Part shown: one piece after another, positions 1 through 54,057 of the stretch
Position numbering within the stretch: the stretch's first letter is position 1
How the letters are laid out: every line of letters starts with the position of its first letter
Source of the DNA: Bacillota bacterium
GTDB taxonomy: Bacteria; Sysuimicrobiota; Sysuimicrobiia; Sysuimicrobiales; Segetimicrobiaceae
Length of the DNA stretch: 54,057 nt
Direction of reading: 5' to 3'
NCBI GenBank assembly: GCA_021324295.1
Contig: JAJPJJ010000010.1
Location: 1 to 54,057 of the forward strand
Program-made: the position numbers and the translations under genes
The notes under the pieces: generated by a model
What the model was told of the DNA's origin: nothing
Seen by the model: only the letters and a program-made list of their open reading frames with translations
Databases searched by the model: none

Positions 1-1
1 G

Positions 2-73
2 AAGCGCGTCTATCTCGGGATCGAGTACCAAGATGGAGTCGAGGTCACCACCAAGCAGGGGGCCATCGCGTGA
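2..73 (+). CDS. C-terminal end of an unidentified protein (partial)
   Basis: The first 72 bases read as an open plus-strand frame of 23 residues (starting KRVYLGIEYQDG) ending in TGA at 71-73. The composition looks like ordinary protein, with alternating hydrophobic and charged residues. The gene begins before the window and runs convergent to the minus-strand permease that ends at 243. No family can be assigned from so short a tail. The interval 74-242 shows no gene and no convincing hairpin-plus-T-run terminator. Confidence 0.4.
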   Translation, partial: KRVYLGIEYQDGVEVTTKQGAIA

Positions 74-242
74 GGCCCGTTTCCACACCTATTGACGATA
101 CCTCCCCAAGGCCAAACACATGTTTGCATAGACCTCTCCCCTGTCCAGGCCACGAGCGACCGGAGTTGGAGGGGACCGGCCGAGGCGCGTGCTGGAAGGT
201 TCATCTGCCGTCTGTTTGGTCTGCGCGATGCCGGCCCGTAGC

Positions 243-1124
243 CTACCGACGCATCTGCGGGTCGAGATAATCACGCAGCCAGTCGCCGAAGATATTCGTG
301 CCCAGCACGAGTACGAGAATCGCGAGTCCGGGGAGCGTCGAGACCCACCAGGCTCGCTCGAGCGAATCGAGTCCCTCGGAAACCATGATGCCCCAGTCGG
401 GTGTTGGCGGCTGGACCCCCAGGCCGAGGAATGAGAGGCCGGCCGCTTCGAGAATCTTTCGGCCCAACTGCAGCGAGCTCATGATGATGATGCTCGAGAC
501 GATGTTCGGCACCACGTGCTTCATGATCACACGCCGATCGCTCGCGCCGAGCGCCCCCGCTGCCTCGATGAACTGCCTGTGCTTCGTGGCCAGCACCTGG
601 CCGTAGACGAGCCGAGCGTACTCGACCCAACCCGTGAATCCAAGAGCGAGAATGAGGTTGCGGAGGCCCGGGCCCAAGACCGCGATCACGGCCAGATACA
701 GCACGGTGGTCGGCATCGCCAGCTGGACGTCCGTCAGGCGCATGAGCGCCATGTCCAGGCCGCGGCCGTAATAGCCGGCAGCGAGCCCCAGCGTGACCCC
801 CACCGTCGCCGAAATGGCAACCACCGTCATGCCGATGAATAGGGAGACTCGCGCGCCGTAGACGATCCGGCTCAGGACGTCCCGGCCGAGCGCATCGGTG
901 CCCAGGATCCACGACCAATCGTGGCTATCCCACACGGGCGGCGCGAGACGGTTCATGATGTCCTGGTCGACCGGGTTGTGGGGCGCGATCACCGGCGCAA
1001 ACACCGCGGCCACAACGACCCCCACCACTAGCACCAGGCCCGCGAGTCCGGTCGCGTTCCGTCGAATGATCCATAGTCGCGGCCGTCCGGACGCCGGCCG
1101 TGCGACGGCGGCAACGGTGCTCAC
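243..1124 (-). CDS. peptide/nickel-type ABC transporter permease, DppC-like
   Basis: Inner-membrane permease subunit of an oligopeptide-type ABC importer, 293 aa. It has the DppC pattern: a first membrane segment near residues 20-40, the LGTDALGRDVLSRIVYGAR motif, further membrane segments, and an EAA loop (FIEAAGALGASDRRVI followed by KHVVPN) that contacts the ATPase. The C-terminus is FGDWLRDYLDPQMRR, usual for the family. The GTG start at 1124 overlaps the TGA of the upstream permease (GTGA), which implies translational coupling. The frame stays open further upstream, but that part overlaps the neighbouring gene and is not protein-like. Substrate unknown; it closes the block of gamma-glutamyltransferase and aldolase genes. 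Confidence 0.92.
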   Translation of the reverse strand: MSTVAAVARPASGRPRLWIIRRNATGLAGLVLVVGVVVAAVFAPVIAPHNPVDQDIMNRLAPPVWDSHDWSWILGTDALGRDVLSRIVYGARVSLFIGMTVVAISATVGVTLGLAAGYYGRGLDMALMRLTDVQLAMPTTVLYLAVIAVLGPGLRNLILALGFTGWVEYARLVYGQVLATKHRQFIEAAGALGASDRRVIMKHVVPNIVSSIIIMSSLQLGRKILEAAGLSFLGLGVQPPTPDWGIMVSEGLDSLERAWWVSTLPGLAILVLVLGTNIFGDWLRDYLDPQMRR

Positions 1125-2038
1125 GTGAGCCGGATCCTGGGGTCGAACCATGCGTACAGCAGGTCCACTGCTAGATTGAGGGTGGTCATAATGCAGCCGC
1201 TGAAGATGGCGAACACCTGCACGACGGGAAAATCGCGCTCGAGGATCGCGGCTAGGGCGAGCCGCCCCATCCCCGGATACGCGAAGACGAATTCTGTGAT
1301 GACGGCACCGCTCAGCAGGTAGCCCAACTGCAGCCCGACCAGCGTGAGCACGGGAATGCCGGCGTTCTTGAGCACATGCCGAATATAGACCCGAGGCTTC
1401 CGGAGCCCTTTGGCCCACGCAGTTCGGACGTAGTCGTGGCCGAGGATCGTAATGACCTCTGCCCGCAGGATCCGCATGACGAACCCAGCGGAGTACGTCC
1501 CGAGCGTCACGCCCGGCAGCACCAGATGCGTGAGGCCGCCGCGGCCTGATGTCGGAAAGAGATGCAGGCGGACCGCAAACACCAGAATCAGCACGATGCC
1601 GAGCCAAAAGATCGGGGTGCACTGGCCGATGAGCGCGAGCACGCGCGCTGCGGCGTCGACCAGGCTGTCCTTGTAGATCGCCGACAGGATGCCCATCGGC
1701 ACGGAGATCGTCAGTGATATGACGAAGGCAAACGCGGCGAGTTCGAGCGTGGCATTCATACGCCCGAAGACTAACCGCGCGGCCGACCCGCCGTGGCGCA
1801 GCGAATCGCCGAGATTGAGGTGCACCGCCTGGTCCAGGTACATCACGTACTGCATGATCAGCGGACGATCCAGGCCGAGCTGGTGTCGGAATGCGGCGAT
1901 CTGCTGGGGCGTGGCCTGCTCGGGCAGGTAGAGAAGCGCCGGATCGCCACTGAGGCGGCTGAGAAAGAACACCAGCGTCACCACCCCAAAGACGACGAAG
2001 AGCGAAAACGCAATCCGGCGGACAGTATAGCCGAGCAT
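1121..2038 (-). CDS. peptide/nickel-type ABC transporter permease, DppB-like
   Basis: Partner permease of the 243-1124 gene, 305 aa. The N-terminus (MLGYTVRRIAFSLFVVFGVV) is a DppB-type first membrane helix. It is followed by the RLSGDPA motif and a periplasmic stretch with HQLGLDRPLIMQY, which is conserved in this family. An EAA-like loop (YVRTAWAKGLRKPRVYIRHV) lies near residues 205-225, and the end is LYAWFDPRIRLT. It starts 6 bp after the gamma-glutamyltransferase stop and overlaps the DppC-like gene by 4 bp, so the three are probably co-transcribed. The matching binding protein is probably the one at 6817-8322. No ATPase gene is adjacent. Confidence 0.92.
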   Translation of the reverse strand: MLGYTVRRIAFSLFVVFGVVTLVFFLSRLSGDPALLYLPEQATPQQIAAFRHQLGLDRPLIMQYVMYLDQAVHLNLGDSLRHGGSAARLVFGRMNATLELAAFAFVISLTISVPMGILSAIYKDSLVDAAARVLALIGQCTPIFWLGIVLILVFAVRLHLFPTSGRGGLTHLVLPGVTLGTYSAGFVMRILRAEVITILGHDYVRTAWAKGLRKPRVYIRHVLKNAGIPVLTLVGLQLGYLLSGAVITEFVFAYPGMGRLALAAILERDFPVVQVFAIFSGCIMTTLNLAVDLLYAWFDPRIRLT

Positions 2039-2044
2039 AGCTGC

Positions 2045-3640
2045 CTACTCGACGACGGCCTTGCCCTTTCCACTCCGCGGGTCCACCGCGCCCGTCAACC
2101 GGCCGGTCGCGGGATCCCGGTAGACCGCTGCTACACGGGCAGTATAGCCGGTCTCGCGAACGGTGTGCCCCAGGTCCCGCAGTTCCCGCGCGAGCGCGGA
2201 GGGAAACGTCCGCTCAACCATGATCGGACCGCACTCTTGGTGGATTCGCTCCGCGGCCAGCGCCGCCTCGATATCCATGCCGAAGTCGATCATGTTGACG
2301 AGCGTCTGCACGATTGCGGTCACCTTCCGTGGCCCCGCCGGGGATCCGATGGCCAGCACCGCGACGCCATCCCTTAACAGAATGGTCGGTGCGCCGCCGT
2401 TGACGGGGGACTTGCCCGGCGCGATCGAATTGCGGCGACCGGGCGTTGGGTCAAACGATTGCATATCGTTATTGAACATGAATCCCAGTCCAGGAACCAC
2501 AACGCCAGAACCGTCGCACACGGTGTGGGTGATAGCCGCGGCATTGCCCTCCTCGTCCATGACCGAGACGTGTGTTGTTCCCTCGTGTCCGCCGACGGAC
2601 TCCGCGGCACGCAGAGAGGCGCTCAGCAGGCCTGAGGCCACCTCCTGAGCGTACGCCTTCGACGTCAGCATGCCGACCGGCACGTCGATGAATCGGGGAT
2701 CAGCCATGTACCGTGCACGGTCGGCGAAGACGTGCCGGAAGGCGCGCGCTAAGAGATCGAGATACCTGGCGCTGTTCCATCCGAGCGACCGCAGATCGAA
2801 CCGTTCGAGGATATTGAGGATCTCGATGAGCAGGGCGCCGCTGCCGGGTGGCGGGTCCGACAGTAGCTCATAGCCACGATACGCACCGCGCAGCGCCTCG
2901 CCGGACAGAGATCGGTACCGCCGCAGATCGTCCAGAGTGAACAGCCCGCCGTGGGACAATACGTCGCGGGCGATCTCCTGCGCGATCTCGCCCTCGTAGA
3001 AGTCATCAGCACCGGTGCCGGCAAGGCGCTCCAAGGTGCGGGCGTAATCGCGCTGAACGAGACGCTCACCCGGCCGATACACGTCGCCGTCATGCGTGTA
3101 GATCGCTGCGCAGGCCGGGGTCGCGGTGAGCGTCTTCCACGGCGGCACCACGTCCTCTACCTGCGTGTCCCGGCGCCAGAAACTGTACAGGTACTCGTCG
3201 ACCGGAAATCCGTCGGCCGCGAGCCTAACCGCCGGCGCGATCAGTGCCGGCCAGGAAACCCGCCCACTCCCATACTGTACGTGCACTTGAAACATGCCGC
3301 GGACGAAGCCGGGGACGAGCACCGAGCGGTAGCCCACCTCGTTGGCCTGGTTTGCCACGGTCACGCGCTCGTTCCCATCCCGCCGTAACTCTCCCGCAAA
3401 CTCGTCCGGGCGGGCCTTCGAGCCGGCCGTCCCCCAAAAACGGATCGACCCGGCACACCCCGCCGCAGCGCTGAAAACGGTCATCACGCCATTGCCACCG
3501 ATGCCCGAGAGCTTCGGCCCAACGACGCCCTGCGCGAATGCCGTCGCGATCGCCGCGTCCACCGCGTTCCCGCCGGCTTTCAGGATCTCGGCACCCGCAA
3601 ACGCGGCCAGGTATTCCGGACACGTGACGACGCCGCGCAT
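2045..3640 (-). CDS. ggt: gamma-glutamyltransferase family protein (first paralogue)
   Basis: Ntn-hydrolase of the gamma-glutamyltranspeptidase family, 531 aa. The family cleaves gamma-glutamyl amides after autoprocessing at a threonine. Visible marks are the N-terminal GGNAVDAAIATAFAQ block, PGFVRGMF, the pre-cleavage region, GTTHVSVMDEEGNA with the expected nucleophile Thr355, and the small-subunit block ending AIGSPAGPRK. There is no signal peptide: the protein starts MRGVVTCPEY directly at the domain, unlike periplasmic E. coli Ggt, so it is probably cytosolic. It lies between an RraA-like gene and a permease pair, suggesting it acts on the imported compound. The exact donor substrate is unknown, and cephalosporin-acylase-like activity is possible. 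Confidence 0.9.
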   Translation of the reverse strand: MRGVVTCPEYLAAFAGAEILKAGGNAVDAAIATAFAQGVVGPKLSGIGGNGVMTVFSAAAGCAGSIRFWGTAGSKARPDEFAGELRRDGNERVTVANQANEVGYRSVLVPGFVRGMFQVHVQYGSGRVSWPALIAPAVRLAADGFPVDEYLYSFWRRDTQVEDVVPPWKTLTATPACAAIYTHDGDVYRPGERLVQRDYARTLERLAGTGADDFYEGEIAQEIARDVLSHGGLFTLDDLRRYRSLSGEALRGAYRGYELLSDPPPGSGALLIEILNILERFDLRSLGWNSARYLDLLARAFRHVFADRARYMADPRFIDVPVGMLTSKAYAQEVASGLLSASLRAAESVGGHEGTTHVSVMDEEGNAAAITHTVCDGSGVVVPGLGFMFNNDMQSFDPTPGRRNSIAPGKSPVNGGAPTILLRDGVAVLAIGSPAGPRKVTAIVQTLVNMIDFGMDIEAALAAERIHQECGPIMVERTFPSALARELRDLGHTVRETGYTARVAAVYRDPATGRLTGAVDPRSGKGKAVVE

Positions 3641-3765
3641 GCCGATCTCAGACCCGCCCTCGCAGGAGCACGCAGCGGATTCGCCGGCACGTCATCTTCG
3701 TCCATTCATGCTTCATCCAAGCCACCGTCCCGCGCGATCGTCCTGCTTCTCCACCCAGGGCCTGC

Positions 3766-4452
3766 TCACGAGATAACGCAGCCGAGTTCCACGAGCTTCG
3801 TCGTGATGTTCTCAACGTTGGTGATCTCACCGCGCGCCAGCACGGGCTGCAGCTGGACGTGGGCGGCCTTGCCTTTCTCCACCAGGGCGAGGACCTCGTC
3901 CACCGCCGCCGGCGGGACCACGGCAACGCCGTCGCGGTCGGCGATGATGATGTCGCCGGGGTTCACCACGACACCACCGCAGGCGATCGGCACGTTGACC
4001 TCGCCAGCGCCGTACACGGATCCACCCCTCGGCGTTACGCCGCGGGCGTACACCGGGAGGCCGGTCGCTCGCGTCTCCTCGACGTCACGTACTGCCCCAT
4101 CGACAATCACGCCGGCGAGTCCGCGCGCGCGGAGCCCTCGGCAGACGTTGCCCCCGGTCAGACCGGAGGTGAGGTCGCCGCGGGCGTTGATGACCAGAAC
4201 GTCCCCGGGGCGCGTTTGCTGCGCCCCGAGCTTGAAGAGGTGGAAATGCGTGCATCGCGGGATGCTGACCGTGACCGCGGGTCCGATGATCGGTGCCATC
4301 GGCTCGTAGATGGGCCGGATCCCAGGATCCATGATGTTGGCGTCGTGCATCGCGTCCGCGAGATCGGCGGACGAGAGGCCCTCGAATCGTGCAACTGTCT
4401 TCGCGTCTGGGCGCGTGATGGCCGTGATCACGCGGAATCCCAACCCGTACAT
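3766..4452 (-). CDS. RraA-like / 4-hydroxy-4-methyl-2-oxoglutarate aldolase family protein
   Basis: A 228-aa member of the RraA/HMG-aldolase family. Enzymatic members are Mg-dependent class II aldolases or oxaloacetate decarboxylases that release pyruvate; others bind RNase E. The family signature VIVDGAVRDVEE is present with Arg122 and Asp123 in the substrate/metal positions, as is the glycine-rich GGNVCRGLRARG. The metabolic neighbourhood (two HpcH/HpaI aldolases upstream, gamma-glutamyltransferase downstream) argues for the aldolase role rather than RNase inhibition. The ATG at 4452 has a strong GGGAGGGG ribosome site. The 125 bp between it and the next gene show nothing recognisable. Confidence 0.88.
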   Translation of the reverse strand: MYGLGFRVITAITRPDAKTVARFEGLSSADLADAMHDANIMDPGIRPIYEPMAPIIGPAVTVSIPRCTHFHLFKLGAQQTRPGDVLVINARGDLTSGLTGGNVCRGLRARGLAGVIVDGAVRDVEETRATGLPVYARGVTPRGGSVYGAGEVNVPIACGGVVVNPGDIIIADRDGVAVVPPAAVDEVLALVEKGKAAHVQLQPVLARGEITNVENITTKLVELGCVIS

Positions 4453-4503
4453 GATCGACCCCTCCCTGTAATGAAGAAGGTGCGCTGCGGCGATACAGCC
4501 GTG

Positions 4504-5283
4504 CTATTGATGACGAGGCGCCGATTCGCGCATCGCATCGGCCATCGACGCGAGCGCGCGGATCACCAGACCGGTCAGGCTGCAGTCAAGCATGCGGTAG
4601 CCGCGCTTCAAGTAGTCGGCGGCCGCCTTCGGATCGTTCGTCGTGTCGCCGATGACCTTGCCGGCGCCTAGAACCCGGTTCACAATAGCATCAATCGCCG
4701 CGAGCACCTCTGGGCGGCTGGTCTCCCCAGGATACCCCATCGACTGGGACAGATCGGCCTGCCCCAGTTCAAAGACGTCGATGCCGTCGACCTGGAGGAT
4801 TCCATCCAGGTGCGGCATCGCGTCGATGTTCTCGATCTGCACCAGCACCATGGTCTCGTCGTTGGCCCGGCGAGTATAGTCGCCCAGCGACGTCCGGTAG
4901 CCGTACGAGGCTGCGCGGGAGCCGGCGAGGCCGCGGCGCCCCCGCGGCGCGTACTTCACCGCCTGCACGGCGCGCTCCGCATCCCCGACCGTGTTGACCT
5001 GCGGGACCATGATGCCCTGGACACCGATGTCCAGGTAGCGGAGAATCAGCTTCTCGTTGTTTTCGGGCACCCGCACGATCGGCGTCAAATTCATGCACTC
5101 GGCCGCCCGCACCAGATCCTCACAGATCGCCGGTTCGACCGCCCCATGCTCAGCGTCGATCAGCACGTAGTCAAAGCCCGCGAGCCCCGCCCACTCGACC
5201 AAACGGGGAGTCGCCATCGGGATGAAGACCCCGAAGACGCACCCGCCCTCGCGCAATTTCTGCTTGGTCAGATTAGGGCGCAC
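4504..5283 (-). CDS. HpcH/HpaI family class II aldolase (paralogue 1)
   Basis: A (beta/alpha)8 pyruvate-class aldolase, 259 aa, which would reversibly cleave 4-hydroxy-2-oxo acids to pyruvate and an aldehyde. Residues line up with E. coli HpaI: His46 (DAEHGAVE), Arg71 (RVPENN), metal ligands Glu151 (QIENIDAM) and Asp177 (GQADLSQSMG). The GTG start at 5283 was chosen because it follows AGAGAGG by about 11 nt and gives the same N-terminus as the two paralogues (NLTKQKLREGG). The longer open frame runs into the GntR gene. It lies between a GntR regulator and the RraA-like aldolase. The true hydroxy-oxo-acid substrate is not predictable. Confidence 0.9.
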   Translation of the reverse strand: MRPNLTKQKLREGGCVFGVFIPMATPRLVEWAGLAGFDYVLIDAEHGAVEPAICEDLVRAAECMNLTPIVRVPENNEKLILRYLDIGVQGIMVPQVNTVGDAERAVQAVKYAPRGRRGLAGSRAASYGYRTSLGDYTRRANDETMVLVQIENIDAMPHLDGILQVDGIDVFELGQADLSQSMGYPGETSRPEVLAAIDAIVNRVLGAGKVIGDTTNDPKAAADYLKRGYRMLDCSLTGLVIRALASMADAMRESAPRHQ

Positions 5284-5336
5284 ACACCCGCCACCTCTCT
5301 TCTGGCGAGATCCATCGCCGCGCGCTGGCGCTGATC

Positions 5337-6008
5337 CTACGATCCCGACGTCGCCATGTTCAGCATTCGAGCGATACGCCGTTCGCCGGATTCGAGGGCC
5401 GCCACCAGGGCCCGGCGCGCCCCCCTCGCATCGCGCCGGCGCAGCGCGGCGGTCACCGCCTGATGCTCTCGCTGCATGGCCTTGATGTCGTGAGATTGAG
5501 CGACCGTGGACGTGATGATGCGTCGCATATCGTCGAGCAGGCCGGCGATGGCCCGCAGCAGCCGGCTGTTGCCGCTTGCTTCCGCGATCCCGAGGTGAAA
5601 GTCGCGGTTGACCTTCACGAAGCGAGCGTAGCCCTCGGGGTCCCGGGACGGAAACACCATGCGCGCGAGACACTCCAGGTGCGCCAACTGCTCTTCGGTG
5701 ATTCGTTGCGCAGCCAGTTCGGCCGCCGCACCTTCCAGCACCCGGCGCAGGAAGAGCACCTCTGCGACGTCTTGGAGACCGAGCGGGGTAACGGTGTACC
5801 CCCGGCGACCGTCGGCGCTGACAAGCCCCTGCTCCTGCAGGCGCGCCAACGCATAGCGCACCGGCGTGCGGCTGCCGCCGAAGCGTTCCACAAGGGTGCG
5901 CTCCGAGAGAGTCTGCCCGGGCTTGAGCTGCCCTGACACAATGCCGGCCTTAAGCCGCCGGTACAGCGTGACGCCCAACGCGCGACTGTCGTCCCGAGCC
6001 GTCGCCAC
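5337..6008 (-). CDS. GntR-family transcriptional regulator, FadR/FCD subfamily
   Basis: DNA-binding repressor or activator of 223 aa. The N-terminal winged helix-turn-helix occupies roughly residues 12-75 (LYRRLKAGIVSGQLKPGQ, then SERTLVERFGGSRTPVRYAL). The C-terminal FCD ligand domain contains NRDFHLGIAEASGN and REHQAVTAALRRRD, with histidines at expected metal positions. The GTG start at 6008 has AGAGGGGAG upstream. It sits between two HpcH/HpaI aldolase genes with short gaps, so it is co-transcribed with them. FCD regulators often bind organic acids and recognise TGGT-NN-ACCA type palindromes, which makes it the best local candidate for the paired operator-like sites at 11251 and 14946 (inference). 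Confidence 0.9.
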   Translation of the reverse strand: MATARDDSRALGVTLYRRLKAGIVSGQLKPGQTLSERTLVERFGGSRTPVRYALARLQEQGLVSADGRRGYTVTPLGLQDVAEVLFLRRVLEGAAAELAAQRITEEQLAHLECLARMVFPSRDPEGYARFVKVNRDFHLGIAEASGNSRLLRAIAGLLDDMRRIITSTVAQSHDIKAMQREHQAVTAALRRRDARGARRALVAALESGERRIARMLNMATSGS

Positions 6009-6022
6009 TTGCTCCCCTCTGA

Positions 6023-6805
6023 TCAGCCCGCGGGGAATTGGGCCCGAACATCTTCCACGAGCGTTCGGAGCGCGCGCGTCGCGGTACCGACGAAGCTGCA
6101 GTTCATCATGCGGTACCCCCGGGCCACGAGCATCTTGGCCTCCTGCGGGCTCCCGACGGTATCGCTGACCACCCGGCCGGCGTCCAGAATCGCCGCCACC
6201 GCCAGCTCGACCGCAGCTTCCACCTTGGGGTGCGTCACCTCGCCGGGCAACCCCATCGACAGAGATAGATCGCCACGCCCGATCTCATACGCGTCGATGC
6301 CCGGGACCGCCACGATGTCCCGCACCCGTGCCATGGCATCCACTTCTTCCAGCATGGCGATGAGCAGCATCTCCCGATTGGCGTGGCTGACCCAATCGCG
6401 GCGGTGCAGCCGCATGCCGTAGGCTGCGGCGCGCTGCGAGCCCGCGCCTCGCCTGCCCAGTGGCGGGTAGCGAACCGCGGCCACAGCACGCTCCGCATCC
6501 TCACGCGAATTCACGTGCGGGACCATGATGCCCTGCGCGCCGGCGTCCAGAAGGCGCAGGATCGTCGCCAGCTCCGCGGTCGATACACGAACCACCGGCG
6601 TCAGCTCGACAACCTCGGCGGCGCGAATGAGGTTCTCACACTCGGCGACGTCGATCGCGCCGTGCTCCATGTCGAGGATCGCGAAATCGAAGCCGGCGAT
6701 GCCGCAGAGCTCCACGAGTCCAGGCTCGGCGAACGGCACGAAGATCCCGAAAACGGTGCCGCCGGTTGCCAGTTTCCGTTTCGTCACGTTCTCGCGAATG
6801 CGCAC
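6023..6805 (-). CDS. HpcH/HpaI family class II aldolase (paralogue 2)
   Basis: A 260-aa pyruvate-class aldolase paralogous to 4504-5283. The catalytic set is complete: His48 (DMEHGAID), Arg73 (VVRVSTAE), Glu153 (MLEEVDAM) and Asp179 (GRGDLSLSMGLPGE). The GTG at 6805, with TTAGGGAA upstream, gives an N-terminus (MRIRENVTKRKLATGG) matching the sister proteins. Extending the frame upstream would overlap the binding-protein gene ending at 6817. Only 14 bp separate it from the downstream GntR gene. Two aldolases around one regulator suggest two related oxo-acid intermediates or two enantiomers. Confidence 0.9.
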   Translation of the reverse strand: MRIRENVTKRKLATGGTVFGIFVPFAEPGLVELCGIAGFDFAILDMEHGAIDVAECENLIRAAEVVELTPVVRVSTAELATILRLLDAGAQGIMVPHVNSREDAERAVAAVRYPPLGRRGAGSQRAAAYGMRLHRRDWVSHANREMLLIAMLEEVDAMARVRDIVAVPGIDAYEIGRGDLSLSMGLPGEVTHPKVEAAVELAVAAILDAGRVVSDTVGSPQEAKMLVARGYRMMNCSFVGTATRALRTLVEDVRAQFPAG

Positions 6806-6816
6806 GGCGTCGTTCC

Positions 6817-8322
6817 CTAACGCAGGATTGCCCGATTGAGATCGAAAAGGATGTCGGACCCCGACCGGGGCTCCCACACCACTCGCCGGTTGACGCCATA
6901 GGGTCCGAGCACCGCCACGCCGTACAGCCACGGTGCTTCGTCGACGAGCAGGTCGATCACCTTCCCGTAGATCGCCTTGCGCTTCGCAGGATCACCTTCC
7001 ACACGGCCGGCCTCGAACAGCTTGGTCAGCTCGGGGTTGCTGTAGAAGTGCGCGCCCCGCGACGGCTCGAAGTGGAACCCCACATCGTCGAGTTGATGAT
7101 ACAAGGACACGAATCCCCACAGGCCCATTTGCCACTTGGAGGTGCGCTGTCTCGCGCCGTACTGGCTCCACTCGTAGGTCTGCAACGTGGCCCGCACGCC
7201 GACGCGCTGCAGATACCCGACGACTGCCTGGGCGATTTCCTTGTCCTGGAAGTAGCGGCCGTTCGGGCTCTCGACCGTCAGGTCGAGGCCGTTGCCGTAC
7301 CCCGCTTCGCCCAACAGCTGTTTCGCCCTCGCGGGATCGTACGGGTACGCGTTGACCGGCTTGTACCCGAACATGTACGGCATCGCCGGTTCGGCAACGC
7401 GCCGGCCGTACCCTCCCATGATGCTCCTAATGATGGCGTCCCAGTCGACCGCGTAGTTCAGCGCCTGGCGGACGCGCCTATCATCGAACGGTTTCTGGTT
7501 TGTATTGAAGATGAAAAACTCCATGCGCCCGGTCTCTTTCGCGACGATTCTAAGCTTCGGATCCTGCCTGACGGCGGGCAGCTGGTCGGGCGACAAGTTG
7601 ACGGCGACGTCGACCTCACCGGACCGCAGGGCAGCGGCCCGCGTCGCGCTCGATGGGATTGGCTTGATGATGATGCGGTCGACTTTCGGCCGCCCTGCCC
7701 AGTAATGGTCGGACGCCTCCAACAGCACGTGGTCGTCGGGGATCCACTCCACAAGGCGGTAGGCACCTGCGCAAATCGGGTGCCGCGCAAATTCCGCGTC
7801 GCCGAGTCTCGCGACCGCCTGTTGCGGAACCGGAAAGACGTACGGCATCTGATAGACGAAGCCGGCGTACGGCACCTTGAGGTGGAACCGCACCACGGTC
7901 GGATTGAGGATCTCGGTGCCCTTGACGATATCCACAAAGTCCGTCGCGTCCAGCGCATTGAACTTCGGATCGAGGAAGCGGTCCATCGTGAACTTGACAT
8001 CGGCGGCGGTGACCGGCGTCCCGTCCTGGAACTTCGCGTTGGGCCGCAGGGTAAAATCGTATGTCACAGGATCGACCGCCTTCCACGAAGTGGCGAGCGC
8101 CGCAACAAGGTTCCAGTTCTTATCGTAGTTCACGAGCGGATCACACATTTGGAAGTACACGCTGTAGTCGACGCCGGTGTCACCCTTCAGTGGATCCCCG
8201 CTCAGGATATCCGCGCCCTGGGCGACCACGAACTGCGCGCCCGCGGGCGCTGACAATGCGGGCATCCACGTAGCGATGCCTACCACCAGCGCAGCCGCCA
8301 CACCTGCCTGTATGTACCGCAC
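6817..8322 (-). CDS. ABC transporter substrate-binding protein, family 5
   Basis: Exported binding protein of 501 aa for an oligopeptide-type importer. A Sec signal peptide covers about residues 1-29 (MRYIQAGVAAALVVGIATWM, cleavage near PAGA-QF) and has no lipobox cysteine. The SBP_bac_5 fold shows KFQDGTPVTAADVKF near residue 97, the late motif RVRQALNYAVDWDAI, and YPYDPARAKQLLGEAGY. The GTG start at 8322 has AAGGGGGG upstream. It lies between a gamma-glutamyltransferase gene and an aldolase gene, and its permeases are probably those at 243-2038. Family members bind peptides, opines, nickel or glutathione; the ligand cannot be told here. Confidence 0.92.
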   Translation of the reverse strand: MRYIQAGVAAALVVGIATWMPALSAPAGAQFVVAQGADILSGDPLKGDTGVDYSVYFQMCDPLVNYDKNWNLVAALATSWKAVDPVTYDFTLRPNAKFQDGTPVTAADVKFTMDRFLDPKFNALDATDFVDIVKGTEILNPTVVRFHLKVPYAGFVYQMPYVFPVPQQAVARLGDAEFARHPICAGAYRLVEWIPDDHVLLEASDHYWAGRPKVDRIIIKPIPSSATRAAALRSGEVDVAVNLSPDQLPAVRQDPKLRIVAKETGRMEFFIFNTNQKPFDDRRVRQALNYAVDWDAIIRSIMGGYGRRVAEPAMPYMFGYKPVNAYPYDPARAKQLLGEAGYGNGLDLTVESPNGRYFQDKEIAQAVVGYLQRVGVRATLQTYEWSQYGARQRTSKWQMGLWGFVSLYHQLDDVGFHFEPSRGAHFYSNPELTKLFEAGRVEGDPAKRKAIYGKVIDLLVDEAPWLYGVAVLGPYGVNRRVVWEPRSGSDILFDLNRAILR

Positions 8323-8370
8323 CTCTGTGCCCCCCTTCGTGGTCTCGGATCTCCTCGAAAGCGAGCAACC

Positions 8371-9993
8371 TCACCCGCCGGCCCCGCCCTCCTGCGGCGG
8401 CCACGATCCGACGCCAGCCCCGCCGCGCGGATCCGGACCGGCTTCGAGCAGCCTCGTATCGGACCGCACGAGAATCGCCTGCACGCGGGCCATGTAGGCG
8501 CTGCGTTGCACCTCGTTGCCCATTTCGCGCAGCGCCGCGGCGGTTCGTTCCGGAAACTGCGGTTCCATGAAGATGAGCTGTCGCTCCTCGCTGTGAAACC
8601 GCGGCGCCGTGACGGCCGTTCGCATGTCCATCTGGAAATCCACGACGTTGACGATGGCCTGCTGGATGGAGCTGTAGAGCCGGCTGCCGCCGGGCGATCC
8701 GACCGCGATATACGGGGCGCCGTCTCGGAAGACGATCGTGGCGATGACACCGGCGAGCCGCTTGTGCGGCTCGATGGAGTCGCTCCGCCCCGGCAGCGGA
8801 TTGAAGTGGCCGAGAAAATTGTTGTAGATGAACCCCAATCCCGGGGTGACAGTGCCCGATCCGCCGATCGATCCAATGCTGTGGTTGATGCCGACGGCGT
8901 TCCGCCCGCTGTCCACACACGTCAAGTGCGTCGTCCCGGAGAGGACCGTGCCGCCCTCCACGGCGATCCTGTCGCCCCGCCGGATCCGCTCGGCCCAATA
9001 GCGGGCGCGCTGCGGCGAGGTCAGCTCGTCTTCGACGGCTACGGCCGCCTTGAGCTCCAGGCCTTTGAGACGTGCGTAATCTGCAAATGCGGCGCGCTGC
9101 GCGCGTGCGGACAGATCGACGTACTCCGGTGAGTTGTGTCCCAGGCGCCTGAGCTCGAAGTGCTCCAGGATCTGAAGCATCTCGATAATGTTCGCCCCGG
9201 ACGTCACCTCATGCCCGCGGTACGCGCCACGGGCCATCTGCTGCTCTAGGACCGGAAAGGTCCGAATGTCGTCGCGGGTGAGCAGGCCCTCGTGCGCCTC
9301 GAAATCGTCGGCGATAGCGCGGCCGATCTCGCCGTCATAGAAATCATCACCACCAGCCGCCGCGAGCCGCGCGATCGTCCGCGCCAGGTCCGCCTGTACG
9401 AACCGGTCCCCTTCCTCGTACCGGCGTCCGTCGCGGCGGAAGAAGATGCGCTGCGCCTCAGGACTGGCGCGCAGCTTCCGCTCGAGACTCGGATAGGCGG
9501 GCCGCTCCTCCGTGCTGCGCCAGAACCCGGCGATGTACGGAAAGACCTCGAACCCTTCTTCCGCGAGCCGCTGCGCCGGTCGTAGGATATCCCGCCACGA
9601 GAGGCGGCCGCTGCCGAATCGCCGAAATGCCTCCCACATGCCGCGCACGAAGCCGGGGACGATGACCGCCTGGTGACCGATCTGGTTCGGATCGCCGGCA
9701 ACCACGTACCGGCCGATGGTTTCCGTGCGTCCCCCGAAGCCGGCGCGCCACGAGTCGGGCACGGGCCGGGAGCCGATGGCGCCCTCGAAGTCGAGCAGGA
9801 CGTGGCGTCGGGTCCGCGCTTCGTAGTAGTACAAGTGCCCTGTCCCGCCGAGCCCACACAGCAGCGGGTTGGTCACCGCCTGCGCGAACGCGACGGCAAC
9901 CGCCGCGTCGATCGCGTTGCCGCCGGCCGCGAAGATGTCTTGCCCGGCCTTCGCGGCCGGCGGTTCGGGGCACACCACCATACTGTCGACCAT
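8371..9993 (-). CDS. ggt: gamma-glutamyltransferase family protein (second paralogue)
   Basis: Second Ntn-hydrolase of the Ggt family in this block, 540 aa. It has GGNAIDAAVAVAFAQ, VPGFVRGMWEAFRRFGSGR, the autocleavage motif SGTTHLTCVD with nucleophile Thr354, and AVGSPGGSRLYSS in the small subunit. The start at 9993 was chosen because its ATG overlaps the stop of the small upstream gene (TGATG) and aligns with the first paralogue. The open frame continues upstream but is not protein-like there. There is no signal peptide, so a cytosolic location is likely. The tail is glycine/proline-rich (DPRGGAGVGSWPPQEGG). It differs from the first paralogue around the cleavage site, suggesting a different acceptor or substrate. 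Confidence 0.88.
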   Translation of the reverse strand: MVDSMVVCPEPPAAKAGQDIFAAGGNAIDAAVAVAFAQAVTNPLLCGLGGTGHLYYYEARTRRHVLLDFEGAIGSRPVPDSWRAGFGGRTETIGRYVVAGDPNQIGHQAVIVPGFVRGMWEAFRRFGSGRLSWRDILRPAQRLAEEGFEVFPYIAGFWRSTEERPAYPSLERKLRASPEAQRIFFRRDGRRYEEGDRFVQADLARTIARLAAAGGDDFYDGEIGRAIADDFEAHEGLLTRDDIRTFPVLEQQMARGAYRGHEVTSGANIIEMLQILEHFELRRLGHNSPEYVDLSARAQRAAFADYARLKGLELKAAVAVEDELTSPQRARYWAERIRRGDRIAVEGGTVLSGTTHLTCVDSGRNAVGINHSIGSIGGSGTVTPGLGFIYNNFLGHFNPLPGRSDSIEPHKRLAGVIATIVFRDGAPYIAVGSPGGSRLYSSIQQAIVNVVDFQMDMRTAVTAPRFHSEERQLIFMEPQFPERTAAALREMGNEVQRSAYMARVQAILVRSDTRLLEAGPDPRGGAGVGSWPPQEGGAGG

Positions 9994-10208
9994 CAACGCA
10001 GCCACATTGGAGAGAGGTCGTCCTCGCTGGGATTGGCTACGTAGCCCGCGACATTGCGCCTGACGATCGGCGTATCCGGATCCCCTGCGATCCCACAGGT
10101 CAGCGCGCGGGGTGCGGCCGCCCATCCGGTCCCGCCTTGCGGCCACACGAGGTACCCTATCGCCAGCACGCTGACGAGGCAGACGGTCGTCCGCACATGT
10201 CGCGGCAA
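9993..10208 (-). CDS. small exported protein of unknown function
   Basis: A 71-aa frame from TTG at 10208 (GAGG 8 nt upstream) to TGA at 9993; a GTG at 10196 is an alternative start. The N-terminus, PRHVRTTVCLVSVLAIGYLV, is a good Sec signal: basic, then hydrophobic, with possible cleavage near GWAAA. The mature part is about 38 residues with one cysteine (ALTCGIAGDPDTPIVRR) and resembles no family I recognise. It begins 17 bp after one gene's stop and its stop shares a base with the ATG of the gamma-glutamyltransferase (TGATG). That placement supports a real translated gene, though a decayed remnant is possible. Confidence 0.5.
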   Translation of the reverse strand: MPRHVRTTVCLVSVLAIGYLVWPQGGTGWAAAPRALTCGIAGDPDTPIVRRNVAGYVANPSEDDLSPMWLR

Positions 10209-10224
10209 ATGTGTCGCCTCGTAC

Positions 10225-11184
10225 CTACTGCGCCCTCTCGAAATCGTAAAACACCTCCGCGGCATCGACACGCCTGGAAACGAGGCCTTGTGCCAGCAAC
10301 TCGTCACACAGCGCCTGAATCATCCCCGCGTTCGCCGGCACGCCACTCGGATTCCAATCGCGTCCGAGCAGCGCCTGGGAGACCTCGATCTCCGCGATGA
10401 GCCATGGCGTCATCTCGGTCAACTCGTTGATCCGATCGAGCCACCGCCTCTTGGAGGCTTCGAGCGCCGTGTAGAGGCTGCGCGCTGTCGGGGGGTTCTT
10501 CTCGAAGACCGCTGTGCGGATGCCGACGATGTGGTGCGCAGGATACACCTTGGTGCGGCGGTAGTACTCGCGCTCCGCCGATGCGTAATCCGACAGGAGC
10601 CTGACGATGGGGCTGTCCGGCGCGTAGAACCCCGCCGGCGGGTCGGGCACCATCAACGCGTCGAGCTCCTCGTTCAGTAGCATCTCGCGCAGCGTGCGGC
10701 CGGCCGGCACGGGATGAACATTGCGGGGCAGCGCGCCCTGCGGGCGCGTGGAGGGCGCCCCGTCCACGGGCCCCACCGTCCACTCGATGTCCTGAATCGA
10801 GACGCCTTGCTCCCGGAGGGCTGCCCGGCTCCACGTGTTGCCCGTCGCCGGCCATTCGTTGGTGCCAATACGGCGGCCCCGAAGGTCCGCGAGCGTGCGA
10901 AGGTTGCTGCCACGCCGCACGAAGAAGCACCGATGCCGGAACGCGCGCACGACGAAGAACGGGATGCCGACGAAGCTCCGGTCGCCCTCCGCAATCCGGA
11001 TAATGTGGCGGCTGAACGAGAGCTCCCCCGCGTCCACCGACGAGTCGGTGAGCGTGCGGTTCAGCGCCGTCTCCGTCGACCGCACAAACGCAAGATCGAT
11101 GCCGCCCGGCGTGACATCGCCCGCGGCGAGCGGCCCGAGATAGTCGTAATCCTTCGTGAGAAGCGTCAACCTCTGTCGGGACAT
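10225..11184 (-). CDS. 4,5-dihydroxyphthalate decarboxylase-like / NMT1-superfamily periplasmic-binding-fold protein
   Basis: A 319-aa protein with the type II periplasmic-binding fold. It resembles proteins annotated as 4,5-dihydroxyphthalate decarboxylase: DYDYLGPLAAGDVTPGGIDL at the start, then DAGELSFSRHIIR, FFVVRAFRHRCFFVRR, LRGRRIGTNEW, and PAHHIVGIR late. There is no signal peptide, so it probably acts in the cytosol as an enzyme or ligand sensor rather than as a transporter component. The start at 11184 has GAGGTG 7 nt upstream and excludes an arginine-rich extension. It is the first gene after the operator-like site at 11251, hence probably the first gene of the operon running to 243. 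Decarboxylase activity is unproven for most members. Confidence 0.75.
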   Translation of the reverse strand: MSRQRLTLLTKDYDYLGPLAAGDVTPGGIDLAFVRSTETALNRTLTDSSVDAGELSFSRHIIRIAEGDRSFVGIPFFVVRAFRHRCFFVRRGSNLRTLADLRGRRIGTNEWPATGNTWSRAALREQGVSIQDIEWTVGPVDGAPSTRPQGALPRNVHPVPAGRTLREMLLNEELDALMVPDPPAGFYAPDSPIVRLLSDYASAEREYYRRTKVYPAHHIVGIRTAVFEKNPPTARSLYTALEASKRRWLDRINELTEMTPWLIAEIEVSQALLGRDWNPSGVPANAGMIQALCDELLAQGLVSRRVDAAEVFYDFERAQ

Positions 11185-11250
11185 ACCGCACCTCGGTTCC
11201 GGCGATATGGGGCGACGTCGGCTGCGCCGGCCTAGCCGGCGTGGCAACGT

Positions 11251-11272
11251 TGGTATACCATCTAAAATACCA
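11251..11272. promoter_or_regulatory. operator-like site 1 (paired with 14946-14967)
   Basis: A 22-bp site made of the perfect 10-bp palindrome TGGTATACCA followed, after six bases, by ATACCA. The outer arms TGGTAT and ATACCA also form an inverted repeat. It stands about 67 bp upstream of the start at 11184 in AT-richer DNA between two operons. The same 22 bp with a single substitution (T to C at position 13) occur at 14946-14967 upstream of another operon. The TGGT-AT-ACCA core fits the half-site logic of FadR/FCD GntR proteins, and such a gene lies at 5337-6008. Confidence 0.6.
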
Positions 11273-11311
11273 GTCCCGCCCCTAAAATCCTTCCCAGGCG
11301 GACGGGGCGCG

Positions 11312-12205
11312 TCAGCGCAGTCGCGGATCGAGAAGATCCCGGACCTGGTCGCCGACGATGTTAAGGCTCAACAGCGTGGCCGCCAGGACGCTGCCCGGCA
11401 GCGCGGCCGTCCACCAGGCGCTGGCGAGGTATCCGCGCGCTTCACCCAGCATCGCTCCCCACTCGGGCGTGGGCGGCTGTGCGCCGAGCCCGAGGAAGCT
11501 TAACGATGCGCCGATCAAGATGGCCTCGGCGAACCCCAGCGTCGCCAGCACCAGCACTGTGTGCCGGATGTTGGGAAACAGGTGGCGCCACAGGATGCGG
11601 TAGCCCGGCACGCCCACCGCCTCGGCCGCCTCGACGTACAGTCGGTGGCGGACCCCAAGGGCGGAACTGCGGACGACACGGGCGAACGTCGGAGCCTGTC
11701 CGAACCCCACCGCGATCGTCGCTTGTCCGAGGCCGGGCCCGAGCAGCGCCACTACGATCAGCGCCAGAAGAATGCCCGGGAATGCCATCAGCACGTCCAC
11801 AAGGCGCATCACCAGGCGGTCGAAACGCCCGCCGTAGTAGGCCGCGAACGCGCCGACGATGGCGCTGGCCGCAATGCTGATGCTGGTGGCGAACAACGCG
11901 AACCGGAGTGATGTCCGGGCGCCGTACGCCACGCGGCTCAGTACGTCACGGCCGTACTCGTCGGTGCCGAACGGATGGCTGAGCCCGGGCGGCGCCAAGA
12001 TCAAGCTGCCTTGAATCAGCGTCGGATCGTACGCCGATACGAGCCGTGGACACACCGCAACGGCGGCGACGACGAGAATGAACATCGCCGCCGGTCCGCT
12101 CACGCCGCGGAACCGGCCGACGAAGCGCCGGACCCGCCGGCGGCCGAGCGTCCGATCGGGACGCCTCGAAACCGTGGACTCCACGGAAGCGGCCGCTCCC
12201 GTCAC
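11312..12205 (-). CDS. peptide-type ABC transporter permease, DppC-like
   Basis: Inner-membrane permease of 297 aa. After a basic N-terminus there is a membrane segment near residue 40. It then shows HPFGTDEYGRDVLSRVAYGA, several hydrophobic segments, an EAA loop (YVEAAEAVGVPGYRILWRHL) and a C-terminus QVRDLLDPRLR. The GTG start is at 12205. It lies 7 bp after the partner DppB-like gene and is the last gene of the block headed by the binding protein at 13206-14927. The 127 bp downstream of its stop hold operator-like site 1. The substrate is unknown. Confidence 0.92.
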   Translation of the reverse strand: MTGAAASVESTVSRRPDRTLGRRRVRRFVGRFRGVSGPAAMFILVVAAVAVCPRLVSAYDPTLIQGSLILAPPGLSHPFGTDEYGRDVLSRVAYGARTSLRFALFATSISIAASAIVGAFAAYYGGRFDRLVMRLVDVLMAFPGILLALIVVALLGPGLGQATIAVGFGQAPTFARVVRSSALGVRHRLYVEAAEAVGVPGYRILWRHLFPNIRHTVLVLATLGFAEAILIGASLSFLGLGAQPPTPEWGAMLGEARGYLASAWWTAALPGSVLAATLLSLNIVGDQVRDLLDPRLR

Positions 12206-12212
12206 GTCCGGT

Positions 12213-13136
12213 TCACTGGAAGCGGACCCGTGGATCGATGCACGCGTAGAGCAGATCCGTTGCCAGGTTCGTCAGCGTGTAGACTACGGCGATCACGAGG
12301 ACCGCACCCTGCACGACAGGAAAATCCTTATGCAGGATTCCTTCAACGAGGAAGCGGCCCAAGCCGTTGCGGCCGAACACCGTCTCGGCGACCACCGCCC
12401 CGCTCAGGAGGATGCCGAACTGCATCATGGCGAGCGTCAGCGTCGGGATCAGCGCGTTCCGCAGCACGTGCCGGCGCAGCACCGTCCGCTCGCGCAACCC
12501 TTTGGCGCGGGCGACGCCGACATATTCCTGCTGCAGGACTTCGAGGATCTCGCTGCGAACCAACCGCGCGAGCGCCCCGGCCGGGTACCAGCCCAGCGTG
12601 ATCGCCGGCATGATCAGCGTCCGGAGGCCCCCTTCACCGCTCGTCGGAAGCCAACGCAGCTGAACCGAGAGAAGAAAGATCAGCAAGATGCCGATCCAGA
12701 ACGTCGGCATGGAGACCCCGATGACGGCGAAGGCAGTCACCATCGAGTCGAGCCAGCGGCCCCGCTGTACCGCGGCGACGGCGCCGGCGACGCCTCCTGC
12801 CGTCGCCGCGATGATCATCGCGGCGACGGCCAGCGAGAGCGTGGACGGGATCGCTCCCTGCAGCTCCCGTACCACCGGGACATTCGACCGAAACGAGCGG
12901 CCGAGATCGCCGCGCAGCAGCCTCGCCATCTCATCGGCGAGCTGTACGACGAGCGGTCGATCGAACCCCATTTGATGTCGGATGATATCCATCTGTTCCT
13001 TCGGCATGGGGGAGTCGCCCTCGAGCGCCTTCACGGGATCGCCCGGGATCAGATGAATCATCAGCGACACCGCAAAGACGACGCCAACGAGCACGAACAC
13101 GCCGTGCAGGAGGCGCGACAGCAAGAACGCGCTCAT
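12213..13136 (-). CDS. peptide-type ABC transporter permease, DppB-like
   Basis: Partner permease of the previous gene, 307 aa from ATG 13136 (MSAFLLSRLLHGVFVLVGVV). A GTG at 13178 would add 14 basic residues and cannot be excluded, because neither start has a good ribosome site. Family marks are LIPGDPVKALEG, HQMGFDRPLVVQLADEMARL, an EAA loop (YVGVARAKGLRERTVLRRHV) and the ending LYACIDPRVRFQ. It lies 69 bp after the binding-protein gene, in the usual order of binding protein, B, C. No ATPase gene follows. Confidence 0.92.
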   Translation of the reverse strand: MSAFLLSRLLHGVFVLVGVVFAVSLMIHLIPGDPVKALEGDSPMPKEQMDIIRHQMGFDRPLVVQLADEMARLLRGDLGRSFRSNVPVVRELQGAIPSTLSLAVAAMIIAATAGGVAGAVAAVQRGRWLDSMVTAFAVIGVSMPTFWIGILLIFLLSVQLRWLPTSGEGGLRTLIMPAITLGWYPAGALARLVRSEILEVLQQEYVGVARAKGLRERTVLRRHVLRNALIPTLTLAMMQFGILLSGAVVAETVFGRNGLGRFLVEGILHKDFPVVQGAVLVIAVVYTLTNLATDLLYACIDPRVRFQ

Positions 13137-13205
13137 AGATCGCCGCGTGCGCGGGATGCCCGGTCGACGAAACACCACATCATCGGTCCATCGGCACCAT
13201 ACGCA

Positions 13206-14927
13206 TCATCGGGCCAGCCATGCGTCGTGGAGCCAGGGGAAGAACCCTACCGCATCGAAGCGCAGATCCTGGACCTTGGCAGACATCAGCGTCGCGTTGT
13301 CGCGGGTGGTGACCGGCAGCAGGTAGGCCATGGCCATAATGCGCCGTTGTGCCAGCTTGTACAGGTTCTCCCGTTTGGTGAGGTTCACTTCAGCAGCGCC
13401 GTCGTCCAGCAGCCTATCGAGGACGGGATCCTTCACGAAATCGTAGTTGTCGCCCGTGCCGCCTGAGAGCCCCGGGATGTTCCGCGAGTGGAACGAGTCC
13501 GAGAGGATATCGGGATCTGTGCGCGCCGCCGGGATAGGCGACATGTGCGAGTCCTGCTTTTCTTGCGCGGCGTTCACGGACGACGTATCGCGCACGCCCA
13601 CTTTGAGATCGACGCCGATGGCCCGAAGCTGGCTCTGCAGGACCTCCGGGATACCGTGCTCCCACGAGTTGAGCACGATCTCAAGGCGTTTGCCATTCTT
13701 CTGCCGAATGCCATCGGGTCCAACTTTCCACCCGGCTCTGTCCAACAGATCCTTCGCCTTCGCAGGGTCGTAGTGGTAGATCTCCGATTGTTTGTCGTAA
13801 CTCCACGTTCCCGGCACGAGCGCACCGTACGCCGGCTCAAACGCGTGGTAGGACTGATACGCACCGTACACGATGCTCGCGATGGCTGGCCGATCGATCC
13901 CATAATTGATGGCCTGCCTGACCGCGACCTCGTCCGTCGGCGGCTTCGTCACGTTGATCGCCCAGCACCATCCCATGCCCGGGGAGCGGCCGATGACCGG
14001 CTTGAAACGGGGGTCGCCGTTGAGCCGCCTGAAATCCTGCGCCGGAGTGGCGGTAATCACGTGAACCTCCCCAGATTCAAGCGCCGCGACACGCGTGGCC
14101 GGCTCCGGAATCATCCGGAACACCACGCGATCGAGAAGCGCCTGGCCCGTTCGGCTGAAGATCGACGGTGTCGAGGCGTAGTTGGGATTGCGCTCCAGAA
14201 CGACCTGCTGATTCTCCACCCACTCGACAAGACGGAAGGGGCCGGACCCGACCGGGTGCCGCCCGAAATCCTTGTCGCCGACTTTCCGGACGCCTGCGGG
14301 CGAGACCATCCGGTACGAGAAGCTCAACGCATCCAGGAACGGACCCCACGGCGACTTCAGATGAACCCGCACCGTCAGGGGGTCGACGACCTCGGAGGAG
14401 TCGTAGAACCCCACTGCCGTAGGCGTGGCTTGGCTGGCCAATGCGGGGTTATGCACGCGATCGAAATTGAACTTCACGGCTTCCGCGTTGACCGGGGTGC
14501 CGTCGTGGAACGTGACTCCCGGACGCAGACGGAACGTGTACGTTCTGCCGTCGGCAGAGACATCCCACGATCTGGCCAGCCACGGTTTGAACTTGTTGTC
14601 GGACTTGTCCCGGACGATGAGCGGATCGAAAATCTGGTAGAAGACGATCTCGTTGACCCGGTGCGCGTCCAGGTTGGGGTCGAGCTTTGTAATGGGCTGG
14701 TCGACAGCGTATACCAATGCGCCCCCGGTCCGAGGTGTGATCGCGAAGACTCGGTTCCCGGTCGCCCCGAGCCGGTTCGAAAGTGCGCCGCGCCCGGCAA
14801 CACCAGCCCCAAGCACGGCTGCCGTTGTTAGGAAACGGCGGCGCGAAACTCTATGACGGCCGCCGGCCTGCGCTGGCCCGTTGTTCTCATGCTCCCCTGT
14901 GCGTGCCGGCCCTGACCTACCCCGCAT
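13206..14927 (-). CDS. ABC transporter substrate-binding protein, family 5, Tat-exported
   Basis: Binding protein of 573 aa. A twin-arginine signal is visible at about residues 27-46 (SRRRFLTTAAVLGAGVAG), implying export in folded form; no lipobox follows. SBP_bac_5 marks are FRLRPGVTFHDGTPVNAEAV, a GRHPVGSGPFRLVEW block and RVAALESGEVHVI. The ATG at 14927 was chosen because GGGAGGGGG lies about 5 nt upstream; the longer open frame would translate the operator-like site at 14946. It heads the operon with permeases 12213-13136 and 11312-12205. The ligand is unknown. Confidence 0.9.
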   Translation of the reverse strand: MRGRSGPARTGEHENNGPAQAGGRHRVSRRRFLTTAAVLGAGVAGRGALSNRLGATGNRVFAITPRTGGALVYAVDQPITKLDPNLDAHRVNEIVFYQIFDPLIVRDKSDNKFKPWLARSWDVSADGRTYTFRLRPGVTFHDGTPVNAEAVKFNFDRVHNPALASQATPTAVGFYDSSEVVDPLTVRVHLKSPWGPFLDALSFSYRMVSPAGVRKVGDKDFGRHPVGSGPFRLVEWVENQQVVLERNPNYASTPSIFSRTGQALLDRVVFRMIPEPATRVAALESGEVHVITATPAQDFRRLNGDPRFKPVIGRSPGMGWCWAINVTKPPTDEVAVRQAINYGIDRPAIASIVYGAYQSYHAFEPAYGALVPGTWSYDKQSEIYHYDPAKAKDLLDRAGWKVGPDGIRQKNGKRLEIVLNSWEHGIPEVLQSQLRAIGVDLKVGVRDTSSVNAAQEKQDSHMSPIPAARTDPDILSDSFHSRNIPGLSGGTGDNYDFVKDPVLDRLLDDGAAEVNLTKRENLYKLAQRRIMAMAYLLPVTTRDNATLMSAKVQDLRFDAVGFFPWLHDAWLAR

Positions 14928-14945
14928 ACGTCCCCCTCCCGCCTG

Positions 14946-14967
14946 TGGTATACCATCCAAAATACCA
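14946..14967. promoter_or_regulatory. operator-like site 2 (paired with 11251-11272)
   Basis: A 22-bp site: TGGTATACCA palindrome, six bases, then ATACCA. It is identical to the site at 11251-11272 except for one base in the spacer. It ends 19 bp upstream of the start codon of the Tat-exported binding protein, where a bound regulator would cover promoter or leader. Both sites have the same orientation relative to the downstream minus-strand operon. This is the best evidence in the window that the two transporter operons share a regulator. Confidence 0.6.
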
Positions 14968-15053
14968 GGATGTGGCACGAAACCCTCCCTGCTCGGCGTC
15001 GGGACGGTCGATTCATGGCATCAGGCCGCTGAGAACGACCGACGATGCGAAGG

Positions 15054-15818
15054 TCAGGTGGGCAGTCCTTCGAAGAACGCGCGTCCGGCGGCGCGCAACA
15101 TCGTCGAGATGCCGACGGAGATCAGGCGGGCGCCGCGCGCCACCGCCTGCCGGGCTTCGCTGGCGTCCGCGACCAGCGCATCGAGCGTCTTCCCCGAGGC
15201 GACAACGCGCTCCTCGGCTCGCCGGACCATCGCCTGTACGTCCGGGTGGCCGCCTTGCCCCGGCAGCCCCAGAGACATGGCAAGATCCCCGGGGCCGAGA
15301 GCAATTGCGTCGACACCATCCACGGTCAGAATCTCGGAGAGATTGTCGAAGCCCGTCTTCTCCTCGATCAAGGCGATCAGAAGCACCTCGCGGTTCGCCT
15401 GGGCGAAATACTCGGGCGCCGTTTGCGTCAGCCCGTAGTGCGCCGCACGCGTCGAGCTACCGGCGCCTCGACGGCCCCGGGGTGCATACCGCATCGCCTC
15501 GACCGCGCGCCGCGCGTCCTCGGCGGTATTGACATGGGGAACCATGATGCCCATCATGCCGATTTCGAGATACCCGAGGATGTGCTGCGGGTTGTTTGCC
15601 GCGACGCGCACCATCGGCACGACGCCGACCGTCTCGCAGGCGCGCACAAGGTGCACCGCTGTGTCAGGCGATAGCGGCGCATGCTCGGCGTCGAGCCAGC
15701 ACCACTCGAAATTCAGGTGTCCGCAAAACTCGAGGAGATCCGGACAGGCAAATCCGGTGTAGAACCCGTACACTGGCTTGCCGGCGGTGAGCTTCTCCCG
15801 AACCGGATTCGTCTTCAC
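15054..15818 (-). CDS. HpcH/HpaI family class II aldolase (paralogue 3)
   Basis: Third pyruvate-class aldolase of the window, 254 aa. Key residues are kept: His46 (DAEHAPLS), Arg71 (MVRVAANN), Glu152 (LIEEKTGFDN) and Asp178 (GPGDLAMSLGLPGQ). It starts at GTG 15818 (MKTNPVREKLTAGK). That start overlaps the TGA of an upstream open stretch (GTGA), suggesting it was once, or still is, translationally coupled to another gene. It is followed by a 126-bp gap containing operator-like site 2 and then the binding protein. It is more diverged from the two Block A paralogues than they are from each other around the metal site. Confidence 0.9.
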   Translation of the reverse strand: MKTNPVREKLTAGKPVYGFYTGFACPDLLEFCGHLNFEWCWLDAEHAPLSPDTAVHLVRACETVGVVPMVRVAANNPQHILGYLEIGMMGIMVPHVNTAEDARRAVEAMRYAPRGRRGAGSSTRAAHYGLTQTAPEYFAQANREVLLIALIEEKTGFDNLSEILTVDGVDAIALGPGDLAMSLGLPGQGGHPDVQAMVRRAEERVVASGKTLDALVADASEARQAVARGARLISVGISTMLRAAGRAFFEGLPT

Positions 15819-15943
15819 GAGCGGTCAGACCGGACGGACGGGAACCCGCAGCCCTGCTCACGTCGTGTCTGCTCGATCGCCCCGATGTTGGTCACCTCGA
15901 TCACATTCGGCGCCACCGTCGGCGCCAGGATCGGGCCGAACAA
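15815..15943 (-). pseudogene. possible C-terminal remnant of a lost gene
   Basis: A stretch of about 42 codons reads as plausible protein (FGPILAPTVAPNVIEVTNIG, then AIEQTRREQGCGF) and ends in a TGA that overlaps the aldolase GTG as GTGA. Such overlaps are normally a mark of adjacent real genes. Upstream of about 15943 the frame turns into low-complexity arginine/alanine-rich sequence with no recognisable domain, so the rest of the gene seems to be missing or frame-disrupted. I do not recognise the family. It could instead be a chance open stretch in the aldolase leader. Confidence 0.3.
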
Positions 15944-16413
15944 ACAACGTGTACAATCGGAAACCGATAGGCATGGACGCTGGGGACCGGCCGTCGCCCC
16001 GGCGCGAGCCGGGGCTGGGTCCTGTTCCTCCTCTCGATGCTGGAATGCATGACACGGCATACTTCCGCGGCCCGGGCGCCTCGTCCTGCCGCGCGCTGTT
16101 CGCGTCCCGCAACACGTTGATCCGCCGAAGGGGTCCCGGTGCAGAGACGACGAAATGGCCGACCGCCTATGCGCGGCATGACAGGGCCGGTCGCGCGGCG
16201 TTCTCTGACTGTGAGGCGTTGCCTCAGGAGGACCGCAACATCCTTTGGATCATGTTCACCCACGCCGCCCGCCGGCAGTTGCTGATGACTGGGGAGCCAT
16301 ACCGGGCTCCTTCTCGCCCAAGTCCGCGCCGATTGCGGGCCGCGTCTCGCCTCGGCCCCGCGGCATGTCCCGGCGGATGCCCAGTGAAACGGGAGGAGTG
16401 TCCTGGACGCCCG
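15944..16413. other. intergenic stretch without a recognisable gene
   Basis: About 470 bp between the deacylase stop (16414) and the possible remnant before the aldolase. Open frames here on both strands are arginine-, alanine- and proline-rich and carry no domain I can identify. A local AT-richer patch around 15940-15975 could hold a promoter for the aldolase, but no hexamer pair with good spacing stands out. Decayed coding DNA is possible. Confidence 0.5.
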
Positions 16414-17403
16414 TCAGACGATCGCCTGGCCGCTCTCGCCATCGCCCAGGATGTACGCGTACTCACCCGGGTGCACTTTGGAGGTACGACTGCGCACCAT
16501 CATGATCTCCGTTACGGGATACGGGGCGCGGATCACATCGAGCTCCTCGAACGTGTCGGGGGCCACCACCCGCCCCAGGATCGTGCCACCTGGGACGCTC
16601 GTCCCGAGCGCATCGTGGCCGACCTCGGGCAGGAACAGACCCCCGTGGGCTGGCCGCACGGCACCACCCTCCCGCACGACGATCCGGGCCTCACCGCGGC
16701 CGACCGGTCCGTCGAGCACGCCGAGCTTCCGTAGGATGCGGCAGGCAGCCGCGAGGCCGCGGTCCATCAGATCCGTGCCGAAGCTGGGCCCGCCGCCAAC
16801 CTCAAGGATCACGGTCGGGATCTGCCGACGCGTGGTCTCCCCGCTGAGGGATCCGGCTGGATGAGCCGTCTGCCACAGGATCGGCGCACTGCCCAACATC
16901 GCCAACTCGTGCACAGTCCGGCCGAACGGCGTGCCGGGATCGAGCGTGTAGGTGTAGTGGATCTCGGTATCTTCTCCCCCGCAGTGGTAATCGAGGAAGG
17001 CGTCGATCGCCGGGACGAATCGGTCCCAGATCACCGCAGCTAGCTTCTCCGAGAGCCACCCCGCGGCGTTCCCCGGAAAGACCCGGTTGAGGTTGTGCAT
17101 ATCAACTGGTGTGTTCCTCGTGCCGGCCTCGAAAGACGGAGGGTTCGCGCATGGCACCATCAGGACCGTTCCACGGAAGCGGCTGTCGAGGAGGATCTGC
17201 CGCAGACGACGCATGAGCTCCGTGGTAAACAGCTCCTCCCCGTGATGCGCCGACATGATGCCGACCGCGGGGCCGTCGCCACTGCCCCGCAGGACGTGCA
17301 CCGCGACGCTGAGCGCCGTGCCGCTTGCCAGGCGGCACACAGGGATGCGGACGATCTTCGTCTGCTGCTCGCCAATCGTCTCTCCGAGGAACGAGACGGG
17401 CAT
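16414..17403 (-). CDS. succinylglutamate desuccinylase/aspartoacylase (AstE/AspA) family deacylase
   Basis: Zinc-dependent carboxypeptidase-like deacylase of 329 aa, which would hydrolyse an N-acyl amino acid amide bond in the cytosol. The zinc motif HxxE is at His54/Glu57 (SAHHGEEL) and the third zinc ligand is probably His140 (LDYHCGG). The substrate-binding block MHNLNRVFPGN contains the conserved Asn-Leu-Asn-Arg. The ATG at 17403 has AGGAGG upstream. It is the last gene of the hydantoinase/importer block, about 100 bp after permease C. The C-terminal beta domain (VVREGGAVRPAHGGLF) is typical. The acyl group removed is not predictable. Confidence 0.85.
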   Translation of the reverse strand: MPVSFLGETIGEQQTKIVRIPVCRLASGTALSVAVHVLRGSGDGPAVGIMSAHHGEELFTTELMRRLRQILLDSRFRGTVLMVPCANPPSFEAGTRNTPVDMHNLNRVFPGNAAGWLSEKLAAVIWDRFVPAIDAFLDYHCGGEDTEIHYTYTLDPGTPFGRTVHELAMLGSAPILWQTAHPAGSLSGETTRRQIPTVILEVGGGPSFGTDLMDRGLAAACRILRKLGVLDGPVGRGEARIVVREGGAVRPAHGGLFLPEVGHDALGTSVPGGTILGRVVAPDTFEELDVIRAPYPVTEIMMVRSRTSKVHPGEYAYILGDGESGQAIV

Positions 17404-17505
17404 GCGATCGCCTCCTCATCCGTAGCATGGATGGTAACACGCGTTGCACTCATGGACCCGCTGCGCGCAGGAACGCGGCATTTGACGCCAAGGACCGCTC
17501 AGGGC

Positions 17506-18414
17506 CTAGACACGCAGATGCGGATCGAGCGCATCACGGAGCCAGTCCCCCAGGAGACCCACGCCGGCAGTCGCCAGGATAATCGCCAGACCGGCGAAGA
17601 CCTCGATCCACCAGGCCGAGTCCAGATATTGGCGCCCGTCGTTCATGATGTTGCCCCAACTGGGCATGCTGGGGGGGAGTCCCACGCCCAGGAAACTGAG
17701 GGCGGACTCGGCGATAATGAACTGCGCGATTTGGGTCGTGGCAAGCACCGTCACGGTGGGGAGGAGGTTCGGCGCGATGTGGCGCAGGAGAATGCGGTGG
17801 TCCCGGGCTCCGATCGCGCTCGCCGCAACCACGAACTCCTGCCCTCTCAGCGCCAGCGCGTTCACACGCATCACCCGCGCGTGGACCACCCAGCCGGAGA
17901 TCGCCAGCACGATCGCGATGTTGACGATGTTGGGCGGGACAACGAGCATGAATGCGATGGCCAGCAGCAGGTACGGGAAGGCCATCTGCACCTCGACGAG
18001 GCGCATGAGGATCTGCTCGGCGGCGCCGCCGTAGAAGCCCGAGAGCGTGCCAAGCAACGTCCCCACGCCGGCCGCTCCCAGGGTGGCTAGACCGCTCACA
18101 CTCAGCGAGATCCGCGCCCCGTAGATGATGCGACTCAGGACGTCCCGGCCGAGCTGGTCTGTGCCGAGCAGGTAGCCCGACGTGCCCCCTTCGAGAAAGG
18201 CCGGGGGACGCAACCGCAGGGCGATCTGTTGCTCCTGCGGCGGGTGCGGCGCGAGCCATGGCGCCACCACCCCCCCGATCACGAACACGCCAACGAGAAG
18301 GATCCCGAGCCACGCGCGCACGGGAAGCAGCCACCGTCGGGCGCGGGGCTGACGCGTCGCTGCGTGCGCGGCCACGGCCGAGAGCTGCGCGCTGGACTCA
18401 GCGAGCGACTTCAC
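17506..18414 (-). CDS. peptide-type ABC transporter permease, DppC-like
   Basis: Permease of 302 aa in the hydantoinase block. It has a membrane segment near residue 38, YLLGTDQLGRDVLSRIIYGAR, four further hydrophobic segments, the loop EFVVAASAIGARDHRILLRH (an EAA variant with AAS) and the end DWLRDALDPHLRV. The GTG start at 18414 overlaps the stop of the B permease (GTGA). It pairs with the B permease immediately upstream and the Tat-exported binding protein at 19342. The basic, alanine-rich N-terminal 30 residues are longer than usual. Confidence 0.92.
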   Translation of the reverse strand: MKSLAESSAQLSAVAAHAATRQPRARRWLLPVRAWLGILLVGVFVIGGVVAPWLAPHPPQEQQIALRLRPPAFLEGGTSGYLLGTDQLGRDVLSRIIYGARISLSVSGLATLGAAGVGTLLGTLSGFYGGAAEQILMRLVEVQMAFPYLLLAIAFMLVVPPNIVNIAIVLAISGWVVHARVMRVNALALRGQEFVVAASAIGARDHRILLRHIAPNLLPTVTVLATTQIAQFIIAESALSFLGVGLPPSMPSWGNIMNDGRQYLDSAWWIEVFAGLAIILATAGVGLLGDWLRDALDPHLRV

Positions 18415-19331
18415 GTCGACCGGACTCGGGGGTCGAGCAGCGTATACGAGAGATCGACAGCGAAGTTGGCCAGCACCGTGATGAAGCTGATATATACGAC
18501 AGCGCCTTCGGCGAGCGGAAAGTCACGGAACGAGATCGCCTGGACGATGAGACGACCCAGGCCGGGCCACGCGAAGATCGTCTCCGTGATGATGGCACCA
18601 CCCAGCAGCACGCCGACGTTCAGGCCGACGAGGGTCACAACGCTCAGCGACGCCTTCCGCAGCACGTGCCGGACGATGACCGCGAGCTCGCTGAGGCCCT
18701 TGCTCCGCGCCGTCCGGACGAAGTCCTCGCCGAGCACGTCGAGCATTTCCGAACGCACCAGCCTGGCGAACTGCGCCAGCGGATACATACCCAGGGTGAT
18801 CGCGGGCAGGACGAGCGGCCGCCAGCCGCCGATGCCGGAGGTGGGCAGCCAGTGGAGGCGGACCGCGAAGAACAGGATGAGCATCGGCCCTAGCCAGAAC
18901 ACCGGGATGGACACTCCCAGGAATGAGACACCGGACGCGAGCACATCGGCCGTGCCATCCTTGCGGACCGCCGAGACCACGCCGAGCGGCACGCCGACCA
19001 GACCGGCAAACGCTACCGCCGCGCCGGCCAACTCCAGGGTCGCCGGGACGCGCTGCAGAATCAGGGGCGCGACTGGTGTCCCATACCGGTACGATGCGCC
19101 AAGGTCGCCTGTGGCGAGGTTCCGAAGGAACTGGGCATACTGGACCCAGACCGGCTGGTCCAGCCCCAATTGGTGGCGGAGGCGTGCTACCTGCTCCGCG
19201 GTCGTCTGCTCCGGGGGCAACATCATCTGCACAGGGTCGCCCGTGAGGCGGAGGACGACAAACGCCGCCGTGGAGACGCTGAGGAGCACCATCATCAGGC
19301 CCCCGAAGCGCCGGACCAGAACGCGAGTCAT
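18411..19331 (-). CDS. peptide-type ABC transporter permease, DppB-like
   Basis: Permease of 306 aa. It shows an N-terminal helix (MTRVLVRRFGGLMMVLLSVS), RLTGDPVQMMLPPEQTT, HQLGLDQPVWVQYAQFLRNL, and an EAA loop (FVRTARSKGLSELAVIVRHV) near residue 210. The ending is LSYTLLDPRVRST. It starts 10 bp after the binding-protein stop and is coupled to permease C by a 4-bp overlap, so the three genes form one transcription unit. It is the standard B component, with no unusual residues seen. Confidence 0.92.
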   Translation of the reverse strand: MTRVLVRRFGGLMMVLLSVSTAAFVVLRLTGDPVQMMLPPEQTTAEQVARLRHQLGLDQPVWVQYAQFLRNLATGDLGASYRYGTPVAPLILQRVPATLELAGAAVAFAGLVGVPLGVVSAVRKDGTADVLASGVSFLGVSIPVFWLGPMLILFFAVRLHWLPTSGIGGWRPLVLPAITLGMYPLAQFARLVRSEMLDVLGEDFVRTARSKGLSELAVIVRHVLRKASLSVVTLVGLNVGVLLGGAIITETIFAWPGLGRLIVQAISFRDFPLAEGAVVYISFITVLANFAVDLSYTLLDPRVRST

Positions 19332-19341
19332 GGGGCGAGTG

Positions 19342-20910
19342 CTACGTTCGCCGGATCCGCGCGACGATGATGCGCTCGTCCGTGCGTGGCGTCATCTGGA
19401 TGTTGCGGCGGAGTCCGTAGATGTTGAAGATCGAGTACAGGAAGATGTACGGGGGGTCGTCATAAATCTCGCGTTGCAACCTCCGATAGATCTCGGCACG
19501 CTGTGACGAATTCATCGCCGACGCCGCGGCGTCGATCGCCTGGTCCCACTCCGCCTTGCCGTAGAACGTGTACGGCGACTTCGTATAGAGGATACCGCGC
19601 ACGAACGGCTCAGGGTCCAGAAAATCGGTTCCCCAGCTCCAGAAGAAGATCGGGGCAATCTGTCTTGCGCCTCGCATCTTCACCATCGTGCCGAGTTCCA
19701 ACGCCTTCAGGTCGACCTTGATCCCCACCTTGGCCAGATCTCCGACCATTGCCTGGCAGACGTCCACCGTGGCCGGAAGAATGAAGTTCGCGGGAACCTC
19801 CATGTTGATGGCGAAGCCATTGGGGTACCCTGCTTCCCGCAGGAGCGCCCGCGCCTTGTCGGGATTGTAGGGGTAAGGTTTGAGACCCTTGTCGTACGCG
19901 AAGGTCGTGGCCGGGAAGATCGTCGGGATGCGCGTCGACATCCCGTTCAGGACAAACTTCACAATGTTGTCCACATTCACCGCATAGTTGATCGCCTGCC
20001 GGACCCGCCTGTCGCGCAGCTCTCTCCCACCCTGGGGGCTCTCCGGCCAGAACTGACAATAGGCGATGCGGTCGCTCGTGACCGACGCCACCTTGGTCAT
20101 CGGATTCTGGCTCACCGTCTTCGCCTGGTCCGGGGCCAGGGGTGTGATCAGGTCCACCTCCCCTGCCTCCAACGCCGAGAGGCGGGTCGCCGGGTCGGGC
20201 ACGATCCGGAAGACGACGTTGCGTAGCGACGCGTTCTGGCCCCAGTAGTCATCGAACGCCTCCAGCTTCACGTAGCTATCTGGCACCCGCTCCACGAATC
20301 GGTACGGGCCGGAGCCGACCGGCTTGTTGATGAACCCCTGCTCGCCGACCTGCTCGTAGTAGCGCTGGGGCAGGACGAAGAACCTCACGAGACGCTGCGG
20401 GAGCACCGGATCCGGTTTCCGGGTGATCAGCCTGAACGTCCGGTCATCGATAACATCAACTCGCTCGAACGCCTGCCAGGTCACGTCCCGCTTGACGTCC
20501 GTTCGCAGCGCGTCCTGCACGTTCCACCGGATCGTCTCTGAGGTGAGCGGCTCGCCGTTATGAAATTTGATTCCCGGTCGCAGCGTGAACGTCCACTCGC
20601 GAGGACCGGTGTTGGCGTAGCGCTCGGCGAGCACCGGGACGAGCCGCATCGTGTCGTCCCGCTGAATGAGCGAGTCGAAGATGGCAAAGTGGAAGCTGCT
20701 ATCATCCGACCACAGCTCTCGGTGCGGGTTGATCTCGTGAAACTCGCTCGACTGCGCCAGCACGAGCCCGCCCGTGGCCCTTGGCCCCTTGGCTTCCGCC
20801 CCGCTGAGGAGGGCGATCCCCGGGCCTCCCCGGTGCCAGAACGTGGGAACGGCACCCGAGCCGATCGCGGCTCCGGTCGCACGCAGAAATGTACGCCGCG
20901 TGACCTTCAC
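19342..20910 (-). CDS. ABC transporter substrate-binding protein, family 5, Tat-exported
   Basis: Binding protein of 522 aa starting at GTG 20910. The N-terminus MKVTRRTFLRATGAAIGSGA is a clear twin-arginine signal (TRRTFLRA) with no lipobox. Fold marks include FTLRPGIKFHNGEPLTSETI, KPVGSGPYRFVERV, RLSALEAGEVDLITPLAPDQ and YPYNPDKARALLREAGYPNG. The start overlaps the stop of the upstream hydantoinase B subunit (GTGA), tying transport directly to the hydrolase genes. The imported ligand is presumably the substrate, or a precursor, of the hydantoinase/oxoprolinase. Confidence 0.92.
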   Translation of the reverse strand: MKVTRRTFLRATGAAIGSGAVPTFWHRGGPGIALLSGAEAKGPRATGGLVLAQSSEFHEINPHRELWSDDSSFHFAIFDSLIQRDDTMRLVPVLAERYANTGPREWTFTLRPGIKFHNGEPLTSETIRWNVQDALRTDVKRDVTWQAFERVDVIDDRTFRLITRKPDPVLPQRLVRFFVLPQRYYEQVGEQGFINKPVGSGPYRFVERVPDSYVKLEAFDDYWGQNASLRNVVFRIVPDPATRLSALEAGEVDLITPLAPDQAKTVSQNPMTKVASVTSDRIAYCQFWPESPQGGRELRDRRVRQAINYAVNVDNIVKFVLNGMSTRIPTIFPATTFAYDKGLKPYPYNPDKARALLREAGYPNGFAINMEVPANFILPATVDVCQAMVGDLAKVGIKVDLKALELGTMVKMRGARQIAPIFFWSWGTDFLDPEPFVRGILYTKSPYTFYGKAEWDQAIDAAASAMNSSQRAEIYRRLQREIYDDPPYIFLYSIFNIYGLRRNIQMTPRTDERIIVARIRRT

Positions 20911-22640
20911 GTGTCACCTCCCTGTGCGTTACGCGGGCGGCCGCCCGCCGTTCCGTGCCGCGGTCGCCGGCGTGAATGCGCTCCACTGTGGTGGCGGTCG
21001 CCTGCCGCATCGTCCCATCCGTAGACGCGCTTCGCCGCTCGCAACGTGACGTACCCTGCAGCGACGTCCCGGGCGATCCATCGAGGATCCCTGCGTCGCG
21101 GGTCGCCGAGACCGCCCCCTCCTGGAAGCCTCAGGACTAGCTCGCTCCCGGGCCGTAGGTTGAACGGCCCAGGCGCGAGCGGCCTGCCATCCAGCAGCAG
21201 CTCACCCGGAGCCCCTGGAGATCCCCCCAGCAACCCGGGCGCCGGGAACCGGATCTTGTCGGGGCGCACGGAGATCTGCACGGGATCCGCGCCGGTGGCG
21301 CGGAACGCGATTTCCTGGCCAAGCCCGCCCCGCCACACCCCTCCTCCTCCCGAATCAGGCCGTAGGGCCCGCCGGAGGACCAGGAGAGGGGCGTTGCTTT
21401 CGATGATTTCGGCGGGCGTAATGGTGCCGTTCCCAGGGAACGCGATCGTCGGCAAGCCGTCTCGGCCCGGCGTAGCGCCCTTGCCTCCGTTCGGCAAGAC
21501 GTGCGTGATGACAGGCTGGCCATCGTTGTCACGGCTCAGACAACGAAAGCTCCAGAAGGAACCGCTACCGGCCTGCACGCGGTCGGGTAGGGCATCGGCG
21601 AGGGCGGCGTAGATCGCGTTGTGGATATGGTAGCTGCTCTTGGACCTCGCCTTCACGGGCGCGGGGAAGCGCGCGTTGAAGATCGACCCCTCCGGGGCAT
21701 AGACGCTGATCGGTCGGAACAGCCCCTCATTGTTCGGCAGGTCCGGCGTCAGGCTGCACTTCAACGGGTAGATCGTGTGGGCATACGTAACGTTGAGGAC
21801 GCAGTTGACGCTCGCGGTGACCGATTGGGGAGATGACCCGGTGAAGTCGGCGTGGAGCGCGTCGCCCTCAACGATCACGGTCACATGGATCCGCAGGGGC
21901 TCCTGGAAGCCGTCCGCGATCGCTTCCCCGCGATACCGGCCCGAGGGGATGGCCCGGATCGCCCCGCGCATCGCCGCTTCAGACCGCGCCAGGATCTCAT
22001 CACATAGCGCCTGATATCCCTGCGGCCCATAGTCCGCCACGAACTCCTCGAACCGTTCGGCGCCCAGCTGGAACGCGCCCACAACAGCGCGGACGTCGCC
22101 GATGACGAGGCGAGGGACACGGACGTTGGCCTCGAGCACGCGAAACAGCTGTTCGTTCTCCTTCCCGGCGAGGAGGAGCTTGCTGGGCGGAATCCGCAGG
22201 CCCTCTTCGTACACGTCACGCGCCTCAAACTCATCGAGGCGGCCGCCGATGTCGCTGATGTGGACGGCAGCCGCCATGAACGCCGCCAGACGGTCCCCGG
22301 CAAAGAGCGGGCGGACGACGATGAAGTCGGGAAGGTGGCCGTGGGTGAGCCAGGGATCGTTGGTGATCAACACATCGCCGGAGACGAGCTCCGCCGGAGG
22401 GAACACCCGTAGAATGTATCGGGCGGCGAATGGTAGCGAGCAGGTGAATGCCGGCGAGGAGAGCTGCGACTGTGCGACCGAGCGCGCCTGGCCGTCGAGC
22501 AAAATGACGGCGAAGTCGCGTGTCTCTCCGACGATCGTGGAAAAGGAGGTGCGCACCAGCGCCGCGTCGACCTCGTCCATCACGGTGATCAGCCGACTCC
22601 ATCGCACCTGTAGGCCGATCGGATCGAGTTCGGGCACCAC
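20907..22640 (-). CDS. hyuB: hydantoinase B/oxoprolinase family protein (copy 1)
   Basis: Beta subunit of the hydantoinase/5-oxoprolinase/acetone-carboxylase superfamily, 577 aa, acting with HyuA in ATP-dependent opening of lactam-type rings. It has the HyuB N-terminus (MDEVDAALVRTSFSTIVGET), RDFAVILLDGQ, NDPWLTHGHLPDF, PLKCSLTPDLPNNEGLFRPI, GSGSFWSF and the glycine-rich LRLPGGGGLGDP near the end. Two adjacent GTG codons (22640, 22637) are possible starts. The last 35 or so residues are histidine/arginine-rich and unlike its neighbour. It overlaps the binding-protein gene by 4 bp and is a close paralogue of the next gene upstream. Confidence 0.93.
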   Translation of the reverse strand: MVPELDPIGLQVRWSRLITVMDEVDAALVRTSFSTIVGETRDFAVILLDGQARSVAQSQLSSPAFTCSLPFAARYILRVFPPAELVSGDVLITNDPWLTHGHLPDFIVVRPLFAGDRLAAFMAAAVHISDIGGRLDEFEARDVYEEGLRIPPSKLLLAGKENEQLFRVLEANVRVPRLVIGDVRAVVGAFQLGAERFEEFVADYGPQGYQALCDEILARSEAAMRGAIRAIPSGRYRGEAIADGFQEPLRIHVTVIVEGDALHADFTGSSPQSVTASVNCVLNVTYAHTIYPLKCSLTPDLPNNEGLFRPISVYAPEGSIFNARFPAPVKARSKSSYHIHNAIYAALADALPDRVQAGSGSFWSFRCLSRDNDGQPVITHVLPNGGKGATPGRDGLPTIAFPGNGTITPAEIIESNAPLLVLRRALRPDSGGGGVWRGGLGQEIAFRATGADPVQISVRPDKIRFPAPGLLGGSPGAPGELLLDGRPLAPGPFNLRPGSELVLRLPGGGGLGDPRRRDPRWIARDVAAGYVTLRAAKRVYGWDDAAGDRHHSGAHSRRRPRHGTAGGRPRNAQGGDT

Positions 22641-22658
22641 GCCCCTTCGCTCCCGCCG

Positions 22659-24470
22659 CTAGCGGCGTGCTCTCGGCTTCCGTGTCGCTGACCCGGGACG
22701 TTTCTCTCCGGCGCCGCCTCCCCCGCCCGGGCGTAGTAGCTCACGCCGTAGCCCCGAGCGTCGCAGCTTCTGTCCACCAGAGCCCGTGGGTGCGATGTCG
22801 GCACGGCGCCCGGTTCGAGCGGACACATCCACGATCACGCCATACTGCTCGCGCGCGGCCCGGGGAGAAACGTAGCCGTCCACCACGTCACGAATGACCT
22901 GCTCGACAGGGCGTTCGCGGGGATCCCCGTACCCGCCGCCCCCCGGCAGACGTAGAGACACGCGATCTCCAGGGTGGAGTGTGTGCGGTTCCACCGGCAC
23001 ATCGGCGTCGTTCACGGTGAACCTGCCGGCGAGCCCTGGGCCACCCCCCAGCAGCCCGGGCGGCGGACACTTCACTTTGTCGGGACGCACCGACGCGAGG
23101 AGGCTCCGGTCCCCGGTCACCTGCATCCGGATTTCCTGTCCCAGCCCCCCGCGGAGCCGGCCGGCGCCGCCTGAATCCGGGAGTAGGCGCTTATAGTCGA
23201 TCAAGACCGGCGCCTGGTTCTCCACGATCTCGGTGGGCGTCACGGTGCCGTTGTAGGGGAAGGCGATCGTGGGCAGCCCGTCCATGCGTGCGGTGGCGCC
23301 CTTCCCTCCGTTCGGTAAGATGTGCACGTTGAACGGGGTGCCGTCGTCATGAAACCCATGCAGCGTGATCGCCCAGAACGACCCGCTCCCGGCCTGCACC
23401 CGGTCCGGCATCGCGCGGACGAGCGCCCCGTAGATCGCCATGTGGATGTGAAAGCTCGTCTTGGATCGGGATTTCACCGCGCTCGGGAAGGTCGTGTTGA
23501 GCACGCTCCCCTCGGGCGCGTGTATGCTGAGCGGCTGGAACAGCCCCTCGTTGTTGGGAATGTCCGGCGTGAGGCTGCATTTCAGGGGATAGAAGGTGTC
23601 CGCAAAGGTGCAGTTCATTACGCAGTTGATCGACGCATCGGCAAACTGCGGGGACGACCCGGAGTAGTCGAAGTGGATCTGGTCGCCTCGCTTCGTGACC
23701 CTCACACGCAGGTGCAGGGGCGTCCGGAATCCGTCCGCGTCCAGCTCGTAGTCCCACTCGCCGTCCGGCAGGCCCAACAGCCCCTGCCGCATCGCCCGCT
23801 CTGACCGGCTCAGGATCTCCTCGGCAAGCGCGTCCAACGCCGGGGCGCCTCCATAGTCCGCCACGAACTCCTCCAGCCGCTGTGCCCCCAGTCGCTCAGC
23901 GCTCACGATCGCGTGGATGTCCCCGACCACCATCTCGGGCACCCGGACGTTCGCCGCGATCAACCGAAAGAGTTGCTCGTTGGGCCCGCCGGCGACGAAC
24001 AGCTTGCTGGGAGGGATCCGCAGACCCTCTTCGAAGAGGTCGCGCGCGTCGAAGTAGTCGAGCCGGCCGCCGATGTCCGCCATGTGCGCCGCGCAGGCCA
24101 TGAATGCCAGCACCTCTCCGCCGTGGAACACCGGCGTGATGATGGAAAGATCCGGCAGGTGGCCGGTCCCGATCCAGGGATCGTTGGTGATCAGGACGTC
24201 CCCGGGAACGAGCGATTCGATCGGGAAGGCGGCCAGCAGGCGCTTCGTCGTGGTGGGAAGGTGGCAGGTGAACGCCGGCGAGCTGAGCTGAGACTGGGCC
24301 AGGCTGCGGCCGCGCCTGTCCAGCATGATCACGGCGAAGTCGCGGCTCTCCCCCACGATGGTGGAAAACGACGTGCGGACGACCGTCACGTCAACTTCGT
24401 CCATGATGGAGATCAGCCGGTTCCACTGCACCTCGATCGTGATAGGGTCGAGTTCTCCTACGATCGCCAC
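22659..24470 (-). CDS. hyuB: hydantoinase B/oxoprolinase family protein (copy 2)
   Basis: Second complete B subunit, 603 aa. Domain order matches copy 1: LDPITIEVQWNRLISIMDEV, TSFSTIVGESRDFAVIMLD, NDPWIGTGHLPDLSIITP, PLKCSLTPDIPNNEGLFQPL, AGSGSFWA, LPNGGKGATARMDGLPTI and RLPGGGGYGDPRERPVEQV. A basic, glycine-rich C-terminal extension of about 50 residues (ending SATRKPRARR) is not part of the family core. The GTG start at 24470 has GGGAGGCG upstream. It lies 18 bp after HyuA. Two B subunits behind one A subunit suggest alternative AB complexes or a tandem duplication. Confidence 0.93.
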   Translation of the reverse strand: MAIVGELDPITIEVQWNRLISIMDEVDVTVVRTSFSTIVGESRDFAVIMLDRRGRSLAQSQLSSPAFTCHLPTTTKRLLAAFPIESLVPGDVLITNDPWIGTGHLPDLSIITPVFHGGEVLAFMACAAHMADIGGRLDYFDARDLFEEGLRIPPSKLFVAGGPNEQLFRLIAANVRVPEMVVGDIHAIVSAERLGAQRLEEFVADYGGAPALDALAEEILSRSERAMRQGLLGLPDGEWDYELDADGFRTPLHLRVRVTKRGDQIHFDYSGSSPQFADASINCVMNCTFADTFYPLKCSLTPDIPNNEGLFQPLSIHAPEGSVLNTTFPSAVKSRSKTSFHIHMAIYGALVRAMPDRVQAGSGSFWAITLHGFHDDGTPFNVHILPNGGKGATARMDGLPTIAFPYNGTVTPTEIVENQAPVLIDYKRLLPDSGGAGRLRGGLGQEIRMQVTGDRSLLASVRPDKVKCPPPGLLGGGPGLAGRFTVNDADVPVEPHTLHPGDRVSLRLPGGGGYGDPRERPVEQVIRDVVDGYVSPRAAREQYGVIVDVSARTGRRADIAPTGSGGQKLRRSGLRRELLRPGGGGGAGEKRPGSATRKPRARR

Positions 24471-24488
24471 GCGGCGCCTCCCTTCCCC

Positions 24489-26588
24489 TCAGCGGGGCAG
24501 ATCGAGGAACAGGTTGCCGTGCGCATCGAGACGAATGCGGCTCTGCGGTCCCGCGATGATCGTGCACTCGCGCTCCTCGATCACGGCGGGACCGCCGAAC
24601 TCCGCCCCGGGGGCCAGGCGGTAGCGGTCGAACACCGCGGTATCGACGAAGCCGCCGGCTTCCACGAAATAGACCGGCCGGGCGCCCTTGCGGGCGGCCG
24701 CGGGATCGCGGGGCGCACCGGACATCTCTTGGAGAGGCACGTCAGGCGGCGGGCCGGTCACGGAGACGCGGCAGGTGATGAGCTCGACTGCCAGGTTGGT
24801 GTGCGCGTGTCCGTACTTCTCCTCGTAGCGCTCGTAGAAGAGACGTGTGAGCTCCTCGGTTGAGCCTCTGCGGTACACGTCGTCTGGGATCTCCACCGTG
24901 ATCTCGTACCCCTGGCCCTTGTGACGCAGATCCATGCTGCGCGCGACGCGGACCCCCGCTCCGTCCGGGTCCGCGCCGGCCTCCGCGAGGCGTGCCCGGC
25001 CCTCGGCGACCATCGCGCCGAACACTTCGTTCAGCTCGCTCCACGCCACTCGGTCCAGGCGCGTGACGAACGAACGCGCGAAATCAAACGAGCTCGCGGT
25101 CGTCACCAACCCCATCGCCGAGGTGGCGCCGGCGTTGGGAGGCACCACGACGCCTTTCATCCGAAGCGCCCGGGCCAGTTCGTACGCATGCGCCGGTCCG
25201 GCGCCTCCGAAGGCCACCAGATAGAACTTCCGTGGGTCCTCTCCCCGTTCGGCAATGTACACCTTCATCGCCGAGAGCATATTCTGGTTCACGACCTCGA
25301 AGATCCCTCGCGCGGCATCGATGACGGAGAGCCCAAGTCGCCCGGCCAGATGGGTCTCGATCGCGCGACGGGCCGCGGCCGCATCGAGCCGCATCGCCCC
25401 ACCGAGGAAGTAGCCCGGGTCGAGATAGCCCAGGACCACGTTGGCATCGGTGACCGTGGGCTCCGTTCCGCCCCGCCCGTAACACGCCGGCCCGGGCTCC
25501 GCCCCGGCGCTCTGGGGGCCGACCTTGAGCAAGCCGAGCGAGTCCACGTAGGCGATGCTGCCGCCGCCTGCGCCGATCTCGATCAACTCGATGACGGGAA
25601 CTTTGATGGGAAGGCCGCTGCCCTTCTTGAAGCGCTTGACGCGGCCGACCTCCATCATGTGAGCCTTCGTCGGCTGATAGTCCTTCACGAGACCGATCTT
25701 CGCGGTCGTCCCCCCCATATCAAACGACACGACGCTGCCGAGGCCCATGAAGCGGCAAAAGTAGGCAACGGCGAGCGCACCGGCTGCCGGTCCGGACTCG
25801 ACCAATCGGATCGGGAACGCCTGGGCCGTCTCTCCCGTCGTGATGCCCCCGGAGGACAACATGAAGAACGTGCGGCGGCGGTATCCGACCTCCACCAAGC
25901 GCCGCTCGAGATCCTCGATGTAGGAGCGCGTGATCGGCTGAACGTAGGCGTTGGCGGCCGTTGTCGACATCCGCTCGTACTCCCGGATCTCCGGCGCAAC
26001 CTCGCTGGAGATGCTGATCGGCGCGCCATTCAACTCTCGCGCGAGAATCGCCCTTGCCGTTCGCTCGTGCGTGGGGTTTCGGAACGAGTGCAGGAAGACG
26101 ATGCCCACCGTTTCGATGCCCTCAGCGCGCATCCGCGCGGCCACTTTGCGAAGCCCTTGCTCGTCAAGCGGGATCACGACCTCGCCGCCTTTATCGAGGC
26201 GCTCACGCGCCTCGAAGCGCCAGCGCCGCGGGACAAGCGGTTCCGGACGTTCCAGAAACAGGTAGATATCGTAGCGTACCTCCGTCCCCATCTCGAGCAC
26301 ATCGCGAAACCCTTCCGTCGTCACCAGGGCAGTCTTCGCCCCCTTCCGCTCGATCAAGGCGTTGGTAATCAGGGTCGTCGCGTGGATGGCGATGCCAAGG
26401 TCCTCTCCGCGCACCTTTACACGGTCGAGGAGCGCCGAGAGCCCCTCGATCACCGCCCGGGCAGGGTCCCGGGGGGTCGTCAACACCTTGTTCAGGTGGA
26501 CGGTCCCGGTCTGCTCGTCCACCAGCACAAAGTCCGTGAACGTGCCGCCGATGTCGAAGCCGAGTCGAAAGCGGCGTACGTCAGCCAT
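24489..26588 (-). CDS. hyuA: hydantoinase A/oxoprolinase family protein
   Basis: ATP-binding alpha subunit, 699 aa, which activates the lactam or carbonyl substrate for the B subunit. The N-terminal phosphate-binding motif GFDIGGTFTDFVLVD, the acetate/sugar-kinase-like block SSGGITTGETAQAFPIRLVE, SFDMGGTTAKIGLV, EIGAGGGSIAYVDSLGLLKV and AFGGAGPAHAYELARAL are all present. The ATG at 26588 is preceded by GAGGGGGG, and the length is normal for the family. The same frame is open for another 83 codons upstream, but those codons contain the relic of a third hyuB rather than an extension of this enzyme. 5-oxoproline, hydantoins or related lactams are the candidate substrates. Confidence 0.94.
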   Translation of the reverse strand: MADVRRFRLGFDIGGTFTDFVLVDEQTGTVHLNKVLTTPRDPARAVIEGLSALLDRVKVRGEDLGIAIHATTLITNALIERKGAKTALVTTEGFRDVLEMGTEVRYDIYLFLERPEPLVPRRWRFEARERLDKGGEVVIPLDEQGLRKVAARMRAEGIETVGIVFLHSFRNPTHERTARAILARELNGAPISISSEVAPEIREYERMSTTAANAYVQPITRSYIEDLERRLVEVGYRRRTFFMLSSGGITTGETAQAFPIRLVESGPAAGALAVAYFCRFMGLGSVVSFDMGGTTAKIGLVKDYQPTKAHMMEVGRVKRFKKGSGLPIKVPVIELIEIGAGGGSIAYVDSLGLLKVGPQSAGAEPGPACYGRGGTEPTVTDANVVLGYLDPGYFLGGAMRLDAAAARRAIETHLAGRLGLSVIDAARGIFEVVNQNMLSAMKVYIAERGEDPRKFYLVAFGGAGPAHAYELARALRMKGVVVPPNAGATSAMGLVTTASSFDFARSFVTRLDRVAWSELNEVFGAMVAEGRARLAEAGADPDGAGVRVARSMDLRHKGQGYEITVEIPDDVYRRGSTEELTRLFYERYEEKYGHAHTNLAVELITCRVSVTGPPPDVPLQEMSGAPRDPAAARKGARPVYFVEAGGFVDTAVFDRYRLAPGAEFGGPAVIEERECTIIAGPQSRIRLDAHGNLFLDLPR

Positions 26589-26651
26589 CGCCCCCCTCAC
26601 TGCGCCCCCGAGCGGCATCGCCGAAGATCGCCAAAAGCCGCCTGCACCTGA

Positions 26652-26875
26652 CCACGACACACTGTCGCGTCCCCTTTGCGTGACGTACCCCTCGGCCAGG
26701 TCCCGCTCGAGCGCCGCCGGATTTCGTTCCCCCGGCGGTCCGATCCCGCTCGGGCCACAACTCAAGACGGTCCCCGGCCGGAGCGTAAGAGTGCGCGGGT
26801 TGCGTCCGGCTCGTCCACGATCGTGATAGGCCGCCACCGGATCTCAAGATCGATTGGATGCAGCGCCTGCCGCAT
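26652..26875 (-). pseudogene. hyuB relic with large internal deletion
   Basis: The 224 bp between the RpiR gene and hyuA carry both ends of a hyuB gene but not its middle. From ATG 26875 one frame gives LHPIDLEIRWRP-ITIVDEPD, matching the HyuB N-terminus (copy 1: LDPIGLQVRWSRLITVMDEV). This frame stops after 36 codons. The next frame gives LTLRPGTVLS and then GPPGERNPAALERDLAEGYV, matching the HyuB C-terminus (copy 2: YGDPRERPVEQVIRDVVDGY). Roughly 1.5 kb of the gene is gone, with a frameshift at the junction. Its ATG still overlaps the RpiR stop as TGATG, so the original gene was coupled to the regulator. Confidence 0.75.
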
Positions 26876-27801
26876 CAGGCCATGAACACCTCGAGATCGC
26901 GAAAGGCCTGCCGGATCCGCGCGTACGTCGATCGGCGCGACGCCGGGATTCGGGCCCACATCGCGCCGATCAGCCCATAGATGATGGAGAGACTGGCGGT
27001 CACCGACTGGAAGAACAACATGCCCTCGGTGGGAACGACCACGCGAAGCTGCGCCTGCTGGGCGAGCGGCGAAACCGAGCTATCGGTGATCGCCACCGTG
27101 CGCAGGCCGTGCTCGCTCGCCCACTTGACGGCCGTGACGGTGTCCCGGTCGCATTGCCAAAAGCTGATGCCCATCACCAGATCTCGGGACGTGAGCTGCG
27201 CGAGCTGCGACGTCCAGTACACCCGTCCTCGCATCTCCACATCGACGTGGACGTCCAGGGCGGTGCAGAGCTGACTCAGCACGATCGCGGGAGCCGCGTA
27301 GCTCCCGGACGCCACCACAAGCGTCCGGCGGGCCGCGAGGAGCGCGCCCGCTACCCGGTCGAGGACGGTAAGATCCAACGTCTCCAGCAGGTTTTGCAGG
27401 TTCTGCAGGTCCCGCAGCACAGCAGCGCGATAGACGTTCCCGGGAGCTGCCCGCTGGCGCTGCATCAGCTCCTGCGGCCCGAGCAACCCGAGATAGGTGT
27501 GCCGGAGCTCGTGCCTGAGGTGATTGAACCCCGAGAACCCCAGCGCCTTCGCGAACCGTGTGATTGTGGCGGCATCCGCGCCGATGCGTTCCGCGAGCTG
27601 CCGCGTGCTGGCCAGGGAAGCAAACTGCGGGTTATCGGCAACGAACTGGGCAATAGTCTTGTGCTTGGGGCTGAGACTATCCCGGCGGCGCATCAGGAGA
27701 TCGACGAGCGATAGCCGACAGGAGGCACCCCGCGCGGACGGGGGGCGAGAGGCTCGAGCAGCACGCCCGATCTGAAAGGTTGGTCCGGATCTTGGGTGCA
27801 T
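26875..27801 (-). CDS. RpiR-family transcriptional regulator (HTH plus SIS domain)
   Basis: Regulator of 308 aa from ATG 27801. An N-terminal helix-turn-helix (SLSPKHKTIAQFVADNPQFA, then STRQLAERIGADAATITRFA) spans about residues 35-105. A SIS domain follows (RRTLVVASGSYAAPAIVLSQ; VMGISFWQCDRDTVTAVKWA; VAITDSSVSPLAQQAQLRVV), a fold that usually binds a phosphorylated sugar or similar effector. The start at 27801 (AGGG 6 nt upstream) was preferred to ATG 27852, because the latter lies inside a likely promoter -35 element. It is the first gene of the hydantoinase operon and its stop overlaps the hyuB relic start. Confidence 0.88.
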   Translation of the reverse strand: MHPRSGPTFQIGRAARASRPPSARGASCRLSLVDLLMRRRDSLSPKHKTIAQFVADNPQFASLASTRQLAERIGADAATITRFAKALGFSGFNHLRHELRHTYLGLLGPQELMQRQRAAPGNVYRAAVLRDLQNLQNLLETLDLTVLDRVAGALLAARRTLVVASGSYAAPAIVLSQLCTALDVHVDVEMRGRVYWTSQLAQLTSRDLVMGISFWQCDRDTVTAVKWASEHGLRTVAITDSSVSPLAQQAQLRVVVPTEGMLFFQSVTASLSIIYGLIGAMWARIPASRRSTYARIRQAFRDLEVFMA

Positions 27802-27827
27802 CTCGACCCTGTTTGAAGGTTTCCTGG

Positions 27828-27856
27828 ATGATATCACGCGGTCGATGGGCATGCAA
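27828..27856 (-). promoter_or_regulatory. candidate sigma-70 promoter of the RpiR-hyu operon
   Basis: On the minus strand TTGCAT (27851-27856) is followed after exactly 17 bp by TATCAT (27828-27833), a five-of-six match to the -10 consensus. The surrounding DNA is markedly AT-richer than the rest of the window. Transcription would begin near 27821, leaving a leader of about 20 nt with the AGGG ribosome site before ATG 27801. Confidence 0.45.
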
Positions 27857-28048
27857 CAAACGAATGCAAAAATTAAGAAAAGTCCTCTTTCGTTGCCCGG
27901 AAGAAGAGCTCGTCGGCTAGCGGGAGGCCAACAGCCGGCTTCACCGCTTGGCGGAATCGCGCCTCGCGGCGGGAGACAAGTCTATGACCGGATTCGCGCA
28001 CGGGAGACGGAGCCGAGAAGGTGAGGGCGTGTCCCGGCGACCGGCCCG

Positions 28049-28522
28049 TCACGCCTCCCGGATCACATCTCCCGCGGCGATCTCGCCCGTCCGGAGGATC
28101 TCCGCGCGGAGTCCGGCGCGGTGCACGAACGCCCGGAGGACGCCCGGTTGCGTCGTCGACTCCAGGTGGGCGCATGGCTCGCAGAGTCGGACGCCCACGC
28201 ACAACGCCGTCCCGACCCAGAACTGTTTCCCCACCAGATCCCTGAGGTCGACTCCTTCGGTCAGCACGTTCCGGCGTGACGCCGCCGGCTCGAGTCGAAT
28301 GCCCGCGTCCCGGGCGACGGCGTCCAGGTCTTCCTGAGCAATCAATGTGAGGTGGCGGCCTCCGCCCGGGTGCCGGGACCACGTGCCGGCGCCGGCGGCG
28401 TACCGATCCCCTTCGAGGCCCCGGCCAGCTGCGGCCCGCACCCGATTGGTCGCCTGCGGCAGGGTTCCCGCGTGCGGCGTAATGTAGATGGCCCGCACCC
28501 GCCCCGCGCGACGCTCCGGCAT
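28049..28522 (-). CDS. MOSC domain-containing protein
   Basis: A 157-aa single-domain MOSC protein. This family relates to the C-terminal domain of molybdenum-cofactor sulfurase, and YiiM/YuaD-type members reduce N-hydroxylated compounds with bound Moco. It has EGDRYAAGAGTWS, HLTLIAQEDLDAVARD, NVLTEGVDLRDLVGKQF and the conserved cysteine motif RLCEPCAHLE with the candidate Moco-binding cysteine. The end, RAEILRTGEIAAGDVIREA, is typical. The ATG at 28522 has GAGGGGAGG upstream. It is the last gene of the creatininase/importer block, 220 bp after permease B, so co-transcription is plausible but not certain. The interval 27857-28048 downstream holds no gene. Confidence 0.88.
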   Translation of the reverse strand: MPERRAGRVRAIYITPHAGTLPQATNRVRAAAGRGLEGDRYAAGAGTWSRHPGGGRHLTLIAQEDLDAVARDAGIRLEPAASRRNVLTEGVDLRDLVGKQFWVGTALCVGVRLCEPCAHLESTTQPGVLRAFVHRAGLRAEILRTGEIAAGDVIREA

Positions 28523-28742
28523 GTGACCATCCCTCCCCTCGCACGTGCCGCTCGAGACGTCGACCCGCCTCGCGCGGATGCCCCGAGCGGACCGGACCTT
28601 CGTGGCGTCGCTGGGCAGCCCCTTCCGTGGGGTGGCGGCGAGGAACCTCCCACGCCGGGGCCCCTGCTGTGTCGTTCCTCGGGTACCGCCCCGACTCCCC
28701 GACCGCGTCCGAGGAGAACGCCTGTGCCGTCGGCGACGTGCA

Positions 28743-29747
28743 TCACCGGTACCGGATCCGCGGATCCAGCGCCGCGTAGACCAGATCCGTCGCCAGGTTG
28801 ATGAACACAAACAGGACGGCGATGAACAGCACGGTGCCCTGGATCACGGGATAGTCCCGCTTCTCGATCGCATCGAAGATCAGCCGGCCGACCCCGGGCC
28901 ACGCGTAGACAACCTCGACGAGCACCGCACCGGCGAGCTGGGCGCCGAACCGCGTCCCCGCCACGGTGACGAGCGGGATGAGCGCGTTCCGCAGCGCGTG
29001 GCGCCACAGGACGGCGCGGCCACGCAACCCCTTCGCCCGCGCCACGGCGATGTAGTCCTGGCGGAGGACTTCCAGCATGCCTGTGCGCGTGAATCGGGAC
29101 AGCATGGCGAGCGGGATGACGGCCAGCGAGAACGCCGGGAGTACGAGGTGCGCGAGGGCGTCACCGAGCGCGGCCCAGTTGCGCTGAACAAGGCTATCGA
29201 CGAGGGCGAGCCCGGTGATCCGGACCAGGTGGACGCCGACGTCCAGACGCCCGGAGATCGGGAGGACCTTGAGCCAGACGCCGAAGACGTAGAGGAGCAT
29301 CAGCCCGAACCAGAAGGTCGGCATCGACATCCCCAGCACGCTGAGGGCGGTGGCCCCGAGGTCCCACCGGCTGTTGTGCGTGGTGGCGGAGACGATGCCC
29401 AGGGTGACGCCCGCCGCCACCGCGAACGCCTGCGCGCAGAGGGTCAGTTCGAGCGTCGCGGGGAACCGCTGCCAGATGTCCTCCGCCACGGCGCGCTGGG
29501 AGATGATGCTGCGCCCCAACTCTCCCCGCGCGAGGCCCCCGAGCCAGATCCCGAACTGGATCGGCAGCGGCCGGTCGAGCCCCAGATCGCGGCGCAGCGC
29601 CGCGGCCCGTTCGGGCGTCGCAAATCCGCCGAGCATCACCTGGGCCGGATCTCCGGGAATCAACCGGATCAACACGAACACGACGACCGCGACCCCGAGC
29701 AGTGTCGGGACGATGGCCAGGATCCGGAACAGAACGTATCGCGCCAC
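28743..29747 (-). CDS. peptide-type ABC transporter permease, DppB-like
   Basis: Permease of 334 aa, longer than the other B subunits because of a periplasmic insertion (LDVGVHLVRITGLALVDSL) around residues 165-190. Marks are the first helix (ARYVLFRILAIVPTLLGVAV), LIPGDPAQVMLGGFATPERA, DLGLDRPLPIQFGIWLGGLA, an EAA loop (YIAVARAKGLRGRAVLWRHA) and VYAALDPRIRYR. The GTG at 29747 was chosen for its GAGGT 5 nt upstream and lies just inside the racemase gene end, an 8-bp overlap. Unlike the other pairs, its C partner precedes it and the racemase gene sits in between. Confidence 0.9.
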   Translation of the reverse strand: MARYVLFRILAIVPTLLGVAVVVFVLIRLIPGDPAQVMLGGFATPERAAALRRDLGLDRPLPIQFGIWLGGLARGELGRSIISQRAVAEDIWQRFPATLELTLCAQAFAVAAGVTLGIVSATTHNSRWDLGATALSVLGMSMPTFWFGLMLLYVFGVWLKVLPISGRLDVGVHLVRITGLALVDSLVQRNWAALGDALAHLVLPAFSLAVIPLAMLSRFTRTGMLEVLRQDYIAVARAKGLRGRAVLWRHALRNALIPLVTVAGTRFGAQLAGAVLVEVVYAWPGVGRLIFDAIEKRDYPVIQGTVLFIAVLFVFINLATDLVYAALDPRIRYR

Positions 29748-29754
29748 GCGGACC

Positions 29755-30483
29755 TCACAGGTACCCGGCAAACGGCTGCCGGACGGCCGCCGCGTGCGCC
29801 CACGTGAGCAGCGTCACCACGTCGAACACCGGCAGGCCGCACGCCCGCTGCATCGCCGCCGCAAAGGGGGGCAGGTTCGTGCATTCGAGCACGAGCGCGC
29901 CGATGTCGGGGTGCGCTCGGGCAAACGTCGTCGCCAGCCGGCCCATCGCCCGGTGCATCTCCTCGACCTGTGCGTCGGTGATGCGCTCGCCGCGCAGGAG
30001 GGCGAGGAAACGCTCCTCCCGCTCGATGCCCGCCACGGCGACCGGCACGGTCCGGGTCGTCCATCCCACCGGCTCGAAATACGCATCGCCCAGCGCGCGG
30101 CTATCGGCGGTGATGATGCCGACCCGCTTCCCCGGGGGGAGCGCCGCGGCCACCCACGGCACCTGGATCAGGCTGCTGCTCAGGACCAGCGCCCCGACCG
30201 CCGCCTGGAGCTCGCGCTGGAGGATGGACAGATACCCGCACCCGGTCCCGATGATCCGTACCCCGGCCCGTTCGAGCGCACGCGCCGCCTGGGCGAAGCG
30301 CCGCGCCGCGGCGCGCGCCCTCTCCGGACACTTGAGGTCCGCGGGATCGACGTCGTCGACGACCTCGTACCGGACGGGAAACGGAAACGTCGTGGCGTTC
30401 CCCACATCGCCCGGAAGGCGCAGTATCCGGTCCGCCTGCATCACGATGCCCACGGCATATCCGTAGGTCGCCCGGCCGTCCAT
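29755..30483 (-). CDS. Asp/Glu racemase superfamily protein
   Basis: A 242-aa member of the aspartate/glutamate/hydantoin racemase and maleate isomerase superfamily, which uses two cysteines for proton transfer. Cys82 (IGTGCGYLSIL) and Cys201 (VLECTNLPPFAAA) are in the two expected positions. GKRVGIITADSRALGDAYF forms the second Rossmann-like half. The ATG at 30483 follows AAGGGGG. It lies between the C and B permease genes, so its product is likely needed for use of the imported compound, for example epimerising a D-amino or hydantoin product. Which racemase or decarboxylase activity it has is not clear. Confidence 0.8.
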   Translation of the reverse strand: MDGRATYGYAVGIVMQADRILRLPGDVGNATTFPFPVRYEVVDDVDPADLKCPERARAAARRFAQAARALERAGVRIIGTGCGYLSILQRELQAAVGALVLSSSLIQVPWVAAALPPGKRVGIITADSRALGDAYFEPVGWTTRTVPVAVAGIEREERFLALLRGERITDAQVEEMHRAMGRLATTFARAHPDIGALVLECTNLPPFAAAMQRACGLPVFDVVTLLTWAHAAAVRQPFAGYL

Positions 30484-30494
30484 GCCACGCCCCC

Positions 30495-31421
30495 TTACGC
30501 CCGCATCCGCGGATCCAGGACATCCCGCAACCCGTCCCCCAGCATGACGAAACCGAGGGTCACGAGCATGATCGTGACGCCCGGGAAGGCCGAGGGCCAC
30601 CACCGTCCGAGGATCAGGACGTCCTTGCCGGTACTGATCATCGCGCCCCACTCCGGGGTGGGCGGCGAAACGCCAAGCCCCAGGAACCCCAGCGCGGCGA
30701 TGTAGAGGATCGTCTCTCCGAGCGACAGCGCCGAGAACACGATCACGTGCGGCAGGGCGTTCGGCAGCACGTACAGCCGGAGGATCCGCGCCGGCCCCGC
30801 GCCGAGCGCGCGCGCCGCCTCCACGAACTGGCGCTCCTTGAGCATCAACGCAACCCCGCGCATGATGCGGGCCATCGTGGGGGTGTTGACGATGCCGATC
30901 GCGATCACCGCGTTGAGCACCCCCTGGCCCAGCACGGCCATGATCGCGATCGCGAGGATGATGTAGGGAAACGACAGGAGGACGTCCATGACGCGCATCA
31001 GCACCGCATCCAGCCAGCCCCCGAAGTACCCGGTGGACATGCCGATCGAGATCCCGGCCACGTTCATCAGCGCGATCGCGACGACGCCGATGAGCAGCGA
31101 CACGCGCGTGCCGTAGAGGATGCGGCTGAGGACGTCCCGGCCCAGCTCGTCGGTGCCGAGCGGGTACGCGGCGTTCCCGGTCCAGAGGCCCGGGACCAGC
31201 CGTGCATCGAGATGCTGTGCCAGCGGGTTGTGCGGCGCGAGCGCGGGCGCCAGCACGGCGATGCCCGCGAAGCCGGCGACGATGCTGCCGCCGGTGAGCG
31301 CGAGCCGGTTCCGGAGCAGACGGTGCCACAGGCCCGGGGGCCGGCGGGGAGCCGCACGACGTGGGCGGTCGATCCGGTCCGCGCGCGGCCCACCGGAGCG
31401 TTCCGAGAGGCCAGGTGTCAT
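30495..31421 (-). CDS. peptide-type ABC transporter permease, DppC-like
   Basis: Permease of 308 aa. The proline/arginine-rich N-terminal 30 residues are followed by a membrane segment, AYPLGTDELGRDVLSRILYG, hydrophobic segments, the EAA loop (FVEAARALGAGPARILRLYV), and FLGLGVSPPTPEWGAMIS, a segment shared with several other C subunits in this window. The end is DGLRDVLDPRMRA. It starts 11 bp after the M24 peptidase stop and is followed 11 bp later by the racemase gene. The partner B subunit is at 28743-29747. Confidence 0.92.
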   Translation of the reverse strand: MTPGLSERSGGPRADRIDRPRRAAPRRPPGLWHRLLRNRLALTGGSIVAGFAGIAVLAPALAPHNPLAQHLDARLVPGLWTGNAAYPLGTDELGRDVLSRILYGTRVSLLIGVVAIALMNVAGISIGMSTGYFGGWLDAVLMRVMDVLLSFPYIILAIAIMAVLGQGVLNAVIAIGIVNTPTMARIMRGVALMLKERQFVEAARALGAGPARILRLYVLPNALPHVIVFSALSLGETILYIAALGFLGLGVSPPTPEWGAMISTGKDVLILGRWWPSAFPGVTIMLVTLGFVMLGDGLRDVLDPRMRA

Positions 31422-31432
31422 GCGTCGCGGCG

Positions 31433-32680
31433 CTACAGCACCAGGAGGTCGCGCGAGGCGCGCGACAGATACGCCGCCCCGCTCTCCGTCACGACCACCG
31501 TATCCTCGAGTTGCAGCCCGCCGAAGCCGATTTCGTAATACGGCGTCTCGATATTCAGAACCATCCCGGGCTGGAGAGCCTCCGCCGCGGCCGGGGCGAC
31601 GGTGGGTTCATCGTACGGCTCGAGGCCGATGCCGTGTCCACAGTGCCGGCGATCGAAGTGCGGGATACCGGATGCCCGCGCGGCCTCCACGGCGGCGCGG
31701 TAGATCTCGGCGCCGGTGCGCCCCGGACCAACCATCGCGATCGCCGCGCGCTCGCCGGCCTGGACCGCAGCGTAGCACCGGGCGAGCCGCGCGCCCGGAG
31801 CGCCGACGACGGCCGTCCGCGCGAGATCGGCGTAGTAGCCGCCGTATTCGCAGCCCAGGTCCAGCATCACGAGATCCCCCGGCGCGACGGCGCGCGCTGT
31901 CGGGGGCCGGTCGACGAGGGCGGACGCCGTGCCCACGCCGACGTACCACAGCGTGGGCCGCGCGCCGGCGTCCACCATGGTGCACACGGCCACGCGCGCC
32001 AGCTCGGCCTCGCTGACCCCGGGGCGAGCGTGCCGCCAGACCTCCTGCATCGCGGCTTCGACGATCTCGGCGCCGCGGCGGAGGCACGCGATCTCCTCTG
32101 GCTCCTTGACGGCCCGCGCGCGGCGGAGCAAGGCCGAGGCCGGCACCAGCTCTGCGCCGCAAACGGCGGCGGCGAGCGCGCGGTGCAGCGAGGCCGGCGC
32201 GCCCGCTTCGTCGATGCCCACGCGGTGCGCCCCGGCCTTCGCCAGGGCGGACGCGAGCGCTTGAACGGCGTCCGGCGCGGGAGCGCTCGCCGCGAGGAAG
32301 CGTGCCACCGCCGCCTCTTCGGGGCTCAGGCCGTGCAGCTCCTCGGGAAGATTCACGAAGTTCCTGCCGTAGGGCAGGTGGCAGGCAGGCGACCGCCGGA
32401 CGATCGCCGGCGCGGCGTCCGTGATCGGCGCGATCAGCAGCGGCCGCTCGGACGCCCGGAGGAGGACCGCGAGGAGCGGGTGCCCGCCCGCGAACAGCGC
32501 CAGCGATTCCATGCCGAGGGCGAACCCCGTCAGGTACAGCACGTTCGCCGGAGAGGCGGCGACGAGCGCGTCCAGGTCGACTTCCGCCATCGCCGCCCGC
32601 AGGCGCGCGAGCCGCGCCGCGCCGGGCAGCACACCGGTCCCGACGGGGTCGCGCGCGCCACCGTGGATCAGGCCCTGCAT
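31433..32680 (-). CDS. M24 family metallopeptidase (Xaa-Pro dipeptidase/aminopeptidase P type)
   Basis: A 415-aa pita-bread enzyme: creatinase-type N-terminal domain (about 20-180) plus M24 catalytic domain. All five dinuclear-metal ligands are visible: Asp274 and Asp285 (MLDLGCEYGGYYADLART), His349 (CGHGIGLEPYDEPT), Glu378 (NIETPYYE) and Glu392 (LQLEDTVVV). Keeping these ligands points to a metal-dependent peptidase rather than creatinase, which lacks them, even though a creatininase gene lies in the same operon. It is located between the binding protein and permease C and would cleave an imported dipeptide or amide in the cytosol. Confidence 0.9.
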   Translation of the reverse strand: MQGLIHGGARDPVGTGVLPGAARLARLRAAMAEVDLDALVAASPANVLYLTGFALGMESLALFAGGHPLLAVLLRASERPLLIAPITDAAPAIVRRSPACHLPYGRNFVNLPEELHGLSPEEAAVARFLAASAPAPDAVQALASALAKAGAHRVGIDEAGAPASLHRALAAAVCGAELVPASALLRRARAVKEPEEIACLRRGAEIVEAAMQEVWRHARPGVSEAELARVAVCTMVDAGARPTLWYVGVGTASALVDRPPTARAVAPGDLVMLDLGCEYGGYYADLARTAVVGAPGARLARCYAAVQAGERAAIAMVGPGRTGAEIYRAAVEAARASGIPHFDRRHCGHGIGLEPYDEPTVAPAAAEALQPGMVLNIETPYYEIGFGGLQLEDTVVVTESGAAYLSRASRDLLVL

Positions 32681-32711
32681 GGCCCCACGCGCAAGCGCGG
32701 ACGGTCCTGCC

Positions 32712-34274
32712 TCAGCGCCGGCGCACGGCGCCGAATCGCGTCAGGCCGTCGGGTGAGATCTCCACGCCGGTGAACCCCGCCCGGTAGACCCAGGCGTACG
32801 CCGGGTGCATCAACGGGACGATCGGCGCGTCCTCCATGTAGATCCGCTGGATCTGCTGGTAGATGCGGGTGCGCGCGTCCGCGTCGAAGGTCTGGGCGGC
32901 CCTCGTCGCGAGCCGGCGGAGCTGCTCGCCGCGTGGCGTGCTCGGATAGTAGGTGGCGGACTCTCGCCCGAGGAGGGCGACGCGGATCAGGAAGTCGGGC
33001 TGCGGCGGCGTGTACCAGCCCTTCATCGCCAGCTCGCCCTTCAGCGTGTTGATGCTGCCCCAGTACACGGCCGAGTCCATGATGGTCAGCTTGGCGACGA
33101 TGCCGACGGCCGCGAGGTCCGTCTGGACCTTCTCGGCCACCTGCACGACGTTGGGGATAAAGGGGCGCTCCACGTTGAACGTCCAGAGCTGAGCCGGGAA
33201 GCCGCGCGGGTACCTTGCCTGCGACAGCAGTTGCCTCGCCTTGGCGGGATCGTACGGCTCCCTCGGGACGCTGGGATTGTATCCCGGCATCCACGGCGGC
33301 AGCATGCTGTCCGCGACGACGCCGAGCCCCCCCTCGATCGTCCGCATGATCGCCTGACGGTCGATCGCGTAGTTGAGCGCGCGCCGAACGAGGACGTTGT
33401 CGTAGGGCTTCTTCTGGTCGTTGATCGCGACGTAACCGATGCAGGAGCAGGGCTTCGTCACGAGCACAAGGCCGCGGTCCGACGTCACGGCCTGCCGCTG
33501 GTCGGGCGCCATCCCCTTGAGAAAGTCCCCGGAGCCTCGCTTCAGCTCGAGCAGCCGGCTGCTCGGGTCGGGGACGACCTTGAACACGATCCGCTCCAGG
33601 GCCGGGGAGCCTCCCCAGTAGTCCCGGTTCGCGACGAGCGTGATGTGGTCGCCTTTGACCCACTCGCTGAACCGGAAGGGACCGGACCCCACCGGCTGGC
33701 GGGCAAACCCGTCCCCGAGCTTCTTGACGGCGGTCGGGCTCACGATGGGGATGGGCCACGCCGCCAGCATGTAGGGGAGCAACGCGTACGGCTCCTTCAG
33801 AGCCACGCGGACCGTCGTCGGGTTCACGGCCTCGGCGTGCACGATCAGGTCGCCCAGCCAGATCCCGAGCGACGAGCTGCGCCCGCGCACGAAGTAGGGG
33901 GAGTCAGGATTGAGCCGGTTGATGCTGAACGCCACGGCCTCGGCATCGACCGGCGTCCCATCGTGGAACTTCGCGTCGTTGCGCAGGGTGAACGTCCAGA
34001 CGCGGCCGGCGAGGTGGCTCCAGGATGTGGCGAGCCCGGGGAGGACGTTCCCCTGCGGGCCCGTCCGGAGCAGGCTGTCGAACACGTTCACGCCTACGTC
34101 CAAGTCCTCGGTGATCGTCGTGAATCCGGGATCGAGGAAGTTGGCATCCGCGGACCGCACGAATACGAGCGCGCCGGCCGGCTGCCCCTGCGCCGGGGAC
34201 CTCCCTTCGCCGGTCAGCACCACGCCGACTGCGGCAGCGATCAACACGAGCGCGTGGATCCGCCGACGTCTCAT
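32712..34274 (-). CDS. ABC transporter substrate-binding protein, family 5
   Basis: Binding protein of 520 aa with a Sec signal (MRRRRIHALVLIAAAVGVVL), cleavage probably near residue 30 and no lipobox. Marks are FTLRNDAKFHDGTPVDAEAV, QPVGSGPFRFSEWVKGDHIT, LVRRALNYAIDRQAIMR and YDPAKARQLLSQARYPRGFP. The ATG at 34274 has GAGGAGGGG upstream. It lies between creatininase and the M24 peptidase, the second gene of the block. The ligand is presumably the compound that the creatininase-type hydrolase acts on. Confidence 0.92.
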   Translation of the reverse strand: MRRRRIHALVLIAAAVGVVLTGEGRSPAQGQPAGALVFVRSADANFLDPGFTTITEDLDVGVNVFDSLLRTGPQGNVLPGLATSWSHLAGRVWTFTLRNDAKFHDGTPVDAEAVAFSINRLNPDSPYFVRGRSSSLGIWLGDLIVHAEAVNPTTVRVALKEPYALLPYMLAAWPIPIVSPTAVKKLGDGFARQPVGSGPFRFSEWVKGDHITLVANRDYWGGSPALERIVFKVVPDPSSRLLELKRGSGDFLKGMAPDQRQAVTSDRGLVLVTKPCSCIGYVAINDQKKPYDNVLVRRALNYAIDRQAIMRTIEGGLGVVADSMLPPWMPGYNPSVPREPYDPAKARQLLSQARYPRGFPAQLWTFNVERPFIPNVVQVAEKVQTDLAAVGIVAKLTIMDSAVYWGSINTLKGELAMKGWYTPPQPDFLIRVALLGRESATYYPSTPRGEQLRRLATRAAQTFDADARTRIYQQIQRIYMEDAPIVPLMHPAYAWVYRAGFTGVEISPDGLTRFGAVRRR

Positions 34275-34313
34275 GATCGGTCCCCTCCTCCGCGTCGCGA
34301 AAGGCCGCGGCAG

Positions 34314-35120
34314 CTACGATTCCGGCACGCGCACGAGGAAGCTCCGCCGCGGCCCGAATCGGAGATCGCGAAACTCGCGCGCGACTTCGACGATCCGGGC
34401 TGCGGCGGCCTCGACGATCTGCCGGCCCTTCTTCGCCGTGGCCAGCGTCGGATCGCCTCCAATGCCGGTCTCCGTCTGCGTACTCCGCCAGTCCGTGAAC
34501 CTGACGGGTGAAGCCCCCATCAAGTCCTCCCAAAAGTACTTGGTGTGCGCGCGGATCCCCGGGACGATCCGGTCCCGCTTCACATGCTCGGCATCGAGAT
34601 AGAGGTAGGCGGAGGTTTCGAATTCACAGGCGTGGCTGGTTCCGCCCGGGAACGGGGATTCCCGCATCGCAGCGAACTCCTCCGTGATGAGGGCCCAGTA
34701 CGAGACGCTGGCCACCTTGGCGGGACTCGCGAGCGTCGCCGTGCGTGCGGCCTGCTCGAGCAGGTGGGCGTTGCTCCCGTGGCCGTTGACGAGCAGGACG
34801 CGCCGGAACCCCATCCGCCCGAAGCTCTTGGCCACGTCCGTGCAGTAATGGACGAAGTGATCGGCGTCCACCGTCACCGTGCCGGGGAAGTCCATGTTGT
34901 GCTCGTTGAACCCGTAGTGGATCGGCGGCGCGCAGACGAGCAGGTCTGGCGCCGCCTCGGCCGCTCGTTCGCACACGGCAGTGACAGAGAGGTTGTCGGT
35001 GTCGATCGGGAGGTGCGGGCCGTGCTGCTCGATCGCTCCGACGGGGACGAGGACGACGCGTCGCGCGCTGACCGCATCGTTGACGTCCTCCCACGTCATC
35101 TTTGCGAGGAGGTGGGTCAT
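34314..35120 (-). CDS. creatininase family amidohydrolase
   Basis: A 268-aa metal-dependent cyclic-amide hydrolase. The metal and active-site motif PVGAIEQHGPHLPIDTDNL carries Glu31, His33 and Asp42; NGHGSNAHLLEQ carries His114; SHACEFETSAYLY is the third conserved block. Family members open creatinine, formamidopyrimidines or peptide-derived rings (MftE). The NGHGSN form, instead of the NGHYEN of true creatininase, argues that creatinine is not the natural substrate. The ATG at 35120 has GGAGG upstream. It is the first recognisable gene of the block, followed by the binding protein. Confidence 0.88.
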   Translation of the reverse strand: MTHLLAKMTWEDVNDAVSARRVVLVPVGAIEQHGPHLPIDTDNLSVTAVCERAAEAAPDLLVCAPPIHYGFNEHNMDFPGTVTVDADHFVHYCTDVAKSFGRMGFRRVLLVNGHGSNAHLLEQAARTATLASPAKVASVSYWALITEEFAAMRESPFPGGTSHACEFETSAYLYLDAEHVKRDRIVPGIRAHTKYFWEDLMGASPVRFTDWRSTQTETGIGGDPTLATAKKGRQIVEAAAARIVEVAREFRDLRFGPRRSFLVRVPES

Positions 35121-35762
35121 GGCCGAGGCCTCCGGCGAAGAATGGTGGCGAGCATCGAATCTCGGTGTTCACGCCGCATCGAGCCATTCCCTCCTGCAGC
35201 ACGATGCCGCGCTTCTCCGGCCCGCCGGCGCCGGTCGCCGCGATGACCGCGAGGCGTGCCCGCACGAGCGCAGCAGCTGCGGCTTCCGGCCGGGTGACCG
35301 TACGCTTCGGGGGCCCGCGCCCTTCGCCTGCGCCGCCGGGCCTGCAACGGCCAACCGCTCGCCCCGCACCGGCGTTCGACGGTGCCAGCGAGGCCGCATT
35401 TCTCCTGGGACACGACGATGGCCGCACCTCGCTCTCGCCGCGGCAGACCCTGCTGGACTTCCGTCAGAGCACGTACGAGACGGGCGCAACCCTGGCGGGT
35501 GGTCTCGTGAGCAGCTTGAGCGGCGCTCGGCGCACGGGGCGAGAGGCGGCGGCAGGCAAGAGGAAGGGCTCGCGATGCGGCACGCACGTGCGGCGATGGC
35601 CAACCCCGGCACCGGCGCCCGAGGCCGCGGAGCGCCCGCGGATCTGCATCGCCGGTCCAGGCGCTCGCTGGTCGCGCCATCGGCGAGCCTGGCGGCGCTT
35701 GCGGGTGCGCTCGACGCCGCCGCCGCCCCTCCCGACGTCCGGCCGCCCGCTGGCCCGGCGGC
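35121..35762. other. intergenic stretch without a recognisable gene
   Basis: 642 bp between creatininase and the E2 gene. Minus-strand fragments in three frames look mildly protein-like in sequence order (ending PPARVAPVSYVL; then GAAIVVSQEKCGLAGTV; then RLAVIAATGAGGPEKRG). That would fit a decayed gene, but none matches a family I know and no frame stays convincing for more than about 40 residues. The end next to 35120 should hold the promoter or leader of the creatininase operon. No repeat or terminator stands out. Confidence 0.4.
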
Positions 35763-37007
35763 TCACCACGAAGAAACCAGGAGGACGGGATTTTCCAACA
35801 GGCGCTTCACCTCGACCAGGTACTCCGCCGCCCCGGCCCCGTCGGTGACGCGATGGTCCGCGGAGAGCGTGAGCTCGATCATGGGGCGCACGGCGATCTG
35901 CCCGTCCCGGACCACGGGCCGTTCCTGGATCCGCCCCACGGCGAGGATCCCCGCCTGCGGCGGATTGATGATCGCGGTAAAATTCGTCACATCGTACATA
36001 CCGAGGTTGCTCACGGCGAAGGTTGCTCCGACATAGTCTTCCTGCCTGAGGCGGCGCTGCCGGGCCCCCTCGACGAGCCGGCGCGCCTCTTGCGCCAGCG
36101 CGAGCAGCGGGAGACGATCCGCATCCCGCAGGACGGGCAAGACGAGGCCGTCGGGGATCGCGACCATGATCCCGAGGTGGATCCGGTGGAACCGGCGCAA
36201 GGTCGCCGGTTCGATCAGCTGCGCGTTGAGGTGCGGGTGCCTGCGCAGCGCGAGGCCGGCGGCCTTCAGAATCAGGTCGTTGACGGAGACGCGGCCCTGC
36301 TCCTCGCCGTACGCGGCCCGGAGTTGCGCGCGGAGATCGAGCGCCCCTGTCATGTCGGCCTCGGTTGTCACGTAGAAGTGAGGGATCGTCTGCTTGCTGC
36401 GCGCCACGGTGCGGGCAACGGCCTGGCGCATCCGGGAGAGCTCGACGTCCTCGAAGTCCGCCTCGGGCGCGGCCGCCGGCCGGCCGGGCGCGACAGCGGG
36501 CGGGGCCGCGGGGGACGCCAGGTACGCCTCGATGTCGCGCTCGACGACCCGGCCCCCTGGCCCGGTTCCGGTGACCCCCGACAGATCGATCCCCCGCTCG
36601 GCCGCCAGGCGCCGCGCGATGGGGGACGCCCTGATCCGCTCCTGTGGGCGGGGCGCCTCCCGCGGCCGTGGAGGGGCCGCTCGTTCTGCCGGCCCCGCCC
36701 CGCGGGTCTCCACCGCGCCCTCCGGAGGGGGCGGCCCGGCAGGGGCGCCCGGTGGCGCCTGCGCGGGCGCCTCGCCGCCGTTGATGTAGGCGATGATCGT
36801 GCCGACAGCGGCGGGGGTGCCTTCCGGGACGAGGATCTGCGAGAGCGTGCCGCTCGCCTCGGCTTCGATCTCGACGTTGACCTTGTCGGTCTCGATCTCC
36901 GCGATCACGTCGCCGCGCGCGACCCGGTCGCCGACGCGCTTCTTCCAGGAGAGGACCTTCCCCTCCGTCATCGCGTCGCTCATCTTCGGCATGATCACTT
37001 CTGCCAT
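35763..37007 (-). CDS. dihydrolipoamide acyltransferase, E2 of a 2-oxoacid dehydrogenase complex
   Basis: E2 core of 414 aa: one lipoyl domain (about 1-78, lipoylated Lys42 in EIETDKVNVEIEA), a proline/alanine linker, a peripheral-subunit-binding domain (RASPIARRLAAERGIDLSGV, about 125-160) and the catalytic domain with NPPQAGILAVGRI and the active-site ADHRVTDGAGAAEYL near the C-terminus. The ATG at 37007 has GGAGGG upstream; the longer open frame is rejected because it precedes the lipoyl domain. It would transfer the acyl group to CoA. It lies 65 bp after E1 beta. The E3 gene is not in the window. Confidence 0.95.
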   Translation of the reverse strand: MAEVIMPKMSDAMTEGKVLSWKKRVGDRVARGDVIAEIETDKVNVEIEAEASGTLSQILVPEGTPAAVGTIIAYINGGEAPAQAPPGAPAGPPPPEGAVETRGAGPAERAAPPRPREAPRPQERIRASPIARRLAAERGIDLSGVTGTGPGGRVVERDIEAYLASPAAPPAVAPGRPAAAPEADFEDVELSRMRQAVARTVARSKQTIPHFYVTTEADMTGALDLRAQLRAAYGEEQGRVSVNDLILKAAGLALRRHPHLNAQLIEPATLRRFHRIHLGIMVAIPDGLVLPVLRDADRLPLLALAQEARRLVEGARQRRLRQEDYVGATFAVSNLGMYDVTNFTAIINPPQAGILAVGRIQERPVVRDGQIAVRPMIELTLSADHRVTDGAGAAEYLVEVKRLLENPVLLVSSW

Positions 37008-37072
37008 CCCGGCCCTCCGTGTCGGTCCGGTGGGACCACGCGCCCGGAGATCCCGCGGTCCGAGCGTCCCGC

Positions 37073-38047
37073 TCACGCCACCGTGCGGCGGACCGCCTCG
37101 ACGATCGCCCGCTCGTCCGGCACGGCGAGGAGTTCGAGGTTGCGGGCGTAGGGCATCGGCACGTCCTTGGCCGCGACACGCTCCACCGGCGCGTCGAGCA
37201 GGTCGAAGCACCGCTCGTAGATGCCCGCGGCGATCTCCGCCGCCGCGCCGAAGAGGGGCCACCCTTCCTGCACGACCACCGCGCGGTGCGTCCTCGCGAC
37301 CGAGGCCGCGACCGTCTCCAGGTCCAGCGGCCGGAGCGACCGGAGATCGATCACCGCACACTCCACCCCGTCCCGCGCAAGCGCCGCCGCGGCCGCGAGC
37401 GTCACGTGCAGCATGCGACCGTAGGCCACGAGCGTCACGTCGTCACCCGGGCGCGCGACGCTCGCGGCGCCGAACGGCACAACGTGCTCTCCGTCGGGCA
37501 CCTCTCCTTTGATCCCGTACAGGGCCGCGCTCTCCAAGAAGATGACGGGATCCTCCCCTCGGATGGCCGTCCGCAGCAGGCCCGCGGCGTCCGCCGGGGT
37601 CGCCGGCGAGACGACCCGAAGCCCCGGGAAGTGTCCATAGAACGACTCCAGGGACTGGGAATGCTGCGCCGACAACTGCACCCCGCTCCCGTTCGGCCCG
37701 CGGATCACCATCGGCACGCTGATCTGGCCCCCGGAGAAGTACCGGACCTTCGCGGCGTTCTGGATGATCTGGTCCGCAGCCCCGAGCGAGAAGTTCCACG
37801 TCATCACCTCGAGGACCGGCCGCAGCCCGAGCATCGCCATCCCGATCCCGCACCCGATGAACCCGAGCTCGGAAATCGGGGTATCGACGACCCGTCGGGG
37901 GCCGTACCGCTTGAGCAACCCCTCGGTCACCCGGAACGTGCCCTCGTACACGCCGATATCCTCACCGAGCAAGAGGACACGCGGGTCCCGGTCCATCTCC
38001 TGGATGAGGACGGCCCGAAGAGCCTCCCGGTAGGTCTGCTGGGACAC
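37073..38047 (-). CDS. 2-oxoacid dehydrogenase E1 component, beta subunit
   Basis: 324-aa beta subunit of an alpha2beta2 thiamine-diphosphate E1. Marks are LLGEDIGVYEGTFRVTEGLL, RVVDTPISELGFIGCGIGMA, the QHSQSLESFYGHFPGLRVVS block and VVVQEGWPLFGAAAEIAAGI. The GTG start at 38047 has GAGGGATAG upstream, and the 2-bp gap to E1 alpha implies one operon. It could belong to pyruvate, acetoin or branched-chain oxoacid dehydrogenase; HSQSLE plus the single-lipoyl E2 resembles the acetoin/pyruvate group, but the substrate is not decided by sequence alone. Confidence 0.94.
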   Translation of the reverse strand: MSQQTYREALRAVLIQEMDRDPRVLLLGEDIGVYEGTFRVTEGLLKRYGPRRVVDTPISELGFIGCGIGMAMLGLRPVLEVMTWNFSLGAADQIIQNAAKVRYFSGGQISVPMVIRGPNGSGVQLSAQHSQSLESFYGHFPGLRVVSPATPADAAGLLRTAIRGEDPVIFLESAALYGIKGEVPDGEHVVPFGAASVARPGDDVTLVAYGRMLHVTLAAAAALARDGVECAVIDLRSLRPLDLETVAASVARTHRAVVVQEGWPLFGAAAEIAAGIYERCFDLLDAPVERVAAKDVPMPYARNLELLAVPDERAIVEAVRRTVA

Positions 38048-38049
38048 GG

Positions 38050-39081
38050 CTATCCCTCGGAGGGGGCGCGGGGCGCCGCCTCCCCGCCGGCCGGAGTCCC
38101 GTAGACGTCGGTAAGGAGGTCTTCAGGCGGAGGCGGCGGGCTGGAGTCGGCGAAGGCGGCGGCATCGGCCACCGTCCGATCCGCCCACGCGGCGATCTCT
38201 GCCGCCTGCGCGTCGTCGAGGAGGCCGGCGGCCCGCAGGCGCTGCTCCGCGAGCAGGATCGGGTCGCGCTTCCTCCACGTCTCGATCTCGTCCTTGGTCC
38301 GGTACGGCTGAAAGAGATCCGCCGCGCCGTGGGCGGCAAACCGGTACGTCACGGCCTCGACGGCGTGCGGACGGCCACCCCGCCGGACCTCGGCCACGAT
38401 GCGGCGCGCGGCCTCGTACACGACCTCGAGGTCCATGCCGTCGCAGCGCTCCCGGGGAATGGCGTACGCGTCGAAACGGGAGGCCAGATCCGGATTGGCC
38501 GACGCCCTCGGGACCGACGTGCCCATGCCGTACTGGTTGTTCTCGACGATGAACACGACAGGGCACAGGCCCTCGCGGCCCCACAGCCCGGCGAGGTTGG
38601 CCGCCTCGTGGAACGCGCCGGTGTTCATCGCGCCGTCCCCGAGGAAGCACAGACACACGCGGTCCGTCCCGTGGGCGCGCAGGGCGTACGCGGCGCCGAC
38701 GGCGAGCGGGAGGTGGCCGCCGACGATGCCGTAGCCGCCGTAGAACGCCCGGGCTACATCGATGAGGTGCATCGACCCGCCCTTCCCGCGGCAGACCCCG
38801 GTGCGCTTGCCGTACAGCTCGGCCATCACCTTGTTCGGGTCGGTCCCCCGCAGGAGCGCGTGCGCGTGGTCCCGGTAGCCGGTGAACACGACGTCGTCCT
38901 CGCGAGCAGCCGCGAGCACCCCGGTGGCCACCGCCTCCTGCCCCGTGTACAGGTGGAGGTACCCGCCGATCTTGCCTCGCCGGAAACTGCGCTCGGCGTG
39001 CTCCTCGAAGCGGCGGACGAGCACCATCTTTCGATACCCGTCCAGCAGCACGGCGGTGTTCACAACGAGGCGCTCAGGCAT
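38050..39081 (-). CDS. 2-oxoacid dehydrogenase E1 component, alpha subunit
   Basis: 343-aa alpha subunit. The thiamine-diphosphate motif is FLGDGAMNTGAFHEAANLAG, ending downstream at VFIVENNQYGMGT. GKGGSMHLIDVARAFYGGYG and RDHAHALLRGTDPNKVMAEL are family blocks. The ATG at 39081 was chosen over a GTG at 39108, which adds nine residues and has no better ribosome site. The complex would decarboxylate a 2-oxoacid to acyl-CoA, a plausible outlet for pyruvate or oxo acids made by the aldolases, though this block is transcriptionally separate from them. Confidence 0.94.
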   Translation of the reverse strand: MPERLVVNTAVLLDGYRKMVLVRRFEEHAERSFRRGKIGGYLHLYTGQEAVATGVLAAAREDDVVFTGYRDHAHALLRGTDPNKVMAELYGKRTGVCRGKGGSMHLIDVARAFYGGYGIVGGHLPLAVGAAYALRAHGTDRVCLCFLGDGAMNTGAFHEAANLAGLWGREGLCPVVFIVENNQYGMGTSVPRASANPDLASRFDAYAIPRERCDGMDLEVVYEAARRIVAEVRRGGRPHAVEAVTYRFAAHGAADLFQPYRTKDEIETWRKRDPILLAEQRLRAAGLLDDAQAAEIAAWADRTVADAAAFADSSPPPPPEDLLTDVYGTPAGGEAAPRAPSEG

Positions 39082-39651
39082 CGCCGCTCGCTCACCCGGG
39101 CACGCCACCCGAGGATCGCCAGACGGCGGGCGGTCCCCGCAGCGCCGCGTTCACGCATGCCGCGCTCTCATGCCATCCGGCGCCGACGAGACGCCACCCC
39201 ACCCCCGGAGCAGCGGGTTCTGCCCGGCCTCCGGCGGATCTTCTCCTTCGCGCGCAGGACCGGCATGGTTGCCGTCGGTCGCCTCCAGACAGGTTCTACC
39301 CAGGCCGGAGGTCTTCGCTCGTGACCGGGTAGCTTCCAGGCGAGAAGATCCACCTCCCCGCGGACGGCGATCAGGATGAGGTCCGGAAGCCGCGCCGTGG
39401 TCACTGGAACACCGGACGCCGCGCCGCGCGGCCGCGAGCACCGCGCACCTTCGGGCGCTCCACCGGCGCCCGGCACGCGCTTGAGCGCCTCGGCGCAGGG
39501 CCCCGCCAGCCGTCGCGGCAACCGGCGCGTCGCCTGGGGCCCGGACGCATCGTGGGCGCGCAGCCCGAGACGGGCGCGCTTGGCCGTGACGCTGTCCGAC
39601 CGGCGATCCCACGCCCGGCGCCCGGCCTGCGTCGCTATCCGCCGCCGGTCG
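39082..39651. other. intergenic stretch without a recognisable gene
   Basis: 570 bp between E1 alpha and the amidohydrolase stop. Open frames are arginine/proline-rich; one minus-strand stretch around 39315-39410 (VTTARLPDLILIAVRGEVDL) looks protein-like for about 30 residues only and matches nothing I recognise. The part next to 39081 presumably contains the promoter of the dehydrogenase operon, but no clear hexamer pair is visible. With 35121-35762 it flanks the three-gene dehydrogenase block. Confidence 0.45.
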
Positions 39652-40830
39652 TCAGGCGGACCCGCCGGGCCCGACCGCGATCTGCCCGCCCTGGATCACG
39701 AGCATCACCCGCCCGAGCGCCGCGATATCCTCGGTGGGATCCCCGCGCACCGCGACGAGGTCCGCCAGTTTGCCCCGTTCGATCGTCCCGAGCCGGTCCG
39801 CGACGCCGAGCGCGCCGGCCCCGTGTCGCGTCGCGGCGATCAACGCCGCTGCGGGGCTCATGCCGCACTCGACCATGTAGCGCAGCTCTTCCGGCAGCGA
39901 CTCGAATTTGCCGAGGCCGAAGAAGATGTCGGTCCCTGCGCCCATCGTGACGCCGGCCGCCATCGCAATCTGGAAACTCTCCACGTGGCGTTTCGCGCGA
40001 ACGGGGATCGACCGCATCATCGGCACCGCCTTGAAGTCGTCCCAGCGGTCCATGATGAGCTTGGACACGAGCAGGGTCGGCACCATCGTAATGCCCGCGT
40101 CGGCCATCGCCCGGGCCGTCTCCTCGTCGAGGTCGCAGCCGTGCTCGATCGTATCAACCCCCGCGCGGACCGCCATCTTGGTGGACTCGAGCAGCGAGGC
40201 GTGGCACGCGACGCGCCGTCCGAGCCGGTGCGCCTCGTCGACGATCGCGTCCATCTCCGCCTGGGTGAACTCCACCACATTCAACGGCCCGTTCGTTGTC
40301 ACCTTGATGCAGTCGGCGCCGGCCTTGACCTGCTCCCGCACCGCGCGCCGGCAATCGTCCGGACCGTCCGCCTCGCGCGCCAGGCCGGGCGGAGCCGGCG
40401 GCTCCGAGCCGTGGCCGCCCGTCATGCAGATGATCTGCCCGCAGGCGTGCACGCGCGAACCCGGGAGGTCGCCGCGGGCGACCGCGTCGCGCAGGGCGAT
40501 GGCCACCCCGTCCTGCGTGCCCACGTCGCGGAGCGCCGTGATACCCGCGGCCTGCGCGGCCCGGGCGTTCCTGGCCGCGGCGAGCGCCACGGCGGCGGTG
40601 GGGGCGGCGCCGCGCACCCCCCATCCCAGATGCACGTGCAGATCGATCAGGCCCGGCACCAGGGTACAGCCCGACAGGTCGATCGTGCGGGCCGATCCGC
40701 CGTCGCCGACCGCGCCATCCGGCAGCACGTCGGCGATGCGGTCATTCTCGATCACCACGGCCCGCCGCTCGCGCGGACCGCGACCGGTTCCATCGAACAC
40801 GCGCGCACCGCGTAGAACCATCCGCTCCAT
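39652..40830 (-). CDS. amidohydrolase family protein (imidazolonepropionase/prolidase-like)
   Basis: Metal-dependent hydrolase of the amidohydrolase superfamily, 392 aa. The first metal motif is LIDLHVHLGW with His65 and His67. ADCIKVTTNGP carries the likely carboxylated lysine; ACHASLLES and DTIEHGCDL carry histidine ligands, and GAGTDIFFG carries the aspartate. The C-terminal GTIERGKLADLVAVRGDPTE is the usual beta-sandwich return. The ATG at 40830 has GAGGGGGG upstream. Last gene of the block headed by the LLM oxidoreductase, 65 bp after permease C. It probably cleaves an amide or cyclic amide; the substrate is unknown. Confidence 0.9.
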   Translation of the reverse strand: MERMVLRGARVFDGTGRGPRERRAVVIENDRIADVLPDGAVGDGGSARTIDLSGCTLVPGLIDLHVHLGWGVRGAAPTAAVALAAARNARAAQAAGITALRDVGTQDGVAIALRDAVARGDLPGSRVHACGQIICMTGGHGSEPPAPPGLAREADGPDDCRRAVREQVKAGADCIKVTTNGPLNVVEFTQAEMDAIVDEAHRLGRRVACHASLLESTKMAVRAGVDTIEHGCDLDEETARAMADAGITMVPTLLVSKLIMDRWDDFKAVPMMRSIPVRAKRHVESFQIAMAAGVTMGAGTDIFFGLGKFESLPEELRYMVECGMSPAAALIAATRHGAGALGVADRLGTIERGKLADLVAVRGDPTEDIAALGRVMLVIQGGQIAVGPGGSA

Positions 40831-40895
40831 TCGCACGACCCCCCTCGACGCTGGTACCCGGCGTCCGTCGCCGGCGCATTCCGGTCGACGGTGAA

Positions 40896-41861
40896 TCAGA
40901 TCTGGAGCCGCGGATCGAACGCGTCGCGCAGCCCGTCGCCGACGAGATTGAACGCCATCACGGCGAGAAAGACGCAGAGGCCGGGAAAGAACGAGACCCA
41001 CCACGCGACGCCCAGGTACTCGCGGCCGTCGGCGATGATGTTCCCCCAGCTTGGCTGCGGCGGCTGCACGCCCAGACCGAGAAAGCTGAGCCCCGCCTCC
41101 GTCAGGATCGCCAGCCCGACCCGCAGCGTCGCCGAAATCACGATCACCGGCACGACGTTGGGCAGCAGGTGCCGCACGATGATCCGGCTGTTCGGCGCGC
41201 CGGTGGCGCGGGCCGCGGTCACGAAGTCGCGCGCCCGCAGCGCCATGATCTCGACCCGCACCAACCGCGCCGTGGGCGGCCACGCGGTCAGCCCGATGAT
41301 CCAAATCAACCGGCCGACGCCCGGGCCGAACAGCGCGAGAAACGCCACGGTCAGGAAGAACACCGGGATCGCCAGCACCACATCCGTCACGCGCATCAGG
41401 ACGCTGTCGGCCGCGCCGCCGAAGTAACCCGCCAGCGCCCCGACCAGGACGCCGGCGACGATCGAGACCAGCATCGACAGCACGCCGATCGCCAGCGAGA
41501 CGCGCGACGCTACGATCACGCGGCTGAGGATGTCACGCCCGAGGTTGTCGGTGCCCAACCAGAACGGGCGACCGGGCGGGTGAAGGATAGCGAGGACGTG
41601 CGGCGCGGCCGGCGGAAACGGCGCGAGCCGCGGGCCAGCGAGGGCCACCAGGAGGAATGAGGCCATGATCGCGGCGCCCGCGATCGCGCGCGGATTGCGG
41701 ACGAAGCGCTGCCACGGGCCGCGCCGGCCGGCCGCAGGCCGGGGCGGCGAGGCCCGCCTGCCCACCTCGAGCGGCCGGCTAGCCACCGGCCGCGGCGCGC
41801 CTCGGGCCGGCGAGCACCGCCGACACGTCCTCGTCGCCCGCGCCGACGCCGCCACGCGCAA
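40896..41861 (-). CDS. peptide-type ABC transporter permease, DppC-like
   Basis: Permease of about 321 aa. A long basic N-terminus (roughly 50 residues) precedes the first membrane segment. Then come FWLGTDNLGRDILSRVIVAS, the loop FVTAARATGAPNSRIIVRHL in the EAA position, FLGLGVQPPQPSWGNIIADG and DGLRDAFDPRLQI. The start at 41861 is a TTG with GAGG 10 nt upstream; GTG 41855 is an alternative. It lies 12 bp after the B permease stop and pairs with the binding protein at 44839-46449. Confidence 0.9.
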   Translation of the reverse strand: MRVAASARATRTCRRCSPARGAPRPVASRPLEVGRRASPPRPAAGRRGPWQRFVRNPRAIAGAAIMASFLLVALAGPRLAPFPPAAPHVLAILHPPGRPFWLGTDNLGRDILSRVIVASRVSLAIGVLSMLVSIVAGVLVGALAGYFGGAADSVLMRVTDVVLAIPVFFLTVAFLALFGPGVGRLIWIIGLTAWPPTARLVRVEIMALRARDFVTAARATGAPNSRIIVRHLLPNVVPVIVISATLRVGLAILTEAGLSFLGLGVQPPQPSWGNIIADGREYLGVAWWVSFFPGLCVFLAVMAFNLVGDGLRDAFDPRLQI

Positions 41862-41873
41862 CCATGGCCAGCC

Positions 41874-42827
41874 TCATTGGTAGCGGATCCGCGGGTCCAG
41901 GTAGAAGTACCCGAGGTCCGCGAGCAAGTTGCTGACGACGACCAGCACGCCGGCGACCGTGGTCGTCGTCAGCACCGTCGGATAGTCGCGCGACAAGGCG
42001 GCGTTCACGGCGAGACGGCCGAGGCCGGGCAGCGCGAAAATGGACTCCACGATGACCGAGCCGCTCAGGAGAAACGGCAGCAGGAGCGCCGCAATCGTGA
42101 CCACCGGCAGCAGCGAGTTGCGGGCGACGTGCCGGAGCAGCACCGCCCGCTCCGCGAGGCCCTTGCTGCGGGCCACCTGCACGTAGTCCTGGCTCAGCGC
42201 CTCGAGAAGCGACGACCGCCCGTAGCGCACCAGCACCGGCAGGATCCCGAGCGCCTGCACGACCGTCGGCATGATGAGAAACCGCCAGATCAGCCCGGGG
42301 GAGTAGCCGGAGGCACCGACCGGCCGGATGCCGCTGGCCGGGAGCAGGCCGAGCTGCTCGGTGAAGACGAAGATCAGCACCAGGGCGAACCAGAACGTCG
42401 GCAGCGAGATGCCGAGCAGCGCAAACAGCGTCGCCGCGTGGTCGACCATGCTGTAGGGGCGGACCGCGGAGACGAACGCGATCGGCGCCGCCAGCGCCCC
42501 GGTCAGGGCGAGCGACGTGGCGGTCAGAATCAGGGTCGTGGGCAGCGCCTCCGCGACCTGGCGCGTCGTCGGCCGCCGGTCGCTGAAGCTGCGGAGCCGC
42601 CCGGTGAAGAGGCCGGCCATCATCGAGATGTACTGTACCGGCAGCGGACGGTCCAGTCCGAGCTCGTGGCGGAACTGCGCCAGGTCGGCGATCCCGCGCT
42701 GCTCCGGCGGGACCAGGAACAGCACGGGATCCCCGGGCGCCAGCACCAGGAGGGCGAACGTGATCGCCGTGATCCCGAAGATCAGCGGAACGAGCGCCAG
42801 CAAGCGGCGGGCAAGATAGCGGGCCAC
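41874..42827 (-). CDS. peptide-type ABC transporter permease, DppB-like
   Basis: Permease of 317 aa from GTG 42827 (ARYLARRLLALVPLIFGITA). Marks are LAPGDPVLFLVPPEQRGIAD, HELGLDRPLPVQYISMMAGL, an EAA-type loop (YVQVARSKGLAERAVLLRHV) and FYLDPRIRYQ. The open frame extends far upstream, but that part overlaps the cupin gene and is arginine-rich noise. The ribosome site is weak, so coupling to the cupin gene 25 bp upstream is likely. No ATPase gene is nearby. Confidence 0.91.
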   Translation of the reverse strand: MARYLARRLLALVPLIFGITAITFALLVLAPGDPVLFLVPPEQRGIADLAQFRHELGLDRPLPVQYISMMAGLFTGRLRSFSDRRPTTRQVAEALPTTLILTATSLALTGALAAPIAFVSAVRPYSMVDHAATLFALLGISLPTFWFALVLIFVFTEQLGLLPASGIRPVGASGYSPGLIWRFLIMPTVVQALGILPVLVRYGRSSLLEALSQDYVQVARSKGLAERAVLLRHVARNSLLPVVTIAALLLPFLLSGSVIVESIFALPGLGRLAVNAALSRDYPTVLTTTTVAGVLVVVSNLLADLGYFYLDPRIRYQ

Positions 42828-42852
42828 GGACGCGGACGGGGCTCCGGGGCGC

Positions 42853-43485
42853 CTACCGCGCCTTCCTGCGCGGCACCGATGTGAAGGAGCCGCCCAGCGG
42901 GGCGATGCCGTTGCCCGGCTCGGGCGGGGCCGCCGCGCGCCGGATCGGCAGGTCGTAGCAACGCCGGATGCTCGACCCGAGCCTCGCGATGTCCGCTCCG
43001 TAGATGTGGAGCGAGATCGCGACGCCGGGGCCGCGATTCTCCACGCGATGGATATCGCCTGGAGGGGTGAGCGCGGTCGCCGACCGGGTTTCGTTGACGG
43101 AGTGTCCCGCCGCGACGAGATACGCCGTCCCGTCGACCTCGCGCAAGGCGTAGCGAGCCTCGAACTCGTGGCCCTGGTGAACCCCCACCACGCACCAGGA
43201 CACGTGATCGTGGATCGGCGTCGCCTGGCCGGGCAACCAGACAAGGCTGACGACCGAGAAGCGGCCGCCGGGCTCGACATGGAGGACATGCTGGCGATAC
43301 TTCACCGGATCGGGGACGCAGTGCTCGGGCAGGAGAAGGTCGCGCGCGCCCAGGTGCGGCCTGAGCGCGCGCGCAATCGACGCGCCGATCGCCGCGCCGT
43401 CCGACCCTGCTCCGGCAATCGCCCGGATCTGCCCGATCAGGTCACGGAGCCGTTCGCTCAGGGGCGGCTGCACGTCGGTGGCCAT
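42853..43485 (-). CDS. cysteine-dioxygenase-like cupin metal-dependent enzyme
   Basis: A 210-aa double-stranded beta-helix protein of the cysteine dioxygenase type (COG5553-like). The iron-binding cupin motif is PIHDHVSWCVVGVHQGHEFE with His92 and His94, and the third histidine is His146 (PPGDIHRVEN). Thiol dioxygenases of this fold turn a thiol into a sulfinate with O2. The ATG at 43485 has GAGGGAGGG upstream; a longer start at 43524 is less likely. It lies between the BAAT-type gene and permease B, suggesting that the imported compound or its product is a thiol or a small polar acid. Confidence 0.8.
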   Translation of the reverse strand: MATDVQPPLSERLRDLIGQIRAIAGAGSDGAAIGASIARALRPHLGARDLLLPEHCVPDPVKYRQHVLHVEPGGRFSVVSLVWLPGQATPIHDHVSWCVVGVHQGHEFEARYALREVDGTAYLVAAGHSVNETRSATALTPPGDIHRVENRGPGVAISLHIYGADIARLGSSIRRCYDLPIRRAAAPPEPGNGIAPLGGSFTSVPRRKAR

Positions 43486-43545
43486 CTCCGTCCCTCCCTC
43501 GCCCACGCACCGCTCTCCAGGCACGGCGGTGGTCCGGCGCGACCG

Positions 43546-44832
43546 CTACGGGTCTGCCGCGAGCGCGTCCCGGAAGAAATCGAGGACCTTGGGCCAGGAA
43601 TCCGCGGCCGCGGCGGCGTTGTCCTTGGGGTTGCCGCCGTAGGCCATCAGGCGTCCGGACAACGGGTGAACCGACGCGCTTACGGTCGCCGGGAGCCCGG
43701 GTTGGCCGATGATATGGCCGGCGCCCGGATACGACAGGTGGCGATACGGAAACCGATGGCCGCGCCGCGCCAGCCGCGTCATCGCGATCTCGGCCAGCAC
43801 CGGCGACGGCCACATCCGATCGTCCTGGCCCGAGATCACCAGCACCGGGCCGTTGATCCGCTCGACCGGAATCTCCGCGGCCCCAACCGCGGGTCGGTCC
43901 TCGAGCGCGCGGAGAAAGACCGGCGTCAACGCCAGCGGTTCCGGAGACGCGGGTTCGTCCGTCTGGCGCGGATCGTGGGACGACACGAACGGCACCGGCT
44001 CGCCCCGGTACGTCCATGCCGGCCTCCGCCCGCCGCGGTCGCCTCCCGGAACGGCCGCCCAAACGACGCCGCTCGGGACGTAGCCGACCACCGCCGCGAT
44101 ATCGGGGAACGTCGCGCCGAGCAGCAGTGCGAGCTCGCCGCCGCGCGACGTACCCATCACCCCCACCGGACGATCGGCCACGGTGCCGTGGCTCCGCAGC
44201 CATCGGATCGCCGTCTCGAAGTACTCGAGCGGGATCTCCGCCAGCCACGGCGGCAGGTGCTCCACGCGGAAGTAAGCCAGCGCGAGACCGACAAAGCAGT
44301 GCGACGCCAGCAGGGCCGCGGGGCCTTCCGGGACGCCGCCTCCCGATCCGGGCACGACGATGACGGCGGGGCGCGGCGCGGCGGCGGCGGGGCGAAAGAG
44401 CGTGCCGACCAGGCCGCGGTCGCGCACCTCCGTCCGTGACACGCCGGGCCCGGCGAAGCAGCGGCCGACGCGCAGCGATGCCGGCCGCCCGGCGCCGGAT
44501 TCGGCGACAAGGTGCGTGTCGAGGGGCGCCGCCGTTCCCCATCCCGCGGAGGGCTGCCCCTCCACCAGTCGCATCGACCAGAACAGCCCGCGGGGGTCCG
44601 GAGCATCGTAGGTGCCGCTGAGCGGGCGCGTCGCGGACACGTCGACCGTTCCGTCGTGGTCGGCCTCGTATACGGCGTGCGATTCCCACAGCCTGTTCAG
44701 GCCGTCGCGCATGCGCGCGCGCACCGTGACGGGCCGCCCCGGCCGGCAGCCGGAGACGACGACGCGCAGCGGTTCGTCGACCAGCACCGGCGACGGCGTC
44801 ACGCGCAACTGCAGGGACGGCGACTCGACCAT
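43546..44832 (-). CDS. BAAT/acyl-CoA thioesterase family alpha/beta hydrolase
   Basis: 428 aa with two domains: an N-terminal immunoglobulin-like thioester-hydrolase/bile-acid-transferase domain (about 12-130, LRVTPSPVLVDEPLRVVVSG) and a C-terminal BAAT_C alpha/beta hydrolase domain (about 150-420). The nucleophile elbow VGVMGTSRGGEL has Ser229, as in acyl-CoA thioesterases; human BAAT has Cys there. Likely acid GQDDRMW and base SYPGAGHIIG complete the triad. It would hydrolyse an acyl thioester or move an acyl group to an amino acceptor such as glycine or taurine. It lies 7 bp after the binding-protein stop. Confidence 0.88.
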   Translation of the reverse strand: MVESPSLQLRVTPSPVLVDEPLRVVVSGCRPGRPVTVRARMRDGLNRLWESHAVYEADHDGTVDVSATRPLSGTYDAPDPRGLFWSMRLVEGQPSAGWGTAAPLDTHLVAESGAGRPASLRVGRCFAGPGVSRTEVRDRGLVGTLFRPAAAAPRPAVIVVPGSGGGVPEGPAALLASHCFVGLALAYFRVEHLPPWLAEIPLEYFETAIRWLRSHGTVADRPVGVMGTSRGGELALLLGATFPDIAAVVGYVPSGVVWAAVPGGDRGGRRPAWTYRGEPVPFVSSHDPRQTDEPASPEPLALTPVFLRALEDRPAVGAAEIPVERINGPVLVISGQDDRMWPSPVLAEIAMTRLARRGHRFPYRHLSYPGAGHIIGQPGLPATVSASVHPLSGRLMAYGGNPKDNAAAAADSWPKVLDFFRDALAADP

Positions 44833-44838
44833 CGTCCG

Positions 44839-46449
44839 CTAGCGCGCCTTCCAGCGCGGCAGGGATCCGAAAAAGTCGCGGAGCGAACCGATGCCGCCCG
44901 GCAGCGCGATGCGCTTCCGGACCCCCCAGATGACGTCGGGCCGGATGGTGAGCACGTGCGGCACGTCCTGGATGATCAACTGCTGGATCTGCGCGTAGAG
45001 CGCCTTCTGCCGGGCGCGGTCCCGCGTCAGGATCACCTCGTCGAGCAACCGGTCCATCTGTGGGTTGCTGTAACCGATGGTCTTGGCGCCCGACCCGGTG
45101 CTCTTGAAGTTGTCCTCCAGCTCGGTCTGGGGCGGGATGAGGAGGTTGAACCACGCGATGCCGACCAGTTCGATATTGCCGGCAGGCGTGAAGTACCGGC
45201 CGAAGAAGTCGCCGCGCTCGATCGCCTGCACCTCGATGTCCATGCCGATCGCGCGGAGATACTGTTGAATGAGCAGTGCCTGGTTCTGGTAGTCCTTGCC
45301 GGCGAGGAAGCCGTACTTGGCCTTGAACCGCTGGCCGCCCTTCTGGAGGATGCCGTCCGGCCCGGGCGTCCAGCCGGCCTCCGCCAGCAGCTGCTTCGCC
45401 TTGGCCGGATCGTAGGTATAGCCCTTCAGGCTCTTGTCGTACTGCCACAGGCTGGGGTGGATGGGACTCTGCGCCACCGTGCCGAGGCCCTGGTACAGGG
45501 CGCGCAGCATCTCCGGACGGTTGACGGCGTACGCCATCGCCTGCCGCACGCGCACGTCCTGGAAGATCGGCAGCCGGAAGTTCGGCGCAAACCAGTAGAA
45601 GGTATCGCCGGGGACCCGCAGGACCGTGATCTGCGGATCGCGCTGGAATGTCCGGTACGCTTCGGGGATGATGCGCCCGGCGTCGATGTTGCCGGCGCGC
45701 AGCTCCGCCAGCACGGTGGCGTCTTCGGGGATGAGCTTCAGCACGATCCGCGGCAGGCTCGGCGCGCCGCCCCAGTAGTCCCGGAATGCCTCGAAGGTGA
45801 TGCTCTCCCGCTCCCGCCACTCCACGAGCCGGTACGGCCCCGCGCCGACCGGCCGGCGTGTGAACGGCGACTCCTGCAGCCGGCCCACGTCGAGCCCGGC
45901 GAGCGCGTGGGCCGGGAGGATCGCCACCGTGCCGATCTGTTCGTAGAAGAACGGGTACGGACGGTCGAGGATGAACCGCACCGTCCGCGGATTCACCACC
46001 GTGATGCCGGTGACCGACGGCGCCTTGCCCGCCTTGTACTCCTGGGCGCCCGCGATCTCCAGCAGCGCCGGCGGCGTCGTGGGGTACCTGGGGTGCAGGT
46101 ACAGTTCGTACGTGAATTTGACGTCCTGCGCCGTGACCGGCGTCCCGTCCTGGAACCTGGCCTCCCGCAGCGTCACAAGGTAGGTCTTGCCATCCGGCGA
46201 AACAGGATACCTGGCCGCCAGGCGCCCGATGACGTTGCCCTGCGCGTCCACGGCCGTCAGCGTGTCGTTGATCAGAAGACTGACGTAGCTGGTCACCGCC
46301 TCGCTGCTGCCGAGGATGCGGACCGGCAGGCCCCAGATCGCGACGACCGCCTGCGCGGGCCCCTGGCCCTGCGCCGGCGTGCCGCCGAACCCCGCGGCGC
46401 CCGCCGTCATGACGAGCGCGAGCAGCACCGCGCCCGCACGTACCTTCAT
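44839..46449 (-). CDS. ABC transporter substrate-binding protein, family 5
   Basis: Binding protein of 536 aa with a Sec signal (MKVRAGAVLLALVMTAGAAG, cleavage near residue 28) and no lipobox. Marks are VTLREARFQDGTPVTAQDV, RRPVGAGPYRLVEWRERESI, RVRQAMAYAVNRPEMLRALY and YDPAKAKQLLAEAGWTPGPD. The ATG at 46449 has GGGGAGGGG upstream, better than GTG 46455. It is the second gene of the block after the LLM oxidoreductase. The ligand is unknown; the enzyme neighbours suggest an acylated or sulfur-bearing amino compound. Confidence 0.92.
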   Translation of the reverse strand: MKVRAGAVLLALVMTAGAAGFGGTPAQGQGPAQAVVAIWGLPVRILGSSEAVTSYVSLLINDTLTAVDAQGNVIGRLAARYPVSPDGKTYLVTLREARFQDGTPVTAQDVKFTYELYLHPRYPTTPPALLEIAGAQEYKAGKAPSVTGITVVNPRTVRFILDRPYPFFYEQIGTVAILPAHALAGLDVGRLQESPFTRRPVGAGPYRLVEWRERESITFEAFRDYWGGAPSLPRIVLKLIPEDATVLAELRAGNIDAGRIIPEAYRTFQRDPQITVLRVPGDTFYWFAPNFRLPIFQDVRVRQAMAYAVNRPEMLRALYQGLGTVAQSPIHPSLWQYDKSLKGYTYDPAKAKQLLAEAGWTPGPDGILQKGGQRFKAKYGFLAGKDYQNQALLIQQYLRAIGMDIEVQAIERGDFFGRYFTPAGNIELVGIAWFNLLIPPQTELEDNFKSTGSGAKTIGYSNPQMDRLLDEVILTRDRARQKALYAQIQQLIIQDVPHVLTIRPDVIWGVRKRIALPGGIGSLRDFFGSLPRWKAR

Positions 46450-46494
46450 CGGCACCCCTCCCCGCCGGTCCTTCCCGCGCGCCGGCGACCGCCC

Positions 46495-47469
46495 TCAGCG
46501 TGGTGTCTCGACGTAGGGCAGCACCTCTTCGATCACGCGGCGGAGTTGTCCCATCTGATCCCAGCTGGTGCAGCGCAGCCCGACCGTGTGGATCCCCATC
46601 CGCGCGTAGACGTTGAGGTGCTCGATGCACTGCTGCGGCGACCCCGCGGCCGTCCAGCTGGCCACGCGCGCCTCCGAATAGTCCATCATGTAATACGTGT
46701 CCAGAAACCGCTTCGACTCGGCGAGGGCCGCGCCCTGGTCTTCGTTGACGTTGATGTTGTGGTAAATGCTGAGCTCGAGCTCGTCCGGGTTCCGCCCGAG
46801 TTCCTGCGCCTTCCGGCGGATGTCCTCGACCCGCCACTGGACGTCGTCCGGGTCGGAGAGCGAGGTCTGCCATCCATCGGCGTGGCGGGCGACACGGCGG
46901 TGCGTGCGCTCGATGCGCTCCCGCGGCCCCGTGGCGTTGTTGGCGATCCAGATCGGCGGCCGGGGCTTCGCCGCCGGCTTGGGCTCGATCGTGATGCCAC
47001 GCAGGCGGTAGTGCTTGCCCTCGAAGGTGACCTGGTCTTCGGTCCACAGCCGCTTGAGGATCGTGATCCATTCCACGAGCCGCTCGACCCGCGCCCGGTT
47101 GTCGAGCCCGTAGTGTGCGGCCTCGAGCGCGCCGCCCGCCTGCGGGACGATGCCGGTGCAGGCGATCAGCAGCGTCCGGCCGCCCGCCAGCAGATCGAGG
47201 CTCGCCCACTGGTAGGCCAGCAGCACGGGGTCGCGCAGCGGGAAACTCGCCATGCACGCCGGGGCGATGCGGACCCGGTTCGTGCGCGCCGCGAGGCCGG
47301 CCATCAGCGTGATCGACTCCATGCGCGGCTTGCCGAGCAGGCTGTCGCCCACCCAGACGTCGCTGAAGAGCCCGGAGCGCTCGGCCGTCTCGGCCATCTG
47401 CAGCATCTGCGCCACGGTGGTGACACCGATGAGCACGCCGCGGTTTGGCAACGTCAGCGCGAATTTCAC
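46495..47469 (-). CDS. LLM class flavin/F420-dependent oxidoreductase
   Basis: 324-aa TIM-barrel oxidoreductase of the luciferase-like monooxygenase superfamily. It has the N-terminal strand KFALTLPNRGVLIGVTTVAQ, the VWVGDSLLGKPRMESITLMA block, VRIAPACMASFPLRDPVLLA and WIANNATGPRERIERTHRRV. The layout looks like F420-dependent members, but FMN/flavin-dependent monooxygenases such as alkanesulfonate monooxygenase share it. The GTG at 47469 has GGAAAGGGG upstream. It is the first gene of the block and is directly downstream of the promoter at 47580-47608 and divergent from a GntR regulator. Confidence 0.88.
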   Translation of the reverse strand: MKFALTLPNRGVLIGVTTVAQMLQMAETAERSGLFSDVWVGDSLLGKPRMESITLMAGLAARTNRVRIAPACMASFPLRDPVLLAYQWASLDLLAGGRTLLIACTGIVPQAGGALEAAHYGLDNRARVERLVEWITILKRLWTEDQVTFEGKHYRLRGITIEPKPAAKPRPPIWIANNATGPRERIERTHRRVARHADGWQTSLSDPDDVQWRVEDIRRKAQELGRNPDELELSIYHNINVNEDQGAALAESKRFLDTYYMMDYSEARVASWTAAGSPQQCIEHLNVYARMGIHTVGLRCTSWDQMGQLRRVIEEVLPYVETPR

Positions 47470-47577
47470 TGCGGCCCCTTTCCTCCCCACGCTGCCGCAA
47501 CGCCCGGCGCTGGCTCTTTGCGCGGCCTGGGTGGCAGATGCCGTGCGCTTGACGGCGCGGCAAGCGGCTTATTAAAC

Positions 47578-47602
47578 TGATCATAAGAATTATTGTTGAT
47601 CA
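47578..47602. promoter_or_regulatory. candidate GntR operator: twin TGATCA palindromes
   Basis: Two identical TGATCA palindromes stand at 47578-47583 and 47597-47602, centres 19 bp apart (near two helical turns), with an AT-rich middle. They overlap the spacer and -10 region of the minus-strand promoter and lie 28 bp before the GntR start at 47630. A bound dimer pair would block the LLM operon and could also autoregulate the regulator. Confidence 0.5.
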
Positions 47603-47608
47603 TGTCAA
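47580..47608 (-). promoter_or_regulatory. near-consensus sigma-70 promoter of the LLM operon
   Basis: On the minus strand a perfect -35 TTGACA (47603-47608) is followed after exactly 17 bp by TATGAT (47580-47585), five of six matches to the -10 consensus. Transcription would start near 47573, about 100 bp before the LLM start codon at 47469. It is the strongest promoter-like sequence in the window. Confidence 0.7.
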
Positions 47609-47629
47609 TCGTATCGTCAGGGGGCCGCG

Positions 47630-48331
47630 GTGCCCAAGCGCATGGCCGCCGGCAAACGGCCGTCACGGCCCGGGGAGTCAGTGGCGCGGGCCCTGCACAA
47701 CCAGCTCCGGCAGGGCGTGCTGCGGGGGATGTGGCGGCCGGGCCACACGCTCGTCGAACACAAAGTGGCGCACGCGTACGGGGTCAGCCGGGGACCCGCG
47801 CGCGAGGCGCTCAAGCTCCTGGAACGCGAGGGCCTCCTCACGGCGATCCCGCGCCGAGGGTATGTGGTGTCGATGATCACCGTCCGGCAGATCCGCGAGT
47901 TGTTCGACCTCCGCCTGATCCTCGAGCGCGAGGCCGCGGCTCGCGCCGCGCGCACGGCCACGCCCGAGGATGTCGCCCGGCTCGAGGCGCTGGTCGGGGA
48001 CCCGTACCTGCTCGGTGACCAGGAGAGCTATGCGAGGTTTCTGAGCCAGAACAGGGCCTTTCACGTCGCGATCGCCCGCCTCACGCGGAACGATCGGATC
48101 GCAGCCCTGGTAGAGGCCCTCCTCGAGGAGCTCGAACGGCTCTTCCACCTCGGCCTCGACGTTCGCGACCGTGCGGAAACGCTCGTGTCGGAGCACAAGG
48201 AGCTGGTGGACGCGATCCGCGCGCACGACCCGAAGCGCGCGATGCGGGTCGCGGCGGCGCAGATCGAGAACGCGCAGACGATGGTGCTGGAAGGTGTGAC
48301 GCAGGGGCTGCTTCCCGCCGCCGTCCCTTGA
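47630..48331 (+). CDS. GntR-family transcriptional regulator, FadR/FCD subfamily
   Basis: 233-aa regulator divergent from the LLM operon. The N-terminal winged helix spans about residues 18-80 (ALHNQLRQGVLRGMWRPGHT, HAYGVSRGPAREALKLLERE). The C-terminal FCD domain contains SQNRAFHVAIARLTRNDR and SEHKELVDAIRAHDPKRAMR with the metal-site histidines. The GTG at 47630 has AGGGGG 5 nt upstream; ATG 47642 is an alternative. Its position over the shared 160-bp control region makes it the likely local regulator of the LLM-BAAT-cupin importer operon, with an organic-acid-type effector. Confidence 0.9.
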   Translation: MPKRMAAGKRPSRPGESVARALHNQLRQGVLRGMWRPGHTLVEHKVAHAYGVSRGPAREALKLLEREGLLTAIPRRGYVVSMITVRQIRELFDLRLILEREAAARAARTATPEDVARLEALVGDPYLLGDQESYARFLSQNRAFHVAIARLTRNDRIAALVEALLEELERLFHLGLDVRDRAETLVSEHKELVDAIRAHDPKRAMRVAAAQIENAQTMVLEGVTQGLLPAAVP

Positions 48332-48391
48332 GCCGCCCGATTCCGCGCGGGCCGGAGGACTCCGGTCGGTCCGGCGAGAACCCGCTGTGAC

Positions 48392-49066
48392 GTGGGCCCC
48401 GAGCGTCCGCGCGTCTTCACCGACCACATCCTCGTCGCGGTGCGCGACCTCGCCGAGGCGGCGCGCAGGTTCGAGACGGCGTACGGCCTGCGGGCGCTGG
48501 CAGGCGGCCGCCATCCTGGGGCGGGCACCGCGAACATGATCATCCCGCTGGCGTCGGCGTACCTCGAGCTCATCGCCGTGGTCGACGAGGCGGAGGCCCG
48601 GCGGTCGCCGACGACCCGCCGGATCAGCCGGGCCATCGACGATGGCCGTACCTTCGCGACGTGGGCCGTGCGAACCGACGACCTCGACGCGCTGCGGCGG
48701 CACCTGCGTGCCGCGGGCGTGGACCTCGGCGAGCCGGTGGAGGGGGCCCGGGAGCGCCCCGACGGCGTGACCCTCCGGTGGCGGACGCAGCTGCTCGTGA
48801 CGCCGGGCGAGCCGAGCGTGCTGCCGTTCGTGATCGAGTGGCACGTGCCGGCGGGACAGCACCCCGCGGAGGCGAGGGTCGACCATCCTTCGCGGGCCCA
48901 CGGCATTCGCACCATCCGGCTGGGCGATCCTGATCCGGCGGCGGCGGAAGCGCACTTTCGCAAGCTCTTCGGCGACGATCTCAACGTCGCGTTCGAGCGC
49001 GCCACCACCAGCGGCGTGACGGCGGTGGAAGTGGAGACGACGGGCGGCGTTTTGACGATCGCCTGA
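48392..49066 (+). CDS. VOC/glyoxalase-like domain protein
   Basis: 224-aa protein of the vicinal-oxygen-chelate superfamily (Glyoxalase_3-like). DHILVAVRDLAEAARRFETA is the first beta-alpha-beta unit, YLELIAVVDEAEARRSPTTR follows, and a second half begins with HGIRTIRLGDPDPAAAEAHF. Putative metal residues are His at about position 12 and the Glu of YLEL, but the set is not clearly complete. It starts at GTG 48392 with a weak ribosome site, 60 bp after the GntR gene, and could be co-transcribed with it. The function (isomerase, dioxygenase or binding protein) is unknown. Confidence 0.75.
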   Translation: MGPERPRVFTDHILVAVRDLAEAARRFETAYGLRALAGGRHPGAGTANMIIPLASAYLELIAVVDEAEARRSPTTRRISRAIDDGRTFATWAVRTDDLDALRRHLRAAGVDLGEPVEGARERPDGVTLRWRTQLLVTPGEPSVLPFVIEWHVPAGQHPAEARVDHPSRAHGIRTIRLGDPDPAAAEAHFRKLFGDDLNVAFERATTSGVTAVEVETTGGVLTIA

Positions 49067-49310
49067 CGCCCGCCCGCGGCGGCGAGATGCGCCGCCCCGC
49101 TTCGAGACGGCACGCGCGCCCGGCGGCTCAAACAGCCCGCGTCCGACGACGCGACGAGGCCATCCTTCCCCCCGACCTGCACGCCCGCCGCGGCGAGGCC
49201 CGACCCACGGCACGGGCGCGCGGCCGCGAGTTCGCCCGGGCTTCGGGGCCGTGCGGAACGGAGGACCCTCCACGCGCGCACCGCGAAGACACAATCGGGA
49301 GGTGACCCAC

Positions 49311-49922
49311 ATGCGACGGACGATCGGCCCGCTTTCCGCGCTTGCGCTGCTCGCGACAGGGGCGGTCGCGCTCAGCCCGGGGACGCCCGCGGTCGGCGCG
49401 CCGGCCGTCACCACCGTCCAGGGAACGGTGACCGCGGCCGGCGCGGGCGCCCTCACCATCGCCACGTCCGCCGGCCCCAGCCGGGTCCGGACGACGGCGA
49501 CGACGCGTGTGCTCCATCGCCTGCCGGCCCGGCTCGAGGACATCAAGGTCGGCGACTTCATCGGCGTCGCCGCCCGCAGGGAGGCGAACGGAGCGCTCAC
49601 CGCGGTCTCCATCAACATCTTCCCGCCCGCGCTCCGCGGGCGCATCCGCGAGGGGCAGTTCGCGATGGAGAGCGGGAACATCATGACGAACGCGGTCGTG
49701 ACGCAGTACGTCAGCCGTGTATCCGGGCGCACCGTCACGTTGACGTACGCCGCGGGCGCGGCGACGATCGCCGTGCCCCCGAGCACGCAGATCCACCGCC
49801 TCACGGTCGGCTCGCTCGCCGAGCTCAGGCCCGGGATGCACGTCATCGCCCGGGGGACGGCCGGCGGCGACGGCGCCCTGATCGCCTCGTCGATCACCGT
49901 CGAAGGTCCGGGGCTTCCGTAG
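49311..49922 (+). CDS. secreted DUF5666-like protein
   Basis: 203-aa exported protein of unknown function. A Sec signal (MRRTIGPLSALALLATGAVA) precedes two repeated small beta-barrel units. Each unit has a VTAAGAGALTIATSAG or VSGRTVTLTYAAGAATIAVP strand pair and a VGDFIGV or PGMHVIARG turn, as in DUF5666 proteins. The ATG at 49311 has GGGAGGTGA upstream; the frame before it is not protein-like. It stands alone, 60 bp before the sensor kinase. Domain repeats of this kind are often found on envelope proteins, but no activity is known. Confidence 0.75.
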   Translation: MRRTIGPLSALALLATGAVALSPGTPAVGAPAVTTVQGTVTAAGAGALTIATSAGPSRVRTTATTRVLHRLPARLEDIKVGDFIGVAARREANGALTAVSINIFPPALRGRIREGQFAMESGNIMTNAVVTQYVSRVSGRTVTLTYAAGAATIAVPPSTQIHRLTVGSLAELRPGMHVIARGTAGGDGALIASSITVEGPGLP

Positions 49923-49984
49923 CCGCGGCGATCCCGCGCCCGGACACGCTCCCGACGGCGTACGATGGCGGGCCCGCGGACCTC

Positions 49985-51493
49985 ATGAGGATGGCCCGGC
50001 GCCTCTCGGCGCGGCTGGGATACGCCGCCACCCTGGGCGGCGTCGCGCTCGTCAGCCTCGCGATGTGGCTCGCGCGGCCCTATCTGGCGCTGGCCCCGAT
50101 CGCCCTCATCCATCTGCTGGCGGTCTTCTGCGCGGCCCTGCTGTGGGGCATGGGGCCGGCGATCGCGGGCAGCATCCTCGCCTTCGTGGCGCTCGACTAC
50201 CTGTTCGTCCCGCCGTTCTTCTCCCTCACCATCGCCGCCCCCTCGGAGGTCGTCTCGCTTGCGGTCTTCCTCGCCGTCGCGATCGTCACGAGCCGCCTCG
50301 CCGCCTGGGCGCGCGCGCGGGCCCACGAGGCGGAGGCCCGCGCCCGGGAGGCCGGCGCGCTCCTCAGGCTCAGCGACGCGAGCGCGGATGCGGGCAGCAT
50401 GCCCGCCACGCTCCGGGCGATCGCGGAGCTCGCCACGGGCGTCTTCGGGGTGCGAAGCTGCGCGATCCTCCTGCCGGACAGCATGGACGTGCTGCGGGTG
50501 CAGGCCGCGGCCCCCGCCGCGGACGCCTGCGCCCTGACCAGGGACGAGGAGGGGATCGCGGCGTACGTGTGGCGCGAGCAGACGCTCGTCCCCCACGGAC
50601 CGACCCTGTACGTGCCCCTGCGGATCGGAACCCAGCGCGTCGGCATCCTCCGTGTCGGGCCGCGCCCGGACGGTCAGCCGCTTCCCGCGTCCGAGCACGC
50701 CCTCCTGCAGACGTTCGGAACCGCGGCCGCGGCGGCCATCGACCGCCGGCGCCTCCAGGACGCGGCCACGCAGGCGGAGGTGCTGCGGCGGTCCGATGCC
50801 TTGAAGACAGCGCTGCTCGGCTCGGTGTCCCACGACCTCCGGACCCCGCTGGCGACGCTGAAGACAGGGATCACCGCGCTGCTGCAGGCCGACCTTGCCT
50901 GGGACCGCCAGGCGCAACAGGAGATGCTGGCCGCGGCCAACGAGGAGGTGGACCGGCTGACCCGCCTGATCGGCAACCTCCTCGACCTGTCCCGGATCGA
51001 AGCGGGGGAGCTCAGGCCGGATCGGCAGTGGTACGAGATGGGCGAGCTGATTGCGGACAGCGTGCGCCGCGCCTCCGCCCGCCTGCGGGATCACCGCGTC
51101 ACGGTCGAGATCCCGGACGGCGATCTGCTAGTCTATCTCGATTACGTGCAGATCCAGCAGGTCCTCGCCAACCTGCTGGACAACGCCGCCAAGTACTCGC
51201 CCGCCGGCGGCGAGATCCGCGTGACCGGCGCCGTCGAGGCCGACGCCTTCGTCATTCGGGTCCGCGATCAGGGCCCGGGGATCCCCGCCTCCGAGGCGGA
51301 TCGCATCTTCTCGAAGTTCTACCGGATCAACGGACGCCACACGGGCACGGGGCTGGGGCTGGCGATCTGCAGGGGCCTGGTGGAGGCCCACGGCGGGCGG
51401 ATCACGGTCGAGAACCCGGGGAGGGCGGGCGCGGTGTTCGCCGTGTCCCTCCCGCTCACGACGCCGCCGGCGCTCGCCGGCCGACTGGCATGA
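49985..51493 (+). CDS. sensor histidine kinase with DUF4118 and GAF domains (KdpD-like)
   Basis: Inner-membrane kinase of 502 aa. Residues 10-105 form the KdpD-type DUF4118 membrane domain. A GAF domain follows at about 135-255, then HisKA with His283 (SVSHDLRTPLATL) and the ATPase domain with N box (NLLDNAAKY), DQGPGIP and GTGLGLAI. It lacks the N-terminal KdpD and USP domains of true KdpD, so it is a short form. It overlaps the response regulator by 4 bp (ATGA). No kdpFABC genes are present. The nearest target is the APC permease downstream. Confidence 0.92.
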   Translation: MRMARRLSARLGYAATLGGVALVSLAMWLARPYLALAPIALIHLLAVFCAALLWGMGPAIAGSILAFVALDYLFVPPFFSLTIAAPSEVVSLAVFLAVAIVTSRLAAWARARAHEAEARAREAGALLRLSDASADAGSMPATLRAIAELATGVFGVRSCAILLPDSMDVLRVQAAAPAADACALTRDEEGIAAYVWREQTLVPHGPTLYVPLRIGTQRVGILRVGPRPDGQPLPASEHALLQTFGTAAAAAIDRRRLQDAATQAEVLRRSDALKTALLGSVSHDLRTPLATLKTGITALLQADLAWDRQAQQEMLAAANEEVDRLTRLIGNLLDLSRIEAGELRPDRQWYEMGELIADSVRRASARLRDHRVTVEIPDGDLLVYLDYVQIQQVLANLLDNAAKYSPAGGEIRVTGAVEADAFVIRVRDQGPGIPASEADRIFSKFYRINGRHTGTGLGLAICRGLVEAHGGRITVENPGRAGAVFAVSLPLTTPPALAGRLA

Positions 51494-52176
51494 CCGGCGC
51501 CCGGGTGCTGGTCGTCGACGACGAAGCGCCGATCCTCCGCCTGCTGCGGCGGACGCTCGAGGCGCAGGGGTACGCGGTCGAGGCGGTGGAGACCGGGCAG
51601 GCTGCGCTCGATGCCGTAGAGCGCCATCGTCCCGACGCGGTCTTGCTGGACCTGATGCTTCCGGACGCGGACGGGCTCGAGGTCTGCCGGCGCCTCCGCG
51701 AACGCCTCGAGGCCCCGATCATCGTGCTCTCGGCCCGTGGTGAAGAGCGAACGAAAGTCGACGCGCTGGACCTGGGGGCCGACGACTACCTCACCAAGCC
51801 GTTCGGCACGGCCGAGCTGCTTGCCCGGCTGCGGGTCGCCCTCCGCCACGCCGCGGGGAGCCACACCGGTCCGATCATCCGGGCGGGAGATCTCACCCTC
51901 GACCTCGACCGCCGGCTCGTGACGCGGGGCGGCACGCAGGTCCACCTCACCCCGAAGGAGTACGAGGCGCTCAAGTACCTCGCCCAGCACGCCGACCGCG
52001 TGGTGACGCATCGGGCCCTGCTCACGAGCGTCTGGGGACCGCAGTACGGCGAAGAACTGCACTACCTGCACGTGCTCGTGAACCAGCTCCGCCGGAAGGT
52101 CGAGCCCGATCCGTCGCATCCCAGCTACATCCTCACCGAGCCCGGCGTCGGCTACCGCTTCCGCCTCCCCGACTGA
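51490..52176 (+). CDS. OmpR/KdpE-family response regulator
   Basis: 228-aa regulator. The receiver domain (about 5-115) has acidic pocket Asp10/Asp11, phospho-acceptor Asp54 (VLLDLMLPDADG) and Lys103 (LTKPFG). The C-terminal OmpR-type winged helix (about 130-226) has LTPKEYEALKYLAQHADRVV and the KdpE-like GVGYRFRLPD ending. The ATG at 51490 is inside the kinase stop (ATGA); the open frame upstream overlaps the kinase and is rejected. Direct repeats spaced 11 bp, the usual spacing for this family, lie just downstream at 52192-52240 in front of the permease gene. Confidence 0.94.
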   Translation: MTGARVLVVDDEAPILRLLRRTLEAQGYAVEAVETGQAALDAVERHRPDAVLLDLMLPDADGLEVCRRLRERLEAPIIVLSARGEERTKVDALDLGADDYLTKPFGTAELLARLRVALRHAAGSHTGPIIRAGDLTLDLDRRLVTRGGTQVHLTPKEYEALKYLAQHADRVVTHRALLTSVWGPQYGEELHYLHVLVNQLRRKVEPDPSHPSYILTEPGVGYRFRLPD

Positions 52177-52191
52177 CGCACCCCCGCCAAT

Positions 52192-52240
52192 CTTGAGCAA
52201 AGCTTGAGGCGGCGGTCCTCGCCCTTGATCCCGGCTTGAG
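52192..52240. promoter_or_regulatory. 11-bp-phased CTTGAG direct repeats, candidate response-regulator site
   Basis: CTTGAG occurs at 52192-52197 and 52203-52208, and CTTGAT/CTTGAG at 52224-52229 and 52235-52240. Within each pair the start-to-start distance is exactly 11 bp, and the pairs are 32 bp apart (about three turns). OmpR/PhoB-family dimers bind direct repeats with 11-bp spacing. The array occupies the 109-bp gap between the response regulator and the APC permease start at 52286. Confidence 0.55.
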
Positions 52241-52285
52241 CGCCCTCCTGATAGAGAGGACGCGGGTACCCTACGAGGAGACCAC

Positions 52286-53917
52286 ATGCCGGATCAGGCC
52301 GTCGTCTCGACGCCGCCAATGGCACCGAGGGAGTCCGGGGAGCACCTGCGCCGGGACATCACCGTGTGGGGCTCGTTCATGTGGGGCTACGCCGACGTGG
52401 GCGCCGACATCTACGTCGCGCTCGGCATCGTCGCAGCCGCGGCCATGGCGTTCACCCCCCTGGCCTTCGCCCTCGCCGGCGCCGTCTATGTTCTCATCGG
52501 CCTCGCCTACACGGAACTGGCGAGCGCGTATCCCGTGGCCGGCGGCGGACAGTATTACGCAGCCCGGGGTCTGGGGGACCTCTGGGGCTTCGTAGCCGGC
52601 TCGGCGCTCCTCCTCGACTACACGATCGATATCGCCCTCTTCGCGGCGTCCTCCGCAGGCTATATCAACTTCTTCATCCCTGGGATCCGGAACTATGCCA
52701 CGGACATCGGACCCTTCCACCACATCAACCCGCTCTGGGCCGCCGAAACGATCATCATGATCGTGTCCCTGATATGGCTGAACATCCGAGGGATACGGGA
52801 GTCCACCCTGTTCAATGAGCTCCTGGGCAGCCTCGACATGATGACGGAGTCGCTCGTCATCATCTTCGGGTTCCTCTTTGCTTGGAAACCGGAGCTGCTG
52901 GTCCACCAGTTTCAAACCCAGCAACCGTCCCTCGCCCGGTTCATGTACGGTTCGTCGCTGGCCATCATCTCGTACGTGGGGCTGGAGTCGATCTCGCAGG
53001 CGGCACAGGAAACGCGCCGGCCTGCCACGATCATCCCCCGCACCTCCATCGGGCTGATCTTCAGCGTGCTGATCTTCGCCATGGCGTTCTCGACGTTGGG
53101 GATCGGGATGCTGCCGTGGCAGGAGATCGCCGCGCATTCAGGGGATCCCATCGCGCTGCTCGCCCAGAACATTCCGCTGATCGGTGTGGTCGTTGGTCCC
53201 TTCACCGCGCTCATGGGCGCCACGATCTTGCTCATCTCCGCCAACACCGGCGTCATGGGCAGCTCGCGGCTGACCTTCTCGATGGGCCAGCTGGGGCTCG
53301 CCAGCCCCTGGCTGGCCGCCGTGCATCCTCGGTTCAGGACGCCCCACCGCACGATCATCGTGTTCTCACTCCTGGCGATCGCCGAGACGGTGCTGGCGTT
53401 CCTCACGCCCCAGGCGATGGACACGCTCGGCAACATGTACGCCTTCGGGGCGACGCTCGCGTATCTACTCGTCTTCGTGTCCCTGGTGCGGCTGCGCCTC
53501 GTGGACCCGGTCACCCCGCGCCCCTACCGTGTTCCCCTGAACGTCACGTGGCGCCGCGGGGACGAGCGCGTCCAGGTGCCGGTCCTCGGCATCCTCGGTA
53601 TCGGTGGGGTCAGTCTGATCTTCTTCGAAGTGATCTTCACTCACCAGATCGGGCGGGTCGCGGGGCCGGCGTGGGTGCTCCTCGGAGTGGCCTACTATCT
53701 CTGGTACCGGCGACGCGCGGGATACCCGGTGTGGGGGTCGCTCCGGCGCGACTGGCCGGCGGAGCAGATCGCCATCCTGAAATCCGCCGAAGAGTTCGAG
53801 CTCCTGGAGGAGTACCAGTTTGCGCTCGCCGCAAGCGAGAGGGCCCGCGCGCGCCGGAGGCGCCTGCCCGGCGGCCCGCCCGCCCCGCCGGAGACCGGGC
53901 GGGAGGCGTCCCCCTGA
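52286..53917 (+). CDS. APC superfamily permease
   Basis: 543-aa inner-membrane transporter with about 12 hydrophobic segments. Family marks are WGSFMWGYADVGADIYVALG in helix 1, ELASAYPVAGGGQYYAARGL in helix 2/3, YVGLESISQAAQETRRPATI around helix 6, and NMYAFGATLAYLLVFVSLVR late. A soluble, charged C-terminal tail of about 80 residues (EQIAILKSAEEFELLEEYQF) follows. The ATG at 52286 has ACGAGGAG upstream. Most relatives carry amino acids; proximity to a KdpDE-like pair raises the alternative of cation uptake as in the KimA group. The gene lies just behind the CTTGAG repeat array. Confidence 0.88.
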   Translation: MPDQAVVSTPPMAPRESGEHLRRDITVWGSFMWGYADVGADIYVALGIVAAAAMAFTPLAFALAGAVYVLIGLAYTELASAYPVAGGGQYYAARGLGDLWGFVAGSALLLDYTIDIALFAASSAGYINFFIPGIRNYATDIGPFHHINPLWAAETIIMIVSLIWLNIRGIRESTLFNELLGSLDMMTESLVIIFGFLFAWKPELLVHQFQTQQPSLARFMYGSSLAIISYVGLESISQAAQETRRPATIIPRTSIGLIFSVLIFAMAFSTLGIGMLPWQEIAAHSGDPIALLAQNIPLIGVVVGPFTALMGATILLISANTGVMGSSRLTFSMGQLGLASPWLAAVHPRFRTPHRTIIVFSLLAIAETVLAFLTPQAMDTLGNMYAFGATLAYLLVFVSLVRLRLVDPVTPRPYRVPLNVTWRRGDERVQVPVLGILGIGGVSLIFFEVIFTHQIGRVAGPAWVLLGVAYYLWYRRRAGYPVWGSLRRDWPAEQIAILKSAEEFELLEEYQFALAASERARARRRRLPGGPPAPPETGREASP

Positions 53918-54057
53918 TGCGCGCCGCCGTCTTCACAGCTTTTTCATAACTTCTTGTAGGGTCGAGGGCTGGCGCAGTGCTTAGTTGACCGGCAGCAATC
54001 TTTCAGCCCTATCCATCTCCGACGATGGCTTGCGGACCCGGACAGCTGCTGGGACAA
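53918..54057. other. intergenic end of window
   Basis: 140 bp after the permease stop with no gene recognisable before the window ends. The stretch is AT-richer than its surroundings. TTGACC (plus strand, near 53984) followed by TATCCA gives a 19-bp spacer, a poor promoter match. A GC-rich inverted repeat (CCCGCCC/GGGCGGG) lies inside the permease C-terminal codons just before, but there is no T-run directly after it, so a terminator is not claimed. Confidence 0.35.

Follow-up and report, generated by a model that had tools for sequence, protein, structure and literature searches.

Two near-identical 22-bp sequences stand at the heads of two importer gene sets in the stretch of DNA analyzed here (54,057 bp, hereafter the window, which is the entire contig C29 of a 4.02-Mb assembly of 129 contigs), and this raises the question of whether one regulator controls both and, if so, which. 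A direct read of the window gives TGGTATACCATCTAAAATACCA for site 1 (11251-11272) and TGGTATACCATCCAAAATACCA for site 2 (14946-14967). Both have the form TGGTATACCATC[T/C]AAAATACCA and are identical at 21 of 22 positions, with one substitution and equal orientation, which bears out the recurrence described by the first-pass annotation. The sites and the genes that follow them are arranged as listed here.

14946-14967, minus strand: operator-like site 2, before operon B; minus-strand sequence TGGTATTTTGGATGGTATACCA
13206-14927, minus strand: operon B gene 1, SBP_bac_5 solute-binding protein with a Tat-type SRRRFL signal, ATG 18 bp after site 2
11312-13178, minus strand: operon B genes 2-3, two ABC permeases
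11251-11272, minus strand: operator-like site 1, before operon A; minus-strand sequence TGGTATTTTAGATGGTATACCA
10225-11184, minus strand: operon A gene 1, NMT1-like substrate-binding-fold protein (weak Pfam match)
8371-10146, minus strand: gene 2, gamma-glutamyltransferase-like (Pfam PF01019, 3.1e-101; under the NCBIfam equivalog cut-off)
6817-8322, minus strand: gene 3, SBP_bac_5 peptide-type solute-binding protein
6023-6931, minus strand: gene 4, HpcH/HpaI aldolase
5337-6008, minus strand: gene 5, FCD-domain GntR regulator (FadR-subfamily type, 223 aa), the proposed repressor
4504-5334, minus strand: gene 6, HpcH/HpaI aldolase
3766-4452, minus strand: gene 7, RraA-like aldolase/decarboxylase
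2045-3640, minus strand: gene 8, gamma-glutamyltransferase (Pfam, 4.8e-132; over the NCBIfam cut-off)
243-2038, minus strand: genes 9-10, two ABC permeases (1121-2038 and about 243-1118), after which the contig ends

Read along the genes, on the minus strand, both sites are TGGTATTTT[A/G]GATGGTATACCA, an arrangement that can be written TGGTAT-N6-TGGTATACCA, i.e., a palindrome with a third half-site 12 bp upstream. ATACCA-N6-ATACCA is present in each, and five of the six spacer bases are the same in both. Site 1 is located 66 bp before the likely start codon of operon A (ATG 11184), from which 46-56% identical homologues in the family align starting at residues 2-5, while site 2 lies 18 bp before the likely ATG of operon B at 14927, which itself follows GGGAGGGGG. 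The proximity of both sites to start codons therefore stands as first described, but the distances of 67 and 19 bp given previously are each one base too long. When the surroundings are compared by eye, the likeness stops at the borders of the 22-mer and the flanks are dissimilar, which shows that conservation is confined to these 22 bp and does not reflect a duplicated segment.

Chance does not account for this recurrence, which had already been called very unlikely to arise that way. When up to three mismatches are allowed, the 22-mer is found in the window at the two sites only, against 0.00 expected from 100 dinucleotide shuffles, and TGGTATACCA with up to one mismatch is likewise restricted to them (0.16 expected). 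Seven TGGTAT half-sites occur in the window, counting both strands, and all but one of them belong to the two sites. The exception, GCGTATACCA (14707-14716, at 14711), is inside the binding-protein gene of operon B, some 230 bp from site 2 in the downstream direction, and is possibly an auxiliary half-site or a chance occurrence. The 20 largest families in the direct-repeat table of the window are mostly paralogous coding sequence. A genome-wide search, proposed as a check by the first-pass annotation, found the architecture restricted to the two operon heads: TGGTAT-N6-TGGTATACCA has two perfect matches, which are the sites themselves, none at one or two mismatches, and single, scattered matches at three, while exact TGGTATACCA occurs twice in the 4.02 Mb, both times in the sites. 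With zero further copies, a scattered repeat family is ruled out for the assembled genome. A literature search that had TGGTATACCA among its terms listed no publication with this sequence.

The same counts bear on the idea that the 22-mers are common core promoter elements resembling an extended -10 (TGnTAT), or that a piece of promoter was copied recently. The resemblance of TGGTATTTT to an extended -10 element and the closeness of the start codons speak in its favor. However, promoter elements should recur at many genes, whereas this sequence is found at two places only in 4 Mb, and a copied fragment sits poorly with a likeness that stops at the ends of the 22-mer. No matching -35 is seen on the gene strand, and the palindrome and the third half-site would be left unexplained, so that we consider a promoter origin very improbable. 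Neither site gave a sigma-70 promoter match on the gene strand, and the direction of control is consequently deduced from position. The genes flanking both sites share one strand and are separated by some 128 bp (128 bp from the end of operon B to the first ATG of operon A), and a search for intrinsic terminators in the two gaps holding the sites found none. Given this layout, site 1 may belong to a promoter within a longer transcription unit or cluster. The sites thus do lie in gaps at gene heads, as first described, but their placement between separate operons is less secure for site 1, which could be internal to a longer transcript.

Which regulator might bind these sites? The product of 5337-6008, encoded within operon A, combines an N-terminal GntR helix-turn-helix (HTH; PF00392, 5.7e-18) with a C-terminal FCD domain (PF07729, 2.5e-25), both above cut-off, and these Pfam domains place it in the FCD, or FadR-subfamily, group of GntR proteins. 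It reaches no cut-off of the curated equivalog models, scoring 79.9 bits against the NanR model PRK03837 (cut-off 260), and among solved structures it resembles FCD-GntR proteins including NanR, with low similarity. The operator consensus of the FadR subfamily is TKGT-N2/3-ACMA (PMC4494728). TGGT-AT-ACCA, with its 2-nt GT-AC spacing, fits it in both sites, in agreement with the previous suggestion that a TGGT-NN-ACCA core suits a FadR-type GntR. Extra half-sites, whose function was left open, have been described 7-12 nt from the palindrome center in 13 FadR-subfamily groups (PMC4494728), and the third half-site in the window occupies a comparable place, near the palindrome. A site near the regulator's own operon is a further shared trait. 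In contrast to the additional boxes of the FadR subfamily, which are weaker on average (PMC4494728), the extra half-site hexamer in the window is identical to the main ones.

The repeats are also reminiscent of the operator of Escherichia coli NanR, another FCD-type GntR, which contains GGTATA repeats (PMC8012715), comparable to the TGGTAT direct repeats seen here. Several NanR dimers bind these repeats cooperatively via a 32-residue N-terminal extension, and the operators themselves are positioned downstream of where the polymerase sits (PMC8012715). This extension is absent from the product of 5337-6008, since its HTH match starts at residue 14. Further differences are the full palindrome in the window sites and the finding of no sialic acid genes in operons A or B, and the regular 12-bp period of the window sites may be another.

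Support for the regulator comes from its orthologue. Among 43 genomes of the phylum, a clear orthologue (54-55% identity) was found only in G017, an incomplete Armatimonadetes groundwater MAG, the remaining homologues being 44% identical or less over aligned stretches. A profile of the two GntR sequences run against 386 genomes produced no further close orthologue, and a separate genome scan with their alignment recovered the same G017 contig and distant matches only. The orthologous gene (G017:C246, locus L043, 2247-2972, start ATG 2247) is preceded by TGGTAT-N6-TGGTAT at 2213-2230, which ends 16 bp before the ATG. An AGGTAT follows with the same 12-bp period, making three half-sites, TGGTATCCAGAC TGGTATCCAATA AGGTATCC, before the start codon, a layout that recalls NanR. 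These repeats (TGGTATCC) lack a perfect TGGTATACCA palindrome; the lone match to TGGTATACCA in G017 is within a coding frame and was taken as chance. In this one orthologue, from one incomplete genome, what is conserved next to the regulator is therefore the TGGTAT repeat of 12-bp period and not the full palindrome. The emphasis first placed on the palindrome underrated the direct repeat, which is the element in common with the orthologue. The recognition helices of the two proteins, SRTP[V/I]R[Y/H]ALARLQEQGL (SRTPVRYALARLQEQGL, SRTPIRHALARLQEQGL), are almost identical, and the Y/H position is occupied by E in 26 of 36 compared homologues. Across the repeats from the orthologue lies a divergent SBP gene, and downstream are an amidohydrolase-like gene (labeled by reading the sequence), an RraA homologue, an SBP and permeases. 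A comparison by eye with structure 7u5q suggests that, in both orthologues, another residue takes the place of a histidine late in the FCD domain, the third metal ligand, which may leave the usual metal site incomplete.

This genome and G017 together contain exactly three copies of TGGTAT-N6-TGGTAT, at the two window sites and at the GntR orthologue, against an expectation of about 0.01 per 4 Mb (first-order Markov model from the window), an improbability that is somewhat overstated since the 12-bp period was recognized after both sequences had been seen. A repeat directly before the sole orthologue found is nevertheless hard to attribute to chance. Phylum-wide, there are two further exact matches, which we set aside: one lies within a tandem repeat in G011 and the other is intergenic, near small ORFs, in G042. 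The backwards-pattern controls gave three matches across the phylum, a similar background. An intergenic TATACCATAGTAGATACCATAGTATACCC around position 598 of L098 (G042:C258) is a candidate repeat operator by small ORFs, with no adjoining GntR identified.

A different regulator could in principle own the sites, be it another FCD-GntR (e.g., 47630-48331), a MocR-type protein like Bacillus subtilis GabR or a member of an unrelated family. The genome encodes at least 12 further FCD-GntR homologues, and PMC4494728 cites GabR as a regulator with ATACCA direct repeats, the very hexamer that the window sites contain in direct orientation. However, unlike in the GabR case, the operon A and B genes include no MocR-type or other aminotransferase-fused regulator, the linked regulator being of FCD type with no aminotransferase-like C-terminal domain. 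Moreover, the TGGTAT pair at 12-bp spacing is absent upstream of the other FCD-GntR genes inspected in this genome and of the GntR genes by the orthologues of the operon B binding protein (SBP-B) in G005, G007 and G008; several of all these genes have other AT-rich sequences there. The repeat is thus present before the orthologue and missing from the remaining FCD-GntR genes that were inspected, which links the sites to the product of 5337-6008 and makes a different owner unlikely.

Elsewhere, TGGTAT or TTGTATAC elements are found near GntR genes in some more distant relatives (e.g., G001, G005, G008, G004 and G020), which would be in keeping with a family-wide preference for such half-sites. 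Distant FCD-GntR genes at loci L013, L015 and L016, across three genomes, have a common upstream element, ATGGTATGCAA...AAG(C/G)(A/C)CCGGTGTACCA, likely a separate conserved operator. The second FCD-GntR gene of the window (47630-48331, plus strand), whose product is 33-34% identical to that of 5337-6008, has a different AT-rich upstream sequence, TGATCATAAGAATTATTGTTGATCATG. A long minus-strand ORF (47678-51094) runs across part of this gene and is probably non-coding where the two overlap.

On this evidence, the two sites very probably serve to bind a repressor encoded in one of the two operons. That a single FadR-subfamily GntR, the product of 5337-6008, serves both operons, as proposed from the outset, is the best-supported assignment, backed by its Pfam domains and by the repeat at the start of its orthologue. 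We propose, with a probability of about 0.77, that the sites are its operators and define a local autoregulated regulon in which both importer operons are repressed until a ligand releases the regulator. A GntR dimer would recognize the palindrome TGGTATACCA, and the outer TGGTAT (12 bp upstream along the genes) would, as a third half-site, add affinity or accommodate a second dimer. Since the sites are close to start codons, the bound regulator would most likely repress both operon A and operon B (SBP-permease-permease), and the location of its gene within operon A implies negative autoregulation. A small, probably carboxylate-type molecule from the catabolism of the imported substrate might then release the repressor; position near start codons and knowledge of the family are what suggest both repression and release. 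Tentatively, the 12-bp TGGTAT direct repeat could instead be the primary recognition unit of the lineage, bound by adjacent dimers in a NanR-like way without the extension, the palindrome being secondary in this genome. Although it would be an ordinary kind of bacterial switch, this is a new, clearly resolved example in an uncultured lineage. The assignment of regulator, operators and targets connects two peptide-type importers with gamma-glutamyltransferase and aldolase genes, and makes the class of imported substrate testable via the regulator's ligand. The combination of a palindrome with a 12-bp direct repeat also offers a modest opportunity to examine how additional half-sites are used by FCD-GntR proteins.

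Conservation at orthologous operons, which was part of the original proposal, is divided: the repeat is present before the GntR orthologue, but the site is absent from the fetched flanks of the SBP-B orthologues (57-64% identity) in G005-G010, G017 and G036. No TGGTAT pair was found upstream of the NMT1-like homologues. The SBP-B result leaves site 2 as the sole support for control of operon B, which would then be lineage-specific, and is what favors a variant in which the regulator is the right one but acts as an activator, or controls operon A only, with site 2 weak or a relic. Yet site 2 is no less intact than site 1 (21/22), and 18 bp before an ATG is a typical position for repression, so that this variant is quite unlikely. 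Since those genomes, G017 excepted, lack a GntR of the 5337-6008 type, absence of the site before SBP-B orthologues is better read as rewiring than as refutation of control by this GntR.

The window contains another SBP-permease-permease module, which, with an AstE/AspA-like gene, adjoins a hydantoinase cluster (20907-26837, minus strand) in which a Hydantoinase A gene precedes two tandem Hydantoinase B paralogues with about 70% DNA identity in blocks. Upstream of this cluster, an RpiR-type regulator (HTH_6 and SIS domains; 26875-27852, minus strand) is a candidate for its control.
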